From positions 1 through 64,000 of IMG/VR virus record IMGVR_UViG_3300043409_001505: a stretch of 64,000 nt of DNA, one strand, 5' to 3'. Numbering within the stretch: the stretch's first letter is position 1; each line of letters starts with the position of its first letter. The notes under the pieces were generated by a model, which saw nothing but the letters and a program-made list of their open reading frames with translations, was not told the origin of the DNA and did no database searches. Origin of the DNA: a virus. The translations under genes and the position numbers were made by a program. This document shows positions 1-64,000 of the stretch, in pieces.

Positions 1-985
1 TTGCATTTAAGGCATCTAAGTCTATCACGGAAGTTAAGTTTATTCCTGTTGGTAGCCAAAACTGAAAAAATCTATTTGTGTTACCTGTTGTTAAATTGAA
101 AACATTTCCTGCGTTTTCTAATCTTTTTGTTAAGGTTCTTATTTGAGAACTCAGTGTTTGTTTAGTGGAACTATTGCCGTAAAATATTGCACGATAACCT
201 TTATATGTTAATGTGTTTGATGTTTTAGTTCCTGCACCAATATTGTTAGGTTCAAGAACCCCTAAACTATTTGGCTTTGTACCTGTTCCTGCAAAATGCG
301 ATATTTCTGCAGTGTAGTTTATATTAGATGTAGTTAGTGTAATAGTATCTGTTGTTGTAAAATCAGGTTCAAGTAAAAATGTATTTTTTAATATTCTATA
401 TGTGTCAGCAAGACCCCCATCATTTTGAATGTAATTCGCTATAAAATTAATAGTTAAATTTTCACCAACTTCCCTTGAGTTACTAGGTAAAATGTCTGCA
501 GTTAAATTTGCAGAAGGTTCTATAAAAACAGCAGGTATTGATTTTCTACCAATATAATTTACATAATCTACTAAATTCCAACCTTTTTTTAATTGTACTG
601 TATCACCATTGTGAAATTGACCCACAGTCTCATCGTTTTCTAAAACTAAAACAATATCGGTATCCTCAGGTACAATTGAAATATTGTTTTGAAAGAAATT
701 ATATTTTTTATCTGAGTAATCAATATCAAATGCTGTATGCCCTGTAACATATGTAAAATCATTTGGAATCAATCCTGTATTTTCTTCACCTACTTCCACT
801 TCTCGCCATTCCCATCGAGTACCTTCTTCTACACAATAGACTGTCAATCCTTTAGTGTAAGAATATGCAAGTTGGTCAAAAGCACCTAAATCAGATAATG
901 TCGCTTCGTTTGATGAGTATTCTTTTACATCTAAAGGTATTTGTGTTTGTGTTTTTAAACCTAACGGTATATTATTATAATCCAT
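1..985 (-). CDS. Probable virion/tail protein, 3' end cut by window edge
   Basis: An open frame runs leftward from an ATG at 983-985 to the window edge, giving 328 codons with no stop, so the C-terminus is missing. The N-terminus contains an acidic, tryptophan-rich stretch (RWEWREVEVGEEN) followed by mixed beta-rich sequence. It lies 8 nt beyond the next structural gene on the same strand and ends the visible late operon. Its position downstream of the capsid genes suggests a neck, tail or fibre component. I do not recognise a family, so the role is inferred from position only. Confidence 0.7.
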   Translation of the reverse strand, partial: MDYNNIPLGLKTQTQIPLDVKEYSSNEATLSDLGAFDQLAYSYTKGLTVYCVEEGTRWEWREVEVGEENTGLIPNDFTYVTGHTAFDIDYSDKKYNFFQNNISIVPEDTDIVLVLENDETVGQFHNGDTVQLKKGWNLVDYVNYIGRKSIPAVFIEPSANLTADILPSNSREVGENLTINFIANYIQNDGGLADTYRILKNTFLLEPDFTTTDTITLTTSNINYTAEISHFAGTGTKPNSLGVLEPNNIGAGTKTSNTLTYKGYRAIFYGNSSTKQTLSSQIRTLTKRLENAGNVFNLTTGNTNRFFQFWLPTGINLTSVIDLDALNA

Positions 986-993
986 AGTGTTAT

Positions 994-1650
994 TTATGTG
1001 AGTTTAATTTTAAAATTAATAGTTCCGTTAGCGTATATATTATTAGATACAAATAAAATTGATTTTGTTTCTGTCAAATAAGATTTATTAAATCCTGCAG
1101 TAACATCGTTATTTAAATAATCATAAATTTTATAATTGTCGGATAATTTTGAAGTGATAATTGAAAAACAAATTCTACCTACATTTACATAAGTAATATC
1201 TTTACCACTATCAAATACTGATGCAAATTCATTATTCTTACCAAGTACATACTCACTATCCGATTTAGTAATAACTTGAGGTATTGTGATTGTTGGAGAT
1301 TCTTCCTGCCAATAATATATTTTAACATATGTTGGTGATACGGGTGTATCGTTACAGTCATCTTTCTCAGCCTGAACAAAAGGGGTTCCTTTACTAGTCT
1401 GGTAAACTTTAATATAAGTATTATTACAAATTACATCTGAATTAAATAAAAGATGGTTATACATTTCTAAAAGTTGTAACTTTTCATCATTATTTAAATC
1501 TATACAACAATCTTGTAATAAATTGTATATAATATCAAGTATATAAATATCATCAGGAGTCATCGATTTACCAATTCTATTTTTATTATACTCTTTAGAT
1601 AAAGAATTAATTAATGTAGAATAATGTAATTTTTCATTTAATTGTTGCAT
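994..1650 (-). CDS. Hypothetical protein of the late structural operon
   Basis: This is a 218-aa protein with a helical N-terminal third (about residues 1-75) and a beta-rich remainder. Two cysteines sit together near residue 48. It lies between two late genes with gaps of about 8 nt, so it is surely cotranscribed with them. No family was recognised. The context suggests a tail or connector protein. Confidence 0.7.
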   Translation of the reverse strand: MQQLNEKLHYSTLINSLSKEYNKNRIGKSMTPDDIYILDIIYNLLQDCCIDLNNDEKLQLLEMYNHLLFNSDVICNNTYIKVYQTSKGTPFVQAEKDDCNDTPVSPTYVKIYYWQEESPTITIPQVITKSDSEYVLGKNNEFASVFDSGKDITYVNVGRICFSIITSKLSDNYKIYDYLNNDVTAGFNKSYLTETKSILFVSNNIYANGTINFKIKLT

Positions 1651-1657
1651 AACTTAG

Positions 1658-2239
1658 TTATTGTTGTGTAAATTTACTACATGAACTGCACGCAACAGTT
1701 TCACAATTTTTACATTTAGAAATATTACAAATCTTTTTAAGATCGTTTAACATTTCGATAGCTTGTGTATAATAACCAACCTCTATTGATTTTTGAATAC
1801 CATCTATTAATAGATTCACTACTACTACTAAATTACTATCATAAGTATTTATAGATGTAGTTTTGACACTTTTATTAAAATTCAATAAGTAATTCAGCAT
1901 ACATTTATAATACGGTTGTAAATTATATGTAATACCTAATGCAGGATCTTGACAGGTGGTACATGGTTGAGAACTTACGTAATTACTTGTAATTTCAGTA
2001 AACCAAATATCGTCAAAAGATTTAATATTTAACTCCTCTGCATTTACTAGAAAAACTTCTTTATTGTTAATTTGTTCTAATTTATACGTTAAATTAAAAC
2101 TTTTAGAATAATCTTTAAAAGTAAGATTGTTCCATAGTTGGATAGATGTTATCAAACTTCCTTCTGCAGTTTCTACATCTATCGCTAACTGTTGACCATC
2201 GTTTAATATTTCAAAATTATTTATTTTTACAGATCCCAT
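1658..2239 (-). CDS. Cysteine-rich late protein
   Basis: This 193-aa protein has a beta-rich N-terminal half. A CTTCQDP motif near residue 93 and a C-terminal cluster CKNCETVACSSC (about residues 174-187) could hold zinc or form disulfides. It begins just beyond the terminator that ends the previous gene and precedes the 994-1650 gene by 7 nt. I do not know a function. A virion assembly or tail role is inferred from position. Confidence 0.7.
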   Translation of the reverse strand: MGSVKINNFEILNDGQQLAIDVETAEGSLITSIQLWNNLTFKDYSKSFNLTYKLEQINNKEVFLVNAEELNIKSFDDIWFTEITSNYVSSQPCTTCQDPALGITYNLQPYYKCMLNYLLNFNKSVKTTSINTYDSNLVVVVNLLIDGIQKSIEVGYYTQAIEMLNDLKKICNISKCKNCETVACSSCSKFTQQ

Positions 2240-2246
2240 ATTTTTA

Positions 2247-2296
2247 TATAAAAAAAAGGCTGACTGCGTACATCTTAATGTTTACAATCAGCCTTT
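2247..2296 (-). terminator. Rho-independent terminator after 2318-3322 gene
   Basis: On the minus strand a 9-bp stem (AAAGGCTGA at 2288-2296 paired with its complement at 2255-2263) encloses 24 nt and is followed by a run of U residues. It sits directly after the stop codon of the 334-aa gene. Confidence 0.8.
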
Positions 2297-2317
2297 TAGG
2301 TTATTTAATTTATTTTA

Positions 2318-3322
2318 TTACACTACTGGTAAGTTAGCAGGAACTGTTGCATAGGTATCAACTGCAGTTCTAATTGAAGTAAGAATTGCATTTGTATTAG
2401 CATTGTTAGCTAATGTGTCAGTTACTTTATCTACAGCAATTGTTAATACTTTATACTGACGCTCTACACCAACAGATGTGTTAGGTACATAGTGTTTAAT
2501 ATGTATAAGGTTATACACACCTGCTTTAGAAGCATAAACTGGTGTACTATCAAAGTTTGCTGGATAACCATAATCTCTTGCGGGATCATATTTAAATCCT
2601 TTAAGAACATATTCCGCATTAGTAACCCATTTACCAGTTCCTGAACCAGGTTTTGGTGCAGTTACTTGAGTAGTAGTTAATAGTCCAAGATTTGAACCAT
2701 TCCCATTCGTAGGTACATTTTCAAAAACTTTACCTTTAACAGTAAATTGTAATTTACGTCCAGTATCTTTACCAGGTTTGTTTACCTGAATTTTTTCAGT
2801 AATCAAAATACCTGTACCATCAGCAACTGCTGTGAATTCATCTGATCCACGATTAGATAAATTTTTATTTAAAGACTTCAAAACTCCATCTCTAACAGTT
2901 GTTGCAGTATCGGAACCTAGTATTTGACCTGTTACGTAATATCCTGGAATAACTGTGAAGTTTTCAGGGGATAATTGATCCTCCAACCTAACTTCGACTT
3001 CATAGGTTCTTTTAGCTGCTACAACACCTGCTGTGTTGAAACCATCTATCTTATAAGAACCTAATACTTCAGGAGAGTAAGCCGATACTGTAACTTTATC
3101 TACATATTTAGGATCTACTTTATCAGAGAATTCAAATCCTCCAGGAATTCCGTCTGCTTTTTGCAACACATAGAAAGGTTTCTTAGCTGCAACATTCGTA
3201 CCATCTTTAGATAATACTTTTAATTCTTTGTCTGATGCTGATGCAATAAAAGTAGGTACCGTTGTTTCTGTAGCTACGGCATTTCCAATCATCATCTCGC
3301 CAACCTGAAAAGGTGTAAACAT
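2318..3322 (-). CDS. Predicted virion structural protein (beta-rich)
   Basis: This 334-aa protein is rich in Gly, Thr, Val and Ala, with short beta-strand-like segments throughout and few charged helices, as expected for a tail-tube, ring or auxiliary capsid protein. Codon choice is noticeably less AT-rich than in the early genes, which suggests strong expression. It has its own strong terminator downstream. In crAss-like phages several abundant virion proteins follow the capsid gene in this order. The exact position in the particle cannot be read from sequence. Confidence 0.65.
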   Translation of the reverse strand: MFTPFQVGEMMIGNAVATETTVPTFIASASDKELKVLSKDGTNVAAKKPFYVLQKADGIPGGFEFSDKVDPKYVDKVTVSAYSPEVLGSYKIDGFNTAGVVAAKRTYEVEVRLEDQLSPENFTVIPGYYVTGQILGSDTATTVRDGVLKSLNKNLSNRGSDEFTAVADGTGILITEKIQVNKPGKDTGRKLQFTVKGKVFENVPTNGNGSNLGLLTTTQVTAPKPGSGTGKWVTNAEYVLKGFKYDPARDYGYPANFDSTPVYASKAGVYNLIHIKHYVPNTSVGVERQYKVLTIAVDKVTDTLANNANTNAILTSIRTAVDTYATVPANLPVV

Positions 3323-3350
3323 AGTTTAATTTGTTTTAATTTATAATAAT

Positions 3351-4097
3351 TTATTCATTGGTTTGGCTCATTTGAGCCTTTACTTGTAAACCTTGAGGTT
3401 TGTAGTCTGCTAGTGCAAGTAACACCGCTCTATCTAATATTTCCCTACAAATTTCTGTATTTAATTCACAAGGTGTTTCTGCAAATATTCCATCAATTGT
3501 CAAATTGTCTAATGGGAACGCAGTATTTAAATTTGTAATAACGATAGGTTTTGGGTATTTAACATATCTAATTTGATATTCTAAAGAACCTGTTATATTA
3601 TACGGAGATATAATTTCAACAACTTTTACACCATTTACGTTTGATAAATCTAATCTCCAAGCATTTGAAGAATTTGGTTTTTCAAAAGGGTTATTAATTT
3701 GAACATTATACTCATCATAAGATATCGGTTTAATAGATAATGTTTTACCAGTATAACAATCTTCAGAAGTTATTTTAGCTTTCTCATTAACTATTAAAAA
3801 TAAATCATCTGGTAATAAATAATACTTAGCTTCAGAATCAATGTTTGAAGTATTAGTTATTGTTGTAGATGTTTTATAATCTTTGACTAATTGATTTAAA
3901 TCTCTACGTCTTTTTTCAGTAGCTTCAAAACCTTTTTGTTTACGATTGTTTAAAGGATCGTAGTAGTTTTTAACTAATTCTAATTGAGCACGAGTCAAAT
4001 AAACACTAAGCTCATAATCATCGATTCCTGGAGCAGAGTTACTTGCAATTGCATTGTAAGATATTAAAAATTCTTGCTTCAGTTCCTGATTAGTCAT
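3351..4097 (-). CDS. Predicted head-completion/connector protein
   Basis: The 248-aa product begins with a helical segment (MTNQELKQEFLISYNAIAS) containing LTRAQLELVKNYY, followed by beta-rich sequence. An N-terminal helical bundle that counts repeats of a tail or neck ring is common in phage adaptor proteins, and the gene sits three places after the capsid gene. The assignment to the neck is inferred. It starts 2 nt after the stop of the 4100-4957 gene, so translation is probably coupled. Confidence 0.6.
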   Translation of the reverse strand: MTNQELKQEFLISYNAIASNSAPGIDDYELSVYLTRAQLELVKNYYDPLNNRKQKGFEATEKRRRDLNQLVKDYKTSTTITNTSNIDSEAKYYLLPDDLFLIVNEKAKITSEDCYTGKTLSIKPISYDEYNVQINNPFEKPNSSNAWRLDLSNVNGVKVVEIISPYNITGSLEYQIRYVKYPKPIVITNLNTAFPLDNLTIDGIFAETPCELNTEICREILDRAVLLALADYKPQGLQVKAQMSQTNE

Positions 4098-4099
4098 AA

Positions 4100-4957
4100 T
4101 TATTTAATTTTTTCTATTTTAGCAGTTATCAAACTTCTAACATCTTGATTTTTTACGTTATCCAAATATGCTACAGCATTATCAAATGTTGCAATTTCTC
4201 CAGAATTACAAAGATCTAAACCATCTATAGTTGAATACTTATTTGATTTTTTTATAATAATACCTTTATCGATACCAACGTTAATTAATATCTTTGTATA
4301 AAGAGTTTTATCATTCATTATGCTTACAAATTTAGAAGGCTCATTATCAATAAATTCCTCTAATTTATGTTGTAACCATTCTAATTTAGATTCTGGTGAT
4401 AAAGGTTTATTTGTAAGTAATTTAAGAACGCTAAGTAATTTATCCTTATCATCTTCAATTTTACCATACATTTTAAATGCTTCTTTCTTAGCATCATATT
4501 TACCTTTGGATTCTAGCATTTCCTCATTCTCTCTACAAATTGCAAATTGATAAGTTTGTTTAACATTGCGACTTGCCCAATTAGGAGACACTTCGTTTTT
4601 CAACGATTCTAAAATTTTATATGATATATAATCCATAGGGTTACTTAGATCAAATCTATTGTTAGCATCTTCTTTATGTAAAGCAACTCTAAATGTATTC
4701 CAAAAATCACCATATACAGATAAATTCAAACCTGTAACATGTTCTAAATATTCTTTTTCGTCTGTTGTTAAAATATTAGCAATCGATCCATTCCTCATAA
4801 GAGGTGTGCAAAATTTACGAACAGCTTTTGATAGCAAACCACCTGAAATTACATGGTTTTTATCAACATTAGCAGCCATTCCTCTATTTCTATGTATATA
4901 TCTAACTACGACTACTTCATCTGGTAACGTAAAGTTATTCTTTAATGTTTTTTCCAT
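4100..4957 (-). CDS. Late protein downstream of major capsid gene
   Basis: This is a 285-aa, mostly helical and lysine-rich protein. It begins MEKTLKNNFTLPDEVVVVRYIHRNRGM and has no membrane segment. It lies between the capsid terminator and the 248-aa gene and is transcribed with the latter. A similarly placed, conserved, uncharacterised gene is usual in crAss-like phages. No function can be named from the sequence. Confidence 0.65.
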   Translation of the reverse strand: MEKTLKNNFTLPDEVVVVRYIHRNRGMAANVDKNHVISGGLLSKAVRKFCTPLMRNGSIANILTTDEKEYLEHVTGLNLSVYGDFWNTFRVALHKEDANNRFDLSNPMDYISYKILESLKNEVSPNWASRNVKQTYQFAICRENEEMLESKGKYDAKKEAFKMYGKIEDDKDKLLSVLKLLTNKPLSPESKLEWLQHKLEEFIDNEPSKFVSIMNDKTLYTKILINVGIDKGIIIKKSNKYSTIDGLDLCNSGEIATFDNAVAYLDNVKNQDVRSLITAKIEKIK

Positions 4958-5002
4958 TCTTCTTATTTATTTATCTTCTTCCGAAAGATTATTTTTTAAT
5001 TA

Positions 5003-5034
5003 TTAAAAAAAAGGGGGATGTGTCACCCCCTTTT
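5003..5034 (-). terminator. Strong terminator after major capsid gene
   Basis: A 9-bp GC-rich stem, four A plus GGGGG paired with CCCCC plus four T (5009-5017 with 5026-5034), has an 8-nt loop and is followed on the minus strand by eight U residues. It is the most stable terminator in the window, as expected behind the most abundant virion mRNA. Confidence 0.9.
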
Positions 5035-5087
5035 CTTATTTACAGAGGCGTTTACAAGATAAGTTGTAAAAATTGCGCTTGATTTTA

Positions 5088-6599
5088 TTAGTTTAATATT
5101 GCTGGAATCAAACTAGCTGTACGGCTAGCATCTTTAACTAATGAACCAACCCCTTCTACAAGAGCAGTCATTGTTGCAGAATCTTCCATTAATTGCATTG
5201 TACCACCTCTACGACCTGTATAAGGATCTCTGATACCTGCCATATATCCACGTAATTCATCAGAACCTCTAACTTTTACTTTTTGGATATTAGGCTCTTC
5301 CATTGAACCGATATAAAGAATGTCGTATCTGTAAGATTCAGCAACTCCTCCATCTGGATGAAGAATTTTGTTACGAACTTTATCATCATACATTGGATCA
5401 ACCTCTAACATTACATGAATGTTATTAGGTGCTCTAAATTCAGTAAATTGGAAACCTGCTCCATAAGAATTACTATGGAATTTAGAAGTAGTTTTTTGAA
5501 TGGCACTAGTGTTTGTATTATCAAAACCCAATGAAGCCCATCCTGAAGCAACTTCCATTACAGCTCTATGGAATTGAGCAGCACCTCTTTCACCAGTACG
5601 CAACATGAACTTTCTTTCTCCCCAATCTAATTTACCTTCTGATAATTCAGATAGTAAATCCTCTAATATACGAATAGAAAATCTATTGTAGTAAGTTGTG
5701 TTAGAAACTTCCATTTGCTCACGAATCCCTGAACCAGCTTTGATTTCAATATTAGCATTACCTTTATTCAAAAATCTACCATTTTCATCACGGTTTGTTT
5801 TACCAAACATGATTGTACGAGATTTGATACGAGATAAAGCTTTTTCAAACTGCCAGTAAACCTCTTGCATCCAAGTTGTAGAACTATGTACTTTACCAGT
5901 GTTAGGATCTCTTGTTTCAATACCTGCATGATATACTGGTTGAATTTTACAATCAATCATAGCTCCAGAAACTTTATGTTCCATACGGATTGAAGTAACA
6001 GAATTTCTCATTAAGAAAGGAGAGGTAAATTGAATACCAGCACCTTGGATTGATAACTCATCTTCAACAGGGGCACCCTCGATAGAGAATCTATTTCCTG
6101 GTAAAAACTCATCTCCAGGAATACCTAGTAATGATTCTTGACCACCCCATACTTCACAAGTATAAACATAATTAGAACCTTCTTCGTAAGGTTCTTCAAC
6201 AATTCTCATTTGATATGTATCAGGTCTGTTACCTGCAATCAAATGCATTTTTGTAAACCATTTTTCAGCGAACACCATTTCAAAGGTACCTCTGGCTGCA
6301 CCTACACCTACTGTATTAGCATCAACAATAGAACCATTCCATCTAGCTTCAACCAATCCTATATTACGTTCATCCGAACCAACAACTTTCCATACAAAAT
6401 CATCTGCCGTAGCTATAATTTTTTCAGGAAATAAAGATAAAGTTGTATCTAAATTTTTCATTCCTGAATTTTGCAATAACACAGTGGTTAATGGCGAAAT
6501 TAATTGCGGTTGAGACCCGAACAATTGAGAGATGTGGTTTTTTAAAGTAAGTCCAGACCAAGCTTGCGATTTGGTCATGATAAATTTACCTGCACTCAT
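5088..6599 (-). CDS. Major capsid protein (crAss-like, HK97-fold expected)
   Basis: This 503-aa protein has the size of crAss-like major capsid proteins (about 490-505 aa). It has an extended N-terminal arm, a central mixed alpha/beta region and a C-terminal stretch rich in small residues (SLVKDASRTASLIPAILN). It occupies the canonical place: terminase, portal, acidic protein, capsid. Codons are less AT-biased than in the early genes and a very strong terminator follows, both fitting high late expression. The fold is inferred from order, size and composition and is not demonstrated. The alternative would be another abundant head protein. Confidence 0.8.
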   Translation of the reverse strand: MSAGKFIMTKSQAWSGLTLKNHISQLFGSQPQLISPLTTVLLQNSGMKNLDTTLSLFPEKIIATADDFVWKVVGSDERNIGLVEARWNGSIVDANTVGVGAARGTFEMVFAEKWFTKMHLIAGNRPDTYQMRIVEEPYEEGSNYVYTCEVWGGQESLLGIPGDEFLPGNRFSIEGAPVEDELSIQGAGIQFTSPFLMRNSVTSIRMEHKVSGAMIDCKIQPVYHAGIETRDPNTGKVHSSTTWMQEVYWQFEKALSRIKSRTIMFGKTNRDENGRFLNKGNANIEIKAGSGIREQMEVSNTTYYNRFSIRILEDLLSELSEGKLDWGERKFMLRTGERGAAQFHRAVMEVASGWASLGFDNTNTSAIQKTTSKFHSNSYGAGFQFTEFRAPNNIHVMLEVDPMYDDKVRNKILHPDGGVAESYRYDILYIGSMEEPNIQKVKVRGSDELRGYMAGIRDPYTGRRGGTMQLMEDSATMTALVEGVGSLVKDASRTASLIPAILN

Positions 6600-6672
6600 A
6601 TTTATTTATTTGTTTTTTATAGTTACTTGTTAATTTCAGATATTTAACGTAACTTTTAAATACCTGTTTTCA

Positions 6673-7755
6673 TTATATGTTTAATACGTGTCCAGAAAAA
6701 TTATCATACGTATTAGAATCTTGTTGCCATAATGGTGTACCGTTATCTTTTAATCTAGTTTGTCTTGCAATCTTTTCCAAATCTTTAACTGCGCTCGATT
6801 TAGCAGTTGTTGAAATTTTACCTAAATCTTTAAATCCATTTGTAAGTTCATAAAAATGATACATTCTTATTTCAAATTCTAATGGGTTTTCTCTTCGTTC
6901 TTTCATGAACTTATTCTCAAAAGTACCATCTGGAGATTTACCTACAATATCGTTAATAGATTTATAAACTTTATCCTGTAAAGCTTTATTAGGTTTTAAA
7001 CCTGTAATTAAATCTTTAGTTTCATAAATAGTTTTCTTCATTTGCTCATCTAACTTAACTTGTTCAATCTTCTCAGATTCCAATCTAGCTTTATAAGCAG
7101 TAGCTTCTTTTTCAATTTCACGATTTTTAAACTCTTTAAGACTTTCTAAGGATTCTTCAGCATCTTCTAAAATTGCATCTTCTCCTAAATCAATTAATCG
7201 GTTTAATAATCTATTAGCTTTCTTATCGTCTAAACCTTGATTAATATAATCATCATAAATTATACGTTTAGCTAATTCAATATCATTTTTTAATAAATCA
7301 TTATTAATTGAATTTAAATCATTAATTTCTTTTTTAGCGACACCAATTTTATTTAAATCTATATTAGCTAAATAGTCATTGAATTTTATTTCAGCTTGAA
7401 TATCTAATTCTTTACTGAAAGCATTTGCAAAATCATCTGCAGATTTAATATCTTTTAAATCGATGTCAAGAGAAGGTAGCAATCCTTGTTCGTGAACAAA
7501 GGCGGCTAAAGAAGAATATAAGTTGGAAGAAGACTCACCGTCATCACCACCTTCACCTTCAACATCTTCCTCGTCTACTTCCTCTGAACTATCGTTCTCA
7601 ACGGGTTTATTATTATTTTCTAATGCATCATCTGCATTTACATCCTCATTGTTTTCTTCTCCTTCGGCTAGATCATCTTCAGGTATATCAAAATTAAAAT
7701 TTAATTCTTGACCCCCTTCAAATAAACCCATACCTAATTCATTATCGTCTTCCAT
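6673..7755 (-). CDS. Acidic scaffold-like head protein
   Basis: The 360-aa product starts with about 85 residues dominated by Glu, Asp and Asn (EEVDEEDVEGEGGDDGE) and continues as long charged helices with coiled-coil character. Phage scaffolding proteins are typically acidic, helical and encoded between portal and capsid genes, exactly as here, and crAss-like phages have a protein of this type at this locus. A scaffold or head-assembly role is therefore likely. A Bacteroidota-type -7 element lies at 7797-7804, about 40 nt upstream of the start codon. Confidence 0.7.
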   Translation of the reverse strand: MEDDNELGMGLFEGGQELNFNFDIPEDDLAEGEENNEDVNADDALENNNKPVENDSSEEVDEEDVEGEGGDDGESSSNLYSSLAAFVHEQGLLPSLDIDLKDIKSADDFANAFSKELDIQAEIKFNDYLANIDLNKIGVAKKEINDLNSINNDLLKNDIELAKRIIYDDYINQGLDDKKANRLLNRLIDLGEDAILEDAEESLESLKEFKNREIEKEATAYKARLESEKIEQVKLDEQMKKTIYETKDLITGLKPNKALQDKVYKSINDIVGKSPDGTFENKFMKERRENPLEFEIRMYHFYELTNGFKDLGKISTTAKSSAVKDLEKIARQTRLKDNGTPLWQQDSNTYDNFSGHVLNI

Positions 7756-7796
7756 TCGATTATATGTATGTGTTAATATATTTTATTCTAAGTATG

Positions 7797-7804
7797 TAAA
7801 GATA
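7797..7804 (-). promoter_or_regulatory. Bacteroidota-type -7 element upstream of scaffold-like gene
   Basis: On the minus strand the sequence reads TATCTTTA, close to the Bacteroidota -7 consensus TAnnTTTG, about 40 nt before the start codon at 7755. No good TTTG box is visible at -33, only a T-rich stretch at about the right distance. Confidence 0.5.
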
Positions 7805-7821
7805 CTAAATTCTATAAGCGA

Positions 7822-7855
7822 AAACAACTAAAAATTAAATTATCTTTAGTTGTTT
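7822..7855 (-). terminator. Inverted repeat after portal gene
   Basis: An 11-bp perfect stem (7822-7832 with 7845-7855) encloses 12 nt and lies just past the portal stop codon. On the minus strand the 3' arm ends in T residues, so it may terminate portal mRNA or protect its 3' end. The U-run is shorter than in the other terminators. Confidence 0.6.
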
Positions 7856-7873
7856 AATTTCCGCCCATAGCGT

Positions 7874-10270
7874 TTATGCACTTGTCTTTTTCTTAATTTT
7901 TGAGATTTGATTAGATTCTTTCTTCAATTCTACGTTATCAGCATGTTTAATCATATCATTATCTAACGCTTTTAATTTAAGATTGTAATCAGATCTAGCT
8001 TTATTTATATCAAATTGAAACTTCTCTTGTTCCAAAGGGTCTCCAATACCATCGTCAGTTACACCGTCGCTACCAACTTCACGTCCTAATTCAGCAACAT
8101 ATCTTCTAGTATCATTATCCCTTTGATTCTTCAAATCTTCAAGTTGAAGTTTTTGCTGTTCTAATTGAGCTTGTGCAGCATTAGCTTCTTGTTGAATCTT
8201 ATTAGCTTCTTGAGCTTGTTGAGATTGATTTTGTTGCATCTGCTCTTCCGCGATTTCTAACTTACGTCTCATATCCATTAGTGATGGACTAAAGTAAATA
8301 TCCATGATAGTAGTCATTGACCCACCATTTTGAATAAATGCTTGAGCATACTGCTTGATAGCTTGTTCGAGCTCAATTATCTTAGGTGTGTTAGATACTA
8401 ATAATCCATAATCAGATTCGGCAAATGTTTCACCTTCCATATTAAGAACCTCAATAGTTTGATCATCTAATATATATTGAACCTTTTTATTTTCAATATC
8501 TTTTAATGCAATTTTAGCGGTTTCTAAGAATGCTTCTAATACTCTAATTTTAACAGCTTCGTGTTGCATATACCAATATTCAGTAATATGACTAGATTGA
8601 TTTACAGAACGTTCAACTCCACCAACAGTTTCTCTATTAGAAATTTGACCTTCACGTTGTCTTGATACACCACAAAGTTCACCCATTTCCATTTTAATGA
8701 ATTCAAGTAATTGTATATGTTGTTGTATGTAAGCACCCGTTTCCATATCAATAACAGACTGTCCTTGATTTTGCATATTACCTGCAAGTTTACCAGTAGA
8801 CATTCCGTGTTGACCTTCTTTAAACGAATCTACTACAGCAATTTTATTCACTACTGCAAAATGCATCCATTTTTCAATTTCCCAGTTAGCTGGAACTTGT
8901 GCTAAATCTAAACGCATTATTCGACCATAATTAGAAGCAATAGCTTTATTAAGTCTATCAAACATTGCGTCATACATATACTGAAAGTTTTTAGCTCTAT
9001 CTACTAAAGATATTGCTTTACCTTGATTTGTATTATATATTTGACCAATTACTCCTAAATGACCTCGTGATGGATTATTAGCTTTTACATATTGAACTTG
9101 AAGAGGTCTCATTTTGAGATAAATATCTTTACCTAACTTAACACCTTCCCAACCTTCAGATACCCAAAAGTCAGTGGATTCTTCACCTAATACTTTGTCA
9201 ACCTTATACTCTTCAGATTCAAATCTAAATTGCTCATCACCATACTCATCGTAAAATTTAATCTTTTTAATTCTGCGCAATGATTTCCATCTAACCTTTA
9301 ATTCTCTAATATTACCGTTTTCATCAGTATAATTACTATTAAAGTAATGACCATTTAACTCAGCCATTTGGGAAATACTATTAAACATTCCTGCAGAATC
9401 TGTACGATCTCTAAACAACGTATGATTATCATAATCTTCAGAATATGTCCCATTACTAGATCTTGTTGAATATTCTAATAGATAATCAATCTCTTCAGGT
9501 TTAAGTTCGTCATAATATTCATCCACAAGTTGGTTAGGTGATTTGTGATCCTCCATTATAATAATATCTGCATCTTCAAATCGATTAGAATTACCAGTTC
9601 TAACAGCATGAACTTTTAATGGATTCAGTCTTTCAAATGTAGGTTCCCCATGAGAGATATCAACTAAGTAGATTTCTTCTGCGACAAGTAATGCATCTTT
9701 AAAACCTTCTGTAAATTTTTCACTAAACTTCAGTTCTTGCCAATAATGTCTAAGGATTTGATTAGCCATTTTTTCACGAAGGTCTTGCCATGAATATTTC
9801 ATGTACTTACCTAATTCCTCCATCTTTTGTTTCAACTCATCCTCTTGGTAGTTTTCTTCTAGCATCCTACTAAGTTTATCAAATAAGAATTTCTTCTTAT
9901 CGTCTTCTTTCTTAGTAATTGCATCAGGATTAGTTACAATAACAGACCAATCAAACCTACGTTTAATTTCTTCTCCTACTAACAAATCTATTTTGGGAAC
10001 TATAATTGGTATGTGAGGAATCTGTTTAGGTGTATAACTAGCTTCCAAATGATGAGGATTAATAACCGCAGTCAAATCCTCCATATCTAAAATTCCATTA
10101 TAAAGATTATAATTTATAACTTTATTTTTAAAAGATCTTCTAACACTATCATCGTGGTAGAATGAGTATTTATCGCTGAAATCAATGTTGTCCTTACGCC
10201 AATCTTTACCTTTTTTATTATAAGGTAATCTTTGTCGAGGTTGTTGAACTCTTAAATTTCTTCCTTCCAT
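7874..10270 (-). CDS. Portal protein
   Basis: The 798-aa protein is followed by the scaffold-like and capsid genes and preceded by TerL, the standard head-gene order, and crAss-like portals are of this length. The N-terminal 100 residues are basic and aromatic, the middle contains mixed helices and strands, and the last 130 residues form a glutamine-rich helical or coiled-coil tail (QMQQNQSQQAQEANKIQQEA). The portal forms the dodecameric DNA channel at one capsid vertex and docks the terminase. A TTTG-N19-TATATTGT promoter lies 23-53 nt upstream of the start codon. Confidence 0.85.
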   Translation of the reverse strand: MEGRNLRVQQPRQRLPYNKKGKDWRKDNIDFSDKYSFYHDDSVRRSFKNKVINYNLYNGILDMEDLTAVINPHHLEASYTPKQIPHIPIIVPKIDLLVGEEIKRRFDWSVIVTNPDAITKKEDDKKKFLFDKLSRMLEENYQEDELKQKMEELGKYMKYSWQDLREKMANQILRHYWQELKFSEKFTEGFKDALLVAEEIYLVDISHGEPTFERLNPLKVHAVRTGNSNRFEDADIIIMEDHKSPNQLVDEYYDELKPEEIDYLLEYSTRSSNGTYSEDYDNHTLFRDRTDSAGMFNSISQMAELNGHYFNSNYTDENGNIRELKVRWKSLRRIKKIKFYDEYGDEQFRFESEEYKVDKVLGEESTDFWVSEGWEGVKLGKDIYLKMRPLQVQYVKANNPSRGHLGVIGQIYNTNQGKAISLVDRAKNFQYMYDAMFDRLNKAIASNYGRIMRLDLAQVPANWEIEKWMHFAVVNKIAVVDSFKEGQHGMSTGKLAGNMQNQGQSVIDMETGAYIQQHIQLLEFIKMEMGELCGVSRQREGQISNRETVGGVERSVNQSSHITEYWYMQHEAVKIRVLEAFLETAKIALKDIENKKVQYILDDQTIEVLNMEGETFAESDYGLLVSNTPKIIELEQAIKQYAQAFIQNGGSMTTIMDIYFSPSLMDMRRKLEIAEEQMQQNQSQQAQEANKIQQEANAAQAQLEQQKLQLEDLKNQRDNDTRRYVAELGREVGSDGVTDDGIGDPLEQEKFQFDINKARSDYNLKLKALDNDMIKHADNVELKKESNQISKIKKKTSA

Positions 10271-10292
10271 TTATCTAAATTTATTTAACTTT

Positions 10293-10323
10293 ACAATATA
10301 CAACATTTCGTATCTAAATCAAA
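10293..10323 (-). promoter_or_regulatory. Bacteroidota-type promoter for portal gene
   Basis: On the minus strand TTTG (10320-10323) is followed after exactly 19 nt by TATATTGT (10293-10300), a good match to the TTTG-N19-TAnnTTTG consensus. The start codon of the portal gene is about 23 nt downstream. Confidence 0.65.
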
Positions 10324-10338
10324 GTGATTTATCATGTA

Positions 10339-12609
10339 TTAATAGTATATCTGTTTTTTGTCCATAGCGTTTGATTTATTAAAGTTCCTACTAAAGAATT
10401 TATCATTTGCTAAAGTATCAATTTGTTTATCTTTATTAGCTATTGCAGATTGAGTTCGTTTATATCTATCTTCTCGAAGTATAAATAACATTCCCCCTGC
10501 AGACACTCTATCAAAATTACCATCGGAGTTCCATTTAATACATTCTTCAATATATGCCAAACCTCTTAATGTATGAAGTTTTAATTTACCAGGGTTTTCT
10601 TCATCTTCTAAAGAAGTATTCATCCAATCTGCTTGTAATTTTCTACCCCACTTATTAACCTCAGCATTAGCCATCGTACCTTTAGATGTGTTGCCATATC
10701 CCATATCTTTAGTCATTTGCATATCTTTAAGAATTTGAGGTGTGTCACACAGTCTAAATAAAGCATTTTTTTTATCAAAGAAACTAAATAAACCTTTTAA
10801 GTTTTTTTCATAATTAGCTACTGCATTATAAAATTCTAATAATCGCAATGATATTTCATAAGCTTCTTCAGCTAATCTAGGTCTTCCTGAAAACTCAGCT
10901 ACAATTCTATCTGTAAATAAATCCATTACTTGAATTGAAAATAACGAAGTTCCTGAATCAGCATCAATAGGGTCAATTCCAGCAATATACCTACCATGAG
11001 CTATTTCACCATTTGCATTTTCTGAAGGCATCTCAAATATCTCTAAACAACCTTCACGATTAGCGTTATCTTTATCATAACTTCTTAATGGGAATTTATC
11101 ATTATTTAATCTCCATTTAAGTTTACCATCATTAGTTCTAACTAATTCTCCAACATAATGTTCCGCTAAGAAAGATTCTTTTTTAACCATTATAGATTCT
11201 AAATAATCTTTAAGGTCAGATACTGGAAATACAGTACCTTCAGTACGCATTATCGCGTCCTGCGGAGTGACACATTCTTCTGCTTTTTTCTGCGTAATTG
11301 CAGATGGATCTGTAGAACTATATTTAACTAAGTGTCTATCTAATAATATTTCAATTAAAGCTTTAATAATATCAGGTTCTCCTATTTCTTCATCATAACA
11401 ATTTTTACGATTCATGTACGCTCCCCAAAAGAATCCACATAGTGTATCCCCATTTGCATTTTTATCAAATACATTTGGAATACCATAAACATTATATGCT
11501 CCAGGACTGTAGAATAGTTTTTCAGAACCTTCAAAAGATCCACCTTCAACTCCACCAGTTCCCATTGCAATCATAAACCCAAATGTAGTATTACCATCCT
11601 CAACAGCTTTTCTATTAACGTTCCAAGCTTTCTCTAGGTTGTTAAAAAGACCATCTTCTTCATAATGAATAAGTGGTCCACGAATACCCCTAGCTTTATC
11701 AGGATTATCTTTTAACGATATACCGTGTACAGAAGCTAAATTACCTTTACGGACTCCATACTCATCTTTAAATCCTAATTGTATTTCTAATGTACTACCT
11801 GCTCTATCTACAACTCTCATTCTTTCAAGTGGAGTAGTTTCTGCAATCCAGTCTAAACAATCTACAATTTTACCCCAAATACCTTTATCTCCAGATAAAA
11901 ATCCTTTATCAGATGCTAAATGAAAATTAGGATTACCAGAACCAGAATGTACGTACATATTACGAGGGCTCCAAGATGCTGCTTTAAAGCTCGCACCCAC
12001 ACCTCTGCATTTTAACATTTTACCGTGTTTACCTCTACGCTTACATTGTTCAACATAATGATGAAATAAGTAATCTCCTAACCAAGGTTTAGCAAATTTA
12101 CGTACACGTTCACCTTGTGACTTAGTACCGTCAGATTGTGTACCTGCTTGTTCAACTAACCAAATTGGAGAATAGTTCCAATAGAAATATAACTCTCCAG
12201 GAATCCATTCTCCATCACTAGGTCGAACTAAACCATGTTTCCATCTATATAATTCTTGTTTCCAAAATGTACCATATTCAGATTTAGGATTTGGGTTAGG
12301 AGTAAGATTTGTATATTTACCATGTTTCTCAAAGAATAAAGCTTTCTCTCTAAAGAAATCCATATCTTCAAGAATGTGAGGTTTAGTCAAATCAACTTCT
12401 ATTCTACCATCATCGTAATCTACAGACCTTGGTTTATCTTTAGCATAACCTCTAATCTCCTCTGTTGCAATTAAATTTTTAATAAAGGTAATCGAACTTA
12501 AAGTATCTATTAATTCTAAATAAACTTCTCTTGGTAGTTTATTTTTAACTTCCTCGGTTAATGGGGTTTGATACCCATTCATCTTATATAAAACTTCTAT
12601 TCCCTCCAT
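10339..12609 (-). CDS. terL: Terminase large subunit
   Basis: The 756-aa protein is the ATP-driven DNA packaging motor and nuclease. A Walker-A-like segment CRGVGASFK lies near residues 201-209. A Walker-B/catalytic stretch (LIHYEEDG) lies near residue 305. The C-terminal nuclease domain begins with an acidic AGIDPIDADSG motif near residue 540. The long N-terminal region with many aromatic residues is typical of crAss-like TerL. Its start overlaps the end of the chaperonin gene by 13 nt, so the two are probably translationally coupled. No small terminase subunit was identified with confidence. Confidence 0.9.
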   Translation of the reverse strand: MEGIEVLYKMNGYQTPLTEEVKNKLPREVYLELIDTLSSITFIKNLIATEEIRGYAKDKPRSVDYDDGRIEVDLTKPHILEDMDFFREKALFFEKHGKYTNLTPNPNPKSEYGTFWKQELYRWKHGLVRPSDGEWIPGELYFYWNYSPIWLVEQAGTQSDGTKSQGERVRKFAKPWLGDYLFHHYVEQCKRRGKHGKMLKCRGVGASFKAASWSPRNMYVHSGSGNPNFHLASDKGFLSGDKGIWGKIVDCLDWIAETTPLERMRVVDRAGSTLEIQLGFKDEYGVRKGNLASVHGISLKDNPDKARGIRGPLIHYEEDGLFNNLEKAWNVNRKAVEDGNTTFGFMIAMGTGGVEGGSFEGSEKLFYSPGAYNVYGIPNVFDKNANGDTLCGFFWGAYMNRKNCYDEEIGEPDIIKALIEILLDRHLVKYSSTDPSAITQKKAEECVTPQDAIMRTEGTVFPVSDLKDYLESIMVKKESFLAEHYVGELVRTNDGKLKWRLNNDKFPLRSYDKDNANREGCLEIFEMPSENANGEIAHGRYIAGIDPIDADSGTSLFSIQVMDLFTDRIVAEFSGRPRLAEEAYEISLRLLEFYNAVANYEKNLKGLFSFFDKKNALFRLCDTPQILKDMQMTKDMGYGNTSKGTMANAEVNKWGRKLQADWMNTSLEDEENPGKLKLHTLRGLAYIEECIKWNSDGNFDRVSAGGMLFILREDRYKRTQSAIANKDKQIDTLANDKFFSRNFNKSNAMDKKQIYY

Positions 12610-14075
12610 TCAATTTCGTTTAAAACCACAGCTTCAGTACTTAGTATAACTTTAGCTACAGATACGGCGTTCTCTAATGCACACCTAGTAACTTTAAGTG
12701 GGTCTATAATATTTTTATCAAACATATCTGTTAATACAGGAATTGCTAAAATATCACAGGGTGTATTTATTGCTTTTAAAATTTCTAATTCAATTGATGG
12801 ACTATATAAACCTTTCATGGACTTTGCAAAATTCTGACCTGCAAAATACAAAGCCAATCCTCCACCTTGAACAATTCCTTCTTCTAATGCGCAAGCTACT
12901 GCTTTAACTGCATCATCATATCTATCAAAACGTTCTTTCATTTCAAGTTCCGATTTACCACCAACTTTAATAATAGATATTTTACCTTTTAGATATTCAA
13001 TTCTTTGTTTAACTAAATCTTTATCGTATTCTGTTAATTCCGCATTTTTAGATAATTCATTTAGAACTTCTAATTTATCAGTAATATCAATATTATCATC
13101 TTTAACCAATATACTATTATTCTTAGATATTTTACAAGATTGTAATTTACCAAGAATGTTTGTGTTATAAATTTTATACAAATCTGTAATCAAAGTACTT
13201 CCTGTAAAGTCGCATAAGTCTTGCAATAGGTCTTTACGGTGTTTAGAGAAGCCTGGAGCTTTAATAACACATATAGGTAATGTTTGGGATAGAACAAAAG
13301 TTTCAAGCTTTCTAAGAGCTTGTTCGTGAATATCCTCAACAATTATCAATAATGAATTATTGGGTTGCTGTGTTAATTCTAATACACTTCTAAAGTTTTC
13401 TAATTTCTCTAACTTACCATCAATAATTAAAGTATTAACATTTGTAAATTCACAAATACCTTTGGATTGATTTGTGATAAAATGTTTAGAAAAATAACTT
13501 ACTGGAAGTGACATTCCTGGTAAAGTATCTAACACATCTTCTGTATTAAAACTCTCTTCAATCTTAACTATATCAGAATGATTATAAGCCTGTTGAATAA
13601 GTTCACCAATCTGTAAGTCATTATTAGCAGATATACTAGCAACGTGTTTAATATCTTCATGTTTTAACTCCCGTGAATTAATTTTTAATTGTTCAATAAC
13701 TTTTGGTATAATCTCATCAAAAGCTTTATTAATATCAACTGTATTGAGGTCTTTTAAATTGTTGACAAATGCTGTAGCTAATACAGTTGAGGTTGAAGTT
13801 CCGTCTCCAGCTTCCTCTACAGTTTTCTTAGCCGCTTCTCTAAGTAATTGTACACCTATATTTTCAATAGGATCTTTTAGTGTTATACTGTTTATAACGC
13901 TGACACCATCTTTGGTCACTTTATATTGACCAAATTTACTTGCGTCACTTATAATAACAGTTTTACCATTAGGACCTAGTGTCGCAGAAACAGCCTTACA
14001 AGCTTTATTAATACCTGATAATAACTTATCTCTAACTTCTTTACTAAATGTAATTTCTTCTATCATATTATTCAT
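12597..14075 (-). CDS. groEL: Phage-encoded GroEL-type (group I) chaperonin
   Basis: At 492 aa it is somewhat shorter than bacterial GroEL (about 545 aa) but clearly homologous throughout. The nucleotide-binding motifs are intact: LGPNGKTV near 34-40, VTKDGVSV near 53-60 (GroEL Asp52 region), AGDGTSTSTVLA near 89-100 (Asp87 region), and a DDA-VKAV-CALEEGIVQGGG stretch corresponding to the Asp398 and GGG region. The apical domain is more divergent and the Gly-Met tail is absent. It would fold virion proteins in the cytoplasm, probably as a double ring. A GroES-like gene lies 0.6 kb upstream in the same operon. Confidence 0.93.
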   Translation of the reverse strand: MNNMIEEITFSKEVRDKLLSGINKACKAVSATLGPNGKTVIISDASKFGQYKVTKDGVSVINSITLKDPIENIGVQLLREAAKKTVEEAGDGTSTSTVLATAFVNNLKDLNTVDINKAFDEIIPKVIEQLKINSRELKHEDIKHVASISANNDLQIGELIQQAYNHSDIVKIEESFNTEDVLDTLPGMSLPVSYFSKHFITNQSKGICEFTNVNTLIIDGKLEKLENFRSVLELTQQPNNSLLIIVEDIHEQALRKLETFVLSQTLPICVIKAPGFSKHRKDLLQDLCDFTGSTLITDLYKIYNTNILGKLQSCKISKNNSILVKDDNIDITDKLEVLNELSKNAELTEYDKDLVKQRIEYLKGKISIIKVGGKSELEMKERFDRYDDAVKAVACALEEGIVQGGGLALYFAGQNFAKSMKGLYSPSIELEILKAINTPCDILAIPVLTDMFDKNIIDPLKVTRCALENAVSVAKVILSTEAVVLNEIEWRE

Positions 14076-14631
14076 AATTTAACCCATTTTCAAATAAACC
14101 AAAAGCCTGCTGACCTTTCATTCTACCTTCAGTTTCTATTTTCTCTTTAATCAATTCTTTTTCTGCAGCTTTTAAATCCTGCATTACAACTTTAATTTTA
14201 CTAATACCACCTACAATAGTTGTTAATGTAGTTACTGGTTTATTTCTATCATCACGTTCTTCTAACAACTCTTTAGTCTTAGTTAAATATTCTGATATAT
14301 CGTTAGCTGCAGCTAAAGCATTCTTATATAATTTACCTATTACAGTGAGACTTCGTTCTTCATAAAAGTCAATAGCTTCCTGCATTGTGGAATCTATTTT
14401 CCAACCATCAGGTAAACCAATATCTTTTATAATCTCTTCCTTTCTAAATTTAGAATCTATAATTAGATAATCAGATTTAATATCTGTATAATAATATATA
14501 AATAACATTTCTTTTAAAGCAGTATCTTTAGTACGACTTTTATCACGCTTTAATATTTTTTTAAACGGTTCAAGTCCCCACAAATTATCATCCACAGTTA
14601 ATACCCCATCACGGAGTGTGAATCCATTCAT
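14068..14631 (-). CDS. Conserved late protein between co-chaperonin and chaperonin
   Basis: The 187-aa protein has an N-terminal region opening MNGFTLRDGVLTVDDNLWGLEPF and a long charged helical C-terminal half (KVVMQDLKAAEKELIKEKIETEGRM). It overlaps the chaperonin gene by 8 nt and is two genes upstream of TerL. Size, helical content and position would suit a small terminase subunit or packaging co-factor. That is inference only and no DNA-binding motif is evident. Confidence 0.7.
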   Translation of the reverse strand: MNGFTLRDGVLTVDDNLWGLEPFKKILKRDKSRTKDTALKEMLFIYYYTDIKSDYLIIDSKFRKEEIIKDIGLPDGWKIDSTMQEAIDFYEERSLTVIGKLYKNALAAANDISEYLTKTKELLEERDDRNKPVTTLTTIVGGISKIKVVMQDLKAAEKELIKEKIETEGRMKGQQAFGLFENGLNYE

Positions 14632-14655
14632 ATTTTTAATTTTAGTTTATACCAA

Positions 14656-14682
14656 CAAAACCCGACTTGTTATGGTCGGGTT
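14656..14682 (-). terminator. Terminator after GroES-like gene
   Basis: On the minus strand an 8-bp GC-rich stem AACCCGAC/GTCGGGTT (14675-14682 with 14659-14666) with an 8-nt loop is followed by a short U-run. It separates the co-chaperonin-like gene from the next gene. Confidence 0.8.
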
Positions 14683-14688
14683 ATAAGT

Positions 14689-15069
14689 TTATTCATTTGT
14701 TTGTAATTCTTTAGAATTCATAAATCTAGTTTTAATAACTCTATCATCAATAATTGCAAATACTCTATCTTGGAAATCAATTGGGTCTAACTGTATTGTT
14801 GCAATATCTTCATGTGAGTTATTTGGATTAATAGACTTCTTTAACATTTTATCTAAATCTAATCTAACTTTATCACCTACTTCGATATTGTGACAATTAG
14901 GACCCTTTGCAATAATATATTGAAACTGACTCATTGCATTATCAGATAAATCTAAACTATCTAATGTATTTTCTGTATTTAAAGTAATAATTACTTTATT
15001 AAACATTGGTTGTTCTAACCATTCTTTACTAATCTCTAAAGCATCATACGCTGTTACGTTCTCTCTCAT
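14689..15069 (-). CDS. GroES-like co-chaperonin (divergent)
   Basis: The 126-aa protein has the layout of a GroES/gp31-type co-chaperonin. A first strand FNKVIITLN is followed by a flexible segment TENTLDSLDLSDNAM that could serve as the mobile loop. Then come YIIAKGPNCHNIEVGDKVRLDL (compare the GroES AVGxG...VKVGDxV strand pair) and a C-terminal DRVFAIIDDRVI strand. Sequence similarity is low, so the call rests on motif order, size and the nearby groEL. It probably caps the phage chaperonin or the host one. The alternative is an unrelated beta-barrel head protein. Confidence 0.6.
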   Translation of the reverse strand: MRENVTAYDALEISKEWLEQPMFNKVIITLNTENTLDSLDLSDNAMSQFQYIIAKGPNCHNIEVGDKVRLDLDKMLKKSINPNNSHEDIATIQLDPIDFQDRVFAIIDDRVIKTRFMNSKELQTNE

Positions 15070-15343
15070 CTCTTTCTTCCTTACTTTTTTGTAATCTATA
15101 TTTATGTTTATCTACTATTTCTCCTGATGTATATACTTTTCCCAAGTATTTAAAAAAGAAGTTTGTTTTTAATTTATCAATTTCTTCAGCAGTCATTGTA
15201 TCTAATGACATTTCTTTAATTTTCTCATACATAAATCTAAACTGTGATTCAACCATTTCTTTTACTTCACAATCTCTAAGATTATTATTTAAACCTATTG
15301 TATGAATAATATCATTTACTTTTTTTTCTTGAATTTTATCCAT
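15044..15343 (-). CDS. Small helical protein, unknown
   Basis: A 99-aa, highly charged and helical protein ending in a run of Arg, Glu and Asp (KSKEERDERERNSV). It overlaps the GroES-like gene by 26 nt and the upstream gene by 8 nt, so it is read in a tight operon. No family was recognised. Confidence 0.65.
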   Translation of the reverse strand: MDKIQEKKVNDIIHTIGLNNNLRDCEVKEMVESQFRFMYEKIKEMSLDTMTAEEIDKLKTNFFFKYLGKVYTSGEIVDKHKYRLQKSKEERDERERNSV

Positions 15344-15716
15344 CTATAATTTTAAAATTAATATTAATAGTAAATGTTTTATTCTTCTTATCCATTTGAG
15401 GAATATATACAGAAGATATTTCATTATCAATTATAACCTTAGCCTTTCTAAGTTTAGTGTATAAGTTTTCCAAACTCTGTATCCCAATTCCTAATTCATC
15501 TGCAATTAAAATTTTAGTATCATAATCAAATACTGTTTTCCATAGAATTTTATTATTAGTAATCTCTTTAGAAAACTGATAATGATAATATAATAACAAA
15601 GCAACTACTGTATAATGTTGTTTTTGAAGTTTGTGAAAAGGTTTTAAAAACTCAATATATCTAAAGAAGAAATTTTTAATCTTTACATTTATAGTTGCGT
15701 TTTTAACATTTTCCAT
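15336..15716 (-). CDS. Putative winged-helix DNA-binding protein
   Basis: The 126-aa protein contains a helical core with a possible helix-turn-helix (KILIADELGIGIQSLENLYTKLRKAKVI, residues about 69-96) and a C-terminal beta hairpin resembling a wing. This architecture fits a small replication or transcription regulator. It is inferred from pattern only. It sits between the accessory genes and the late operon, where a switch protein would be plausible. Confidence 0.6.
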   Translation of the reverse strand: MENVKNATINVKIKNFFFRYIEFLKPFHKLQKQHYTVVALLLYYHYQFSKEITNNKILWKTVFDYDTKILIADELGIGIQSLENLYTKLRKAKVIIDNEISSVYIPQMDKKNKTFTININFKIIDG

Positions 15717-15718
15717 AA

Positions 15719-15886
15719 TTATTTATTTTTTAATCTTAGTTCTAATTCTTCTTTTGATAATTTACCTTGAACATGCATATCAAACCAAAAATGTTCTGCA
15801 TTAATCCAAGGACCATTTGTCCTTTCCATTTCTATAATTTCTACTTTTTTTGGTGGATCACTAATCCATATTCCAGAATTATCCAT
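15719..15886 (-). CDS. Small hypothetical protein (55 aa)
   Basis: The frame starts with ATG at 15884-15886 and encodes MDNSGIWISDPPKKVEI followed by an acidic helical C-terminus. It fits exactly between its neighbours with gaps of 2 nt on both sides, and its sequence is not low-complexity, so it is probably real. Function unknown. Confidence 0.6.
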   Translation of the reverse strand: MDNSGIWISDPPKKVEIIEMERTNGPWINAEHFWFDMHVQGKLSKEELELRLKNK

Positions 15887-15888
15887 AA

Positions 15889-16191
15889 TTATTTATTTAA
15901 TATAATCCAATCCTCAGATAACATATCTGTTTGAGATGCTAACCATCCAACACAAAGATTTTTTTGAGCAGTCCACATATCAATATGTTTTCCGATATGT
16001 AAATGAGTTTGACCTTCTTTTTCTAAGAAATTTTCATTTATAATATTATCTGGTCTTGAAGTTTCTTTAGCGACAGAATAACCTCCGTTTAAAATTAGAA
16101 ACATTCCTTTACCATTCCAACCTTCTCTTGTTACTTTTTTACCTTGTTTTAAAGCTTCAATAGCTTGTCCAAAATTTAATAATTCTATCAT
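15889..16191 (-). CDS. tad2: DUF2829 family protein, Tad2-like anti-Thoeris sponge
   Basis: This 100-aa protein shows the DUF2829 signature: an N-terminal FGQAIEALKQGKKVTREGWNGKGMF, a central HIDMWTAQ and the C-terminal VGWLASQTDMLSEDW. DUF2829 is the family of Tad2, the phage protein that binds and sequesters the cyclic ADP-ribose-type signal of the Thoeris defence system, so that the effector stays off. All blocks expected for the fold are present and the length is normal. It sits in a run of small accessory genes near the divergent control region, where counter-defence genes are often found. Ligand specificity cannot be told from sequence. Confidence 0.85.
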   Translation of the reverse strand: MIELLNFGQAIEALKQGKKVTREGWNGKGMFLILNGGYSVAKETSRPDNIINENFLEKEGQTHLHIGKHIDMWTAQKNLCVGWLASQTDMLSEDWIILNK

Positions 16192-16202
16192 AGTTTATTT
16201 AT

Positions 16203-16532
16203 TTAATATATAGGTTTAATCTTCTGTTCTTTATTGTATTCAAATATATTTTTATATTCAATTGCTTCGTTTACACTACCACATCTCATACATATTTCAT
16301 TACCATCATCATCTACTTCGTATTGATTAGGTACAACTAATGTACCACAATGTTTACAAGCAAAGACTGGTTCTTTATCATAGTCTTTAATCTTCTCATT
16401 CATAATTTTATTTATATAATTCTTAATATTTTGTTGCCACTCCGTATCATAAAAAGGAAACGGAGTGTATGTGTTATAATACTCAACATGCTTATACAGT
16501 TTGTTGAGCTGTTTGAGTATTTCTTTGCTCAT
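16203..16532 (-). CDS. Zinc-ribbon small protein
   Basis: The 109-aa protein carries a zinc ribbon, CKHCGTLVVPNQYEV...CMRCGS (about residues 59-85), preceded by a helical N-terminus. Such ribbons often bind nucleic acid or a partner protein. It overlaps the upstream gene by 41 nt in another frame. The specific function is unknown. Confidence 0.65.
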   Translation of the reverse strand: MSKEILKQLNKLYKHVEYYNTYTPFPFYDTEWQQNIKNYINKIMNEKIKDYDKEPVFACKHCGTLVVPNQYEVDDDGNEICMRCGSVNEAIEYKNIFEYNKEQKIKPIY

Positions 16533-16707
16533 CTTTAGTTTTAATATTTAATAGTATTAACCATCCATCTTCTTGTTTTGTTACTTTAACGTTATATGAG
16601 AATCTAGGATATTTACCTGTAAACAATTCCATTTTAGTTTGAAAAGTATCTAAATGATCTAATGCTACCTTTAAATCTTTTTCGTATATTGTGTATTCTT
16701 TTTGCAT
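16492..16707 (-). CDS. Small hypothetical protein (71 aa)
   Basis: A 71-aa protein with an N-terminal helix (YEKDLKVALDHLDTFQTKMEL) and a beta hairpin. Its end overlaps the zinc-ribbon gene by 41 nt. It starts 2 nt downstream of the GIY-YIG stop codon. No family was recognised. Confidence 0.55.
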   Translation of the reverse strand: MQKEYTIYEKDLKVALDHLDTFQTKMELFTGKYPRFSYNVKVTKQEDGWLILLNIKTKDEQRNTQTAQQTV

Positions 16708-16709
16708 AA

Positions 16710-17243
16710 CTATACGTATCTATAATTAGTTTTATTTTTATTACAACCTGATAATTTATTTCTTAAAGTTTGAGATTTTATTTTTAAAAGTTCTGATAAT
16801 TCTTTTATTGTATAAAATACACCTGTTGTAATTTCTAATACAACTTTAGTTCTAGATTCTATCATTTTTAACTTACTTTCTTCAGACATTTTTTTACCTT
16901 TATGTACTTTGGACATCTTAAATCTTGTTTCATTAGATATAAATCCAGATTTATCTTTTGATGTAGTTAATCTACAATTTAAACCTTTATATGGACATAT
17001 TGAATTATAATAATCCTGCCAATATCTTTCTCTATTATTTAAATTTTCAATATCGCATAATTCTAATATTTCAAAAATATGATTAACAGATCCATATTTT
17101 AAAAATGAATTATTTAACTTTATTTGAGTATTACATTGACCTTTTTTAGAATATGATTTAAATCTTTTTTCTATATTTATGCTTTGACCAATATAAATTT
17201 TTCCTGATGGAGATATTATTTTATAAATTCCGATATTATTCAT
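16710..17243 (-). CDS. GIY-YIG homing endonuclease, freestanding
   Basis: The 177-aa protein starts with the GIY-YIG nuclease core (GIYKIISPSGKIYIGQS, residues 4-20), with the expected RF and the glutamate of NRERYWQDYY. A NUMOD3-like basic repeat (SGFISNETRFKMSKVHKGKKMSEESKLKM) and a C-terminal helix-turn-helix-type DNA-binding module (IKELSELLKIKSQTLRNKLSG) follow. It is wedged between two small genes with an 8-nt overlap and no intron, so it is a freestanding mobile endonuclease. A longer relative lies at 54900-55634. Confidence 0.9.
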   Translation of the reverse strand: MNNIGIYKIISPSGKIYIGQSINIEKRFKSYSKKGQCNTQIKLNNSFLKYGSVNHIFEILELCDIENLNNRERYWQDYYNSICPYKGLNCRLTTSKDKSGFISNETRFKMSKVHKGKKMSEESKLKMIESRTKVVLEITTGVFYTIKELSELLKIKSQTLRNKLSGCNKNKTNYRYV

Positions 17244-17517
17244 TTATTTTATTTTTAAATTTAAATTCTTCCCATTCTAAACCACTCATAAAATTTGGAA
17301 ATCTATCAGGATTACATGATTCAGATGAATATACTCTATCTGGAAAATCACATCCACATGCAATACATTTTCCTTTCTTAGTACAGTCATCTTTACATTT
17401 AAGAAGTCTAAAGGCTATTTGCTCTTTAATATGTGATGGTTGAATACTCTTTGTTTTTAATCTAATATTACCTTCTATGAAGTTATAAATATTTTGAGCG
17501 GTGATTTCTTTACTCAT
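17236..17517 (-). CDS. Cysteine-rich hypothetical protein
   Basis: The 93-aa protein contains eight or more cysteines and charged residues in a CKDDCTKKGKCIACGCDFPD block (about residues 40-59) and another Cys near 69, suggesting a zinc-binding fold. The C-terminus ends in LEWEEFKFKNK. Similar small proteins occur in Bacteroidota phages but no function is known to me. Confidence 0.6.
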   Translation of the reverse strand: MSKEITAQNIYNFIEGNIRLKTKSIQPSHIKEQIAFRLLKCKDDCTKKGKCIACGCDFPDRVYSSESCNPDRFPNFMSGLEWEEFKFKNKINE

Positions 17518-17752
17518 TACTCAATCTTGCTAATATTAAACTCTTCTCCATTGAATCTAAATCTCTACCAATTAACTCTGGTACAATAGAATCGATATTA
17601 TCTTCTGTTACTTTATCTTCTAATGTTTTAAGATAATCTGATAATTCATTAATTTGTCTTAACTTAGTATAAAATGTTTTAACTTGTTTCTTAGTATTAA
17701 GTTTATCTAAAACATTTTTCTTTCTCATTCCATTTTTATTAAATGTGTGCAT
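17510..17752 (-). CDS. Small helical protein (80 aa)
   Basis: An 80-aa basic and helical protein that starts in the tail of the upstream gene (14-nt overlap) and overlaps the next by 8 nt. It has no cysteines or membrane segment, and no family was recognised. Confidence 0.5.
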   Translation of the reverse strand: MHTFNKNGMRKKNVLDKLNTKKQVKTFYTKLRQINELSDYLKTLEDKVTEDNIDSIVPELIGRDLDSMEKSLILARLSNE

Positions 17753-17948
17753 GTTCTTCCCATTTATTATTAATCCATTTGTAATTCATTCTATAATTAC
17801 TACCATTTGTTTTATCATGTACATATAACATATCAGATATTATACCTACTGTAAAATCTCTTTCATAATTAAATTCTGTAAATTTATAAACTTGTTCTGG
17901 TGTTAACGATAATACAAATTCAATATCTGTCATATTATAGTCTTTCAA
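17739..17948 (-). CDS. Small hypothetical protein (69 aa)
   Basis: A 69-aa protein with an N-terminal helix containing LTPEQVYKFTEFNYERDF and a C-terminus rich in Trp, Tyr and Asn (MNYKWINNKWEEH). It overlaps both neighbours by 14 nt. Function unknown. Confidence 0.5.
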   Translation of the reverse strand: MKDYNMTDIEFVLSLTPEQVYKFTEFNYERDFTVGIISDMLYVHDKTNGSNYRMNYKWINNKWEEHAHI

Positions 17949-18126
17949 ATTTTAAATATTTAGAATCCTCTTTACTCCATCTAGTTCTATATTCTTCTAA
18001 TTCATTATCTGTTTTAGTTGGAAATATATTTCTCCAATATTCTAATTCTTTAGGATTGTTCTTATTGTCCATAAATTTCTTAATATTTAATTCGTTATCT
18101 AAATTATCGTTTGCTATATCTATCAT
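17935..18126 (-). CDS. Small acidic helical protein (63 aa)
   Basis: A 63-aa protein, charged and helical, overlapping the 69-aa gene by 14 nt and touching the preceding stop codon by one base. The tight stop/start overlap supports coupled translation. No family was recognised. Confidence 0.5.
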   Translation of the reverse strand: MIDIANDNLDNELNIKKFMDNKNNPKELEYWRNIFPTKTDNELEEYRTRWSKEDSKYLKFERL

Positions 18127-18398
18127 TAGAAGGTTGTATTTAAAGTTTTAATATCGTTAATCTTATCTCCGACTTTATTGAACAATATGTGTTTCTTAAT
18201 GTAACCAGTCTTATTTCTAATAAATATTTGTACTGTAGGTATATTACCATCTCCTAGAAATAAACTGACATTGACATCATTTAATCTGGATCCTCTCCAC
18301 TTCTTAGTATAATAATTATACATATTAAAAATGTCTTTTTGATTAGCTATAACATGTTGTTCTATTTCGTTATATTTATTTTGTATGTTTATCAGCAT
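18126..18398 (-). CDS. Small hypothetical protein (90 aa)
   Basis: A 90-aa protein with an N-terminal helix (MLINIQNKYNEIEQHVIANQ) and a predicted beta sheet (VNVSLFLGDGNIPTVQIFIRNK). It overlaps the upstream gene by 23 nt. Function unknown. Confidence 0.5.
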   Translation of the reverse strand: MLINIQNKYNEIEQHVIANQKDIFNMYNYYTKKWRGSRLNDVNVSLFLGDGNIPTVQIFIRNKTGYIKKHILFNKVGDKINDIKTLNTTF

Positions 18399-18591
18399 CT
18401 TTTATGTTTTTATATTCTTTAGGTAATGTTGTTATTCCGTTTGAATGATTTTTAATTAATTCTTCCTCTAATAATTTTTCTAACTTCATTGATGTTATTC
18501 TATATAACTCTTGACATTGTCTTATTTTAGGATTATCTAATAATGAACCATTCCATTCATCATTAAAATATTGTGTATTATCTTCTTCCAT
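18376..18591 (-). CDS. Small helical protein (71 aa)
   Basis: A 71-aa acidic helical protein, second gene from the left-going promoter at 18.9 kb. It has no cysteines or membrane segments and no family was recognised. Confidence 0.5.
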   Translation of the reverse strand: MEEDNTQYFNDEWNGSLLDNPKIRQCQELYRITSMKLEKLLEEELIKNHSNGITTLPKEYKNIKDADKHTK

Positions 18592-18594
18592 TAT

Positions 18595-18873
18595 TTATAG
18601 TTTTAATTCACAAGTATACTGCACTGCATTTTCTATTCTTAATTGAGATAATAATTCATAAAGATATTTATCTTCTCTAGAATCTCCCCATAAGTTTTTA
18701 TTTTCAAAATCAATCTCTTTAAAATTGATTAGTTTTTTCAAACGTTCAATTGGTAACTCTCTAAAGAAATTAATTATAAATTGTTTTTCAATAACTTCTT
18801 TTGGTATATTATCTAATGTTTGTTTTGTAAATTTATAATCTGATCTAAAAAGTTCTGTATTATTTTCTTTCAT
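18595..18873 (-). CDS. First gene of the left-going accessory operon (92 aa)
   Basis: A 92-aa charged protein, start ATG at 18871-18873. A -7 element (TACCTTTG on the minus strand, 18897-18904) lies about 24 nt upstream of this start, making it the promoter-proximal gene of the minus-strand accessory operon. Function unknown. Confidence 0.55.
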   Translation of the reverse strand: MKENNTELFRSDYKFTKQTLDNIPKEVIEKQFIINFFRELPIERLKKLINFKEIDFENKNLWGDSREDKYLYELLSQLRIENAVQYTCELKL

Positions 18874-18896
18874 TATCTTTATTTTTAAATTCTATA

Positions 18897-18904
18897 CAAA
18901 GGTA
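18897..18904 (-). promoter_or_regulatory. Bacteroidota-type -7 element for left operon
   Basis: The minus strand reads TACCTTTG, an exact TAnnTTTG match, about 24 nt before the first left-going gene. Upstream spacing to a TTG is irregular, so the -33 box is not clear. Confidence 0.55.
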
Positions 18905-18976
18905 ATCAATTTAAATGACAATTCCTAATATTTTTGCAATTATTTTACAAAAATATGTAAAATAAATTTTAGACAT

Positions 18977-19247
18977 AAAAAAACCCTCCTCAATTAAGAG
19001 AAAGGTGTAGATATAAGTTACCCATAACCATATTATAGGAATATTTAAATAATTATTTAACAATTAAACACAAAAGGGTTTCCCCAGAATTTGCTTTCTG
19101 AGAAACACCTTGGCTTATATAGTTTGTTGAAGTCGTCATACCCTTAAAACCCGTTATCTATTCACATATCTTCTTTTGCCCTAGATTGTATATTAAATAT
19201 ACTGTGAAATAGCAACAACCACCTATATAAGTTGCGTAATTATTTTA
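18977..19247 (-). ncRNA. Structured minus-strand RNA (~270 nt) with own promoter and terminator
   Basis: The RNA would start about 7 nt past the TATCTTTG box and end at seven U residues (18977-18983). The terminator is an 8-bp hairpin, CCTTTCTC/GAGGAGGG around a TTAATT loop. Helices seen by eye (plus coordinates) are 19223-19231 with 19114-19122 (9 bp), 19213-19218 with 19124-19129 (6 bp), 19203-19212 with 19158-19166 (9 bp, one bulge), 19105-19111 with 19002-19008 (7 bp), and a roughly 11-bp hairpin carrying CAGAA/TTCTG near 19085-19100. No ORF longer than a few codons follows the start. It does not match RNase P, tmRNA or 6S signatures that I know. Confidence 0.65.
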
Positions 19248-19253
19248 ATAGTG

Positions 19254-19261
19254 CAAAGATA
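19254..19261 (-). promoter_or_regulatory. Perfect Bacteroidota -7 element driving the ncRNA
   Basis: The minus strand reads TATCTTTG, an exact match to TAnnTTTG, with a T-rich stretch (GGATTTTAC) about 18-21 nt upstream in place of the -33 TTTG. Confidence 0.65.
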
Positions 19262-19439
19262 CAACATTTATTTGTAAAATCCTAATAAAAAGTGAATTAT
19301 TTTACATAAATTGTTACTCACCTATAGCGTTTACATAATAATTTATTGTAAAAATATTTTTTTTGGAAAATTTTTAAAAAGTTTTGTTGATCGTGATCGT
19401 TAACTAATAGAAACATCACCCCCACTCTTTTCAAATTTT

Positions 19440-19452
19440 GGGGATATTCCCC
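19440..19452. promoter_or_regulatory. Palindrome in divergent control region (possible operator)
   Basis: GGGGATATTCCCC is a perfect 5-bp inverted repeat around TAT, and the only GC-rich palindrome in an AT-rich stretch. It lies 58 nt before the first right-going start codon. Twenty-odd nt upstream is a run CACCCCCAC. A repressor or activator site is plausible but unproven. The rest of 18,905-19,509 holds the ncRNA and promoters, with no further gene. Confidence 0.4.
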
Positions 19453-19509
19453 TACTTAATCAGAGTTGTTGAAATCGTGTCTCGATCGCAACTCACAATA
19501 CTTTATGTT

Positions 19510-19917
19510 ATGAGCGCAACTAAATTCTCAAAAGACGGAAAATCTGTATGGACTAACGGTAAAATCGTTTCATCTGCTGTACAGAACATTAATGAATCAT
19601 TCAACCTTGAAACAGGCTTTGTTACTGAAGAGAAACATATTATGTTTATCAAAGGTAACAGTGAAGCAGCTGTTGTTAAACAGGTTGATATGGTTATTGC
19701 AGCTATCAATGCTGGTAAGTTAACAACTTATCGCGCATTCAGCAAAACTCCATTCTACAAAACTCAGGAGTCTGATACGAATCCTTCAACAGGTGAAGTA
19801 TTAAATCGTTACTCTCAAGTTAGATTGTGTCCTGCTGATAAGTATATGGAACTAAACCGTCAATATGTGGTTGTTCCTGTTGCTGTAGCTGCTGAACCTA
19901 TTGCTGTAGAAGCATAA
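19510..19917 (+). CDS. First right-going gene, probably abundant, unknown
   Basis: I chose the ATG at 19510 (MSATKFSKDGKSVWTNGK), giving 135 aa. An in-frame extension to 19438 would add a poorly conserved-looking leader containing MGIFPYLIRVVEIVSRSQ. Codon use is clearly less AT-rich than in the following genes and a perfect terminator follows, so the gene is likely highly expressed early. The protein ends in an Ala/Val/Glu-rich tail. No family was recognised. Because it opens the early region, host takeover or DNA binding are reasonable guesses only. Confidence 0.7.
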   Translation: MSATKFSKDGKSVWTNGKIVSSAVQNINESFNLETGFVTEEKHIMFIKGNSEAAVVKQVDMVIAAINAGKLTTYRAFSKTPFYKTQESDTNPSTGEVLNRYSQVRLCPADKYMELNRQYVVVPVAVAAEPIAVEA

Positions 19918-19922
19918 TCTAT

Positions 19923-19952
19923 AGGGACTCTTCGGAGTCCTTATATTTTTTT
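19923..19952 (+). terminator. Rho-independent terminator with UUCG tetraloop
   Basis: An 8-bp stem (19923-19930 with 19935-19942, core GGACTC/GAGTCC) is closed by a C(UUCG)G tetraloop and followed by a run of eight T. It should end the 135-aa gene transcript very efficiently. Confidence 0.92.
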
Positions 19953-20738
19953 TGACTCTATAATAACTTATTATGTGTGATGATTTATGAGCTAAATAAG
20001 GCGTAAATCATCTAAACCTTTGAAATTGTCGCACGGGCAAAGTAAATCATATAATAAGTTATAATAGTGTTAAATGTTATCAATTAAATTTTAGTTAATA
20101 GTTAGTGTAATTTGCTTTGACCTGATCAACCGATACTTCATATTGTAACAGATAAGTTCAGGTGGGGAGTTTGTAACAGGAAGTTTTTGTCGAAGTTTAT
20201 TACCTTATTATTGCTAAAATTTTAATTGGTGACTATTGCAATAAATTGTACCTATATATTAAGGTATAAATATTCATTATTAAATGGCTAAACATTGATC
20301 CATTGTAAATTAAGGCTGTCTTAATGAGGTCTCCGTTAAAGACTTGACTGGAATTGTTTATTTACATAAAGATACTATCAGTAATAGTAGATAGTTAGAG
20401 GTTATCTATAATGTACAAAACCTTTATTTTTAAAATAGTAGTTGAAAGATAGTGGTTCAAATCCACAGATTCTACATTCGTGTGGAAATCGTCTAAATGC
20501 GTAAGACAGTCAACTACTATTATTTTATCAAAACCTCTATGAAGTGGCGTATTCACTGGGATTGTTAGACGTGGACTAATACAACCACCCCATCATTCCA
20601 TAACATATCACTTCATCCAAATTACATCAAGTTATAAATGTTATAGCTTTTACACACACATCATAGACTGATTTAACAATTATTCTATTCAACATACAAT
20701 CATATTTATTAACAAGATTAACTTAATTATTATCGTAA
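19953..20738 (+). ncRNA. ~790-nt gene-free tract with many long helices
   Basis: No credible ORF is present, but several long-range helices are. They are 19963-19974 with 20051-20062 (12 bp perfect), 20081-20094 with 20214-20228 (14 bp, one bulge), 20396-20403 with 20532-20539 (8 bp), 20434-20445 with 20510-20521 (12 bp perfect), and 20539-20546 with 20609-20616 (8 bp). Small hairpins occur in between, for example ACATTC-type UUCG hairpins and TACCT/AGGTA near 20251. The helices nest like the domains of a folded RNA. The strand is assumed from neighbouring genes. Whether this is one large RNA or several is unknown. Confidence 0.5.
20434..20521 (+). ncRNA. Cloverleaf RNA that looks like a circularly permuted tRNA
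   Basis: The element is closed by a perfect 12-bp helix (AATAGTAGTTGA with its complement). Inside, in order, are a T-arm-like hairpin GTGG-TTCAAAT-CCAC, a hairpin GATTCTACA-TTCG-TGTGGAAATC with a UUCG loop, and a D-arm-like hairpin GTCT-AAATGCGTA-AGAC. This is the cyclic order of a tRNA (T, acceptor, D, anticodon) opened at the anticodon stem instead of the acceptor end. Positions 8-9 and a GG in the D-loop are missing, so it may be only tRNA-like. Confidence 0.4.
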
Positions 20739-20972
20739 ATGATACAATTTATAATCAAATGGTCTAATTACATTACAATTAGAATCATAAACAGAGCTTT
20801 TTTTAGCGAGTTTGAAGCAGAGTATCTTAACGATAATAAAGTTTGGGTTAAACTAAATACTTATTATTGTGGATATCATAAAAACTTCAATAAAAACGAT
20901 TGGAGGTTTTCAAAAACTCCATTACGTAAAAATGTAAAATATATTAAACTAAAATTCATCAAATTCATTTAA
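20739..20972 (+). CDS. Small basic hypothetical protein (77 aa)
   Basis: A 77-aa basic, aromatic protein starting MIQFIIKWSNYITIRI. The middle (EFEAEYLNDNKVWVKLNTYYCGYHKNF) looks like genuine coding sequence. It is the first of four small genes in a row. Function unknown. Confidence 0.5.
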   Translation: MIQFIIKWSNYITIRIINRAFFSEFEAEYLNDNKVWVKLNTYYCGYHKNFNKNDWRFSKTPLRKNVKYIKLKFIKFI

Positions 20973-20982
20973 ATTAATTATC

Positions 20983-20994
20983 AACTGACTAAAT
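20983..20994 (+). repeat. Conserved leader repeat AACTGACTAAAT, three copies
   Basis: The 12-mer AACTGACTAAAT occurs at 20983-20994, 21104-21115 and 21334-21345, each time 9-19 nt before the start codon of a small gene, within a longer A/T-rich context (attaactgactaaataac). It could be a translation enhancer, a binding site for a regulator, or a trace of duplication of the leader. Confidence 0.6.
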
Positions 20995-21002
20995 TCAATA
21001 TT

Positions 21003-21086
21003 ATGAAAAATTCAATCGTATTTTTAACAGTACTTATCACAATCATCATCGTAGTAATAAATATTACACCACCTCAATACAGATAA
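21003..21086 (+). CDS. 27-aa membrane peptide
   Basis: MKNSIVFLTVLITIIIVVINITPPQYR is a single hydrophobic helix with a short polar end, preceded by the leader repeat. It is too short for certainty, but the conserved leader supports expression. It could be a small membrane effector. Confidence 0.45.
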   Translation: MKNSIVFLTVLITIIIVVINITPPQYR

Positions 21087-21133
21087 TATCTGTATTAATT
21101 ATTAACTGACTAAATAACTAAATTATACAAATT

Positions 21134-21322
21134 ATGATTACTAAACTATTTAAATTTACTTGGAATACCAATTATGGTGAAAGAGTTGCAATAGTAGAGG
21201 CTTTTAATAAAGATGAAGCTATTTCATTATTTCCATTTGGTATATTATGGGATGGATATGATTGTGAAGAAATTATATTAACTGGAATACCAAATATTAT
21301 CTCTATTGAAGGTGGAGAATAA
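21134..21322 (+). CDS. Small hypothetical protein (62 aa)
   Basis: The 62-aa protein (MITKLFKFTWNTNYGERVAIVEAFNKDEA...) is mixed alpha/beta and acidic at its end. It is preceded by the second leader repeat copy. Function unknown. Confidence 0.55.
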   Translation: MITKLFKFTWNTNYGERVAIVEAFNKDEAISLFPFGILWDGYDCEEIILTGIPNIISIEGGE

Positions 21323-21354
21323 AACAAATTATTAACTGACTAAATAACAAAATT

Positions 21355-21615
21355 ATGAATCCTTTTACTAAACAATGGTTAACATCTACAGTAGCGCCTG
21401 AATCTATTGTTAATATTAAACAATCTGACGATAATTATTTAGATTGTGTAAAAAATGAATCTAATACTATTAAAGTATTTATATTATCTAACAAAAATAA
21501 AATTATTGCAATTGGTAAAGATTATCAATCATTATTAAATAGCTCAGAATACTCTTTTAAAGATGGGTTATGTAAAATTGCAGAATTATTAAAATTAAGA
21601 CATTATAAAACGTAA
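21355..21615 (+). CDS. Small hypothetical protein (86 aa)
   Basis: An 86-aa protein preceded by the third leader repeat. No family was recognised. An 8-bp hairpin (21627-21634 with 21652-21659) directly after the stop may stabilise or end its mRNA, although no U-run follows. Confidence 0.5.
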   Translation: MNPFTKQWLTSTVAPESIVNIKQSDDNYLDCVKNESNTIKVFILSNKNKIIAIGKDYQSLLNSSEYSFKDGLCKIAELLKLRHYKT

Positions 21616-22129
21616 AAAAACTTTAGTCAGTCAATTACAGGTAATGCTGGGTTGACTGATTATATAAAACAAATAGGGTGATATCAATAAATCCAACGAA
21701 AGATGTGGAGCCCATCTCCACCTACTCCACTATTAAATATAGTCATCAGCCCTTTGTGGCTCAACGTAAACGATGTCTGCTAGATAGGTTTGTGTAACTA
21801 GCATAATAATGTATCATTCTAACTTCCCAAGGGTTAGCGGTTATAAGTTGAATTGGCTGAGTATAGGCGTATTGTAAAATAGATGCAAGTTATAACCGAA
21901 TACAGAGGGTTTTAAAATAAATTAATTGTCCACATTTAGTAGTTTTTAAAGGACATTAAAGATTAAATACTATTATAAATAACATTTAGTTCAAATGTCT
22001 AGAACCCTTAATATAGTAACAATTATGAGCAGCACTTACAAAACCACGTTGAATTGTAAATGTATAAGTATAAAACTTATAATTGGGGAAATGTAGATTG
22101 ACAACCTACAGTGTTATTTTTATAATTAC
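21616..22129 (+). ncRNA. ~510-nt gene-free tract with nested helices
   Basis: Helices seen: TCAGTCAA/TTGACTGA (21627-21634, 21652-21659), AGGGTGAT with ATCAGCCCT near 21676 and 21754 (one bulge), a GTGGAG-CCCAT-CTCCAC hairpin near 21700, TGCTAG/CTAGCA near 21780-21802, and CGGTTATAA/TTATAACCG (21838-21846, 21890-21898, 9 bp). The last encloses a Tyr-tRNA-like GGCTGAG...AGGC and TTGTAAA. GGGTTTT/AGAACCC (21907-21913, 22001-22007) encloses a T-arm-like hairpin with TTCAAAT. No ORF of note is present. Confidence 0.45.
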
Positions 22130-22212
22130 AGTCAGGTGGCGTAATTGGATAAAGCAAGGTGATGCAGTAGACCCTGCCACCTCAGATACAGGTTCGAATC
22201 CTGTCCTGACTA
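22130..22212 (+). tRNA. tRNA-like element with 16-nt anticodon loop
   Basis: The acceptor AGTCAGG/CCTGACT (7 bp, discriminator A) and the T-arm ACAGG-TTCGAAT-CCTGT are perfect. The D-loop AATTGGATA is canonical, though the D-stem has one mismatch. The anticodon stem AGGTG/CACCT is perfect but closes 16 nt instead of 7, and inside these GCAG-TAGACC-CTGC forms another small hairpin. No normal anticodon can be assigned (a UGCA would read as Cys). It is either an interrupted or modified tRNA, or a tRNA mimic. Confidence 0.7.
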
Positions 22213-22242
22213 CAACAATTATTATTAACTAAAACAAATATT

Positions 22243-22965
22243 ATGAAATACAAACTTATAAAAACTTATCCAGGTTTTAATGTATTAGGAACTATTATTG
22301 AAATAGATTCAGAAACAAGATATTATTCAGAAAATAATGAATTTTGGCAACCAGTTGTTGAAAAAGATTATGAAATATTAAGTGTAATTACAAATGATAA
22401 TGAATTTATTGTAAAAGTTTATAATCAAGATGCGACAATTGAACCGTATTGGAAAATTCATTCAGTTAAAAGATTATCAGATGGTGAAATATTTACTATT
22501 GGTGATAAAGTAACATCTACTTTTAGTAAAAACTTTGGAAACTTTAAAATAGAAAAAATTAAAATATCAGAAAATTCTATTAATATAGAAGGTGAAGGAT
22601 ATTTAACAACTTTTCAATATTTACAAAAAGTTAAACAACCATTATTCACAACTGAAGATGGTGTTAATATTTTTGAAGATGATAATATTTATTGGGTAAA
22701 TATTAATACTTTTTCAAAAGTTAATTGTAATAAATACAATGATGATTTAGGTGAAATATCTATTAAATCCTTATTATCTAAAAAATATGAATGCAAAGCT
22801 GTTGGATTTTCAACAAAAGAAAAAGCTGAGGAATATATTTTAATGAATAAACCTTGTTTATCATTAAATGATGTTCAAAAAATAATAACCTCTAGACAAT
22901 ATACTGGTTTTACAAAAAAACTTTTAGAAGAAATAACAACTTTAGTAAATTCAAAATTAAAATAA
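22243..22965 (+). CDS. Hypothetical protein with Bacteroidota-phage 'SDGEIFTIGDKV' repeat domain
   Basis: The 240-aa acidic protein contains SVKRLSDGEIFTIGDKVTS (about residues 76-94) followed by a second beta-rich module. This motif recurs in proteins of many Bacteroidota phages. A related, longer protein lies at 26012-27265. It is probably a chain of small SH3-like or beta-barrel modules. Function unknown. Confidence 0.65.
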   Translation: MKYKLIKTYPGFNVLGTIIEIDSETRYYSENNEFWQPVVEKDYEILSVITNDNEFIVKVYNQDATIEPYWKIHSVKRLSDGEIFTIGDKVTSTFSKNFGNFKIEKIKISENSINIEGEGYLTTFQYLQKVKQPLFTTEDGVNIFEDDNIYWVNINTFSKVNCNKYNDDLGEISIKSLLSKKYECKAVGFSTKEKAEEYILMNKPCLSLNDVQKIITSRQYTGFTKKLLEEITTLVNSKLK

Positions 22966-22968
22966 ACT

Positions 22969-23103
22969 ATGACTAAATTAAGTAGACCTTTGAATAAAGC
23001 AGAGTCAATACAAGACTATGAGCGTAGATTAAGAGAAGAAGCTATAAAAGCTGCAAAAGAGAATCAAAATAAAAAGGTCGATAAATACGACATAAAAAAA
23101 TAA
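22969..23103 (+). CDS. Small charged protein (44 aa)
   Basis: MTKLSRPLNKAESIQDYERR followed by a lysine-rich helix. It starts 3 nt after the previous stop codon, which supports coupled translation. Function unknown. Confidence 0.5.
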   Translation: MTKLSRPLNKAESIQDYERRLREEAIKAAKENQNKKVDKYDIKK

Positions 23104-23120
23104 TCATTTAAATTAAAATT

Positions 23121-23369
23121 ATGAGAAAGTTAATATTATTATTGATATTAGTAACAACTATATCATTATGGGCACAATGTCCTCCACCAAAAATAAAAGT
23201 TCAAATATGTAAAGAATTAAATTTAATTCTTAGTAAATGGGATGTGTTACCTGTTAAAGATAAAGTATTCGTTAAAAATCACGTATTGGTTAAATATGAT
23301 AAACTAAACCCAGATTGTTTAGATGATAAACAATTGATTATGTTTTTAACTGAATTGCAAAAACAGTAA
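23121..23369 (+). CDS. Small secreted protein with signal peptide
   Basis: The 82-aa product begins with a typical signal peptide (MRKLILLLILVTTISLWAQ) that ends in AQ, as in many flavobacterial exported proteins, followed by C at residue 20. The mature part contains three more cysteines. It would be exported to the periplasm, possibly as a lipoprotein. With the next gene it could resemble a spanin-like pair, but no spanin motif is evident. Confidence 0.6.
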   Translation: MRKLILLLILVTTISLWAQCPPPKIKVQICKELNLILSKWDVLPVKDKVFVKNHVLVKYDKLNPDCLDDKQLIMFLTELQKQ

Positions 23370-23371
23370 TT

Positions 23372-23551
23372 ATGAAAACAATAATGTTAATAATTGTTTT
23401 AATATTTTCATTAATATTAAACATATCCCTTGTAAAAGGGTATCAAAAACTAGAAACTCAATTAGAGTTTTACACTACCAACGAAAATGTTAATTTCATT
23501 TGGATAAATAAATATTCTAAACTAAATTATCATAAAAACTCAATAAATTAA
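23372..23551 (+). CDS. Small membrane-anchored protein (59 aa)
   Basis: It starts 2 nt after the secreted-protein gene. The N-terminus MKTIMLIIVLIFSLILNISL is a membrane helix, followed by a short polar tail. Pairing with the upstream secreted protein suggests joint action at the envelope, by inference. Confidence 0.5.
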   Translation: MKTIMLIIVLIFSLILNISLVKGYQKLETQLEFYTTNENVNFIWINKYSKLNYHKNSIN

Positions 23552-23575
23552 AAATTAATTAATTAAATAAACATT

Positions 23576-23947
23576 ATGAACACAATCACTTACACATTAG
23601 AGAATGGTACAAAAATCATACAACCTATTGGTACACACGCACTTGTTAATGAAAAAGGTCGTATTAGAACTACAGCTCAAATGCATCAGTTATTTGCAGA
23701 CACCACTTGGGATAAAAGAGCTGTCAAATATACTATTGATTCTGAAACAGATGAATCAATCGCAATCGAGAAAGAACTTCATTTCACTAAAAATGAAAGA
23801 AAAGTAGCTAAAAGAGATTATAAAGAATTTCAAAAATCTAATCCTGTTGAATTTAGAAAATCATTAAATTCTTTGCAACGACATATGATTGATTCTACAT
23901 CCAAGTATAGAATCAAAATGAATATTGTTAACATTAGTTTAACATAA
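23576..23947 (+). CDS. Hypothetical protein (123 aa)
   Basis: A 123-aa soluble protein with a beta-rich N-terminal half and a basic helical C-terminal half (FTKNERKVAKRDYKEFQKS). It is preceded by an A-rich leader and followed by a structured gap. No family was recognised. Confidence 0.55.
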   Translation: MNTITYTLENGTKIIQPIGTHALVNEKGRIRTTAQMHQLFADTTWDKRAVKYTIDSETDESIAIEKELHFTKNERKVAKRDYKEFQKSNPVEFRKSLNSLQRHMIDSTSKYRIKMNIVNISLT

Positions 23948-23954
23948 AACTTTA

Positions 23955-24181
23955 AATTAAATCACCTAATCCCTAAAATGGCTGGGAATGAGTTATTATA
24001 ATCAAACAGTCTAATCCCGATACGTTTACTTGCAAACAATACGGTCACAACTTATTATATTATAAAAAACAAAATTTGCAGAAGTTAATTTTTATTAAAT
24101 TATCATATGGACAGAACTTGGTTAAAACAAAAATGAGAAATAATAAAATATATTAACGCCTTTTGCTTAGGTGATTTAATT
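23955..24181 (+). ncRNA. 227-nt structured gap closed by a perfect 15-bp helix
   Basis: AATTAAATCACCTAA at 23955-23969 pairs perfectly with 24167-24181. Inside are TCCC/GGGA (23970-23989) and a CCG...CGG hairpin carrying GTTT-ACTTGC-AAAC (about 24018-24045). A 9-codon frame (MDRTWLKQK, 24105-24134) is inside but is probably not significant. The arrangement resembles the domains in the 19.9-20.7 kb tract. Confidence 0.45.
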
Positions 24182-24200
24182 AAACTAAAACTAAATAATT

Positions 24201-24485
24201 ATGAACTATTTAATTTATATATTAATTACAATTTTAATTGCCTATATTACATATAGAATAATTAAAAGTAATAGTACAGAATACAAAACAACCACTTTAG
24301 AAATTCTTAGAGATACTAACAACCCTTTAATTAAAAATAAAGTTGTAAGTAAAGAACTAAAAGGTTATGATGTTATAACAATTGATAAAAAAGAAAAATT
24401 TATATTTGGTAAGTTAAAAGAAACCAAAATTATTATTTATAAATCATATTATTATAAAGATAATGATATGGATGAATATTGTTAA
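24201..24485 (+). CDS. Single-span membrane protein (94 aa)
   Basis: The N-terminus MNYLIYILITILIAYITYRII is a membrane helix, followed by a lysine-rich soluble domain of about 70 residues. It is part of the envelope-associated small-gene cluster. Function unknown. Confidence 0.55.
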   Translation: MNYLIYILITILIAYITYRIIKSNSTEYKTTTLEILRDTNNPLIKNKVVSKELKGYDVITIDKKEKFIFGKLKETKIIIYKSYYYKDNDMDEYC

Positions 24486-24521
24486 AAACAAAACTAACAA
24501 ATTAAACTAAAACTAAAAATT

Positions 24522-24788
24522 ATGACAACAACAGCATTAGGATATAATATTCCGAGCCCATTTAAAATGATACAAAGGATTAATAATGAACAACCAAAGA
24601 TGTTACAGGTGCATCAAGATGAATTCGATAGAATAAATAAGTTAACCAACTTATCAAAACCGTACATAGATTATGTACGGATGTTATATATTAAATACAT
24701 TTGTAATACACCTCCACTTACTTCCACAATTAATCATACCAAACCTAAGCATATTGGTATGAAAATGTTGGAGAATTTAAATAATTAA
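24522..24788 (+). CDS. Hypothetical protein (88 aa)
   Basis: An 88-aa soluble protein, basic and rich in Asn, Lys and Ile, with a central helix (LSKPYIDYVRMLYIKYI). It is separated from the next gene by only 2 nt. No family was recognised. Confidence 0.5.
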   Translation: MTTTALGYNIPSPFKMIQRINNEQPKMLQVHQDEFDRINKLTNLSKPYIDYVRMLYIKYICNTPPLTSTINHTKPKHIGMKMLENLNN

Positions 24789-24790
24789 TT

Positions 24791-25315
24791 ATGAAAAAAA
24801 TAATGTTATTTATTGCAATTATGTCAATGACTCTGACTTTTGCACAATCAAAACAAGTTGATAAAATATTAAACGACTCTAAAAATGGAGTATCAACAGT
24901 TTATAGCGATAGTAAACAAGTCGCCTCGATCGTATATAAGGATGTTAAATCATTATCACCTAAAGTTGAATCAGCTATTAAATTATTAGCGACTGAACTT
25001 AAAACAACTGCTAATGCTTTATGGTATATATTAGTAAGACAGCAATTAGTATGGTCCATTGCTATTTTATTATGTTTAATTGGTACAATATTATCATGGA
25101 TACATTTTTGGTATAGATTTAATGTCGCTTGTGAAAATAATTGGGGAGTAAGAAATTGTGCTCATTATGAATTATCATGTATAATGTGTGCAGCAATATC
25201 TATTGTTGGTTCAGTATTAACTATAATGCATTTTAATGATATGATAACAGGTTTTATAAATCCAGAATTTGGAGCATTAAAAACTATTGCTGATTTAGCA
25301 ATTAAATTAAAGTAA
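24791..25315 (+). CDS. Exported membrane protein with two further spans
   Basis: The 174-aa protein begins with a flavobacterial signal peptide (MKKIMLFIAIMSMTLTFAQ). A helical periplasmic region (residues 20-75) follows, then two membrane spans (about 82-105 and 125-147) separated by a Cys-containing loop. It could be a superinfection-exclusion, holin-like or envelope-modifying protein. The sequence alone does not decide. Confidence 0.6.
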   Translation: MKKIMLFIAIMSMTLTFAQSKQVDKILNDSKNGVSTVYSDSKQVASIVYKDVKSLSPKVESAIKLLATELKTTANALWYILVRQQLVWSIAILLCLIGTILSWIHFWYRFNVACENNWGVRNCAHYELSCIMCAAISIVGSVLTIMHFNDMITGFINPEFGALKTIADLAIKLK

Positions 25316-25317
25316 TC

Positions 25318-25545
25318 ATGGAAACAAATTTAATAATCATATTTACAGTAATCATTACAATGGTAATGTGTTACTATATAAACAAAAGTGTGTTAATAAA
25401 AATTAATAAAGAAGAATACTCTTGGAATAATGTTAACACAAACTTAGTAATAAGTGTGTTGATTGTTCCATCATTAATTTATTGGGTTATTTATATGGTG
25501 ACAATTTTACCACCATTACCTGAAAAACCTCCTAGATGGTTGTAA
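25318..25545 (+). CDS. Two-span membrane protein (75 aa)
   Basis: Two membrane helices (residues about 5-25 and 43-62) are separated by a short charged loop, with a Pro-rich tail (LPPLPEKPPRW). It starts 2 nt after the previous membrane protein, so the two probably act together. A small holin is possible. Confidence 0.55.
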   Translation: METNLIIIFTVIITMVMCYYINKSVLIKINKEEYSWNNVNTNLVISVLIVPSLIYWVIYMVTILPPLPEKPPRWL

Positions 25546-25557
25546 AATAATAAAAAT

Positions 25558-25617
25558 GGACAGTATTCTGATAGGTGTCAGATTTGATGCACAGTGGTTC
25601 GAGTCCACAACTGTCCA
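25558..25617 (+). tRNA. 60-nt tRNA-like element lacking the anticodon arm
   Basis: The acceptor GGACAGT/ACTGTCC with discriminator A is perfect. The D-arm TCTG-ATAGGTGT-CAGA has A14 and the GG pair, and the T-arm AGTGG-TTCGAGT-CCACA has one terminal mismatch. Between the D- and T-arms there are only 10 nt (TTTGATGCAC), so the anticodon arm is absent. It cannot decode. It would still present a tRNA-like elbow and acceptor to RNase P, RNase Z or CCA-adding enzyme. Confidence 0.7.
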
Positions 25618-25659
25618 CAAACTATGTTTTCATAATACATTGTTTAGTTAGTTAGTTTT

Positions 25660-25773
25660 AAATTGAGTGAAACAATCCGTAAAGGTTTGGTATTATATTA
25701 ATAAGTTCGAGTCTTAGTCTGGAAACCGTAAACAGGTCGGTCCAGATATTATAATGTTAAAGTAGCTCAATTT
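25660..25773 (+). ncRNA. Second element resembling a circularly permuted tRNA
   Basis: The closing helix is AAATTGAG (25660-25667) with CTCAATTT (25766-25773). Inside lie a small hairpin CAATCC-GTAAA-GGTTTG, a T-arm-like ATAAG-TTCGAGT-CTTAG, and a helix TCTGGA/TCCAGA (25718-25723, 25741-25746) with an inner ACC/GGT. A weak TATT...AGTA hairpin follows. The order variable arm, T, acceptor, D, anticodon stem is that of a permuted class II tRNA. The D-like arm is poor. Confidence 0.35.
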
Positions 25774-25836
25774 ATTTTAAATAATAAAATTATATTATGA
25801 TTAATTAAAAATAATATTAATATTAATAATCAAACA

Positions 25837-25989
25837 ATGAGTACACGTATTAAACTAAAAGACATGGTTCTAGAAAAAATCGAGTATACTTTAAAAAAAA
25901 ACTTAATGAAGGTCGAAATCATACTCGACCTAAATTCAATAAAAGTAACACCTCTGCGTCATTACACGAGACTTGGGTGCTTCAATTAA
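25837..25989 (+). CDS. Small basic protein (50 aa)
   Basis: MSTRIKLKDMVLEKIEYTLK begins a 50-aa frame between the RNA elements and the next gene. It contains a DNA inverted repeat (AGGTCGA/TCGACCT near 25910-25931), so it may be coding, structured, or both. Low certainty. Confidence 0.4.
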   Translation: MSTRIKLKDMVLEKIEYTLKKNLMKVEIILDLNSIKVTPLRHYTRLGCFN

Positions 25990-26011
25990 ATAAACTATAT
26001 AAAAAAAAAAT

Positions 26012-27265
26012 ATGGAAAAGGTAAACAAAGACGAAATTTATTATGTTGAACAGGGTAATTTTTGGATGATAGGATTGGTGATAAATCCTGATAATGAAGA
26101 AAGTGACTCTGAAAGTTGTAGAGGAGATGCTACTTTTATAAACAGTAATAAAAGATTTAACATTAACTCCTGCTGGTGTTATCATACACTAAATAGAACA
26201 AATAGATTAGCCAGCGAAGAGGAGCAACACTGGTTAAGAGAATGTATTCGATTAAATAAATACATTGAAAAAGATGAAGCGATGAAAACATTTATTCCTG
26301 AGTATGTTGAATGTATTAATACCCAAGATAATTCTTGGAAATTTGGTAAAATTTATAAAGTAAACAAAGATAGAAGTTTTAATTTTGAATCTGGAAAATT
26401 ATGTATATATGATAATTATTATACAAACACTATATTTTTCAAACCATCAACAAAAGAAGTATATGATGCTCAATTTGTAGTTAAAGAACCTGAATTTGTG
26501 TTACCTGAGAAATGGTTCATTTTAAGAACTTATGAAAATTATAAAACTATTAATAAATGGTTTAGAGATAATGGATATGGTCACCCTAGTGCACATAATA
26601 CTGTTATTGCAATATCTGAAAATAAACGTAATTATGTTTCACCATATAATAATAATACAGTTGAAAATCATACAAAAATAACTTTTGAACAATTCAAAAA
26701 ATATGTTTTAAAAGAAGAAACTATTGAAAATCAATTTATTTCATTTGATGATTGTGTAAAAGCTAAAGAAACGATCAAACCATTACCACAATTTAAAGTA
26801 ATTGAGACAATTGAAACTATTACTAAAGTTGAGAATAATGAAGGTAGTCAATTTTTTATTGGTGATACAGTAACTCCTATTGAAGGTAATAATAAAGGTG
26901 TTAAATTTACAATTGAAAGTTTTAGATATAATAACATTAAAACTAGTGTATGTGCTATTACAAACAAACATAAAGGTAAAGGTATTAATATTAATAATAT
27001 TGAACATTATATTGAACCTAAAGTTATTAAAGAAGAAGTTTTATTAGAAAAAGCTAAAATATTATACCCTATTGGGACTAAATTTAAATCTCCAAATTCT
27101 GGAAATATATTTACTGTTAAAGATCATAGTCAAGAAGAATATGAAAATTTTAAATATAAATATTTAAGAACCGTTCTTTTTAATACAAATGAAGCAAACG
27201 CCAATGGTCATTTTTATGCGGTTATTCATTCACATGATGGTAAATGGGCAGAAATTATAAAATAA
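26012..27265 (+). CDS. Multi-module hypothetical protein, paralogue of 22243-22965
   Basis: The 417-aa protein consists of repeated beta-rich modules. These include EYVECINTQDNSWKFGKIYKV near residue 93, GDTVTPIEGNNKGVKFTIESF near 286 and a C-terminal YPIGTKFKSPNSGNIFTVKDH. The same type of module is found in the 240-aa protein upstream. Such proteins are typical of Bacteroidota phages and are of unknown function. They may bind nucleic acid or a host protein. Confidence 0.65.
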   Translation: MEKVNKDEIYYVEQGNFWMIGLVINPDNEESDSESCRGDATFINSNKRFNINSCWCYHTLNRTNRLASEEEQHWLRECIRLNKYIEKDEAMKTFIPEYVECINTQDNSWKFGKIYKVNKDRSFNFESGKLCIYDNYYTNTIFFKPSTKEVYDAQFVVKEPEFVLPEKWFILRTYENYKTINKWFRDNGYGHPSAHNTVIAISENKRNYVSPYNNNTVENHTKITFEQFKKYVLKEETIENQFISFDDCVKAKETIKPLPQFKVIETIETITKVENNEGSQFFIGDTVTPIEGNNKGVKFTIESFRYNNIKTSVCAITNKHKGKGININNIEHYIEPKVIKEEVLLEKAKILYPIGTKFKSPNSGNIFTVKDHSQEEYENFKYKYLRTVLFNTNEANANGHFYAVIHSHDGKWAEIIK

Positions 27266-27288
27266 TTAATAACAAATAAATAAAAATT

Positions 27289-27453
27289 ATGAAAAATCAC
27301 AAAGTATTACCAACAATTAAAACAGATTCAGGTAGAGAAATTAGAGTACAAGAAACAAAAGTAAATGGTGAAAGATGGTATCAATCTCCAGACGGAGGGG
27401 GTGTTTATGATACAAAAACAGAAATGAAATCTTGTCCTAAATTAAATAAATAA
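27289..27453 (+). CDS. Small hypothetical protein (54 aa)
   Basis: A 54-aa frame (MKNHKVLPTIKTDSGREIRV...) with the common leader taaaaattATG and a start and stop fitting between neighbours. It contains a GERWYQSPDGGGVYDTKTEM hairpin-like segment. Function unknown. Confidence 0.55.
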   Translation: MKNHKVLPTIKTDSGREIRVQETKVNGERWYQSPDGGGVYDTKTEMKSCPKLNK

Positions 27454-27459
27454 AAAATT

Positions 27460-27738
27460 ATGAAAACAGATTTAACAAAAGTATTTTTTAAATACGATGA
27501 AAATGGAACAATTACAGCAGTTGCTAAAAATGTTCAAACAAATGAAGAAGTTGTAACTAGAGAAGTTAAACTTCGTCACGGTGATGTACCAAACAAACTT
27601 GTTGGTAGAAAATATGCGTTTAAAAAGCTTATGGATTACAGTCTTGAAAATCATTATCTTCCTGGTAAAGAAGTTGAGAATTTATGGAAACTATTTGGTT
27701 CTACTTGTAAACAACCTAATCAAAAATTAACTTATTAA
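27460..27738 (+). CDS. Hypothetical protein (92 aa)
   Basis: The 92-aa protein contains LRHGDVPNKLVGRKYAFKKLMDY, a pattern seen in many Bacteroidota phage proteins. Its stop codon overlaps the start of the next gene by one base (TAATG). Function unknown. Confidence 0.6.
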   Translation: MKTDLTKVFFKYDENGTITAVAKNVQTNEEVVTREVKLRHGDVPNKLVGRKYAFKKLMDYSLENHYLPGKEVENLWKLFGSTCKQPNQKLTY

Positions 27739-28004
27739 TGAAAAATAATATTCTAATATTCTTATTAGGTGTATTCGTAACAATCTCGATTGCTGCAACA
27801 GTTCCTAATACAGGTTTACTAACAGTTAAACCCGCAATTCCTAAATCAGTTATTATAAAACCGATTAGAACAATGTCTGGAATTGAAATTATTATCACTA
27901 ATTACGTGAAATCAATGGTAAGTCAAGGATATATTGTTAAATCCATATCAATTATTGACGATGAAAATTTTTCAAAAGGGGTAGTTGTAATGGAGAAATA
28001 TTAA
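27738..28004 (+). CDS. Small exported or membrane-anchored protein (88 aa)
   Basis: The N-terminus MKNNILIFLLGVFVTISIAA is a signal peptide or anchor. A Pro/Ile-rich stretch and a C-terminal alpha/beta domain of about 40 residues (VKSMVSQGYIVKSISIIDDENF) resemble a DUF4177-like layout. It overlaps the previous stop by one base. Function unknown. Confidence 0.55.
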   Translation: MKNNILIFLLGVFVTISIAATVPNTGLLTVKPAIPKSVIIKPIRTMSGIEIIITNYVKSMVSQGYIVKSISIIDDENFSKGVVVMEKY

Positions 28005-28012
28005 TTGATTAA

Positions 28013-28147
28013 ATATTTGAATCTTGTAAAGATTGTGCAAATTATTTTAATATTTTACCAAAAACATTTCATATGTATATTGGTAAAATTACAAATAGAA
28101 AAAGTAAACATTTCCCTTTAGGATATAAATTTGAATATTATGCGTAA
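28013..28147 (+). CDS. CxxC mini-protein without a standard start, before DNA polymerase
   Basis: An open frame (ESCKDCANYFNILPKTFHMY, then IGKITNRKSKHFPLGYKFEYYA) ends at 28147 and overlaps the polymerase start by 8 nt. It reads like real protein with a CxxC, but the first codon after the previous stop is ATA and the first ATG (28072) would give only 24 residues. It may start at a rare codon, arise by frameshift from the upstream gene, or be a truncated gene. Confidence 0.4.
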   Translation: MFESCKDCANYFNILPKTFHMYIGKITNRKSKHFPLGYKFEYYA

Positions 28148-30095
28148 AGAGCTATTCGACATTGAGTGTTATAAAAACTATTTCTGTTGTGGTATTAAGC
28201 AATTAAACACAACAGAAAGATGTTTTTATGAAATTTCAGAAGAAAGAAATGATTTAGATTTAATCTATCAATGGTTTAATAATTACGATGGTTTTTTAAT
28301 AACTTTTAACGGTGTTAATTATGATGAACCTTTAATTAAGTACTTCTTACAAAATTATAATAAGTATAAATATTTAGACTGGATTGACATATGTGTAGAT
28401 TTAAAATGGTTTTCAGATAAAATTATTGACGATAGTTTTGACGAAGATGTTAAAAAAATTAGATATGTTAAATCTAATTGGATTTCCGTAGATTTATATT
28501 TATATTGGAGTAAAGGTTTAAGAATTTCTAAACAGTTATCTTTAAAAGCATTGGCGATTCAATTAGGTTATGATGTAATACAAGAATTGCCTTATAAGCC
28601 TGATACAATTCTTAAAGTTGAAGATTTACCAAAATTAAGACATTATAATCAACAACATGATTTAGGTATTTTAGAGTTATTATGTAATAAAATGGATGAG
28701 GATATTAAACTTCGTGCTTATATCAAGTCTGAATATGGTTTAGAGTGTTGGAGTATGGATGCACCTAAAATTGCATCTGAATATTTATTAGAATATTATT
28801 GTCAAAATACTTATAATAGTAGTATTCGTGATTATAATTTCGAACCTTATTGGAAATATAAAAAAAGAATTAGAGAAAGTAGATACGAACCTACTCCTTG
28901 GAGAATTGGTGATTATTTACCACAGGTTAAATTTAAAACTAAATTTTTTCAAGATATTTATACAGACATATCTAATTCTTATAATACTGATAACTTTTTA
29001 AAACAAATTCCATTTCATCAAAATAATCATTCTGTGATGCTATCTATAAGTCAGGGAGGTATTCATTCTGTTAATAATTTTCAAATTTATAAAGAATCTG
29101 AAGATTATTATATTATAGACGCTGATGTGGCTGGACTATATCCAACATTATTTAGAAAATATAAATTTCTTAGAAAAGAATTACATCTTTTATTAGATAA
29201 ATACGTTCAAATGATTGACGATAGAACTATTGCTAAAAGAGCGGGGGATAAAAAGAAAGACACTTTTCTTAAATTATGTAACAATGCTTTTTCAGGTTTA
29301 GTTGATTCTAGTGTAACTTGGTTATACAGTCCTGAACACATATTGGCTTTAAGGGTGTTTGGTCAAATGATTCAGTTAAGATTTATGGAAGAGTTGAACT
29401 TTCACGGAATTGAAATACTGTTTACTAACACTGACGGCACTTTAGTTAAATGTCCTAAAAATAAAATCAACGAGTATCATCAAGTTGCTATTAATATTGC
29501 AAAAGAATTTCAAATTGAATGGGAGTTTTGTTTATTAAATGGTATTTATTTTCAAAATACTAATTTTTATTTATCTAATATTTATGAAGAATATATGCTG
29601 GATGATAATTTAAATAAAGTTAATGTTAAATCTGGAGGTAAGATTAAAAGAAAAGGTAAATCATTTAGATATGACAAAGACATTCCTTTAGGAGACTCTA
29701 CAGATGAATTAGTGATTGCTAAAGCTTTAGAACAGTATTTTATAAATAATATTTTACCCACAGAATTTATTACAAATCCAGATAAATATAATCTCCACAT
29801 CTATGATTATTGTAAAAGCAATAAAGTTTCTAAACAATATCGAGTTTTTCATAATGGAGAATTACAACAAAACCTCAATAGATATTATTTTAGTAAAAAA
29901 GGGGCTTATTTATATAAGAAAAAGAGCTCTAAAAATACTTTAGATAATATGAATGTTGGGGAAGGTGTGATAATATTTAATAATTATGAAAAAAAAGAAT
30001 GGAAAGACTATCATATTAATTATAGTTATTATATTAGAAAAACTCAAACAATAATAGATAAAATGTATAATTTAAACCAATTAAAATTATTTTAA
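28140..30095 (+). CDS. Family B DNA polymerase
   Basis: I chose ATG 28140 (MRKELFDIECYKNYF) over an in-frame TTG at 28131. At 651 aa it is a compact replicative PolB as found in some crAss-like phages. The 3'-5' exonuclease ExoI motif DIE is at residues 7-9 and ExoII-like FNGVNYDEPL follows near 60. In the polymerase domain motif A is DADVAGLYPT (about 328), motif B is KLCNNAFSG (about 377) and motif C is TNTDGT (about 429). All carboxylates needed for catalysis appear present, although motif A has G in place of S. It is followed directly by a small gene starting at its stop codon. Confidence 0.92.
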   Translation: MRKELFDIECYKNYFCCGIKQLNTTERCFYEISEERNDLDLIYQWFNNYDGFLITFNGVNYDEPLIKYFLQNYNKYKYLDWIDICVDLKWFSDKIIDDSFDEDVKKIRYVKSNWISVDLYLYWSKGLRISKQLSLKALAIQLGYDVIQELPYKPDTILKVEDLPKLRHYNQQHDLGILELLCNKMDEDIKLRAYIKSEYGLECWSMDAPKIASEYLLEYYCQNTYNSSIRDYNFEPYWKYKKRIRESRYEPTPWRIGDYLPQVKFKTKFFQDIYTDISNSYNTDNFLKQIPFHQNNHSVMLSISQGGIHSVNNFQIYKESEDYYIIDADVAGLYPTLFRKYKFLRKELHLLLDKYVQMIDDRTIAKRAGDKKKDTFLKLCNNAFSGLVDSSVTWLYSPEHILALRVFGQMIQLRFMEELNFHGIEILFTNTDGTLVKCPKNKINEYHQVAINIAKEFQIEWEFCLLNGIYFQNTNFYLSNIYEEYMLDDNLNKVNVKSGGKIKRKGKSFRYDKDIPLGDSTDELVIAKALEQYFINNILPTEFITNPDKYNLHIYDYCKSNKVSKQYRVFHNGELQQNLNRYYFSKKGAYLYKKKSSKNTLDNMNVGEGVIIFNNYEKKEWKDYHINYSYYIRKTQTIIDKMYNLNQLKLF

Positions 30096-30301
30096 TGAAT
30101 AAAATTCTAGAGTATGTTTTTGCTATTGATTTAGTAATGGAGGAACATAAAATAACTAATCCAATATTAATTTCTGAAAAAATTCAAGAAGATTTAGAAA
30201 TGGATGTAACAATTCATCAAATAATGGATCATTTAGAAATTAACCAAGAGAATTGGTTACAAGAATCTCAAAAAATAAATTATTATGAAAACAATTATTA
30301 A
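30095..30301 (+). CDS. Small helical protein (68 aa)
   Basis: A 68-aa acidic helical protein whose ATG overlaps the polymerase stop codon. A predicted helix-turn-helix-like pattern (ISEKIQEDLEMDVTIHQIMDHLEI) could bind DNA or the polymerase. Function unknown. Confidence 0.6.
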   Translation: MNKILEYVFAIDLVMEEHKITNPILISEKIQEDLEMDVTIHQIMDHLEINQENWLQESQKINYYENNY

Positions 30302-30313
30302 AAAATTATTAAA

Positions 30314-30667
30314 ATGACTACAAAAATTAAAGAAATAAAAGACGGAATTATTTATTTTGAAAATGGATATAAATTATATTCTGATCACGATCAAGATTGT
30401 TGTGAAAATCATTTTTTAAGTTTTAATGATATTACTGAAAACGATTTTAAAGATTTAAATTTCAATTTAGACAATGATGAATTTTTTGATAGAATAGAAG
30501 ATTATGGTATTGAATTAAAATCTACAAATAATTTTCCATTAAGAATTCCTGGCTATGGTTATAACAATGGATATTATTCATCAAATTTAAAATTAGTTTT
30601 AGAAAAAAATAAAGGTGAAAAACCAAGTATTTTTGATGTATCAGAATGTCAAACAATAAATGATTAA
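30314..30667 (+). CDS. Acidic hypothetical protein (117 aa)
   Basis: A 117-aa protein with many Asp and Asn residues and aromatic residues in the C-terminal half (RIPGYGYNNGYYSS). It is cotranscribed with the polymerase. No family was recognised. Confidence 0.6.
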   Translation: MTTKIKEIKDGIIYFENGYKLYSDHDQDCCENHFLSFNDITENDFKDLNFNLDNDEFFDRIEDYGIELKSTNNFPLRIPGYGYNNGYYSSNLKLVLEKNKGEKPSIFDVSECQTIND

Positions 30668-30669
30668 TT

Positions 30670-30861
30670 ATGAAAACTAAATTATGTCCATCTTGTGTAG
30701 GTTCTACACAAGTTATGATTCCTAAAACTAATGGTAGTAAAGGATTTGAATATATTGATTGTTCATTATGTAATGGTACAGGAGTTGTTTCTAAAGAATT
30801 AGAAGAGGGTTTTATTTTATCATTAAACGAAGACTCATTAGAAACTAATGATGATTGGTAA
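30670..30861 (+). CDS. DnaJ-type zinc-finger mini-protein
   Basis: The 63-aa protein has CPSCVGSTQV...DCSLCNGTGV (CxxC-x(n)-CxxCxGxG), the half-repeat of a DnaJ central zinc finger. Such mini zinc fingers are common in phages and may bind a protein partner. Its stop overlaps the start of a tiny following frame. Confidence 0.65.
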   Translation: MKTKLCPSCVGSTQVMIPKTNGSKGFEYIDCSLCNGTGVVSKELEEGFILSLNEDSLETNDDW

Positions 30862-30959
30862 TGAAATATTTAGCGGTTGTTTTATATATTATTCTGATGA
30901 TTAATATTAATTTAAATAAAAAAAAATATGAAAAACATACACATAATATTAACAGATAA
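30861..30959 (+). CDS. Possible 32-aa membrane peptide
   Basis: MKYLAVVLYIILMINI... starts on the previous stop (TAATG) and runs 31 nt into the next gene in another frame. One hydrophobic helix plus a lysine-rich tail. The coupling supports it but the size makes it doubtful. Confidence 0.3.
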   Translation: MKYLAVVLYIILMININLNKKKYEKHTHNINR

Positions 30960-31752
30960 ACCAAGTAGGTTGTGGGAAGATGAGTTTGGTGTTTTAAGAT
31001 ACGGTAACGAATCTTTCTTTTATGAAAGTGGATGTAAATGGAAAAACATCGTCATCACTTCTGATGAAAAAATTAAAAGAAGTGATCATGTTCTTTATTT
31101 AGAAGATAATTCGATAGGTAAAGTTAATTCATTAGAAGATGAATTAAATGAAGAAGGTGATTATTTAAAAAAAATCATCCTGACAACAGACCAGGACCTG
31201 ATTGCCGATGGTGTACAAGCTATTGACGATGCGTTTTTAGAGTGGTTTGTTCACAATCCAAGTTGTGAGGGGGTTGAGATTGATTTAGTAGCTGTGAATG
31301 AATTTGGTTCTCAAATAACAGTTAATAGTTATGGATTTGATAAGTTTATTTACAAAATAATCATTCCAAAAGAAGAACCTGAATTAATTTGCGAACATGA
31401 TATAGTAACAAAATTTGGAGTAGCTGAATGTCAAAATTGTGGAATGGAAGAAAGTGAAATCTTAAAAGATAAACCTAAACAAGAAATCACAATTAATCAA
31501 TTCCCTTCTGAATCCGTAGAATTATTTAACAAGAGTAATAAGTCCCTAGGTCTGATAAATGAATGTCAACTTTTAGACATTCAATGCCAAATTGCAGAAA
31601 AACGATTAGAAGGCTATTATGTTAGGATGGGTGATTTAAAATGTGAAATAGACAGTTGTGGAGAGCTGAAAGATTGGGATGGAGTAACATTCTACAGGGA
31701 GTATGTATTACTTACAAAACTTAGAAGAATACAACAAAAACATGGAAAATAA
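30928..31752 (+). CDS. Hypothetical protein with C-terminal zinc motif (274 aa)
   Basis: The N-terminal half contains LTTDQDLIADGVQAIDDAFLEWFVHNPSCE (about residues 90-115), a block common in Bacteroidota phage and prophage proteins. A zinc-type CEHD...CQNCG pair lies near 156-174, and the C-terminus is helical. It may be a modular adaptor. Function unknown. Confidence 0.65.
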   Translation: MKNIHIILTDKPSRLWEDEFGVLRYGNESFFYESGCKWKNIVITSDEKIKRSDHVLYLEDNSIGKVNSLEDELNEEGDYLKKIILTTDQDLIADGVQAIDDAFLEWFVHNPSCEGVEIDLVAVNEFGSQITVNSYGFDKFIYKIIIPKEEPELICEHDIVTKFGVAECQNCGMEESEILKDKPKQEITINQFPSESVELFNKSNKSLGLINECQLLDIQCQIAEKRLEGYYVRMGDLKCEIDSCGELKDWDGVTFYREYVLLTKLRRIQQKHGK

Positions 31753-32062
31753 ATCAGTTATCTTTAAACCTTATGGAGAAAAGAGTACTATAGTAATAAA
31801 AGGAACTTTAACTGGTAAAGTTTACCAAGTTGGAGAACATTCCCACTACAAGACACATAAAGTTATAGAAGTGTTGAATGAAGATGGTCGAATAAATGAT
31901 GCTTTTGAGGATGAGATATTTTTTGAAGATGATGAATTAGAATCTGATAAAATTTATACTGAAGAAGTTATGTTTAAATTAATGAATGAATACACAAACG
32001 ATGTTCTTATGGGGGGTTGTAATTTAAAAGCAAAGGAATGGTTTAACAAATTTAAAAAATAA
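31742..32062 (+). CDS. Acidic hypothetical protein (106 aa)
   Basis: I chose the ATG at 31742 (MENKSVIFKPYGEKS) because it overlaps the previous gene only by 11 nt. The longer frame from 31703 would overlap by 50. The product is beta-rich at first, acidic in the middle (EDEIFFEDDELESD) and helical at the end. No family was recognised. Confidence 0.55.
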   Translation: MENKSVIFKPYGEKSTIVIKGTLTGKVYQVGEHSHYKTHKVIEVLNEDGRINDAFEDEIFFEDDELESDKIYTEEVMFKLMNEYTNDVLMGGCNLKAKEWFNKFKK

Positions 32063-32067
32063 ATGTA

Positions 32068-32649
32068 ATGAAAGCTTTCATATTAGATTTAAATTTTCTA
32101 GAAGAACAAAACATTAGTCCTGAAGAATTTTTAGTATTAATAGGTTTAAATAATAATTTAGATGTAGAACATTCTAAATCATGGTTCCCATCTCTTGAAG
32201 TTAAAGGTTTTATTAAAAGAAATAATTCTGAAATCATTCTTCGTGAAAAGACTAAATTATTATTAAATTTTTTATCAATAGAAAGTGATTTAAGTCGCAA
32301 AGAGAAAAAAACTGTTAAAAAGGTAGATTATGATATAGTTGATGAATTTGACGAATTCATTGAAAAATATAGAAATATATGGAAAGGTTTGAAACCAGGT
32401 TCTTTAGGTTCTTATAGGACTTGTTATGATAAAATGAAAAGATGGATGATTGAAAATCCAAATTACTCAAAAGAGGATATTTTAAAAGCAGCAAGAATTT
32501 ATATAAAATCTTTAGATAATTATCAATATTTGCAACAAGCTGATTATTTTATATTTAAAAAAGATGGGAAGGATGAAAATTCAAGATTATCCGCTTTTAT
32601 TGAAGAAAAAGAAGTTAATAATACTGATTGGACCACTCACCTCAGTTAA
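32068..32649 (+). CDS. Putative replication accessory protein (193 aa)
   Basis: The N-terminal 70 residues look like a winged-helix (PEEFLVLIGLNNN...VKGFIKRNNSEIILREK). A charged linker and a helical C-terminal domain (FIEKYRNIWKGLKPGSLGSYRTCYDKMKRWM) follow, a layout seen in phage helicase-loader and DnaT/DnaD-type proteins. It lies between polymerase and helicase genes. The role is inferred from layout and place. Confidence 0.55.
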   Translation: MKAFILDLNFLEEQNISPEEFLVLIGLNNNLDVEHSKSWFPSLEVKGFIKRNNSEIILREKTKLLLNFLSIESDLSRKEKKTVKKVDYDIVDEFDEFIEKYRNIWKGLKPGSLGSYRTCYDKMKRWMIENPNYSKEDILKAARIYIKSLDNYQYLQQADYFIFKKDGKDENSRLSAFIEEKEVNNTDWTTHLS

Positions 32650-32663
32650 ATAATTAAAATATT

Positions 32664-32900
32664 ATGGGAAAATTATATGATAGATTACAAAAACAATTAA
32701 AAACTGAATATAAAAAAGATGCTGAAGATTGTCTTATAATTTATAATAAATTAAAAGAAATGCACAACGGATCTGTTTGGGATAGTAATTGGACACCATT
32801 AGTAGATACTGTATTTAAAGGGTTTCCTAGTGATGAAAGAAGATTTAAACCTACAGGAATTGGTAAAATTTTCTTAAACGGTTTAAATAATACAAAATGA
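32664..32900 (+). CDS. Small hypothetical protein (78 aa)
   Basis: A 78-aa basic protein with an N-terminal helix and a Trp/Pro-rich centre. Its stop overlaps the start of the following gene by 4 nt (ATGA). Function unknown. Confidence 0.5.
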   Translation: MGKLYDRLQKQLKTEYKKDAEDCLIIYNKLKEMHNGSVWDSNWTPLVDTVFKGFPSDERRFKPTGIGKIFLNGLNNTK

Positions 32901-33082
32901 TTACTTTTTCTGAATTTGAAAAAACTTGTTATCATACACAATATAATATTGTATTACCTTTAGTTGATAGAATGAAAATTAATAAATTAAATTTTATGAC
33001 TAGAGGTAAATTTGATAGTGAAAAGTTTAGAAGTAAATTAATGGAAATTTATGAAGAAAAATTTAAAAATGATGAAAAATGA
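32897..33082 (+). CDS. Small basic helical protein (61 aa)
   Basis: A 61-aa protein, helical and lysine-rich, with ATGA overlaps to both neighbours. The regular overlap pattern supports real translation. No family was recognised. Confidence 0.5.
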   Translation: MITFSEFEKTCYHTQYNIVLPLVDRMKINKLNFMTRGKFDSEKFRSKLMEIYEEKFKNDEK

Positions 33083-33504
33083 TTTATATTAAAGAATCAG
33101 ATGTTCCTATGACAGGAACTCGTAAGAACTTTATTAAAAAGTTTTTAACAGGTAAACGAATCCCATCGTATGAAGATTCAAACTTTACCATTATTCAATG
33201 TAGTGGTAAAGGTGAAAATGAAATTGGAGCTAGTCGTAGTGTTACAGAGTTATGGGAATTAACTAAATCTAGATTTCCTGCTACATCAATGAAAGCAATG
33301 GTTAAAATCTTATTTGAGTTAATTGAAGAAGATAAATCAGTGATATTAGTATGGTGTGATAAAATTCAAAAAGTAGTTGTAAAATATGTCCCAAATACTT
33401 CTGCTGAATGGATTTCTAAATACAGTTTAAAGAATCATTATACTAAGAAAGGTGTAGATGGTTATAGTTTAGCTGATTATAACGAAATTAAAGATAAGTT
33501 GTAA
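33079..33504 (+). CDS. Hypothetical protein of the replication operon (141 aa)
   Basis: A 141-aa protein with a beta-rich N-terminus (FTIIQCSGKGENEIGASRSVTELWELTK) and a helical centre. It resembles the gene at 34683 in order and layout (both have an N-terminal motif, then a helix, then WISKY or LKYCATY-type sequence with YTK). The two may be distant paralogues. Function unknown. Confidence 0.55.
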   Translation: MIYIKESDVPMTGTRKNFIKKFLTGKRIPSYEDSNFTIIQCSGKGENEIGASRSVTELWELTKSRFPATSMKAMVKILFELIEEDKSVILVWCDKIQKVVVKYVPNTSAEWISKYSLKNHYTKKGVDGYSLADYNEIKDKL

Positions 33505-34067
33505 TGGAAAAAGAATTTGTACCTTACGAACAAGCATTAGCTCTTAAAGAATTAGGATTTGATGAACTTTGTTTTGCTACTTATAATAGTAATAATAAAG
33601 TAAGTAGAAATCCAAGTCATAATATGGAAGATTTACCAATAGAAGGACAACCTTATTATTGGAATAACTCTAAAATACATAAAAACACTGTTACAGCACC
33701 AACATTTTCACAAGCGTTTAGATTTTTTAGAGAGAAGTGTGGATTACAAGCTGAGATTCTTTGGAGAGGTGATATGGGGTGTTTCTGCTATAAAACAGGT
33801 AAATTCAAATATGGCTCGCATGATTTTTCAAAAGATGATTATGAAACTTACGAAGAAGCAGAACTTGAATGTCTTAAAAAATTAATAGAAATAGTAAAAA
33901 AAATAAATAAAATGTTTGATGATACAATCTATATTCCTGGAAGTAAATGCTATGATAACTGGAGTTGGTGGTATGATTGTGAAGATATTAACAATAAAGT
34001 AGAAATTTTAAAAAAAAAAAGAAATAAAAATGAACGAATTGATTTGTGTAAATCCAAAGAATTATAA
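33504..34067 (+). CDS. Bacteroidota-phage 'QALALKELGFDE' family protein (187 aa)
   Basis: The N-terminus VPYEQALALKELGFDELCFATY, a middle TFSQAFRFFREKCGLQAEI and a C-terminal YEEAELECLKKLIEIVK are hallmarks of a family found in very many Bacteroidota phages and prophages. Its function is not known. A paralogue lies at 44957-45481. The C-terminus ends in a basic tail that overlaps the next gene by 38 nt. Confidence 0.75.
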   Translation: MEKEFVPYEQALALKELGFDELCFATYNSNNKVSRNPSHNMEDLPIEGQPYYWNNSKIHKNTVTAPTFSQAFRFFREKCGLQAEILWRGDMGCFCYKTGKFKYGSHDFSKDDYETYEEAELECLKKLIEIVKKINKMFDDTIYIPGSKCYDNWSWWYDCEDINNKVEILKKKRNKNERIDLCKSKEL

Positions 34068-34683
34068 ACTTACATTAGATAAAAAATATACAGTTATTAT
34101 CGATGAAGGTGAAACAGTTATGATTGTTAATGACAGTAATAAAACTGTTAGATATTATAAAGACTTATTTCAAGAAGTGGAGGAAGAAGTTATTCCTGAA
34201 CCAGAGCCAATTATTGTTAGAACTGAGCAGGATTTGATTGATAGTATTGCTACAGATAATTTAAACACAACTTACATTGATTTTAATAATCAAATTAGAA
34301 TTGTTCATAATAAATTAAGTATTCTGAATAACCCTAATGAGTTTAGCTGTGGAATTAAAAATGTTGTCAATATTAAATCTCAAGGGATTGAAATATGTAG
34401 AAATGTTGAGGTCGATGCAAATAATATGGAAGAAGACTTACCATTATTAACTAAAGCGTTATTTAATCATCATATAAAATCATTTATAAGATCTAAATTA
34501 AATTCACATGCCGCAGGTCTGTACTTGTTGTCTTGTAATGTGACAGGGGATACTTGTTTATCAGAAGAAACTGTTGATATTTTAAATGAAATTTCAGATT
34601 TTAACACTCAACCTGAGTTGAATCCTAATAGTGGTAATCAAATTAAATTATGGGGAATAGTTAAATCAAACTTAGATAATTAA
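34030..34683 (+). CDS. Hypothetical protein (217 aa)
   Basis: The protein opens with a small beta domain (MNELICVNPKNYKLTLDKKY, then VNDSNKTVRYYKDLF, as in short 'KIYEV' SH3-like modules). A Pro/Glu linker (EEEVIPEPEPIIV) and a C-terminal domain with several Cys follow. Its stop overlaps the next ATG by one base. Function unknown. Confidence 0.6.
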   Translation: MNELICVNPKNYKLTLDKKYTVIIDEGETVMIVNDSNKTVRYYKDLFQEVEEEVIPEPEPIIVRTEQDLIDSIATDNLNTTYIDFNNQIRIVHNKLSILNNPNEFSCGIKNVVNIKSQGIEICRNVEVDANNMEEDLPLLTKALFNHHIKSFIRSKLNSHAAGLYLLSCNVTGDTCLSEETVDILNEISDFNTQPELNPNSGNQIKLWGIVKSNLDN

Positions 34684-35216
34684 TGAAGATATACATAAAA
34701 GATGTTGTCAGGTTACCTAAAGATACACTATATTCTTTTTTACACCGAGTATTAAATATAGGAGATAATTTTCACGAAGCGATGCTTTGTCACAATACCT
34801 ATTTTGATCCAGAATTTACAAAAATTCAATGTGAGGCTCATAAACGTCGAAGTTTTGATGACATCGTTGATATAAGTAAAACTTATTTCAAAACATCTGA
34901 TAAACAGGTCAGTAAAACTATATTAAAGTTTTTAAAAGATGATAAAAATAATTTAATTTTTGTACTTTGTAATGCTGCAAAAAAATGGGTATTAAATTCA
35001 GATATTGATGCCAGTTATTTAAAATATTGTGCAACCTATAATAATTCATATACTAAAACTGACGTACGTCTTAATGGTAGGTTTTGTTTAGATGATATAT
35101 TTAAATTAATGGAAATAGACAAGGAGTTCATTGTAGTCGATGATGACGAGGACTATGATGAGGATGATGATTGGGAAGATGACGAAGATGATGATGATAA
35201 CGAAACTGATGATTAG
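34683..35216 (+). CDS. Hypothetical protein with extremely acidic tail (177 aa)
   Basis: The last about 30 residues are almost only Asp and Glu (residues about 148-177), after a globular N-terminal part. Such tails are typical of proteins that bind SSB-interacting or nucleoid partners and of DNA mimics. It immediately precedes the helicase gene, whose GTG start overlaps its stop codon. The replication context suggests a helicase or SSB partner. Confidence 0.6.
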   Translation: MKIYIKDVVRLPKDTLYSFLHRVLNIGDNFHEAMLCHNTYFDPEFTKIQCEAHKRRSFDDIVDISKTYFKTSDKQVSKTILKFLKDDKNNLIFVLCNAAKKWVLNSDIDASYLKYCATYNNSYTKTDVRLNGRFCLDDIFKLMEIDKEFIVVDDDEDYDEDDDWEDDEDDDDNETDD

Positions 35217-35867
35217 TGACTCAAGATGATAATAACAAACCTTCGTTATTCAATAGAGTATACGAAAGTATTGTAAATAGAAGAAATAGATTATTATCAG
35301 GCAAGGTGAATTGTATACCGTGGGGATTACCAAGGTTTGAAGAAAGTTCTCCAGGTGTTGAGCAAGGTAAATATTATCAAGTTACAGCTCAATCTAAAGC
35401 TGGTAAAACACAACTTACAGATTGGTTGTTTGTATTTAATACAATTAAACAAATAGTTGATGATAATCTTGATGTAAGATTAAAAATATTTTACTTTACC
35501 TTAGAACTTTCTAAAGAAGAGAAAATGTTAGCTTGTTTTGCAAATATACTTTATATAAAAGAAGGTTTAAGAATTGCTCCAACAGATTTGAAATCTACAC
35601 ACGCTAAAAAAGTGTTAAGTCAAGAAGTTTTAGAAATTATAGCTAAATATCAAAAATATTTTGATAAAATTGAAGAAATTGTAGAATTTGTAGATGATAT
35701 TAGACACGCAACAGGAATTTATGATTTAGTTCGTAAATATGCTTTAGCTAATGGAACTGTTTACTATAGAGATATTGTGATTAAAGGTGAAATAACTAAA
35801 GTTGAAGATAGATATGAACCTAATGATCCTGAAGAATATGTTATGGTTATTATTGACCATATTGGCT
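35216..35867 (+). CDS. DnaB/RecA-type replicative helicase, exon 1
   Basis: The GTG start overlaps the preceding stop. The spliced gene (35216-35867, 37044-37264, 38494-38742) gives about 373 aa. Exon 1 contains Walker A (TAQSKAGKTQLTDWL, about residues 55-70), a FYFTLELSKEE block with the catalytic glutamate (compare DnaB SLEM), and Walker B at the end (VMVIIDHIG). Exon 1 must end at T35867 so that GGC-T joins TG-ATC to give DHIGLIQP. The protein is a RecA-fold SF4 helicase without the large N-terminal domain of host DnaB, as in several crAss-like phages. Confidence 0.85.
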
Positions 35868-35993
35868 TGGGAATCAGGCGTCTTAGTTAGAAATAACTAT
35901 TATGATTATAGGGTAAAATCGGTGAAGACTAAGTTTTAACAAAAAATTAACATAAAAAATTAAGAATTAATAAAATAATTCACTATCTTTGAT

Positions 35994-36001
35994 CTACATT
36001 A
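35994..36001 (+). promoter_or_regulatory. Intron-borne -7 element (TATCTTTG)
   Basis: An exact TAnnTTTG match 19 nt before the endonuclease start codon, inside intron 1. The -33 region has no TTTG. It would let the endonuclease be made from a short transcript independent of splicing. Confidence 0.5.
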
Positions 36002-36019
36002 AATTAATATGTAGAGAAA

Positions 36020-36853
36020 ATGAAAAGAACAAGAGAAAATGTATTACAAATGTATAAAGAATATACAAATGGTAGTACAAGTCAAGAATTAGATAAAAAA
36101 TATAAAACAAATGTTTATTATTTATTTAAAAAACACAATTTAAAAAGTAGAACTACTTCTGAATCAGTATTGTTAAATCGAAAAAATAAAATTAATTTAA
36201 AATATAATTTTAGCAATATAAATAATTCTGAAGAAGCTTATATTGTAGGTTTATTTTTAGCAGATGGTTATGTTGGTAAACATCAATTGGGTTTAAAATT
36301 AAAAAAATCAGATAAAGAAATAGTAAATAAAATTAAAAATTATTTTTCTGAAGAAATTAAACTACAAGAAGATAATAATACTTTTGGTTTTGTAGTGTCT
36401 TCAATGAAAGCTTGTGAAAATGCAATAAATTTAGGTATTTTAAGAAATAAAACAGATAAAGAAATGATAATTCCTGAAATGGAAGTTAAATACTATTCTG
36501 ATTTCATTAGAGGATTTTTTGATGGAGATGGTACAGTTTTTAAATGTAATAATAAATATTTAAAAAGTAATATTTGTTCTCCTAAAATAGAAATTCTAAT
36601 TAAAATACAAGAAATTTTAACAAATAATAATATATTTTCTACTATAAATAAAGAAAGTCGAATAGGTAAAACGTTTATTTTACCTCAAGGAAATTCTATA
36701 ATTGGTACTATGGATATGTATCGATTATATATTAGAAAAAAAGAAGATTTGAAAAGATTTTATTATTTTTTATATAATGATTGTGATTTTTTATTAAAAA
36801 GAAAAAAAGAAATTTTTGACAATAATTTTGAAATGTTAACAAAGTTAAAATAA
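36020..36853 (+). CDS. LAGLIDADG homing endonuclease of intron 1
   Basis: The 277-aa protein has an N-terminal helix-turn-helix (residues about 1-40, NVLQMYKEYTNGSTSQELDKKY) and two LAGLIDADG helices, AYIVGLFLADGYVG (about 75-88) and FIRGFFDGDGTVF (about 168-180). Both supply the acidic metal-binding residue. It cuts intronless alleles of the helicase gene and so spreads the intron. It lies wholly in the intron and has its own -7 promoter element. Confidence 0.92.
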   Translation: MKRTRENVLQMYKEYTNGSTSQELDKKYKTNVYYLFKKHNLKSRTTSESVLLNRKNKINLKYNFSNINNSEEAYIVGLFLADGYVGKHQLGLKLKKSDKEIVNKIKNYFSEEIKLQEDNNTFGFVVSSMKACENAINLGILRNKTDKEMIIPEMEVKYYSDFIRGFFDGDGTVFKCNNKYLKSNICSPKIEILIKIQEILTNNNIFSTINKESRIGKTFILPQGNSIIGTMDMYRLYIRKKEDLKRFYYFLYNDCDFLLKRKKEIFDNNFEMLTKLK

Positions 36854-37043
36854 GTTAATACCGAGGTAAACACATAGACCGTGTGTCACCGTAGAGCGTA
36901 GGTGTTGAGAGTTATGGAATCAATAATACACCCAAGAGTATCCTACATCTGACTGTCTACGAGATAAAAGATGAAAATGTACGCCGAACTTATAAGAAAT
37001 TATAAGAAGTAGAGGATAAAAAGCCACTACGATAACAAAAATG

Positions 37044-37264
37044 TGATCCAACCTCAGAAATTAAACGGTTCACAGCTATCTTTACACGAAAGTATTTCAT
37101 TGCTATCTTCAGATTATTTAATTAAACTTAGAAATAGATTTAATTATATACCTGTTGTAGTTATTCAACAAGCTATTGCTGGAGAAAACATCGAGCATAA
37201 AAAAGCAGGCGCTTTAAGACCTTCAGTAGCTAATCTTGGTGACAATAAATTGATAGCCAGAGAT
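37044..37264 (+). CDS. Helicase exon 2
   Basis: It encodes TGATCCAACC onward: IQPQKLNGSQLSLHESISLL, then LRNRFNYIPVVVIQQAI, the strand and sensor region after Walker B, ending SVANLGDNKLIARD. Reading frame and family order continue from exon 1. It ends at T37264 before a stop codon that belongs to intron 2. Confidence 0.85.
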
Positions 37265-37308
37265 TGACGAAAAATAATTTAAAAAGTTATAAAATAAACC
37301 AATAAAAA

Positions 37309-37340
37309 TTTGCTTTTCTCGTAACAATAGCTTATCTTTA
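37309..37340 (+). promoter_or_regulatory. Intron-borne promoter for second homing endonuclease
   Basis: TTTG (37309-37312), a 20-nt spacer and TATCTTTA (37333-37340) form a near-consensus Bacteroidota promoter, 16 nt before the endonuclease start codon, inside intron 2. Confidence 0.6.
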
Positions 37341-37356
37341 CCAAAAAATTATATTT

Positions 37357-38256
37357 ATGGTAATAGAAGAAAGAATCGCCAAATCACAAACATTGTATGA
37401 TTTAGGTAAAAATGATGCTGAGATAGCAAGAGAATTGAATTGTAATAGTGAAACTATCAGACAATGGAGAATTAAAAATGATTATCCTAAAAATTTTAAA
37501 TATTCTAATTTACACAAAATAAATGTAGAAATATTAAAAGAGTTAGTAGAAAATGGATTTAAAGATTCTGAAATTGCAAATATGCTAAAGGTAAGTGTAG
37601 ACGGGGTTTATGCAAGTAGATTAAGGAATAATATTCAAAGAGAACCTTTTAATATCGCTAAAAATATAGAAGCAACTGAAAGACAAAGAGCTGTGTTAAT
37701 AGGATGTTTATTAGGGGACGGTTCTTTATTAAAAGGAAAAAATAGTATTAATCCAAGATTTAAATGTGAACACGGAGTTAAACAAAAAGAATACTGCTTT
37801 TATAAATATGAAATATTAAAGTCATTAAATATGAATTTTAAATATTGTAAAAGAAGTATACCCGATAAAAGAAATGGTATATTTTATGAAAGTTATTATA
37901 TAGAAAGTTTAGCAAACCCGTATTATTTAGAAATTTATAATAATTTATATTTTAATAAAACTAAGAAAATTACAGAATATATTTTAAAAGATTTCAACGA
38001 AGAATCATTAGCCATAATGTTTATGGACGACGGTTGTAAAATAAATAAAACAATAAGTATTGCAACAAATTGTTTTAGTAAAGAAGAGTTGATTTTATTT
38101 ACTAGTTTTTTAAAATTTAAATTTAATTTAAATTTTACTATAACTAAAACAAATACTATTTATTTAAAAACTGAAGACTTAAAAATATTTATTGCTATAA
38201 CTTTTCCTTATTTACATGAGAGTATGTATTACAAAATTGGTTTACAAATAATATAA
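37357..38256 (+). CDS. LAGLIDADG homing endonuclease of intron 2
   Basis: The 299-aa protein has two N-terminal helix-turn-helix segments (residues about 8-30, DLGKNDAEIARELNCNSETI, and 50-75, GFKDSEIANMLKVSVDGVYA). A LAGLIDADG-type endonuclease domain follows with LIGCLLGDGSLL (about 118-130) and IMFMDDGCKI (about 222-231). It differs from the intron 1 enzyme, so the two introns were acquired separately. It acts by double-strand cleavage of the intronless target. Confidence 0.9.
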   Translation: MVIEERIAKSQTLYDLGKNDAEIARELNCNSETIRQWRIKNDYPKNFKYSNLHKINVEILKELVENGFKDSEIANMLKVSVDGVYASRLRNNIQREPFNIAKNIEATERQRAVLIGCLLGDGSLLKGKNSINPRFKCEHGVKQKEYCFYKYEILKSLNMNFKYCKRSIPDKRNGIFYESYYIESLANPYYLEIYNNLYFNKTKKITEYILKDFNEESLAIMFMDDGCKINKTISIATNCFSKEELILFTSFLKFKFNLNFTITKTNTIYLKTEDLKIFIAITFPYLHESMYYKIGLQII

Positions 38257-38493
38257 ATTGCAGTCTCTTAACTGGGTTAAACGGGGAAACTCTAGAAGTA
38301 GACAATCCCGTACCAAGCTATAATTTAAATGATTATAGAAGGTCGAACGACTAACGTATGAAACTATAGAAATATAGAATATAATTACGACACGAAATCC
38401 CAGCAGTACACGGTACTGAAGATATAGTCTGAACTGTAGCTATATACAAAACTACAGAAATAAAGGATAAAGAGCCTTTATGATAACAAAAAG

Positions 38494-38742
38494 TGCAATA
38501 TGATGATTGGAATTTTTAGTCCTTTCAAACACGAAATACCTGAATATTTAGGATATGATATTCAAAAATTTAAAGATAATATAAGATTTGTAGAAATTAT
38601 CATATCTCGTGATGGAGGAGCTGGAACCATTTGTCCGTTATATTTTGATGGAGCTGTAAATTATTTTCGTGAGTTACCACTTCCTTCAGATACTGAATCA
38701 ATAAAAAAAGTTTATGAATTTATGAAAAATAATAAAAAATGA
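38494..38742 (+). CDS. Helicase exon 3
   Basis: It encodes the C-terminal strand and tail: CNMMIGIFSPFKHEIPEYLG, then RFVEIIISRDGGAGTICPLYFDG (motif-4-like region of DnaB helicases), ending MKNNKK. Its stop overlaps the next ATG by 4 nt. Confidence 0.85.
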   Translation, partial: CNMMIGIFSPFKHEIPEYLGYDIQKFKDNIRFVEIIISRDGGAGTICPLYFDGAVNYFRELPLPSDTESIKKVYEFMKNNKK

Positions 38743-39323
38743 GAAGTTATGCTTGCCATTTTTACCATTTACAAAGTGGTAAATTAACTAAAAACGGTAA
38801 TTATGCTTGTTGGGCAGGGTTAAACAGCGACGTGTATAAAGATGAGACCTCTAAAAATATAATTTTAGATATTAAAACTAAAAATTATATTTATATTGAC
38901 CAATATATTGAACCTGAAATTACAAATAAACAACGTGTAAGAATTATATATTTAATTAATAAAATTACACCTTGTAAATTTGTAACGATTAATAGTAAGA
39001 TATACATAAGGTATAAGTTATTAAAAAATCATTATTCAAATTTACTATTGCTCAACTTCATTAGAGTATTGTGGTATAGTAATAAATCTTTTAAAAACGA
39101 TCAATTCTTTATAGATATTTGTAAACCTAAAACAAAAAGTTTAGATTATTTAGAATTTATGATGACTTGTGTCAAAAATAATGTTACTGACGAAAAATTT
39201 GGACATGGTGACCATAGCTTTACATACCCGAAGATAATCCCCAAAACTAAAGAAATGTTGTATAAATATACTGGAAAGAGTATGCAAACATTTTTACAAT
39301 GTAAAATAGAAGATGTAAAATAA
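38739..39323 (+). CDS. Hypothetical protein after helicase (194 aa)
   Basis: A 194-aa basic protein with a Cys/His-containing N-terminus (MRSYACHFYHLQSGKLT) and long helices. It starts within the helicase stop (ATGA). No family was recognised. Operon context suggests a replication role. Confidence 0.55.
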   Translation: MRSYACHFYHLQSGKLTKNGNYACWAGLNSDVYKDETSKNIILDIKTKNYIYIDQYIEPEITNKQRVRIIYLINKITPCKFVTINSKIYIRYKLLKNHYSNLLLLNFIRVLWYSNKSFKNDQFFIDICKPKTKSLDYLEFMMTCVKNNVTDEKFGHGDHSFTYPKIIPKTKEMLYKYTGKSMQTFLQCKIEDVK

Positions 39324-39373
39324 AAAAATATCTAAAAATAATAAAAAATATCTAAAAATAATTTATATCTTTG
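39324..39373 (+). promoter_or_regulatory. Direct repeat plus Bacteroidota -7 element before Sak4-like gene
   Basis: AAAAATATCTAAAAATAAT occurs twice, at 39324-39342 and 39344-39362, one helical turn pair (20 bp) apart. A perfect TATCTTTG follows at 39366-39373, 27 nt before the start codon. The repeats could bind an activator that replaces the weak -33 box. Confidence 0.6.
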
Positions 39374-39400
39374 TTAATAATTAACAAATAAATAAATTAA

Positions 39401-40165
39401 ATGATAGAATTGCCAAGTTCAAAAATTAAAGCTACTAGAGTAAATCCTAAAAAATTAATATTATTCAGTAAGCCTAAAGTCGGTAAAACAGAAATGTTGA
39501 GTGCTTTAGATAACTGCTTACTTATTGATTTAGAAAATGGTTCTGAATTTGTAAATGCAATGAAAATTAATGTCCTTGATATTGCAAAACAAAACGAAAT
39601 TTCACCAATTGCGGCTTTAAAAGAAGTAATTTCAAAAATTAAATCTGCAAATAAAGAAGCTGGTAAATTTGTTTACAAATATGGAGCTATTGATACAGTT
39701 ACAGCATTAGAAGACCACGTATTATTACTAGCTAATAAATTATATATTCAGACTCCACAAGGTCGTAATTGGCAAGGAGATGATGTTACAACTCTTCCAA
39801 ATGGTGCAGGTTATCAATATACTCGAAAAGCTTTATGGATTGTTTTAGAAGAGTTAGAAGAATGTTTTGAAACACTAATTATTTTAGGACATTTAAAAGA
39901 CAAATTTGTAGAGAAAGAAGGTAAAGAAATGACAGAAAGAGGTTTAGATCTGATAGGTAAATCTGCAGCAATTCTCTGTTCACAAGTCGATGCAATTGGA
40001 TATGTTTATCGAGAAGATAATAAAACAATTGTTAATTTTCAACCTTCAGATTCACTTATTTGTGGAAGTAGAAGTGAACATTTAAAAGATCAAAAAATTA
40101 CAGTTATCGAATCAGATGAAAAAGGTAAATTAACTATTGATTGGAGTAAGATTTTTATAGAATAA
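39401..40165 (+). CDS. Sak4-like recombination ATPase (RecA fold)
   Basis: The 254-aa protein carries Walker A (FSKPKVGKTEM, about residues 27-37) with a following LLIDLENG strand, a Walker B/switch region (YGAIDTVTALE near 101) and a sensor strand (TLIILGHLKD near 163). This matches the AAA_24/Sak4 group of phage RecA-like single-strand-annealing ATPases, which work with the phage SSB. The next gene is indeed SSB-like. It probably helps annealing and recombination-dependent replication. Confidence 0.85.
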   Translation: MIELPSSKIKATRVNPKKLILFSKPKVGKTEMLSALDNCLLIDLENGSEFVNAMKINVLDIAKQNEISPIAALKEVISKIKSANKEAGKFVYKYGAIDTVTALEDHVLLLANKLYIQTPQGRNWQGDDVTTLPNGAGYQYTRKALWIVLEELEECFETLIILGHLKDKFVEKEGKEMTERGLDLIGKSAAILCSQVDAIGYVYREDNKTIVNFQPSDSLICGSRSEHLKDQKITVIESDEKGKLTIDWSKIFIE

Positions 40166-40191
40166 TAAAACTTTATTAAAAAATAGAGTTT

Positions 40192-40219
40192 TATAAGTTT
40201 CTCTAGTAAAAAACTTATA
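40192..40219 (+). promoter_or_regulatory. Hairpin in SSB leader
   Basis: A 9-bp perfect inverted repeat TATAAGTTT/AAACTTATA with a 10-nt loop, 38 nt before the SSB-like start codon and without a U-run. It could pause transcription, protect mRNA, or be an autoregulatory site. Confidence 0.4.
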
Positions 40220-40256
40220 TACAAGCCAATAAATTAATAAATAAAAGAAAAAGAAG

Positions 40257-40811
40257 ATGTTCGATTTAAACGAAAAAACAGCAGGTAGTTCAGTATTTAA
40301 TAACGGAGTAGCAGGTAAAGCTATAGGAGTAAGTGTGACAGTTGAAAAAAGAAAAGTTGATGAGCCAGATAGTTATCCAGATTATAAATTAGTAGTATCT
40401 GATGAATCAGGTGGAATACCAATTAATCAAGGATTTTATATTAATTCAGAAGATGATGAAAAACGTCAACAAATGACTTATCAACGAGTTAAATCTATTG
40501 CAGATGCAGTAGTTCCTGAAGACTTTGTATATCCTGAAGTAAATGGGTATATAGACGCAATTAATACTTTGTTTAAAGTTATTAAAGAAAATTGTGATGG
40601 TAAAAAAGTAGATGTTTTCGTAACTTACGGATACACTGCAAAACCATCTAAATACTTAGGTTTAAGAATGTTTAATTTCATTCAAAAACAAAATGCTAGT
40701 TTTGATAGATTAAAACCAAGTAATACAGATGTTTTAGAACGTCCTGAAGCAGATGCCCCAAAAGTAGATGGTATAGGTACAGTTCCAAAACCTTCTGCAG
40801 ATATTTGGTAA
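40257..40811 (+). CDS. SSB-like protein of crAss-like phages
   Basis: The 184-aa protein has a beta-rich OB-fold-like body of about 145 residues and a flexible tail (about 146-184) with Pro/Asp and a C-terminal DIW. Acidic tails with a terminal aromatic residue are how SSBs recruit partners. Placement directly after the Sak4-like ATPase supports single-stranded DNA binding. The call is from layout and context, because the sequence is far from host SSB. Confidence 0.65.
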   Translation: MFDLNEKTAGSSVFNNGVAGKAIGVSVTVEKRKVDEPDSYPDYKLVVSDESGGIPINQGFYINSEDDEKRQQMTYQRVKSIADAVVPEDFVYPEVNGYIDAINTLFKVIKENCDGKKVDVFVTYGYTAKPSKYLGLRMFNFIQKQNASFDRLKPSNTDVLERPEADAPKVDGIGTVPKPSADIW

Positions 40812-40837
40812 AATAAATTAGAGATTTAATCTCTGGT

Positions 40838-40976
40838 GGTTGAGTGGTGGAACGGACTGGGTTTTTCTCAGTCGATGGTAGACACTAAAGCGAAATTAAA
40901 GTCGAGGAACTCTTTTTAAGAGGATAAAGTTAAGAATGGTAGACGATTCTTGTAGGTTCGAATCCTACCTCAACCT
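40838..40976 (+). tRNA. tRNA(Leu)-like element (139 nt) with insertions
   Basis: The acceptor GGTTGAG/CTCAACC and the T-arm GTAGG-TTCGAAT-CCTAC are perfect and the discriminator is T. The Leu-type D-arm GTGGAA...TGGTAGACAC is split by an extra hairpin GACTGGG-TTTTT-CTCAGTC. A hairpin CTC-TTTTTAA-GAG (UUU anticodon-like) lies in a long AU-rich middle, and a 6-bp variable arm AAGAAT/ATTCTT follows. A normal Leu tRNA is about 85-88 nt, so about 50 nt are extra. No secure anticodon can be given. Confidence 0.65.
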
Positions 40977-41000
40977 CAATATTAATTAAAATTAAAAATT

Positions 41001-41108
41001 ATGAATATAGATGAAATTTTAAAAGAAATTAACGATGCTGTAAAAGAATTAAATGAAGAAGGAATTGAATGTAGTTTTGATAATCAAATAATTATTACTA
41101 AAATTTAA
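41001..41108 (+). CDS. 35-aa acidic helical peptide
   Basis: MNIDEILKEINDAVKELNEE... followed by a short strand is a plausible small protein with the usual leader aaaaattATG, ending 5 nt before the next gene. Function unknown. Confidence 0.45.
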   Translation: MNIDEILKEINDAVKELNEEGIECSFDNQIIITKI

Positions 41109-41113
41109 AAAGT

Positions 41114-41368
41114 ATGAAAGAAATTATATATATTGTAATGTATAATAATTGTGACTGTTTGCGGATCGATAAAGTATTTAAAAATAAAAAATCAGCAGAA
41201 GATTATATTTTAGATAAATGTATTGAGTTATATGAAGGTTCTCCTGAAAAATGGAATAAAATTATTGAAGAAGGTGGAAAATATGCACAATCTAATAAAG
41301 ATGGTTTAGTTGAAGAATTTAAATTAGGTTTAACAAGATATGAAATTGAAGAGCATTTTATATTTTAA
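41114..41368 (+). CDS. Hypothetical protein (84 aa)
   Basis: An 84-aa acidic protein with an N-terminal strand IIYIVMYNNCDC and helices that repeat the pattern KSAEDYILDKCIELYEG. No family was recognised. Confidence 0.55.
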   Translation: MKEIIYIVMYNNCDCLRIDKVFKNKKSAEDYILDKCIELYEGSPEKWNKIIEEGGKYAQSNKDGLVEEFKLGLTRYEIEEHFIF

Positions 41369-41379
41369 ATTAAAAAATT

Positions 41380-41961
41380 ATGAAAAATTTATATTTCGCT
41401 TATGGTTCTAACATGGGTGTAGAACAGATGAAAAAAAGATGCCCAGATTCACTATTAATCGGAAAAGGTTTTATAACAAATCATAAACTTTGTTTTCCTC
41501 AAATAGCAGTAACTAGAGGTTTGTTAGGAGTTGCAGGTATTCGAGAAGGAATTGAAACTGATGAAGTTCATGGTTTAATTTACGAACTAACAGATAAAGA
41601 TTTAGAATTATTACATACTTTTGAAGGTTATGATAAAGATTCTATATCTAATTCAAGTTATTTTCCTAAACAAGTCAAGTTCCATCTACATGATAATGTT
41701 TCAAACACCTATACATTACAAGATTCGCAAGTTATAATTTATCAATCTAATTTTGATAACGGTGATGATTTTTACGTATCCAGTGATTATTTATTATTAA
41801 TGATTAAACCTATGATTAAATATGGTTTAGATAGTGACTATATCTTGAAGATAATAGAAAAAGCCAAGGCTAATCCAAAACCTTCTTTGAGAGTTAAGTT
41901 GAATAAATTAAGAACTGCGAAAATATTGACAATTTTGAAAATAATCTTTAATGTAAAATAG
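41380..41961 (+). CDS. Gamma-glutamylcyclotransferase-like protein (GGCT/AIG2 fold), copy 1
   Basis: The N-terminus FAYGSNM (residues 5-11) is the diagnostic GGCT loop that binds the gamma-glutamyl group. A beta-barrel follows with GVAGIREG, VHGLIYELTDKDLELLHTFEGYD and the acidic residue expected for catalysis. The family opens gamma-glutamyl bonds to 5-oxoproline or, in relatives, other isopeptides. The C-terminus adds about 60 residues. It opens the amide-bond enzyme island (41.4-52.2 kb). Confidence 0.85.
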   Translation: MKNLYFAYGSNMGVEQMKKRCPDSLLIGKGFITNHKLCFPQIAVTRGLLGVAGIREGIETDEVHGLIYELTDKDLELLHTFEGYDKDSISNSSYFPKQVKFHLHDNVSNTYTLQDSQVIIYQSNFDNGDDFYVSSDYLLLMIKPMIKYGLDSDYILKIIEKAKANPKPSLRVKLNKLRTAKILTILKIIFNVK

Positions 41962-42987
41962 ATGTTCAATCTAAATGATAATAAACCGTTAATATCTAAG
42001 TCTGAAATATTGAAACATTTTAATGAATTAGAAATATTTCAATATTATATAGATGATAAAGTAATGTTAGGTAAAGCAATATTATCTCCACTAAGACGTG
42101 AAAAGAATCCCTCATTTGGCTTCTTTGTTGGGGAAGGTAATGAAATATGTTTTAATGATTTTAAGCTTGGAAAAGGTGATTTTATACAGTTTATAAGATT
42201 AAGAAACGGTTTGACATATTTTGAAGCTTTAAGTAAAATTGCAAATGATTTCAATCTTCAAGATAATTATGTCTGTAAAAAATATACTAAAGAAGGTGAA
42301 GATAAAGCTAAAACTAAAATCATTAAGGAAGATGTTTTATCTAAATATACAAAATCTGAATTAGGTAAAAAAGCTAGAGAGTGGCAATCACATGATGTAC
42401 TGTTTTGGAGACAATTTGGTATAGGTAAAGAAACATTAGATTTTTTTAATGTACAACCTATAAGTTTTATATTTATAGGAGATAAATGTTTTCCTGCAGA
42501 TAAATACGCTTATTGTTTTATAGAAACTAAAGATGGAGTTGAAACATATAAAATATATCAACCCTTTAGTGAAAATTATAAATGGATTAATAACCATGAT
42601 GAATCAGTTTGGCAAGGTTGGTCTCAATTACCAGAATCTGGAGAAATTTTAATAATCACCAAATCATTAAAAGATGTAATGTCTTTATATGAAGTAGCTA
42701 AATTACCAGCAATTTCAATGCAAGCAGAAAATATGTTACCAAAAAGACATGTGTTTCAACAATTGGAATCTAGGTTTAAAAGTATTGAGTTACTATATGA
42801 TAACGATTTTGATAAAAATCCTAATTGGGGTAGAGTATTTGCAGATAAATTTGCTAAAGAATTTGGATTGTTGGATAGTTTCATCCCAGATAAATATCAA
42901 TCTAAAGATTTTTCAGATTTGATTAAAAATTATGGTAAAGAACAAGCAAAACATATATTATTTTACGAAACATTAATACCTTTTTAA
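41962..42987 (+). CDS. DNA primase (DnaG-type, TOPRIM)
   Basis: The 341-aa protein starts directly after the previous stop. The N-terminal domain (LSPLRREKNPSFGFFVGEGNEICFNDF) is the usual phage primase nucleic-acid binding part, without the Cys-rich zinc ribbon of DnaG. The TOPRIM core has GEILIITKSLKDVMSLY (about 224) and LLYDNDFDKNPNWGR (about 275). The normal Glu of the first TOPRIM motif is replaced by Lys (TKSLKD), as in some phage primase relatives. It makes primers for the replication fork. Confidence 0.85.
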   Translation: MFNLNDNKPLISKSEILKHFNELEIFQYYIDDKVMLGKAILSPLRREKNPSFGFFVGEGNEICFNDFKLGKGDFIQFIRLRNGLTYFEALSKIANDFNLQDNYVCKKYTKEGEDKAKTKIIKEDVLSKYTKSELGKKAREWQSHDVLFWRQFGIGKETLDFFNVQPISFIFIGDKCFPADKYAYCFIETKDGVETYKIYQPFSENYKWINNHDESVWQGWSQLPESGEILIITKSLKDVMSLYEVAKLPAISMQAENMLPKRHVFQQLESRFKSIELLYDNDFDKNPNWGRVFADKFAKEFGLLDSFIPDKYQSKDFSDLIKNYGKEQAKHILFYETLIPF

Positions 42988-43025
42988 AAAAATAAATAAA
43001 AATATTAACAAATAAATAAAAAATT

Positions 43026-43322
43026 ATGAAAAATATAGAATTAACAGAAGAACATAAAGTTGAATTGTTAGAAATGTGTAAAGTATTATTTCCTGAATAT
43101 GTAATATATCTAGCAGATGATGACGGATTTATAGAAGGAGAGCAGTGGGTTGGAGATCAAAATATGGGAGAAGATAGACCTGTAAATGAATTTAATATTC
43201 ATTGGTTTGAATTTTGTATGACTTATTTAATAAATAAATTAGAACTTGAATATACTTCTATTATAGTTTTAACAGAAAATCATCCAGTAGATTATTTATA
43301 TGAAGAATTTAAAAAGTTATGA
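43026..43322 (+). CDS. Hypothetical acidic protein (98 aa)
   Basis: A 98-aa acidic protein with a Trp-rich centre (EGEQWVGDQ... NIHWFEF). Its stop overlaps the next ATG by 4 nt. It sits between two GGCT-like genes and the primase. No family was recognised. Confidence 0.55.
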   Translation: MKNIELTEEHKVELLEMCKVLFPEYVIYLADDDGFIEGEQWVGDQNMGEDRPVNEFNIHWFEFCMTYLINKLELEYTSIIVLTENHPVDYLYEEFKKL

Positions 43323-43837
43323 GAAATATTAATAAAAGATCTGATGATTATAAAACCAGAGCTGAAAAAAAGAAAGAAAAGAACGAATTAAAAAGACAAT
43401 CGAAAATGGAAAAAAAATATTTAGTTGGTTTATATGACGATTATCGTGTAAACGGTAGTTTAAATACATCGTTAATCAGAACATCTTGCAAATTAATTGG
43501 AACATTTTCAACGGAACCCAATTATGAAATGATAGATATTGACAATGGGGATTCTTGCATTGTTAAAACCGATGGTAACTATTCTATTAAAGTTGAGGTT
43601 TGGGAAATACCTGAATCTTATGTAGATAAAATTGAAGATGTTTATAATTATTATACATTTTATCAAGAATATCCACAAGATTATAAAAAACAAACTGTTT
43701 TAACTCCTTTTGGAGAAGTTACAATGTATTTTGCAGATTGTTTAGAGTCTGCAGGAGAGATTGTAATTAGTGGTGATTGGATCGAACATTTAAATTGTAA
43801 AAAAGTAAAGAGTAATAAAAAAGAAAATGTATTATGA
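43319..43837 (+). CDS. GGCT-like protein, copy 2 (divergent, likely inactive)
   Basis: After a basic N-terminal extension (about 30 residues), the region KKYLVGLYDDYRVNGSL aligns with KKYLVAVYGSLRKSMHN of the next gene, and both have GTFSTEPNYE or GTFSTEPKYT and later FGEV/WGKA and SGDWIEHLN/SGDWVEYKN. The YGSL loop that binds gamma-glutamyl groups is replaced by YDDY, so catalysis is doubtful. It is a tandem paralogue that may have become a binding protein. Confidence 0.75.
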   Translation: MRNINKRSDDYKTRAEKKKEKNELKRQSKMEKKYLVGLYDDYRVNGSLNTSLIRTSCKLIGTFSTEPNYEMIDIDNGDSCIVKTDGNYSIKVEVWEIPESYVDKIEDVYNYYTFYQEYPQDYKKQTVLTPFGEVTMYFADCLESAGEIVISGDWIEHLNCKKVKSNKKENVL

Positions 43838-44241
43838 AAAAATATTTAGTAGCCGTTTATGGAAGCCTTCGTAAATCAATGCACAATTATCAATATTATT
43901 TATCAAATTCTGAATATAAAGGTACGTTTTCAACAGAACCTAAATATACTTTACATTCATTGGGTTCATTTCCAGGTTTAAAAACTAATGGTAATGCTGC
44001 TATTGTAATGGAAGTTTATGAAGTTGATGAACAAACTTTAAATAGGTTAAACCAACTGGAAGGATATTATCCTGAAGAAACTCCAACTTTTTATGATAGA
44101 ATTGAAATTAATACTCCTTGGGGTAAAGCTTTTACATATACTTATGTAAACCCTTTATCAAAAGATTCTATTATAGAATCTGGCGATTGGGTTGAATACA
44201 AAAATGAGGTTAAATCGTGGTCAAGTGTAACAAATAATTAA
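43834..44241 (+). CDS. Gamma-glutamylcyclotransferase-like protein (copy 3)
   Basis: At 135 aa this is a minimal AIG2/GGCT-fold protein with AVYGSLRKSMHNYQY (residues 6-20), PGLK near 49, MEVYEVDEQTLNRLNQLEGYYPE with the expected catalytic Glu, and DRIEINTPWGKAFTYTY. It overlaps copy 2 by 4 nt. It would cleave gamma-glutamyl amines or peptides. It sits just before the amidotransferase/ATP-grasp genes. Confidence 0.88.
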   Translation: MKKYLVAVYGSLRKSMHNYQYYLSNSEYKGTFSTEPKYTLHSLGSFPGLKTNGNAAIVMEVYEVDEQTLNRLNQLEGYYPEETPTFYDRIEINTPWGKAFTYTYVNPLSKDSIIESGDWVEYKNEVKSWSSVTNN

Positions 44242-44261
44242 AAAAATAAATTAAAAAAAAT

Positions 44262-44957
44262 ATGAATAATATAAAAAAGATCGCAATTGTGGGACATTTC
44301 ACGGGGGAAAATAGTTTTGGAATTTCTAAACCATATTTATTCTTTTGGCAACAATTTGGAGAAGTATCTCTAATTTCACCATTTGAAAAACACGTAAGAG
44401 ATATAGATTTATTAGTTATGCCTGGAGGACCTGATGTAGATCCTTATAGATACTTATCTTCTGAAGAAGATACTCATATATTTACAGGTAACCCTTGTAT
44501 GCAAAAGGAGAGATTTGATAGATTTCTGTTACCTAAATATATGGAAGCTAATATACCAATATTTGCTACTTGTAGAGGAATGCAATCAATGTATGTTACA
44601 TTAGGGGGTAAGCTTAATCAACATATGTCACACGAAACTAATCCATCACATGATGGTGCTAAATTGATGCACGGTATTACTTTTGAAAATCAACATCTTG
44701 TTCCAGGATTTACAGAAATTACACAACATCAACCTGGTGAATATAAAATTAATAGTAGACATCATCAAACTGTAAACGAAGAAACTAAACCTGATATTGT
44801 AACTATTTTAGCTAGACACGATAAAGATAATGAAATTGAGTTTGCAACAACGTTTCCATTTTATCCATGTCATCTTACCCAGCATCATGTGGAAGACAGT
44901 AGAGATCCTGCTACAGTATTCTTAATCAATCATTTATTAAATTTAAAAAATGAATAA
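44262..44957 (+). CDS. Class I glutamine amidotransferase-like hydrolase (peptidase C26 type), 1
   Basis: The 231-aa protein shows the C26/GATase-I layout: MPGGPDVDP (about residue 48), nucleophile region FATCRGMQSMY (Cys about 105), GKLNQHM, SRHHQTV and the catalytic His-Glu pair as HHVED near 209. This family includes gamma-glutamyl-gamma-aminobutyrate hydrolase. It can hydrolyse gamma-glutamyl bonds or supply ammonia to a partner ligase. Its ATG is preceded by an A-rich leader and its stop overlaps the next start. Confidence 0.88.
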   Translation: MNNIKKIAIVGHFTGENSFGISKPYLFFWQQFGEVSLISPFEKHVRDIDLLVMPGGPDVDPYRYLSSEEDTHIFTGNPCMQKERFDRFLLPKYMEANIPIFATCRGMQSMYVTLGGKLNQHMSHETNPSHDGAKLMHGITFENQHLVPGFTEITQHQPGEYKINSRHHQTVNEETKPDIVTILARHDKDNEIEFATTFPFYPCHLTQHHVEDSRDPATVFLINHLLNLKNE

Positions 44958-45481
44958 TGGAAGAACAAGTAATAACATTTGAAACAGCTAAATTAGCTAA
45001 AGAAAAAGGTTTTAATATTTTATCACATTCTTATTATTTTGAAGACGGTGAATTTAAAGAACACTCTTTAACTGGTACTAATGGATACTACGGAGAAGAG
45101 TATGAATTTAATTTATCAGAATTTAATGAGAATTGGAATGATAAATGGTTAACAAAAAAATCAGGAGATAGGTGTTTTGGATGCTCTAAAGATAAAGGTT
45201 ATTTTGAAACTTATTCAGCACCAACACAATCATTATTACAAAAATGGTTAAGAGATAATTATAACTGTTTCATTGATATTTTACCACATAGAGACGGTGA
45301 TTCTAAAAATAAACAATGGAAAAGTAAAAAAGATGTATTTTGGAGTGTGGAAGTTGATTATTATGGTAAAGATTTTAAAATAGAATTAACAGATGATGCT
45401 GATTTTACACAACACTTTAACAATAGTTATGAAGAAGCTTTAGAAATAGGTTTGCAAAAAGCATTAAAATTAATAAAATAA
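44957..45481 (+). CDS. Bacteroidota-phage family protein, paralogue of 33504-34067
   Basis: It begins ITFETAKLAKEKGFNILSHSYY, contains APTQSLLQKWLRDNYNCFIDI and ends YEEALEIGLQKALKLIK, the same three blocks as the 187-aa protein at 33504. The family is widespread but uncharacterised. Here it is embedded between an amidotransferase and the ATP-grasp gene with one-base overlaps. Confidence 0.75.
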   Translation: MEEQVITFETAKLAKEKGFNILSHSYYFEDGEFKEHSLTGTNGYYGEEYEFNLSEFNENWNDKWLTKKSGDRCFGCSKDKGYFETYSAPTQSLLQKWLRDNYNCFIDILPHRDGDSKNKQWKSKKDVFWSVEVDYYGKDFKIELTDDADFTQHFNNSYEEALEIGLQKALKLIK

Positions 45482-45482
45482 T

Positions 45483-46337
45483 ATGAATAAATTAAAAAAA
45501 TATAAGTTATTTAGACCTCTGATTTTATCACGTCATCCATCACACTCTATTTTAAGAGCTAAAAATCAAACATTACCATTATTACCATTTAGATCTGTAA
45601 TAAGACTTGGATCGTCAACAAGAACTGAAGGTAGATTGGAAATTAATACAACAGAAGCAGTTAAAAATTCCGCTTCTAAACTGTTAATGAAACAGAAGTT
45701 TACTGAAGCTGGAGTTAAAACGGCAAATTGGTTTACATATAATCACGGAGCTTTTAGAAAAGTTTTTAATGATGGAATATTTGATTTACACGGAGATATT
45801 ATTGGTAAAGAAGAATTACCTTTTCCATTAGTAGCAAAATCTCATTTTGGAAGTCGTGGAGTTGGTAATACTAAATTTAATAGTAAAGAAGAATTAGAAG
45901 CTTGGTTACCAAATAAAAATCTTAGTAATTATATATTTGAAGAATTTGTTAAAATGACTAGAGAATATAGATTACACGTAACCAAGTTTGGTTGTTTTTA
46001 TGCTTGTAGAAAATTAGTTAGAAACGATGCTCCAGAAGGTACTTGGCAACGTCACGACGATGTTTGTAATTGGGTATTAGAGGATAATCCGTCTTTTAAA
46101 AAACCTAAAAATTGGGATGACATTGTAACAGACTGTATTAAAGCGAAAGATGCTTTAGGTTTAGACATATGCGCATTTGACGTAGGTGTACAAGGTGCTG
46201 TCGATGGAGTTGAAAGAGAAGTTCCTGAATGGATTATATTTGAAAGTTGTAGTGCACCATCCTTTGGTGAAATTACAGGTCAAAAATATATTGAAATTTT
46301 ACCAAAATTATTAATTAATAAATATAACAATAAATAA
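45483..46337 (+). CDS. ATP-grasp ligase
   Basis: The 284-aa protein has ATP-grasp hallmarks: FPLVAKSHFGSRGVGN (ATP lysine and P-loop-like turn, about 119-134), YIFEEFVKMTREYRLHV (Glu and Arg, about 156-172), CAFDVGV (Mg-binding Asp, about 236) and FESCSAPSFGE (about 258). The last motif usually reads ExN. Here Asn is replaced by Cys, which may alter metal binding. ATP-grasp enzymes join a carboxylate to an amine through an acyl-phosphate, as in peptide or amide synthesis. It is the ligase partner of the island. Confidence 0.88.
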   Translation: MNKLKKYKLFRPLILSRHPSHSILRAKNQTLPLLPFRSVIRLGSSTRTEGRLEINTTEAVKNSASKLLMKQKFTEAGVKTANWFTYNHGAFRKVFNDGIFDLHGDIIGKEELPFPLVAKSHFGSRGVGNTKFNSKEELEAWLPNKNLSNYIFEEFVKMTREYRLHVTKFGCFYACRKLVRNDAPEGTWQRHDDVCNWVLEDNPSFKKPKNWDDIVTDCIKAKDALGLDICAFDVGVQGAVDGVEREVPEWIIFESCSAPSFGEITGQKYIEILPKLLINKYNNK

Positions 46338-46338
46338 T

Positions 46339-47418
46339 ATGCATCCAGATTTAGATAAATATATTAATGAATATGACATTACAAGCTCTACTAACAGACG
46401 AGCACTTAGTAAATTTTTACAAATGGGTATTAATCGTGAAATATACGATTCTATTACAGGTGATACTCATGATGATAAAGTTAACAATATTTATTTATAT
46501 TTATTAGATAAAGATAAAACAGTTCTCCCTATAGTAAAGAAACCTTTAAATATTGTAATTGCAGACGATACCTCGTCATTAGAGTATGTTTCATATTTAA
46601 ACTTATTTTATAACGTAACTGTTCATAAATCAAAAGAAGTTCTAGATCCAAGAGATATCGATTTAGTATTATTCACTGGTGGAGAGGATGTAGATCCTAA
46701 ACTATATAATGAGAAAGTTGGTTCACGTACGCATATTAATGTGAAACGAGATTCTAAAGAGTATGAGGTATTTGCTAGATTTGCAGGATATTCATTTTTA
46801 CTGGGAATATGTAGAGGATCTCAATTGTTAACTATCTTAAACGAAGGAAGGTTAATTCAACACGTAGGAGGTCATTGTAAAGATCATACAATAATTGTAA
46901 ATAAAAGTCAAAGATATAACATGACTTCAAGTCATCATCAAATGCTATATCCATTTGATTTAAATGAGGATCGTTATGAATTGATTGCATATTCTGAATT
47001 TTTTCAAAGTGACACATACCTTAATGGGAAAGATGAGGAAATTAAATTACCAAAAAATTTCCTAGAACCTGAAATTGTTTTTTACAATAAATATAATTCT
47101 CTATGTATACAAGGACATCCTGAATGGAACCATTGTGATCCTAGAACAAAGAATATGTGTTTAAATTTAATTGATAAATATTTAACAGAGTTTAATACTG
47201 TAAAACATTCAAAATTTAGAAATACAAATGATGGTATGGGTATTTATTCAAAAAAGTATGGCACAGTATCACAACCTTTAAAAGTTGATTTTATAAACAA
47301 CATTGCGTATTCCTCAAACACAATTGAAGTTACAGAAAAGTTAGAAATGAATGATGAAGATGAACTTGAAGAAATTTTAAATGAGTATGAAGAAGAGGAT
47401 TATACAGATTCATTTTAA
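46339..47418 (+). CDS. Class I glutamine amidotransferase-like protein, 2
   Basis: The 359-aa protein has an extra N-terminal domain of about 70 residues. The GATase-I core contains LFTGGEDVDPKLY (about 113), the nucleophile elbow LLGICRGSQLL (Cys about 157), HHQML and the catalytic pair QGHPEW (about 256). The C-terminus ends in an acidic stretch. It is related to but clearly distinct from the 231-aa enzyme upstream, and could feed ammonia to, or undo, the ATP-grasp/amidoligase reaction. Confidence 0.88.
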   Translation: MHPDLDKYINEYDITSSTNRRALSKFLQMGINREIYDSITGDTHDDKVNNIYLYLLDKDKTVLPIVKKPLNIVIADDTSSLEYVSYLNLFYNVTVHKSKEVLDPRDIDLVLFTGGEDVDPKLYNEKVGSRTHINVKRDSKEYEVFARFAGYSFLLGICRGSQLLTILNEGRLIQHVGGHCKDHTIIVNKSQRYNMTSSHHQMLYPFDLNEDRYELIAYSEFFQSDTYLNGKDEEIKLPKNFLEPEIVFYNKYNSLCIQGHPEWNHCDPRTKNMCLNLIDKYLTEFNTVKHSKFRNTNDGMGIYSKKYGTVSQPLKVDFINNIAYSSNTIEVTEKLEMNDEDELEEILNEYEEEDYTDSF

Positions 47419-47443
47419 TAAATTAAATACAATATAAAAATAT

Positions 47444-48256
47444 ATGAAAATAAATAATATCACTTTAGGCACAGATCCAGAGTTGTTTTTACAAAAAGAC
47501 AATAAAATTATTTCAGCAATTGGTAAAATAGGGGGTTCTAAATCGGAACCCCAACCGATTTCAAATGACGGTCATTTTATTCAAGAAGATAATGTTGCAA
47601 TTGAATATAACATTCCAGCTTGTAAGACAATTGATGATTGGGTATATCATCATAATTTTGTTAAAGATTATTTAGAAGTGTTAGTTTCAGGAATGGGTTG
47701 TACATTAGCAATTCAACCTATTGCAACATTAGAAGATTCAGAGTTAAACAACGATATCGCGCGCCTTGCGGGTTGTACCCCTGATTTCGATGTATGGAAC
47801 GAATGTGTTAATCAACCAGTAGATTTATCTATTACTAATAAGAGATCAGCAGGAGGTCACATCTCAATAGGTTGGGATGATTTTACACAAGAACAACAAT
47901 TAGATATAGTTAAAGCTATGGATGCTACAGTTGGTTTAGAATCTGTATTATTAGATTCTGATACTGAACGTAAAAAACTTTACGGTAAAGCAGGTTGTTT
48001 TAGATTTACCGCTTTTGGTATTGAATACAGAAGTTTATCTAATTTCTGGATTAAATCTGACGAGTCTTTAAAATGGGCTTGGAATACTACAATGAAAGCA
48101 ATTGATTTAGTTAATTCTGGTAAAATTGAAGAAGTTAAAGAATTAGGTAGTTATATTGTAGAAGCTATTAATACTAATAATATTGGATTAGCTGAAAAAT
48201 TACTAAATCAAATTAAAATAATTACTAATATTAAAACAGAAGTTTTAAATGGATAA
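47444..48256 (+). CDS. phiEco32-like amidoligase (type 2, COOH-NH2 ligase)
   Basis: The 270-aa protein begins with TLGTDPELFL (residues 7-16), then KIGGSKSEPQPI, VAIEYNIPAC, AGGHISIGWDDF (about 139) and FRFTAFGIEYRSLSNFW (about 186-202). These are the signature blocks of the phage amidoligase type 2 family, a glutamine-synthetase-like fold that forms amide bonds with ATP. The metal-binding acidic and His positions look intact. It follows the amidotransferase by 25 nt in the same operon. Confidence 0.92.
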   Translation: MKINNITLGTDPELFLQKDNKIISAIGKIGGSKSEPQPISNDGHFIQEDNVAIEYNIPACKTIDDWVYHHNFVKDYLEVLVSGMGCTLAIQPIATLEDSELNNDIARLAGCTPDFDVWNECVNQPVDLSITNKRSAGGHISIGWDDFTQEQQLDIVKAMDATVGLESVLLDSDTERKKLYGKAGCFRFTAFGIEYRSLSNFWIKSDESLKWAWNTTMKAIDLVNSGKIEEVKELGSYIVEAINTNNIGLAEKLLNQIKIITNIKTEVLNG

Positions 48257-48548
48257 TTTAGAAATTCCAATGTTATTAAAAAGATGTTTGACTTATGGTA
48301 TAATAATATCCCCATATCAATTAGATACGGTATTAAATGAATATAAAAATAGAGAAATTCCAGATAATATATTATCTAAATTAAATAAAATTGATTTAGA
48401 AAAATATGTAAAAGGGTTATGGTTATGTGGTCAAGAAATGTCAAGAGATTGGTCAAAAGGTTATGATCTTTTAAAAGAATTAGGATTTGAAGAAGTAAAA
48501 AGAACAATAGGTCATAGATCATTTATGAGCTTAATATTTAAAAAATAA
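48249..48548 (+). CDS. Hypothetical protein (99 aa) inside amidoligase operon
   Basis: A 99-aa helical protein that starts within the last codons of the amidoligase gene (8-nt overlap), containing LWLCGQEMSRDWSKGYDLLKELGF. No family was recognised. Its place suggests an accessory subunit. Confidence 0.6.
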   Translation: MDNLEIPMLLKRCLTYGIIISPYQLDTVLNEYKNREIPDNILSKLNKIDLEKYVKGLWLCGQEMSRDWSKGYDLLKELGFEEVKRTIGHRSFMSLIFKK

Positions 48549-48627
48549 ATTAAAAATGGTAAAAATAATTCTAATATTAGCATTATTACAATATATAAGT
48601 AACTTTCTATTTGGTTATAAATCAAAT

Positions 48628-50481
48628 ATGTTAGTTTGTGGAATTTTTGGACAATCAACAAATAAACCTGAAAACTTAGATGTCAACGGTGTTCATATTT
48701 TAGGTATTTATAATATTGAACGTGGTAAAATGTCTTGTGGATTATCTTGGGACGGTGACATTCAATATGGGATAGGTATTGATAAATTATATTCAGATTT
48801 TATAATAAATAGAGAAATCAAACCTACTAGAATACCAATTATGATTGGACATACTAGGCAACCTAGTTGGGGTTTTACAGTAACAGAGGACAATGCTCAT
48901 CCGTTTGGGTTCGGTACCAGTAACGATGGTGAAGGTTACGAAATGATTTTTTGCCATAATGGTACATTAAAGAATCATAAAGAATTGGCTGAAAAGTATA
49001 ATATTGAATTAACTGAAAAAGTTATGAAAGTTCATACAAACTGTAGGTATGAAGTAACTCGTGATAAAATCGATAGTGAGATATTAGGTGAAATATTATA
49101 TAAGACAAAAACATTTCATGTATTAAGTGATTATATTGGTGCAGCAGCTCTAGCTTGGACTTGGATCGATGAACCAAATAAACTATATTTATGGTCTGGT
49201 GCGTCTAAAATAACAAAAGGGTCGCTTAATCCTAATGAAACTGAAGAAAGACCTATGCACGTTTATTGTAAAGATAAAAATACGATGTTTTTCTCATCGT
49301 TAAAAAACAGTTTAGTTGTTTTAGGTGCAGATGTTAGAAGTAATACTCAAATAGACCCTAATACAGTTTATATCATTACAGATGGTGATTTTGAAAATGC
49401 TGAAAAGCATAAGGTTAGTAGAAAAAACGCTGGTCAAAGTGAAGAAACCATTTGGACTAATTCTTCAAAAAATAATAACCATTACAATGGTCGCGTTTTT
49501 GATGAATACGATGGAGATTACTGTGATTTACCTTTTTCATCTAAACAAAAAACCAATTTTACTACTACATCAAAAACACAATCTAAAACTACAGATTTTG
49601 TTTATAATGTAGAATCAGATAAACCATTAAAAACACTGGCGGAATATGAAGGTAAAGTTTATAGTAAAGGTTTACGTTTTTATAAAAATAATGAATTAAT
49701 TACAGGGATATACTTGTATATAAAAACTTGGGGATTTTTTTTCGCAGGTAAAACACAGCCTGAAGCGGTTGCGTATTTTGAATCGATAAAAAATACCAAC
49801 TTTAATACTTATAGAGGTGAATTTGGGAGTTTTTTTAAATCAAGTTTTATCCCATTTACAGATAAAGACAACGAAGTTCAATTTCATTATTTCAAAACAG
49901 GAGTGATGTTGAAAAGTTTACTAGATTATGTCCACGTTTTAGATTTTAACACTTCTGAAAAAGGTATTAATTCATATTTAGAGCTTCAAGTTTTATCACA
50001 TATATCAAAGCACCCAATAATAAACATGGATTCATCAGTACGTAACCCTCTTGTACGATTAGAAGATAAACCTTTTACAGGAAGTGTTTCAGAATTGGGA
50101 TTTGAAAAAGTGTATACTTTTAACAACGGTAATTTAGTCAAATGGTCTAAAAGAGCTGACTTGTTAGAAATCTCTAAACAAGTTCCACCTGTAATAACAT
50201 TACCTGCAACTACTGAAAAGAAAGTTCCTGAGAAAGATTTGTTTACTGAAGTTGTTTTAGATACTATAACAGATGAATATATAATAGAAGACAATTTAGA
50301 TGATGATTTTATTTCGGGATATATTTCAGAAATATTTGAGAAACATTCTGAAGACATTTCAGAAACCATTATTGAATTTTCTGAGTATAAAGACCACAAA
50401 TTAATCAAAGAGGCTTTAGAAACATTAAACTTAATCGATCGCTCCTTAGCGGAGTTTGTTGAAAAACCTAATAAAAAATAA
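48628..50481 (+). CDS. Class II glutamine amidotransferase (Ntn-type)
   Basis: The region CGIFGQS near the chosen start (MLVCGIFG at 48628) is the catalytic N-terminal Cys motif. Later come GHTRQPSWG, EDNAHPF and FCHNGTLKNH, the usual GATase-II core (Arg/Asn/Gly/Asp set) over about the first 200 residues. A 400-residue C-terminal part without recognised fold follows. Class II enzymes need Cys at the N-terminus, so at least MLV must be removed. An upstream in-frame ATG at 48556 would add a hydrophobic leader (MVKIILILALLQ) that could also be a cleaved propeptide or signal. It supplies ammonia to a synthase partner. Confidence 0.85.
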   Translation: MLVCGIFGQSTNKPENLDVNGVHILGIYNIERGKMSCGLSWDGDIQYGIGIDKLYSDFIINREIKPTRIPIMIGHTRQPSWGFTVTEDNAHPFGFGTSNDGEGYEMIFCHNGTLKNHKELAEKYNIELTEKVMKVHTNCRYEVTRDKIDSEILGEILYKTKTFHVLSDYIGAAALAWTWIDEPNKLYLWSGASKITKGSLNPNETEERPMHVYCKDKNTMFFSSLKNSLVVLGADVRSNTQIDPNTVYIITDGDFENAEKHKVSRKNAGQSEETIWTNSSKNNNHYNGRVFDEYDGDYCDLPFSSKQKTNFTTTSKTQSKTTDFVYNVESDKPLKTLAEYEGKVYSKGLRFYKNNELITGIYLYIKTWGFFFAGKTQPEAVAYFESIKNTNFNTYRGEFGSFFKSSFIPFTDKDNEVQFHYFKTGVMLKSLLDYVHVLDFNTSEKGINSYLELQVLSHISKHPIINMDSSVRNPLVRLEDKPFTGSVSELGFEKVYTFNNGNLVKWSKRADLLEISKQVPPVITLPATTEKKVPEKDLFTEVVLDTITDEYIIEDNLDDDFISGYISEIFEKHSEDISETIIEFSEYKDHKLIKEALETLNLIDRSLAEFVEKPNKK

Positions 50482-50482
50482 A

Positions 50483-52210
50483 ATGAGTGCAGAAAAAAAA
50501 GTAATTACAATAAAAGGGGAAAAGGTATTGATTTCTAAGTGCAGAAAATTTAACAAACTTTATTATAAAATAGGAGATCCTAAAATTAAAGACTCAGGTG
50601 ACTGTTATTTAATATCTGAAAAATATTATCGAGAAGAAACAGGTCAGATTGTTTACAATTATTCAATAAATGAATATGTATTAAAAAACGATAACCTTAT
50701 ATTCGGAGTAGTAGATGTCGATAACGATAATATTAATTTAGGATATTTTAACAATAACCCTTTTACTACAAAAATTCACACACCAACTACATCTTATGTA
50801 CTTTTAAATACAAACATTAAAGGTAATACTTATCGTGAAAATCTTTCAGATGGTGAGTTTTATCACATTCAGTTAAGACCTTCTTATAGTTTTAACGAAA
50901 TAAAATTCCCAACAAAGGATTATAAATATAGTTTACCTTATGACTCAAAGGGGATTGTATCATATAATTTACAAAAGTATAATCAAAATTATAACCCTGC
51001 AACATTAACAAATATTGAAAAAATATCCCCTTTATTAGGGGATTTGTCTTTTGGATTAGAATTTGAAACTACTAAAGGGTTTATACCAGATAGAATCTTA
51101 TATAAATATGGATTAATACCTTTAAGAGATGGTTCTATATCAGGTATTGAGTATGTTACTGTACCGATGACAGGTCAGAAAGGTTTAAGTTGTGTAGTGG
51201 ATGTTTTAGAGGAATTAGAAAAAAGGACTGTTTATGATGACGATTCATGCTCACTCCATCTTCATTTAGGAAATGTTCCTAGAACTGAAGAATTCATTTT
51301 AGCATTTTTTATTTTAAGTATGAAAATTCAAGATGAAATGTTTAAATTATTTCCAATATATAAAAAATATAATTTTGGTATTAAAAATAAAAACTATTCA
51401 TCACCACTACCTACATTTGAGATAATGTCTCAATTAGATTCAGTTATTGATAAAAATAATATTACTAAAAACTTTAATGTAGTATATAAATATTTGTCAA
51501 TGGGTCAAGATTTTAAAGCTGTTAATAATAGTCTTGAGAATGTTGTAAGTCATCCTCGTGATCAAAACGGTACTCAAAAATGGAATATTAGTACCAGATA
51601 TCATATTTTTAATATGATACCATTATTATTTGGTAATAAACAGACAATAGAATGTAGAATTCATACACCAACGTATGATGTAAATAAGATCATTCCGTTT
51701 ATATTAATGAATAGTTTATTAGTTAATTTTACAATTCAAAATCAATCTCAAATATTAAAAAAGTCTAACTTTCTAAACCAGGTAACATTGTTTGGTATTT
51801 TAGATTATCAAATGGAAACTTTTGATAATTCAATAATAAAAGATTTTAGAAATTTACTTCGTCATTATTTAATAAATAGAGCTAATTACTGTGAAAAACA
51901 AACGGTTTCAGGAAATATTTTAGGTACGGAGTCTAAAATACAAGTTCCAAATAATATTGATTGGAGAAAAATTAAACCTATCAATAATCCCGATCCTGTT
52001 ATAAATGAAACCCACGCTATGTTTGACTTCAATCCATTTGTTTATTATAATGAATTGGTTGCGGCTACTGAATACCAAAAGCCATCTAAATCTACAACCA
52101 TATCCGTCGACTCCTTTCACAATGAACAAGATAAACCGATTACTACTGAACTAATACCTACAGAACAGGTTGAACTTGATAACATTATAACGGAATGGCA
52201 AATGATTTGA
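50483..52210 (+). CDS. Amidoligase (PF12224-type glutamine-synthetase fold)
   Basis: I chose ATG 50483 (MSAEKKVITIKGEK), which lies 1 nt after the preceding stop. The 575-aa protein has the amidoligase core: LSFGLEFETTKGFIP (about 195), YGLIPLRDGSISGIEYVTVP (about 213), SCSLHLHLG (about 254) and later IECRIHTPT. This fold uses ATP to couple carboxylates to amines. It is a second, distantly related amidoligase, different from the type-2 enzyme at 47.4 kb. The N-terminal 180 residues are of unknown fold. Confidence 0.88.
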   Translation: MSAEKKVITIKGEKVLISKCRKFNKLYYKIGDPKIKDSGDCYLISEKYYREETGQIVYNYSINEYVLKNDNLIFGVVDVDNDNINLGYFNNNPFTTKIHTPTTSYVLLNTNIKGNTYRENLSDGEFYHIQLRPSYSFNEIKFPTKDYKYSLPYDSKGIVSYNLQKYNQNYNPATLTNIEKISPLLGDLSFGLEFETTKGFIPDRILYKYGLIPLRDGSISGIEYVTVPMTGQKGLSCVVDVLEELEKRTVYDDDSCSLHLHLGNVPRTEEFILAFFILSMKIQDEMFKLFPIYKKYNFGIKNKNYSSPLPTFEIMSQLDSVIDKNNITKNFNVVYKYLSMGQDFKAVNNSLENVVSHPRDQNGTQKWNISTRYHIFNMIPLLFGNKQTIECRIHTPTYDVNKIIPFILMNSLLVNFTIQNQSQILKKSNFLNQVTLFGILDYQMETFDNSIIKDFRNLLRHYLINRANYCEKQTVSGNILGTESKIQVPNNIDWRKIKPINNPDPVINETHAMFDFNPFVYYNELVAATEYQKPSKSTTISVDSFHNEQDKPITTELIPTEQVELDNIITEWQMI

Positions 52211-52668
52211 TATTTATACCGTACAATACTCCCGCATTAAAGAACTCAAAAGTTAAAACTGCTAGTGGAATATTTAGTTCTCCAACTGTTAAAAAATATT
52301 TGAGAAAGTTGGGGATTCAAACCTATTCCTCTAGTAAAAAAATAGTAAAAGGTTATGTTACAAAACCTAATGAATTTGAAAAACTTCGAGAACAATTTGA
52401 AAAAGCATTATTAAATAAGGGTTTCCCTATATTGATATGCTTTCATTTTGTTCGAGATAGTAAACGGTTATTTGATTTTGGTAATGCAACTGAAATAATA
52501 TTTGACTTACTTACAGCACATGATATTATTCCTGACGATAATGTTTCATTTATATTCCCATCAATTATGACAATTGATGGGATTTTACCAAATGAAGAAA
52601 ATATTAGAAATCTGGAATGGTATAGTGTTAATAAAGATGAACCTGGAGTATGGATGAGAATTATTTAA
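52195..52668 (+). CDS. RusA-like Holliday-junction resolvase
   Basis: The 157-aa protein contains ICFHFVRDSKRLFDFGNATEIIFDLLTAHDIIPDDN (about residues 81-116), the RusA arrangement in which a basic-acidic RDxxRxFDxxN motif is followed by DxxxxxxIxxDD. The acids are the metal-binding residues. It resolves branched DNA before packaging. It overlaps the amidoligase by 16 nt. Confidence 0.8.
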   Translation: MANDLIFIPYNTPALKNSKVKTASGIFSSPTVKKYLRKLGIQTYSSSKKIVKGYVTKPNEFEKLREQFEKALLNKGFPILICFHFVRDSKRLFDFGNATEIIFDLLTAHDIIPDDNVSFIFPSIMTIDGILPNEENIRNLEWYSVNKDEPGVWMRII

Positions 52669-52679
52669 AATTAGGTATA

Positions 52680-52866
52680 TTAAAATTACAAACGACACAA
52701 CCAGTACTGGAGGTGGTAAAAACCTTTAAGATGGCGACAAAAACAAAACATAATTATTTCTACAGAGTATCCAGAGATGTATGATAAACCTAATGTTAGA
52801 TTTATACAACATATTAGATATTGCTACACTACAATAGAAACAAAAATTATAATTTTAAAAAAATGA
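52680..52866 (+). pseudogene. Possible gene remnant between RusA and PD-(D/E)XK genes
   Basis: Short stretches in shifting frames read like coding sequence: ITNDTTSTGGGK (52695-52730), then MATKTKHNYFYRVSRD (52732), then MYDKPNVRFIQHIRYCYTTIE (52777). Joining them needs at least two frame changes. It could be a decayed gene or chance. Confidence 0.3.
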
Positions 52867-53153
52867 AAAAAGAACTATTGCAAAAAATTAATAAATTAAG
52901 TTGTTTTGTATTAAACGATAATGAATATAATAAATTACAAAAATATTTATTATTAGAAGATTATACCTCAGCTAGAATATATTTAGATAAAATTATAGAC
53001 GACACTGAATTTCTTTCATCATTTAATGATGAAGATATAGAATCGAAATCTAAAATAAAACACATTGACGAATTAATGGATTTGGTAATAGAACTAATCC
53101 TTATAAATGAAAGAGAAAACGAAAGAGAACAAGTTAGAATGGTTACTGAATGA
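52863..53153 (+). CDS. Acidic hypothetical protein (96 aa)
   Basis: Start chosen at ATG 52863 (MKKELLQKINKLS), which follows the usual A-rich leader. The longer frame begins with TTG at 52821. The protein is acidic and helical. It overlaps the next gene by 47 nt in another frame. Confidence 0.5.
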   Translation: MKKELLQKINKLSCFVLNDNEYNKLQKYLLLEDYTSARIYLDKIIDDTEFLSSFNDEDIESKSKIKHIDELMDLVIELILINERENEREQVRMVTE

Positions 53154-54141
53154 TGAAGAAGTTGTTGATTTAAAACTAAGTTATAGTAGAATCTCTGATT
53201 TTTCAAGAAATGGACCAAAAGCTTTAATACGTCCTTCCAATCCTGAAGGCGAAGGGTTGAGATTTGGGTCTTACGTAGATGACTTATTAGTAGACAAAGT
53301 CACAGGTAGTGAAAATTGTAAACAATTATACATAGTTTATGATGATAATAAACCAACTGCAACATTAGGTACCTTATGTGATATTATAATCGACAACTAT
53401 GATACAATTCCTAATTCAAATACAGTGTTAAAAATTGTAAGACATAATGGATTTTGGAGTAATATTAAACTTGAAGAAAAGTTAATATCTAATTTTAATA
53501 AAGATGAATTTTGGAGCTATCTTAAAATTAAGTTTGAGACAAAAGATAAAATTGTAGTTACTCAAAAAGAATCACAAGATGCTGAAGAATGTGTAAATTT
53601 ATTATTAAATCATAAACACACACATTGTTTGTTTAATAATCATTTTGAAAATCATTACCAATATAAATTTGAATATTACTATAAAGGATTTCATTTAAGA
53701 GGTATAATTGATAAAATGTCAATTGACCATGAGAATAAAATTGTTTATATGGAAGATATTAAAACGGGTTCATCAAGAGCTGATGAATTTACAAAAAGTT
53801 TTATTAAATATTGTTATTATTTTCAAGAAGCAGTTTATACGAAAGCATTTGATAGTATTTGTGAACAATTAGGATTAATTGGTTACACATTAGCACCATT
53901 TAAATTCATATTTATAGGTAGAGGTGAAAAAGTTCCTCACATATTTGAAATAAGTGATAAATGGCATAATGCTGCAATTAATGGCTTTACGACAAAAGCA
54001 GGTTATAAATATACAGGTTTAGATGAAAATTTAGACTTAATTTATTACCATTGGAAAAATAAACTTTATGACTTTAGTCAAGAAGTTTATGAAAATAATG
54101 GAAGTTTAATATTAAATGATGATTTTATAGAAGTAAATTAA
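53107..54141 (+). CDS. PD-(D/E)XK nuclease (RecB/Cas4-like)
   Basis: The 344-aa protein has an N-terminal SYSRISDFSRNGPKALIRP (about residues 25-43) and FGSYVDDLLVD (about 55). The nuclease core is FHLRGIIDKMSIDHENKIVYMEDIKTGSS (Asp, then ExK as EDIKT, about 198-226), followed by KYCYYFQEAVYTKAF. This is the PDDEXK_1-like layout of exonucleases used in recombination or in degrading host DNA. It ends one base before the next start. Confidence 0.85.
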   Translation: MKEKTKENKLEWLLNDEEVVDLKLSYSRISDFSRNGPKALIRPSNPEGEGLRFGSYVDDLLVDKVTGSENCKQLYIVYDDNKPTATLGTLCDIIIDNYDTIPNSNTVLKIVRHNGFWSNIKLEEKLISNFNKDEFWSYLKIKFETKDKIVVTQKESQDAEECVNLLLNHKHTHCLFNNHFENHYQYKFEYYYKGFHLRGIIDKMSIDHENKIVYMEDIKTGSSRADEFTKSFIKYCYYFQEAVYTKAFDSICEQLGLIGYTLAPFKFIFIGRGEKVPHIFEISDKWHNAAINGFTTKAGYKYTGLDENLDLIYYHWKNKLYDFSQEVYENNGSLILNDDFIEVN

Positions 54142-54548
54142 TGATAAAAGAGAATAATAAAATTATCGCAGAATTTTTAGGATTAAAAAAAACAAACTAT
54201 GAGGTAGAAGATCTTTGGAGTACTGTAGAATATTTAGTAGATAATCCTGAAAGTACTTTAGCTTGTAGTGTACCTATTGATACAACGCCACCATTTCATA
54301 TATCTTGGGATTGTTTAATGGCTGTTGTAGATAAAATTGAATCTATAAAAGATTCATATCACGGAAGATTTGGAATTTATATTAGTTCAAACAGTTGTAC
54401 AATACAATCAACTAATTTTAGACCCGATAAACCAATTCCTAATCCACCACATTATTATGATAATATAGTTTTAAATACTAAAATAGAATCAGTATATTAT
54501 TCAGTAATAAACTTCATTAACTTTTATAACAAACAGAAAGAGGAATAA
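54141..54548 (+). CDS. Bacteroidota-phage family protein (135 aa), paralogue 1
   Basis: The protein has ISWDCLMAVVDKIE in the middle and ends FINFYNKQKEE. The next gene has SWEWLMPVIKKIR and ends FIKWYNKQKEE, so they are tandem paralogues of a family found in many Bacteroidota phages. Function unknown. Confidence 0.65.
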   Translation: MIKENNKIIAEFLGLKKTNYEVEDLWSTVEYLVDNPESTLACSVPIDTTPPFHISWDCLMAVVDKIESIKDSYHGRFGIYISSNSCTIQSTNFRPDKPIPNPPHYYDNIVLNTKIESVYYSVINFINFYNKQKEE

Positions 54549-54604
54549 ATTAATGAGTAGAGAAATAGAAAACACAAAGAAGCCTAGGTTATTATGATAA
54601 CGAG

Positions 54605-54895
54605 ATGTTGTTAGAACAAATTGTTTATGACCAACAAAATGGTAATTGTTTTGACGAATTATTATTTGATAAATCTTGGGAATGGTTAATGCCAGTTATT
54701 AAAAAAATAAGAAATAATCCTCTTGTTACTAATGTAAATTATAATATAGAAGGAGATTTTATTATTGAAGGATTAACTTCTACAGAAAAATTAGATATTA
54801 TTATCAATAGAGAAGATTTTAAATCTGATTTAGAAATGTGTTATTTTGGAGTAGTAGAATTTATTAAATGGTATAATAAACAGAAAGAAGAATAA
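54605..54895 (+). CDS. Paralogue 2 of the 135-aa protein, N-terminus possibly frameshifted
   Basis: The 96-aa frame starts at ATG 54605. In the same frame, upstream codons read GYYDNEM back to 54587, whereas a separate start at 54553 (MSREIENTKKPRLL) stops at 54597 in another frame. A single-base shift near 54586-54590 would join them into MSREIENTKKPR-GYYDNEM. So the N-terminus may be broken. Confidence 0.55.
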   Translation: MLLEQIVYDQQNGNCFDELLFDKSWEWLMPVIKKIRNNPLVTNVNYNIEGDFIIEGLTSTEKLDIIINREDFKSDLEMCYFGVVEFIKWYNKQKEE

Positions 54896-54899
54896 ATTA

Positions 54900-55634
54900 A
54901 TGAGTAAAATTACAGGTATATATAAAATAGAAAGTCCATCTGGACGAATCTATATAGGACAAGCTGTAGATATTACTAGACGATTCAAAGAATATAAAAA
55001 TATAAAAAAAAGTAAATTACAAATAAAATTACATCGATCTTTTAATAAATATGGTATCGAAAATCATAAATTTGAAATAGTTGAAGAAACAATTTCAAAA
55101 GATTTAAATAATAAAGAAAGATATTGGCAAGATTTTTATGAAGTAATTTCAAAAAAAGGATTAAATTGTACTTTAGTAAAATCAGATGATAGATCTGGTG
55201 TTTTAAATGAAGAAACTAAATTAAAAATTAGTTTAGCAAATACTGGAAATTTTCATAATGAGGAAACTCGTGCTAAAATGGGAATTAAAAATAAAGGTAG
55301 AATAGCATCTCAAGAAACCAGAGATAAAATGTCTAAATCTAGATTAGGTGTGAAATTATCTGAAGAACACGTAAAATCAATAAGTGATGGTAAAAAAGGA
55401 GTTTTATTTTCAGATGAACATAAACAAAATTTATCTAATAAAAAAATAGAAAGATTTAAAGATACAAGTAAACATCCTCGATCTAGAAAAGTTATTAATA
55501 CAGAAACTAATGAAATTTTTAATACAATTACAGAAGCTGCATTATCAATTAATGTAAAATGGCACACATTAGCAAATTGGTTAAAAAATTCACATAGAAA
55601 CAAAAGTAATCTAATATTTTTAAAAGATGAGTAA
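54900..55634 (+). CDS. GIY-YIG homing endonuclease with NUMOD3 repeats
   Basis: The 244-aa protein starts with GIYKIESPSGRIYIGQ (residues 5-20) and has the ERYWQDFYE block. NUMOD3-type repeats (NEETKLKISLANTG, NEETRAKMGIKNKG, SQETRDKMSKSRLG, SEEHVKSISDGKKG, SDEHKQNL) and a C-terminal NUMOD1 helix-turn-helix (NTITEAALSINVKWHTLANWLK) follow. It lies outside any intron, wedged between two genes. It is a longer relative of the 16710-17243 endonuclease. Confidence 0.93.
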   Translation: MSKITGIYKIESPSGRIYIGQAVDITRRFKEYKNIKKSKLQIKLHRSFNKYGIENHKFEIVEETISKDLNNKERYWQDFYEVISKKGLNCTLVKSDDRSGVLNEETKLKISLANTGNFHNEETRAKMGIKNKGRIASQETRDKMSKSRLGVKLSEEHVKSISDGKKGVLFSDEHKQNLSNKKIERFKDTSKHPRSRKVINTETNEIFNTITEAALSINVKWHTLANWLKNSHRNKSNLIFLKDE

Positions 55635-56190
55635 AATGAGATATTCAAAATCAAAAACTTATCTATTACCATTATTATCAGAAGTACTAGATTTAAATAT
55701 CAAATTTTTACCATATCTTATCAACACCTATTTATTTGATGAAAATAATGAATATGAAAATTGTATATTTATATTACATGAATTCAATTTTAAAAATCCT
55801 GAATTCACTAAATATGAACACAAACTTACAAATAATGAATTGTTCGTAAAACATATTGATATAGATGATAAAGTAGTATATATATTTAAATTTCCTGAAG
55901 AATATCTTAATGAATATAATTATTTACTTAACAGTCAATACTCTAAATTTGGAGAGGATGCTAAAAAATTAATATTAAGATTTTGGGCAGAAGTATATTC
56001 TGGTAACAGTGTGGGTGTAAACTTTCTACTAAAAGTAAAACAAATTTTATATAAAGATCAAAAATTAAAAGAGAGATTACAAAAAGAATTAGGGGTTATT
56101 TTAGATAATAACCAAGAATTAGGGGATTATGTAGATCCTTATAACGAAGTATTAATACTGACAGAAGTTGGAGGGACAGTATGGAAATAA
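55627..56190 (+). CDS. Hypothetical protein (187 aa) of late-early operon
   Basis: The 187-aa protein includes FKFPEEYLNEYNYLLNSQYSKFGEDAKKLILRFW and LLKVKQILYKDQKLKERLQKELGV. Similar proteins occur in many Bacteroidota phages and prophages. It overlaps the endonuclease by 8 nt and precedes NrdB. Function unknown. Confidence 0.7.
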   Translation: MSKMRYSKSKTYLLPLLSEVLDLNIKFLPYLINTYLFDENNEYENCIFILHEFNFKNPEFTKYEHKLTNNELFVKHIDIDDKVVYIFKFPEEYLNEYNYLLNSQYSKFGEDAKKLILRFWAEVYSGNSVGVNFLLKVKQILYKDQKLKERLQKELGVILDNNQELGDYVDPYNEVLILTEVGGTVWK

Positions 56191-56210
56191 TTACTAATAA
56201 AAGACAATAG

Positions 56211-57185
56211 ATGAGTATATTCGATAAAAGAATAAATTTAGTACCTTACGAATACCCTGAATTAATTAAATATCGTGATGCAATAAGACATTCTTATTGG
56301 TTAGCATCTGAATATAATTTTACAACAGATATTTCAGATTTCTACACAAAAACAACTGATGTAGAAAAAGATATTATTAAAAAAACAATGCTTGCGATTG
56401 CTCAAATTGAAGTAAGTGTTAAAACATTTTGGGCAGATATGTATAAAAGAATGCCTATTTCAGAAATTGCTGATGTTGGAATGACATTTGCTGAAAGTGA
56501 GTGTCGTCACAGTGAAGCTTACGCTAAATTATTAACAATACTCAATCTTGAAGAAGATTTCAAACATATTATTGAAGTTCCAGCGATTCAAGGTAGAATT
56601 AAATATTTAGAAAAATATTTAAGTACTTCCAGAAGTGGTGATAATAAAATGTACACAAAAAGCATATTATTATTTTCATTGTTTATAGAACATGTATCAC
56701 TATTTAGTCAGTTTTTAATAATGATGTCTTTTAATAAAGATAAAAATTTATTTAAAGGTATATCTAATGTTGTTGAGTCTACCAGTAAAGAAGAGGATTG
56801 TCATGGTAACTTTGGTGCTGAAATAATCAACATTATTAAAAAAGAATTTCCAGAATGGTTTGATGAAGAATTTGAAAATTTAATATATTCTGCTTGTGCT
56901 AAAGCATATACTGCAGAATGTGAAATATTAGATTGGATATTTGAAAAAGGAGAACTAGAGTTTTTATCAAAAGTCCAAATAAAAGAATTTATTAAAAATA
57001 GATTTAACAATTCATTAAATAAAATAAATTTAAATAATGCTTTTGAAATTGATATTGAATTACTCGAATCTACATTGTGGTTTGACATTGAAATAAGTTC
57101 TACAAAAGAAGGTGATTTTTTCTATAAAAAATCGATTGATTACAACAAAAAAAGCAAAAGTATAACTGAAAATGATTTATTTTAA
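56211..57185 (+). CDS. nrdB: Ribonucleotide reductase small subunit (class I)
   Basis: The 324-aa protein has the class I R2 four-helix ligand set. An E...H pair is in TFAESECRHSEAY (about residues 86-98), a further Glu in LFIEHVSLFSQF (about 160), and the last E...H pair in STSKEEDCHGNF (about 192). It lodges a di-metal cofactor and the tyrosyl radical. The C-terminal 50 residues are divergent and should bind NrdA. It overlaps nrdA by one base. Confidence 0.93.
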   Translation: MSIFDKRINLVPYEYPELIKYRDAIRHSYWLASEYNFTTDISDFYTKTTDVEKDIIKKTMLAIAQIEVSVKTFWADMYKRMPISEIADVGMTFAESECRHSEAYAKLLTILNLEEDFKHIIEVPAIQGRIKYLEKYLSTSRSGDNKMYTKSILLFSLFIEHVSLFSQFLIMMSFNKDKNLFKGISNVVESTSKEEDCHGNFGAEIINIIKKEFPEWFDEEFENLIYSACAKAYTAECEILDWIFEKGELEFLSKVQIKEFIKNRFNNSLNKINLNNAFEIDIELLESTLWFDIEISSTKEGDFFYKKSIDYNKKSKSITENDLF

Positions 57186-58810
57186 TGAGTGATTATAGAT
57201 GGTTGAACGATGATTCTAGAAAATTTCTTTCTAGAGGTTATTTAAATGAAGGTGTTAGTCCTGAACAAAGGATAAAAGAAATTGCAAATCACGCTGAAAA
57301 AATATTAGGAATTAAAGATTTCGCATTTAAGTTTGAATCTTATATGAAAAAAGGATTTTATTCATTATCAACTCCAGTATGGGTTAATTTTGGTAAAGAA
57401 AAAGGTCTTGCAATTTCATGTTTTGGTACAAACATAGATGATTCTTCTGATAGTATTTTAAATGCAGGTAGAGAAATTGGAATGATGTCTAAATATGGTG
57501 GTGGAACATCTGCTTATTTAGGTAATATTAGACCAAGAGGTAGTAAAATATCTATTGGCGGATATGCGGATGGACCTGTTCATTATGCTAAAATATATGA
57601 TAGTATTGTAGATGTATTTAAACAATCAGAAACCCGTAGAGGTTCTTGTGCAGTATATTTACCGATAGAGCATCCAGATATTAATGAATTTTTAGATATT
57701 GGTGTAGAAGGTAATCCTATTCAAAATTTACAATATGGCGTAACTATTACAGATAAATTTATGGAAGAAATGATTGCTGGTGATTCTCAAAAAAGAATTA
57801 CTTGGGCAAAAGTTATTCAAAGACGAAGTGAATTTGGATTTCCATATTTAATGTTTAAAGATACTGTAAATAGAAATAGTCCTTATAATAAATTAGGATT
57901 AGAAATTACACATAGCAACCTATGTTCCGAAATAGCTTTACCTAATGATACTTATAATTCATTTGTATGTTGTTTGGGTTCAATTAATTTACTTTATTGG
58001 GATGAAATTGAAAAAACAGATGCTATTGAAACATATGTGATGTTTTTAAATGCTGTAATGACAGACTTTGTTACTAAATCTGAAACATTACCTGGGATGA
58101 AACGTGCTTGGAGATTTGCTAAAGAACACCGTGCAATTGGATTAGGTGTGTTAGGTTATCATAGTTATTTACAATCAAAACTTATTGAATTTGAAAGTTT
58201 ACCCGCCAAGCAGGAGAATTATAAAATATTTAAAATTCTAAATGAGAGGAGTGATAGTGCTTCTAAATGGTGTCACGATTATTTAGGAATGACTTCATTA
58301 CGTGAAGGTTTTGCAAATACTACACTATTAGCTATTGCTCCTACGAAATCTAGTTCTTATATTTTAGGACAGGTTTCTATGGGCATTGAACCAATTAAAT
58401 CTAACTATTTTATTAAAGATTTAGCCAAGATTAAAAGTGTTTATAAAAATCCAACTTTAGTTGAGGAACTTCAAAAATATGAATTAGACACTCCTCTTGT
58501 ATGGGAATCTATTTTAAAAAATGATGGTTCTGTGCAACATTTAGATTTTCCAACTAAAGAAGTTTTTAAATCATTTATTGAGATTTCACCTAAAGAAATT
58601 ATATTACAAGCAGCTCAAAGACAACAATTTATTGATCAATCTCAAAGTGTTAATTTAACAATACATCCTTCTGTACCAACTAAAGAAATAAATAAATTAT
58701 ATATTTATGCTTGGGAAGAAGGTGTTAAAACATTGTATTATCAATTTAGTCAAAGTGCAGCTCAATCATTTGCTCGTGAAATTAATGAATGTGAAGCATG
58801 TAACAGTTAA
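57185..58810 (+). CDS. nrdA: Ribonucleotide reductase large subunit (class I)
   Basis: The 541-aa catalytic subunit reduces ribonucleotides to deoxyribonucleotides for phage DNA. Active-site Cys regions are ISCFGTN (about 78), HSNLCSEIA (N, C and E motif, about 245) and FVCCLGSINL (about 262). MKRAWRFAKEHRAIGLGVLGYH and the C-terminal CEAC (537-540) that receives electrons from thioredoxin or glutaredoxin are also present. The N-terminal ATP-cone allosteric domain is absent, so dATP feedback inhibition is probably lost, as in many phage enzymes. Confidence 0.95.
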   Translation: MSDYRWLNDDSRKFLSRGYLNEGVSPEQRIKEIANHAEKILGIKDFAFKFESYMKKGFYSLSTPVWVNFGKEKGLAISCFGTNIDDSSDSILNAGREIGMMSKYGGGTSAYLGNIRPRGSKISIGGYADGPVHYAKIYDSIVDVFKQSETRRGSCAVYLPIEHPDINEFLDIGVEGNPIQNLQYGVTITDKFMEEMIAGDSQKRITWAKVIQRRSEFGFPYLMFKDTVNRNSPYNKLGLEITHSNLCSEIALPNDTYNSFVCCLGSINLLYWDEIEKTDAIETYVMFLNAVMTDFVTKSETLPGMKRAWRFAKEHRAIGLGVLGYHSYLQSKLIEFESLPAKQENYKIFKILNERSDSASKWCHDYLGMTSLREGFANTTLLAIAPTKSSSYILGQVSMGIEPIKSNYFIKDLAKIKSVYKNPTLVEELQKYELDTPLVWESILKNDGSVQHLDFPTKEVFKSFIEISPKEIILQAAQRQQFIDQSQSVNLTIHPSVPTKEINKLYIYAWEEGVKTLYYQFSQSAAQSFAREINECEACNS

Positions 58811-58816
58811 ATAAAT

Positions 58817-59002
58817 ATGGAAAATAGTAAATCAATAAAAAGTAATACTGGGTATAGAGGTATTCATTTTAATAAAATAAATGGAAATTTTAGAGTTAGA
58901 ATTACTTTATGTAGAGATAGTAAGGATATTGAAGTAGGTCAATATGAAACATTAAAAGAAGCTGTTAAAGCTAGAGAAGATTTTATTAAATCTTTATTTT
59001 AA
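58817..59002 (+). CDS. AP2-like DNA-binding mini-protein (homing-endonuclease fragment)
   Basis: The 61-aa protein (NTGYRGIHFNKINGNFRVRI...VGQYETLKEAVKAREDFI) is an AP2-type three-stranded sheet plus helix. In phages this domain is usually the DNA-binding part of HNH homing endonucleases. Here the HNH domain is absent, so it is a remnant or a solo DNA-binding protein. It is followed by a structured RNA and a tRNA. Confidence 0.75.
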   Translation: MENSKSIKSNTGYRGIHFNKINGNFRVRITLCRDSKDIEVGQYETLKEAVKAREDFIKSLF

Positions 59003-59022
59003 TAAATTAATAAGTGTGAAAA

Positions 59023-59160
59023 AGGGTTAGTATTAGCACAAATTAAGATACCTCAGTAACCCTGAAAGTTGAATTGGAGACGTTTGTAGCAAATAAACTA
59101 AACATCTCCTTGAAAGCTGTAGACCCGAAACTATTTATAGTAGTGAAGCTGTAAGGTATT
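59023..59160 (+). ncRNA. Compact RNA with predicted pseudoknot, after AP2 gene
   Basis: AGGGTTA (59023-59029) pairs with TAACCCT (59057-59063). GATACC (59047-59052), inside that loop, pairs with GGTATT (59155-59160), outside it, giving an interleaved pseudoknot. Between lie GGAGA/TCTCC (59076-59080, 59105-59109) extended by TTT/AAA, and a perfect ACTAT-TT-ATAGT hairpin (59130-59141). No ORF is present. It may be a remnant of a mobile intron's RNA, a ribozyme or a regulatory RNA. Confidence 0.5.
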
Positions 59161-59171
59161 TTTAATAATAG

Positions 59172-59240
59172 AGAGAAGTCGTCCAATTGGTAGTGCGCGC
59201 TCTTAATTGAGAAATATAGGTTCGAATCCTATCTTCTCTC
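59172..59240 (+). tRNA. tRNA-like element with truncated anticodon arm
   Basis: The acceptor AGAGAAG/CTTCTCT and the T-arm ATAGG-TTCGAAT-CCTAT are perfect, and the D-loop AATTGGTAGT is canonical with one mismatch in the D-stem. The middle (17 nt) can only form a 3-bp CTC-TTAATT-GAG hairpin, about 6 nt shorter than a normal anticodon arm plus variable loop. UAA or AAU could be an anticodon, but neither fits normal geometry. Confidence 0.7.
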
Positions 59241-59274
59241 TTTATTTTAATAAATAAAATTAATATGAAAATAT

Positions 59275-59718
59275 ATGGACAATAAAAAATTTTATAAAAA
59301 ATTAAAAGATTATAAAATAAAATTAGAAAATCAATATTTAAAAGAATTATGTGATGAAAAGTTTACCTTAAATGATTATGGTAAATTTTCATTAATGTCT
59401 GTTACAGATGAAACTAGAAACACAATTAAGCAACTGTTTATTTCTAAATTTTCAGAATATCAAATAGGAGACAAGTTTCAAAAGATTCAAACACATTTTT
59501 ATAAAAATAGGGAAGAAGTTTCTAAAAGTATTGTTTGGAAAATTTACGATATTTCCATTTTTCAAAAAAGTGGAGTAAGTGGAATTTATGAATTTACATA
59601 TTATTGTGTTGATGCAAATGATAATTATTTTCCAAAAACAAGATCATTCACTAATCTTAACGCTGTAGATATAGATAACGGAAAATTCAGAACTAAATAT
59701 CATTATGACAAAAAATGA
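59275..59718 (+). CDS. Hypothetical protein (147 aa)
   Basis: A 147-aa mostly beta-rich protein after a lysine-rich helical N-terminus. The centre QIGDKFQKIQTHFYKNREEVSKSIVWKIYDI resembles small barrel modules. It overlaps the helicase gene by 14 nt. Function unknown. Confidence 0.6.
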   Translation: MDNKKFYKKLKDYKIKLENQYLKELCDEKFTLNDYGKFSLMSVTDETRNTIKQLFISKFSEYQIGDKFQKIQTHFYKNREEVSKSIVWKIYDISIFQKSGVSGIYEFTYYCVDANDNYFPKTRSFTNLNAVDIDNGKFRTKYHYDKK

Positions 59719-60790
59719 AATTCAGAGAATAATAATTGATAAAATTAAAAGTACTTTATTTAGAGGAATTGTATTAGGTTCTGTCAGACTTGGTAAAACA
59801 AGAGTGTTACTTACTGCAATTAAAGAATTATCCAACAATGATTTAAATATTAAAATATTAATAGGTTACCCAAACACTGATATAAAAAACTCGTGGATTT
59901 CCGAATGTATGAAATTAGAATATTATCCTAATATTGAGTATTCCACATTTAAATCTCTACATAAAGTTCAAGATAATAAATATGATTTTGTGGTAATGGA
60001 CGAAGCTCACAGTATTCCACCTGATAATGTATTACCAATTGTATCTAGAATTGTTAAAAACAATGATAAAGTTATATTAGCGTCTGGTACATATAGCGAA
60101 GATACTTTATTAAATTTAAAATTATCAACAGGATTAGAACAGATTGTAGATTATAGTACAGATGATGCAATTAATGATGGAATTGTTAATAATTTTAAAG
60201 TTGAAGTTCATTTATTTAAATTAGATAATACTAAATCAGTCCCTTTTGGAGGCGTTAAAAAATGGTATTCCACCGATTATAAAGAATGTTTAAGAATGTC
60301 TAGAAAAGTAGATAATTCTTTTGGTCAAGATAAAATGATGGCGGCTTTATTTAGAATGAAAATGATAAATAGTTGTCAATCATTAATCAGAAATGTTCAA
60401 CAATGGATTAAAGACAATCCTGATAAACGATTTATATTATTTACAGGAGATGAAAAAGTTGGGATGAATTATAATATCCCAATGTTTAATTCAAAGAGTA
60501 AGAATAACGATGTTTTAAAAGACTTTCAAGAGTATCGTAGTAATAGTTTATGTCTTATTAAAAAAGGTGGGACAGGAGTAACATATGAAGGTCTAGACAC
60601 TATATTGATTACAGATATTAACTCTAACTCTGAAACATTAGAACAAAGATGTGGTAGAAGTCTATTATTTGAAGAAGGGAAAGAATCTATTGTACACATC
60701 TTCTGTAGTACAGAACAATTCCAAATGAGATGGTTGGAATCAAGTTTAAAATCTATCAATCCTGATAGAATAAGTTATAAATATATATAA
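59705..60790 (+). CDS. SF2 DNA/RNA helicase (DEAD/DEAH type)
   Basis: The 361-aa protein has motif I GSVRLGKTRVLL (about residues 20-31), motif Ia LIGYPNT, motif II FVVMDEAHSI (about 96), SGTYSE as motif III (about 124), and the second RecA-like domain with RFILFTGDEK (about 240), GTGVTYEGLDTILI and motif VI EQRCGRSLLF (about 318). It resembles the small UvsW-like helicases of phages, used in recombination and fork reversal. Its N-terminus has almost no extra domain. Confidence 0.88.
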   Translation: MTKNEIQRIIIDKIKSTLFRGIVLGSVRLGKTRVLLTAIKELSNNDLNIKILIGYPNTDIKNSWISECMKLEYYPNIEYSTFKSLHKVQDNKYDFVVMDEAHSIPPDNVLPIVSRIVKNNDKVILASGTYSEDTLLNLKLSTGLEQIVDYSTDDAINDGIVNNFKVEVHLFKLDNTKSVPFGGVKKWYSTDYKECLRMSRKVDNSFGQDKMMAALFRMKMINSCQSLIRNVQQWIKDNPDKRFILFTGDEKVGMNYNIPMFNSKSKNNDVLKDFQEYRSNSLCLIKKGGTGVTYEGLDTILITDINSNSETLEQRCGRSLLFEEGKESIVHIFCSTEQFQMRWLESSLKSINPDRISYKYI

Positions 60791-60976
60791 ATGGAATTAA
60801 AATGTAGATTAACTCACAATTTAGTGGAAATTAAAGTAGATGAAATAGAAACTACTTTATTTAAAAGTCATCCAAAAGAAATTGAAGATGTGATTGTTAA
60901 CTTAGTAGATATTATTGATGATTTATCAAAATTAATAAATAAAAATTTTAGTTATACATTAACAAATGTTGAATAA
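60791..60976 (+). CDS. Small acidic helical protein (61 aa)
   Basis: Starts directly after the helicase stop and ends next to the following start. The sequence (ELKCRLTHNLVEIKVDEIETT...) is a short strand pair and a helix. Function unknown. Confidence 0.5.
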   Translation: MELKCRLTHNLVEIKVDEIETTLFKSHPKEIEDVIVNLVDIIDDLSKLINKNFSYTLTNVE

Positions 60977-61699
60977 ATGAAAAAAATTAAAGAATTACAA
61001 AAAAGATCTAATCTTAATGAAGGTAGAAATTTTGGTGTAGGATTTACTATCTTAAATAAAAAAGGTAGTAAATTTGAAACCTATTTACCATTTACAGCAT
61101 GTAGAGATTATTTAAATGATTTTGCTTATGTAGAATCTACTAAGAACGAAATAGGTGAAATCTACGGGTATAATCATAAATTATTAAATTGTTTTGATAA
61201 TAAAAATATTGTATATTTTGGAGTAAATACATTGCACTATAGAAGTGGTAATAATTATGATAAATTTGATGAACTTCAACAAATTTTAATTAATAATTAT
61301 AAAAATCTTGAATTATTTTTAAATACTATTGAAAATCAATTAGGTATCAAAATTAAAACAAAAATCGAATTAGAGGAAGATACATTAATTATCAAATGTT
61401 CTAAATTTTGGGTTAAATCAACACCATTAATTAGTGTTTATACATTATTAATTAGATGTTATTTTAATATTGAACCATTAGAAGGAAAGCCTATTATAGA
61501 TATTCTTAAAAACAACACCCCATTTATTACTGCTGACTCTATGATGAAAAATTCTTGTATTGGTTTTTATGAAATGTATATGGATAATAAAAGTAAATTT
61601 ATTAAACCTAATTACAATGGTTATGACTTAGTAAAAGAAAATGCACCAGGTTTAATTCATAATTTTGGAATTGATGGATTTATTAAAAAAATTAAATAA
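60977..61699 (+). CDS. Hypothetical protein (240 aa)
   Basis: A 240-aa mixed alpha/beta protein with FGVGFTILNKKGSKFETYLPFTACRDYLNDF near the start and KPIIDILKNNTPFITADSMMKN near residue 175. No family was recognised. It follows the helicase operon with no gap. Confidence 0.55.
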   Translation: MKKIKELQKRSNLNEGRNFGVGFTILNKKGSKFETYLPFTACRDYLNDFAYVESTKNEIGEIYGYNHKLLNCFDNKNIVYFGVNTLHYRSGNNYDKFDELQQILINNYKNLELFLNTIENQLGIKIKTKIELEEDTLIIKCSKFWVKSTPLISVYTLLIRCYFNIEPLEGKPIIDILKNNTPFITADSMMKNSCIGFYEMYMDNKSKFIKPNYNGYDLVKENAPGLIHNFGIDGFIKKIK

Positions 61700-61701
61700 A
61701 T

Positions 61702-61959
61702 ATGGATAAAATATCAACAGCAGAAGAATTGTTAGATAAAAAATTCCCAGAATTTGAAGATTTAGATAATGGAAATATTTGGACAAACATTGAAGAAACA
61801 ATGATTGAATTTGCAAAATTACACGTAAAAGCAGCTTTAAAAAAGGTTAGTGAAAAAGCAGCAATAAATATAAATGGGTTTATACAAGATTATGATGAGA
61901 ATCTTTGTGTTGATAAAAATTCAATTTTAACATCGTACCCATTAAAAAATATAAAATAA
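61702..61959 (+). CDS. Small conserved phage protein, tandem copy 1 (85 aa)
   Basis: Contains TMIEFAKLHVKAALKKVSEKA and ends SILTSYPLKNIK. The following gene has IMIEFAKLHVEAALKEVIDKI and ends SVLNAYPLENIK. The blocks are common in Bacteroidota phages. Function unknown. Confidence 0.7.
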   Translation: MDKISTAEELLDKKFPEFEDLDNGNIWTNIEETMIEFAKLHVKAALKKVSEKAAININGFIQDYDENLCVDKNSILTSYPLKNIK

Positions 61960-61960
61960 T

Positions 61961-62218
61961 ATGAGTAAAATACCAACAATAAGTGACTACTTAAAGTCAA
62001 TTCATAACGAAGGTTCAGGTCCTGGTGGAAATTCTTATAACGAAGGAGATGTTGAAAGAATTATGATTGAATTTGCTAAACTTCATGTAGAAGCAGCTTT
62101 AAAAGAGGTTATAGATAAAATTGAAATGGGTGTAGAATATGATACAGATGGAATTACTTATCCAATATTAGAAGAAGAGTCTGTTTTAAACGCTTATCCA
62201 CTTGAAAATATTAAGTAA
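61961..62218 (+). CDS. Small conserved phage protein, tandem copy 2 (85 aa)
   Basis: A tandem paralogue of the preceding gene, the same length, with a glycine-rich N-terminus (NEGSGPGGNSYNEGDVERI). It starts 1 nt after the previous stop. The pair arose by duplication. Confidence 0.7.
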   Translation: MSKIPTISDYLKSIHNEGSGPGGNSYNEGDVERIMIEFAKLHVEAALKEVIDKIEMGVEYDTDGITYPILEEESVLNAYPLENIK

Positions 62219-62686
62219 ATGAGACAAAAACTAAGAATACCGATAGTTATTGATATATTTAGAAACAATACGGAAATTTTGTTAAAGTTTCTAAATACAA
62301 AAGACATATACGTAATTGATAAAATTTACGATAATTGGAATTTAATTGAACATGAATGGGAGGGTTATCCAGATTTAAGATTTGGACAATTGTTAGTTAA
62401 TATGAATTTAGTTTCGGGAGAAATTGGAGAATGTGTTTGGAATATTGAAGAAGACGATTGGTTATTTAAAAACAATTATTGTGATATTCAAAATATTAAA
62501 TTTTGGGGAGTTAATTACTATAAAAATGGTAAGAAACGTAATGTAACTAAATTCGTATTATTAAAAGATTTAAAAACAGATCATATTGAAAATATAATTA
62601 AGTTTTTTAAAGACCAAAACATATTACCTAAATTAAATAAAGAGTATTTAGAATACTTTACTAAAAGAATAAATGAAGATAACTAA
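62219..62686 (+). CDS. Hypothetical protein (155 aa)
   Basis: The 155-aa protein has PDLRFGQLLVNMNLVSGEIG near residues 57-76 and an acidic W-rich NIEEDDWL. This RFGQLL-type block is common in phage proteins. Its stop overlaps the next start by 14 nt. Function unknown. Confidence 0.6.
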   Translation: MRQKLRIPIVIDIFRNNTEILLKFLNTKDIYVIDKIYDNWNLIEHEWEGYPDLRFGQLLVNMNLVSGEIGECVWNIEEDDWLFKNNYCDIQNIKFWGVNYYKNGKKRNVTKFVLLKDLKTDHIENIIKFFKDQNILPKLNKEYLEYFTKRINEDN

Positions 62687-62909
62687 AACTGTAGCCTTAA
62701 CAGATCCTATTGTGGATTCTGTAGTTAATCAATTTCGTAAAAGATCTAGAGTCGGTATTGAAAAATATGGAACTACTTTAGAAGAAAATAATAATGATGA
62801 TTTTTTACAACACGCTATTGAAGAAAGTATGGATTTCATATTGTATTTAACAAAAATACAATCTATATTAGAGAAAAAAGGATTTAAAAAATTAGAGGAT
62901 ATCACTTAA
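62673..62909 (+). CDS. Putative all-alpha NTP-pyrophosphatase-like protein (78 aa)
   Basis: The segment RSRVGIEKYGTTLEENNNDDFLQHAIEESMDFILYL (about residues 24-60) is a phage motif seen in small helical proteins. Its EExxD-type core is also found in MazG/all-alpha dUTPase-type pyrophosphatases. It lies among nucleotide-metabolism genes (nrdA/B, dut, thyX). The role is inferred. Confidence 0.5.
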   Translation: MKITKTVALTDPIVDSVVNQFRKRSRVGIEKYGTTLEENNNDDFLQHAIEESMDFILYLTKIQSILEKKGFKKLEDIT

Positions 62910-62953
62910 ATTATTATTAAAAATAAAATTTACATATATTTTAAAAATTATCA

Positions 62954-63406
62954 ATGTTAAAAATAAAAGTCTTGAAATTAAAATTTAAAAAATTATCAGA
63001 GAATAGTGTTTTACCAAAATATACTACAGTAGGTGATGCGGGAATGGATTTAACTGCAACAAGAGTAATTAAAAATACATTATTTCAGGTATGGTATAAT
63101 ATAGATATTGCTTTAGAAATACCTAAAGGTTATTTTGGAATGATATGTCCACGAAGTTCTATTTCAAATAATGGAAATTTATCATTAGCAAACTCTCTAG
63201 GTATAATCGACTCAAATTATAGAGGATCTATTCAATTAAGATTTAATAGAACTTTAAAAGGTTTTTTTACTAGAGGTAGATATAAAATAGGTGATAGAAT
63301 TGGACAGTTATTAATACTTAAATATACTATTGTCAAACCTGAAGAAGTTGAAGAACTATCTGAAACTGAAAGAGGTGAGGGTGCTTTTGGATCAACTGGG
63401 AAATGA
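62954..63406 (+). CDS. dut: dUTP diphosphatase
   Basis: The 150-aa trimeric-type dUTPase shows all five motifs: GDAGMDLTAT (1, about 31-40), PRSSIS (2, about 70), a GIIDSNYRGSIQLRF block (3), RIGQLLILK (4, about 114-122), and RGEGAFGSTGK (5, C-terminus). It converts dUTP to dUMP, the ThyX substrate, and keeps uracil out of DNA. Confidence 0.95.
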   Translation: MLKIKVLKLKFKKLSENSVLPKYTTVGDAGMDLTATRVIKNTLFQVWYNIDIALEIPKGYFGMICPRSSISNNGNLSLANSLGIIDSNYRGSIQLRFNRTLKGFFTRGRYKIGDRIGQLLILKYTIVKPEEVEELSETERGEGAFGSTGK

Positions 63407-63434
63407 AGATATCAATTATTATAAAAATTAATAA

Positions 63435-63647
63435 ATGGATAAACAGATAAGGAAAGATATTATGGGTGTAATTCCTAAAATTGGAGATGTTATTATTTAC
63501 AACCCACCATATTATAAAGGTATAGTTAAAGCAAAAGTTACTGGATTTTCAAAAACTGGTTTACCAATTACAGACTATTTAGTTAATGACTGGAATAAAA
63601 ATCCTACACCAAAAACAGGATTTGTAATAATTAAAAATAATGAGTAA
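63435..63647 (+). CDS. Small hypothetical protein (70 aa)
   Basis: A 70-aa basic protein between dut and thyX, ending inside the thyX start (8-nt overlap). It has a beta hairpin (GDVIIYNPPYYKGIVKAKVTGFSK). Function unknown. Confidence 0.55.
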   Translation: MDKQIRKDIMGVIPKIGDVIIYNPPYYKGIVKAKVTGFSKTGLPITDYLVNDWNKNPTPKTGFVIIKNNE

Positions 63648-64000
63648 AGTAGAGTTAATCTCAAAAACTATTGGATTAAATAGTTATAAAGAATTAGACA
63701 ATAATGAAATAATTGCAGCTATTGCTAGACATGGTGCAGTTAAAGAAAATGGTGGTAAACTTGTCAAATATTTGATGTGTAATAAGCATTGGTCACCACT
63801 CCAACACATTTCATTTGGATTCAAAATTGAAACCAGACGCAGTATATCTGCTCAAATATTTAGACATCGAAGTTTAAATGGTCAAGAATGGAGTTTAAGA
63901 TATGCGGAACCATTAGGTTTTGAAGAAATTGAATTGCGAAGAGAACATCCTACTAATAGACAAAGTAGCAGCGAGATATTTGATCCCGTATTAAATAATT
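63640..64000 (+). CDS. thyX: Flavin-dependent thymidylate synthase, cut by window edge
   Basis: The frame starts at ATG 63640 and continues to the window end (120 codons). FRHRSLNGQEWSLRYAEP is the ThyX signature RHRxxSxNxxSxRY-type motif, and SFGFKIETRRSISAQIFRHR surrounds it. ThyX methylates dUMP to dTMP with flavin and NADPH. It completes the dUTPase-ThyX route in this operon. The C-terminus is outside the window. Confidence 0.93.
   Translation, partial: MSKVELISKTIGLNSYKELDNNEIIAAIARHGAVKENGGKLVKYLMCNKHWSPLQHISFGFKIETRRSISAQIFRHRSLNGQEWSLRYAEPLGFEEIELRREHPTNRQSSSEIFDPVLNN

What the first reader, a model, noticed from the sequence alone, without database searches (positions are those of the whole stretch)
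41380..52210. Island of two amidoligases, ATP-grasp, three amidotransferases and three GGCT-like genes
Within 10.8 kb the phage encodes two unrelated amidoligases, an ATP-grasp ligase, two class I amidotransferase-like enzymes, one class II amidotransferase and three GGCT-fold proteins, in overlapping reading frames. Sequence shows the motifs listed for each gene. Known biochemistry of the families is formation and breakage of gamma-glutamyl and other amide bonds, and comparative genomics has predicted that phage amidoligase clusters make peptide-like modifications. The inference is that this phage builds, and with GGCT and C26 enzymes can remove, an amide-linked tag on DNA, protein or cell wall. 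Two different amidoligases in one cluster is unusual.
Basis: partly seen in the sequence, partly recalled or inferred. Interest (0 to 1): 0.88.

Follow-up and report, generated by a model that had tools for sequence, protein, structure and literature searches.

The report
Known phage amidoligase module, crAss-like version
A crAss-like phage carries a well-conserved set of enzymes that join and cut gamma-glutamyl-type amide bonds; the set has been known since 2009 in phages such as phiEco32 and LUZ24, its target has never been shown, and the evidence here points away from DNA and weakly towards the cell envelope.

Summary
The genes are real and mostly named correctly. The island holds an ATP-grasp ligase, a type-2 COOH-NH2 ligase with a glutamine-synthetase fold, an Amidoligase_2-like protein, a class II glutaminase, two C26 (gamma-glutamyl hydrolase family) proteins and two intact GGCTs. 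The third GGCT (43319) is a conserved paralogue without the catalytic residues. Two claims fail. First, two amidoligases together are the rule: all four core genes occur in 43 of 43 well-flanked relatives found through the ligase and in 44 of 46 found through the ATP-grasp, and in phiEco32 and LUZ24, where the set is published as a 'peptidoglycan modification cassette'. Second, a DNA tag is unlikely: phage HTN1 carries the full set, was reported cut by 11 of 16 restriction enzymes, and exactly 11 of the 16 have sites in its genome. The window is a crAss-like phage. New here: a single transmembrane segment directly before the catalytic Cys of the class II glutaminase, in 38 of 114 distinct relatives, with 73 K/R against 4 D/E on the inner side. 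Best reading: a membrane-proximal pathway that adds and trims gamma-glutamyl or aminoacyl amides, most likely on an envelope component. The chemistry class is well supported; the acceptor is inferred.

The parts
41380..41961 (+). GGCT1: gamma-glutamyl cyclotransferase of a different subfamily; YGSN and FEGY motifs intact; an add-on, absent next to the primase in close relatives
   Evidence: Pfam GGACT 27.1 bits, above cut-off; no blastp hit at 1e-3 in close relatives; only weak hits elsewhere
41962..42987 (+). TOPRIM primase; a replication gene inside the island, not part of the amide chemistry, but a frequent neighbour of the module
   Evidence: phrog_12622 5e-63; primase beside the module in most crAss-like loci
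43319..43837 (+). GGCT2: tandem paralogue of GGCT3 with YGS to YDD and the catalytic Glu lost; predicted pseudoenzyme, kept in close relatives
   Evidence: GGACT 21.2 bits, below cut-off; alignment
43834..44241 (+). GGCT3: gamma-glutamyl(amine) cyclotransferase with intact YGS and LEGY motifs
   Evidence: GGACT 2e-19, phrog_2520 1.3e-23; alignment
44262..44957 (+). C26a: class I glutamine amidotransferase fold, gamma-glutamyl hydrolase family (ATCRG Cys elbow)
   Evidence: Peptidase_C26 9.7e-24; nearest solved structures Lin1909 and PuuD
44957..45481 (+). Small protein of unknown function, phrog_12005; found in or beside the module of 14 distinct phages
45483..46337 (+). ATP-grasp carboxylate-amine ligase, amino-acid ligase branch; Cys256 in place of the usual Asn of the ExN motif; core gene
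   Evidence: phrog_2599 1.2e-24; family profile against the PDB; residue counts
46339..47418 (+). C26b: second gamma-glutamyl hydrolase-like protein (GICRG, GHPE) with extra N- and C-terminal regions
   Evidence: Peptidase_C26 1.8e-13, phrog_7218 1.3e-29; motifs
47444..48256 (+). COOH-NH2 ligase type 2, glutamine synthetase / glutamate-cysteine ligase fold; core gene
   Evidence: phrog_3815 1.6e-68; model pLDDT 95; Foldseek to GS 3.2e-5, prob 1.0
48556..50481 (+). Class II glutamine amidotransferase: TM helix 2-19, catalytic Cys28, Ntn domain about 28-295, second domain about 360-530 of unknown fold, C-terminal helices; core gene
   Evidence: GATase_6 5.8e-7; profile aligns Cys28 with Cys1 of PurF and GlmS; model and Foldseek; TM analysis
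48556..48636 (+). N-terminal membrane segment (27 codons) directly before the catalytic Cys
   Evidence: present in 38 of 114 distinct relatives; 73 K/R against 4 D/E in the last 12 residues before Cys; cleanly absent in others, no cryptic copy upstream in the close relatives
50483..52210 (+). Amidoligase_2-like (type 1) amidoligase, re-annotated to start at ATG 50483; core gene
   Evidence: phrog_2443 2.2e-34; PF12224 19.3 bits, below cut-off; invariant E193, E195, H259, H261, E390, R392; start

Best explanation
This is the crAss-like version of the phiEco32/LUZ24-type phage amidoligase module. Shown by sequence, fold and conservation: an ATP-grasp ligase and two glutamine-synthetase-fold ligases that can use ATP to join a carboxylate to an amine; a class II glutaminase (Ntn type); and C26 and GGCT proteins of families that hydrolyse or cyclise gamma-glutamyl bonds. 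Inferred: the ligases act in sequence to attach gamma-glutamyl or aminoacyl units to one acceptor, the class II enzyme releases ammonia from glutamine or removes a gamma-glutamyl group, and C26 and GGCT trim or recycle gamma-Glu. Inferred with less certainty: the acceptor is at the inner face of the inner membrane, most likely a cell-wall precursor or another envelope component, so that infected cells carry an altered envelope (superinfection exclusion or prepared lysis).
For: All four core genes are present in 43/43 and 44/46 distinct relatives with at least 6 kb on both sides of the query gene, median span 6.3 kb, and in phi14:2, Lbo-JY46, cr108_1, LUZ24, Cronobacter 009, QDWS535, phiEco32 and Bas90. 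GS/GCL fold of the type-2 ligase; amino-acid-ligase ATP-grasp; Cys1-type glutaminase whose fold matches also include EgtC, which in ergothioneine synthesis removes gamma-Glu (its role from general knowledge); C26 nearest to PuuD-type hydrolases. Membrane clue: a single TM segment before the glutaminase Cys with a strong inside-positive pattern, and almost no TM in the other module proteins. Host clue: every host named in the listed rows for the type-2 ligase is Gram-negative. Published predictions of peptidoglycan modification: PMC5498523, PMC11945000.
Against: No substrate or product has been measured. If the membrane segment is cleaved off to free Cys1, as Ntn chemistry requires, it cannot anchor the mature enzyme; and two thirds of relatives lack it. 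The Gram-negative bias may reflect which phage lineages were sampled. Gordonclarkvirinae, which carry the module, resist restriction-modification for an unexplained reason (PMC11990801), which keeps a DNA role alive there. The GS fold of the Amidoligase_2-like protein rests on its family name, not on a model made here.
Confidence: 0.5

Rival explanations
1. Small-molecule pathway with gamma-glutamyl as a temporary handle: the ligases build a metabolite on a gamma-glutamyl carrier and GGCT, C26 and the EgtC-like Ntn domain remove the handle, as in butirosin, ergothioneine or putrescine (Puu) pathways.
For: Several enzyme classes that act on gamma-glutamyl bonds sit beside three ligases. GGCT and C26 copy number varies between relatives, as expected for trimming steps.
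Against: No redox, PLP, radical or transport enzymes stand out among the conserved neighbours; why a lytic phage would need the product is unclear.
Confidence: 0.22
2. Protein tagging: a RimK-like ATP-grasp and the GS-fold ligases add glutamyl or amino-acid tails to a host or virion protein such as a ribosomal protein or RNA polymerase, and C26/GGCT trim the tails.
For: The ATP-grasp is RimK/cyanophycin-synthetase-like. Pairs of divergent ~300-aa proteins lie upstream of the type-2 ligase in LUZ24, phiEco32, Cronobacter 009 and cr108_1 and could be targets or adaptors.
Against: The window and phi14:2 lack these pairs; no Gram-positive host appears in the listed rows although ribosomes and polymerase are universal.
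Confidence: 0.18
3. DNA tag: the module attaches an amide-linked group to bases of the phage genome and protects it from restriction.
For: Module beside replication genes. Gordonclarkvirinae resist RM systems (PMC11990801) although Bas90 has 13 EcoRI, 35 EcoRV and 8 EcoKI sites.
Against: HTN1 has the full module; its DNA was reported sensitive to 11 of 16 enzymes (PMC11945000) and exactly 11 of the 16 have a site. Nanopore of Rembedalsseter, same genus as module-bearing UFV-P2, showed only nicks. A membrane segment makes little sense for a DNA enzyme.
Confidence: 0.08
4. Scavenging: the hydrolases break host gamma-glutamyl compounds for nitrogen or glutamate and the ligases are peripheral.
For: Extra GGCT and C26 copies in this lineage.
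Against: The constant part of the module is the ligases and the glutaminase, not the hydrolases: all-four core 43/43 against GGCT 28/43.
Confidence: 0.05

Closest known systems
phiEco32-type amidoligase module (Iyer et al. 2009; phiEco32 gp77-gp88; BASEL phages such as Bas90)
   Same: Type-2 COOH-NH2 ligase, amidoligase, class II GATase, ATP-grasp and GGCT beside the primase
   Different: Different gene order; has gp85 and the gp87/gp88 pair; the window adds two C26 genes, extra GGCTs and the TM segment on the class II enzyme
'Peptidoglycan modification cassette' of LUZ24-, UFV-P2-, HTN1- and RIO-1/HP1-like phages (PMC3890496, PMC5498523, PMC11945000)
   Same: Same core genes in one block
   Different: Different gene order; carries the gp14/gp15 pair and gp17; class II enzyme starts at Met-Cys
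Cellulophaga phage phi14:2 gp047-gp052 and uncultured phage cr108_1 (Crassvirales, Steigviridae)
   Same: Primase-adjacent crAss-like module with collinear core; phi14:2 also has the TM segment on the class II enzyme
   Different: One GGCT and no C26 in phi14:2; one C26 and no GGCT in cr108_1
PuuA/PuuD, EgtA/EgtC and BtrJ/BtrG gamma-glutamyl handle pathways
   Same: Works like: ATP-dependent ligase adds gamma-Glu and a C26, Ntn or GGCT enzyme removes it (roles from general knowledge; folds)
   Different: No shared pathway or known substrate; similarity only at fold or superfamily level

Membership tests
phiEco32/LUZ24-type amidoligase module | Type-2 COOH-NH2 ligase | tested here: met
   phrog_3815 1.6e-68; GS/GCL fold
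phiEco32/LUZ24-type amidoligase module | Second amidoligase (Amidoligase_2, type 1) | tested here: met
   phrog_2443 2.2e-34; invariant acidic, His and Arg residues in 45 relatives
phiEco32/LUZ24-type amidoligase module | ATP-grasp ligase and class II GATase in the same block | tested here: met
phiEco32/LUZ24-type amidoligase module | GGCT in or near the block | tested here: met
phiEco32/LUZ24-type amidoligase module | Proven modification of peptidoglycan or another acceptor | not testable with these tools
   No experimental demonstration found in the papers searched
Pfam PF14395 COOH-NH2_lig | Match to the Pfam model at its cut-off | tested here: not met
   No match at E<=1 in the record
Pfam PF12224 Amidoligase_2 | Score above the curated cut-off of 22 bits | tested here: not met
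   19.3 bits, E=0.0012
Active GGCT (43319 protein) | YGS(L/N) loop and catalytic Glu | tested here: not met
   YDD and no LEGY Glu
Active GGCT (43834 and 41380 proteins) | YGS(L/N) loop and catalytic Glu | tested here: met
   YGSLR/LEGY and YGSN/FEGY
Class II (Ntn) glutamine amidotransferase | Catalytic Cys at the mature N terminus | tested here: inconclusive
   Cys28 aligns with Cys1, but 27 residues with a TM helix precede it; processing not testable here
Bacterial lipoprotein | Lipobox [LVI][ASTVI][GAS]C after an uncharged h-region | tested here: not met
   Residue -1 is often N, Y or F and Lys/Arg lie between TM and Cys
Crassvirales phage | crAss-like terminase, portal and capsid | tested here: met
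   TerL hits 141 records, all listed ones crAss-like; phrog_6681, phrog_6547, phrog_11589

The most novel reading that the evidence does not exclude
In crAss-like phages the module's class II glutamine amidotransferase is made as a membrane-inserted proenzyme: a single reverse-anchor helix ends a few residues before the catalytic Cys (K/R-rich, N-x-L-x|Cys), so insertion and cleavage would switch on glutaminase activity at the inner face of the membrane, where the module would modify an envelope precursor. No class II glutaminase with a transmembrane propeptide is known to me.
Probability: 0.25. Interest if true: 0.65.

Novelty: new member of a known kind. Interest (0 to 1): 0.36.

Why it matters
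The module is in hundreds of phages (306 records for the type-2 ligase among 50,697) and its acceptor is a long-standing open question. This analysis removes the claim that the island is exceptional, gives evidence against a DNA tag, and adds a structural clue (membrane segment) that points to a place in the cell. Cultured phages carrying the set exist (Bas90 on an E. coli K-12 laboratory strain, LUZ24-like phages, phi14:2), so the question can be tested now.

Tried and rejected
DNA similarity search for the island in public phages: nothing useful. Plasmids: no match. Bacterial and archaeal genomes for context: 6 hits, all in MAG contigs, most of them short, so the ligase looks phage-specific and gives no metabolic neighbours. 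PDB sequence search with the two amidoligase profiles: none. The second domain of the class II enzyme: no PDB fold match seen, only the glutaminase domain matched. Lipoprotein reading of the N terminus: rejected, no lipobox and charges before Cys. Cryptic TM upstream of TM-less close relatives: none. Restriction-site avoidance as the reason for Kuravirus RM resistance: rejected for EcoRI, EcoRV and EcoKI in Bas90. Accessory neighbours as clue to the acceptor: mostly replication genes. Iyer et al. 2009 was not held; it is cited through later papers.
Full report
What is there. The window is 64 kb of a 65,421-bp IMG/VR virus record. Its terminase, portal and major head proteins are crAss-like, so this is a Crassvirales phage. 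The island 41380-52210 reads, in order: GGCT1, primase, a small ORF, GGCT2, GGCT3, C26a, a phrog_12005 protein, ATP-grasp, C26b, type-2 COOH-NH2 ligase, a small ORF, class II GATase, amidoligase. The ATP-grasp has no meaningful Pfam hit but its family profile hits cyanophycin synthetase, D-Ala-D-Ala ligase and RimK. The type-2 ligase is missed by PF14395, but its model (mean pLDDT 95) matches glutamine synthetases and plant glutamate-cysteine ligase. The class II protein aligns its Cys28 with Cys1 of PurF and GlmS, and its model matches the GlmS glutaminase domain and also EgtC.

Corrections to the finding. GGCT2 (43319) has lost both the YGS loop and the catalytic Glu, and the same holds in close relatives, so it is a retained paralogue, probably without activity. 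GGCT1 belongs to another subfamily and is not found next to the primase in close relatives. The two class I proteins are C26 family, the first nearest to PuuD-type hydrolases, so they more likely cut gamma-glutamyl bonds than donate ammonia. The amidoligase starts at 50483.

Is it unusual? No. I gathered relatives from viral contigs with the type-2 ligase and, independently, with the ATP-grasp, and scanned all loci with profiles of each gene. Among distinct loci with at least 6 kb on both sides of the query gene, the four core genes (two amidoligases, ATP-grasp, class II GATase) are all present in 43 of 43 and 44 of 46, median span 6.3 kb. GGCT and C26 vary in number. The same set occurs in phi14:2, cr108_1, Leptolyngbya phage Lbo-JY46, LUZ24, Cronobacter phage 009, Alcaligenes phage QDWS535, phiEco32 and BASEL phage Bas90, GGCT and C26 varying. 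The literature calls it a peptidoglycan modification cassette and traces the idea to Iyer et al. and Hardies et al. 2013 (PMC5498523; PMC11945000; LUZ24-like annotation in PMC3890496). I found no biochemical test.

DNA tag. Phage U17 (vB_PaeP_HTN1) carries the whole module. Its authors challenged its DNA with 16 restriction enzymes and report sensitivity to 11 (PMC11945000). Counting sites in its genome, exactly 11 of the 16 have at least one; SmaI, PstI, SalI, NotI and XhoI have none. The text does not list which 11 cut, and it names one enzyme as HpaI in the methods and HpaII in the results (both have sites), so the match is of counts. The simplest reading is that every enzyme with a site cuts. 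Nanopore sequencing of Rembedalsseter, of the same genus as the module-bearing UFV-P2, showed nicks and no modification (PMC11780129); that Rembedalsseter itself has the module was not checked. Against this, Gordonclarkvirinae resist RM systems without a known cause (PMC11990801), and site avoidance does not explain it in Bas90 for EcoRI, EcoRV and EcoKI. Transfer from HTN1 to the window is by homology.

Membrane clue. In the window, several close relatives and phi14:2, the class II enzyme begins with a hydrophobic segment that ends a few residues before the catalytic Cys. Of 114 distinct class II sequences, 38 have it, 26-48 residues long and mostly 26-31. Leu is at -2 in 34 and Asn at -4 in 24; the last 12 residues before Cys carry 73 K/R against 4 D/E, the first eight 14 against 7. 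By the positive-inside rule the catalytic domain is cytoplasmic. On a quick tree the trait needs at least 9 changes on well-supported branches (22 by parsimony), and it lies only in the part of the tree that holds the crAss-like phages. Relatives without it start directly at Met-Cys, with no hidden copy upstream in the close relatives. Other module proteins almost never have such a segment. Because Ntn chemistry needs a free Cys1, the segment should be cleaved, which makes it look like a membrane-inserted propeptide. That step is inference.

Host range. Every host named in the listed type-2 ligase records is Gram-negative, among them Pseudomonas, Escherichia, Vibrio, Aeromonas, Proteus and Rhizobium, plus a cyanobacterium; Cellulophaga phage phi14:2 also carries it. 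This fits an envelope target but lineage sampling could also explain it, and not every record was listed.

Mechanism. Shown: families, folds, residue conservation, co-occurrence. Inferred: the ligases build a gamma-glutamyl or aminoacyl amide on one acceptor, the class II enzyme supplies ammonia or removes gamma-Glu, and C26 and GGCT trim. Least certain: that the acceptor is an envelope component. My split is envelope about 0.5, metabolite 0.22, protein 0.18, DNA 0.08, scavenging 0.05.

Verdict. A new member of a known phage module, with lineage-specific extras (dead GGCT paralogue, second C26, membrane-segment class II enzyme).

Noticed in passing
window 12597-14075 (-): GroEL-like chaperonin (Cpn60_TCP1 1.6e-39) directly beside the large terminase of a crAss-like phage; nearest phage relatives are Flavobacterium, Bacteroides and Cellulophaga phages.
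   Followed up: partly
window 45483-46337: The ATP-grasp has Cys256 where 39 of 44 aligned sequences have the Asn of the ExN motif; 5 of 44 have the Cys.
   Followed up: partly
window 36020-36853, 37357-38256, 54900-55634: Two LAGLIDADG endonucleases and one GIY-YIG/NUMOD3 endonuclease around the replication genes.
   Followed up: no
L008 8609-10483, L009 10001-10811, L005 6414-8177: The type-2 ligase (L008, L009) and C26a (L005) are split into pieces in close relatives, with about 1.1 kb between the pieces in L008 and L005; possible introns or homing insertions.
   Followed up: no
L014 4067-6004, L017 31130-33311, L015 6145-7976, L013 7150-9051: A pair of very divergent ~300-400-aa proteins of unknown function sits upstream of the type-2 ligase in several phage groups; absent in the window and phi14:2.
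   Followed up: partly
L179/L180 (Bas90): A kuravirus from an RM-resistant subfamily has 13 EcoRI, 35 EcoRV and 8 EcoKI sites, so its resistance is not site avoidance; only 1 BamHI site against about 13 expected.
   Followed up: partly
L178 (HTN1): No SmaI, PstI, SalI or XhoI sites in 45 kb where about 12-14 of each are expected: strong avoidance of several palindromes.
   Followed up: no
L175 1699-2529 (UFV-P2): A Band_7 (SPFH, membrane-scaffold) protein is annotated a few genes upstream of the module.
   Followed up: no
window 22130-22213: ARAGORN reports a tRNA-like gene with a four-base anticodon (gcag), type unknown.
   Followed up: no
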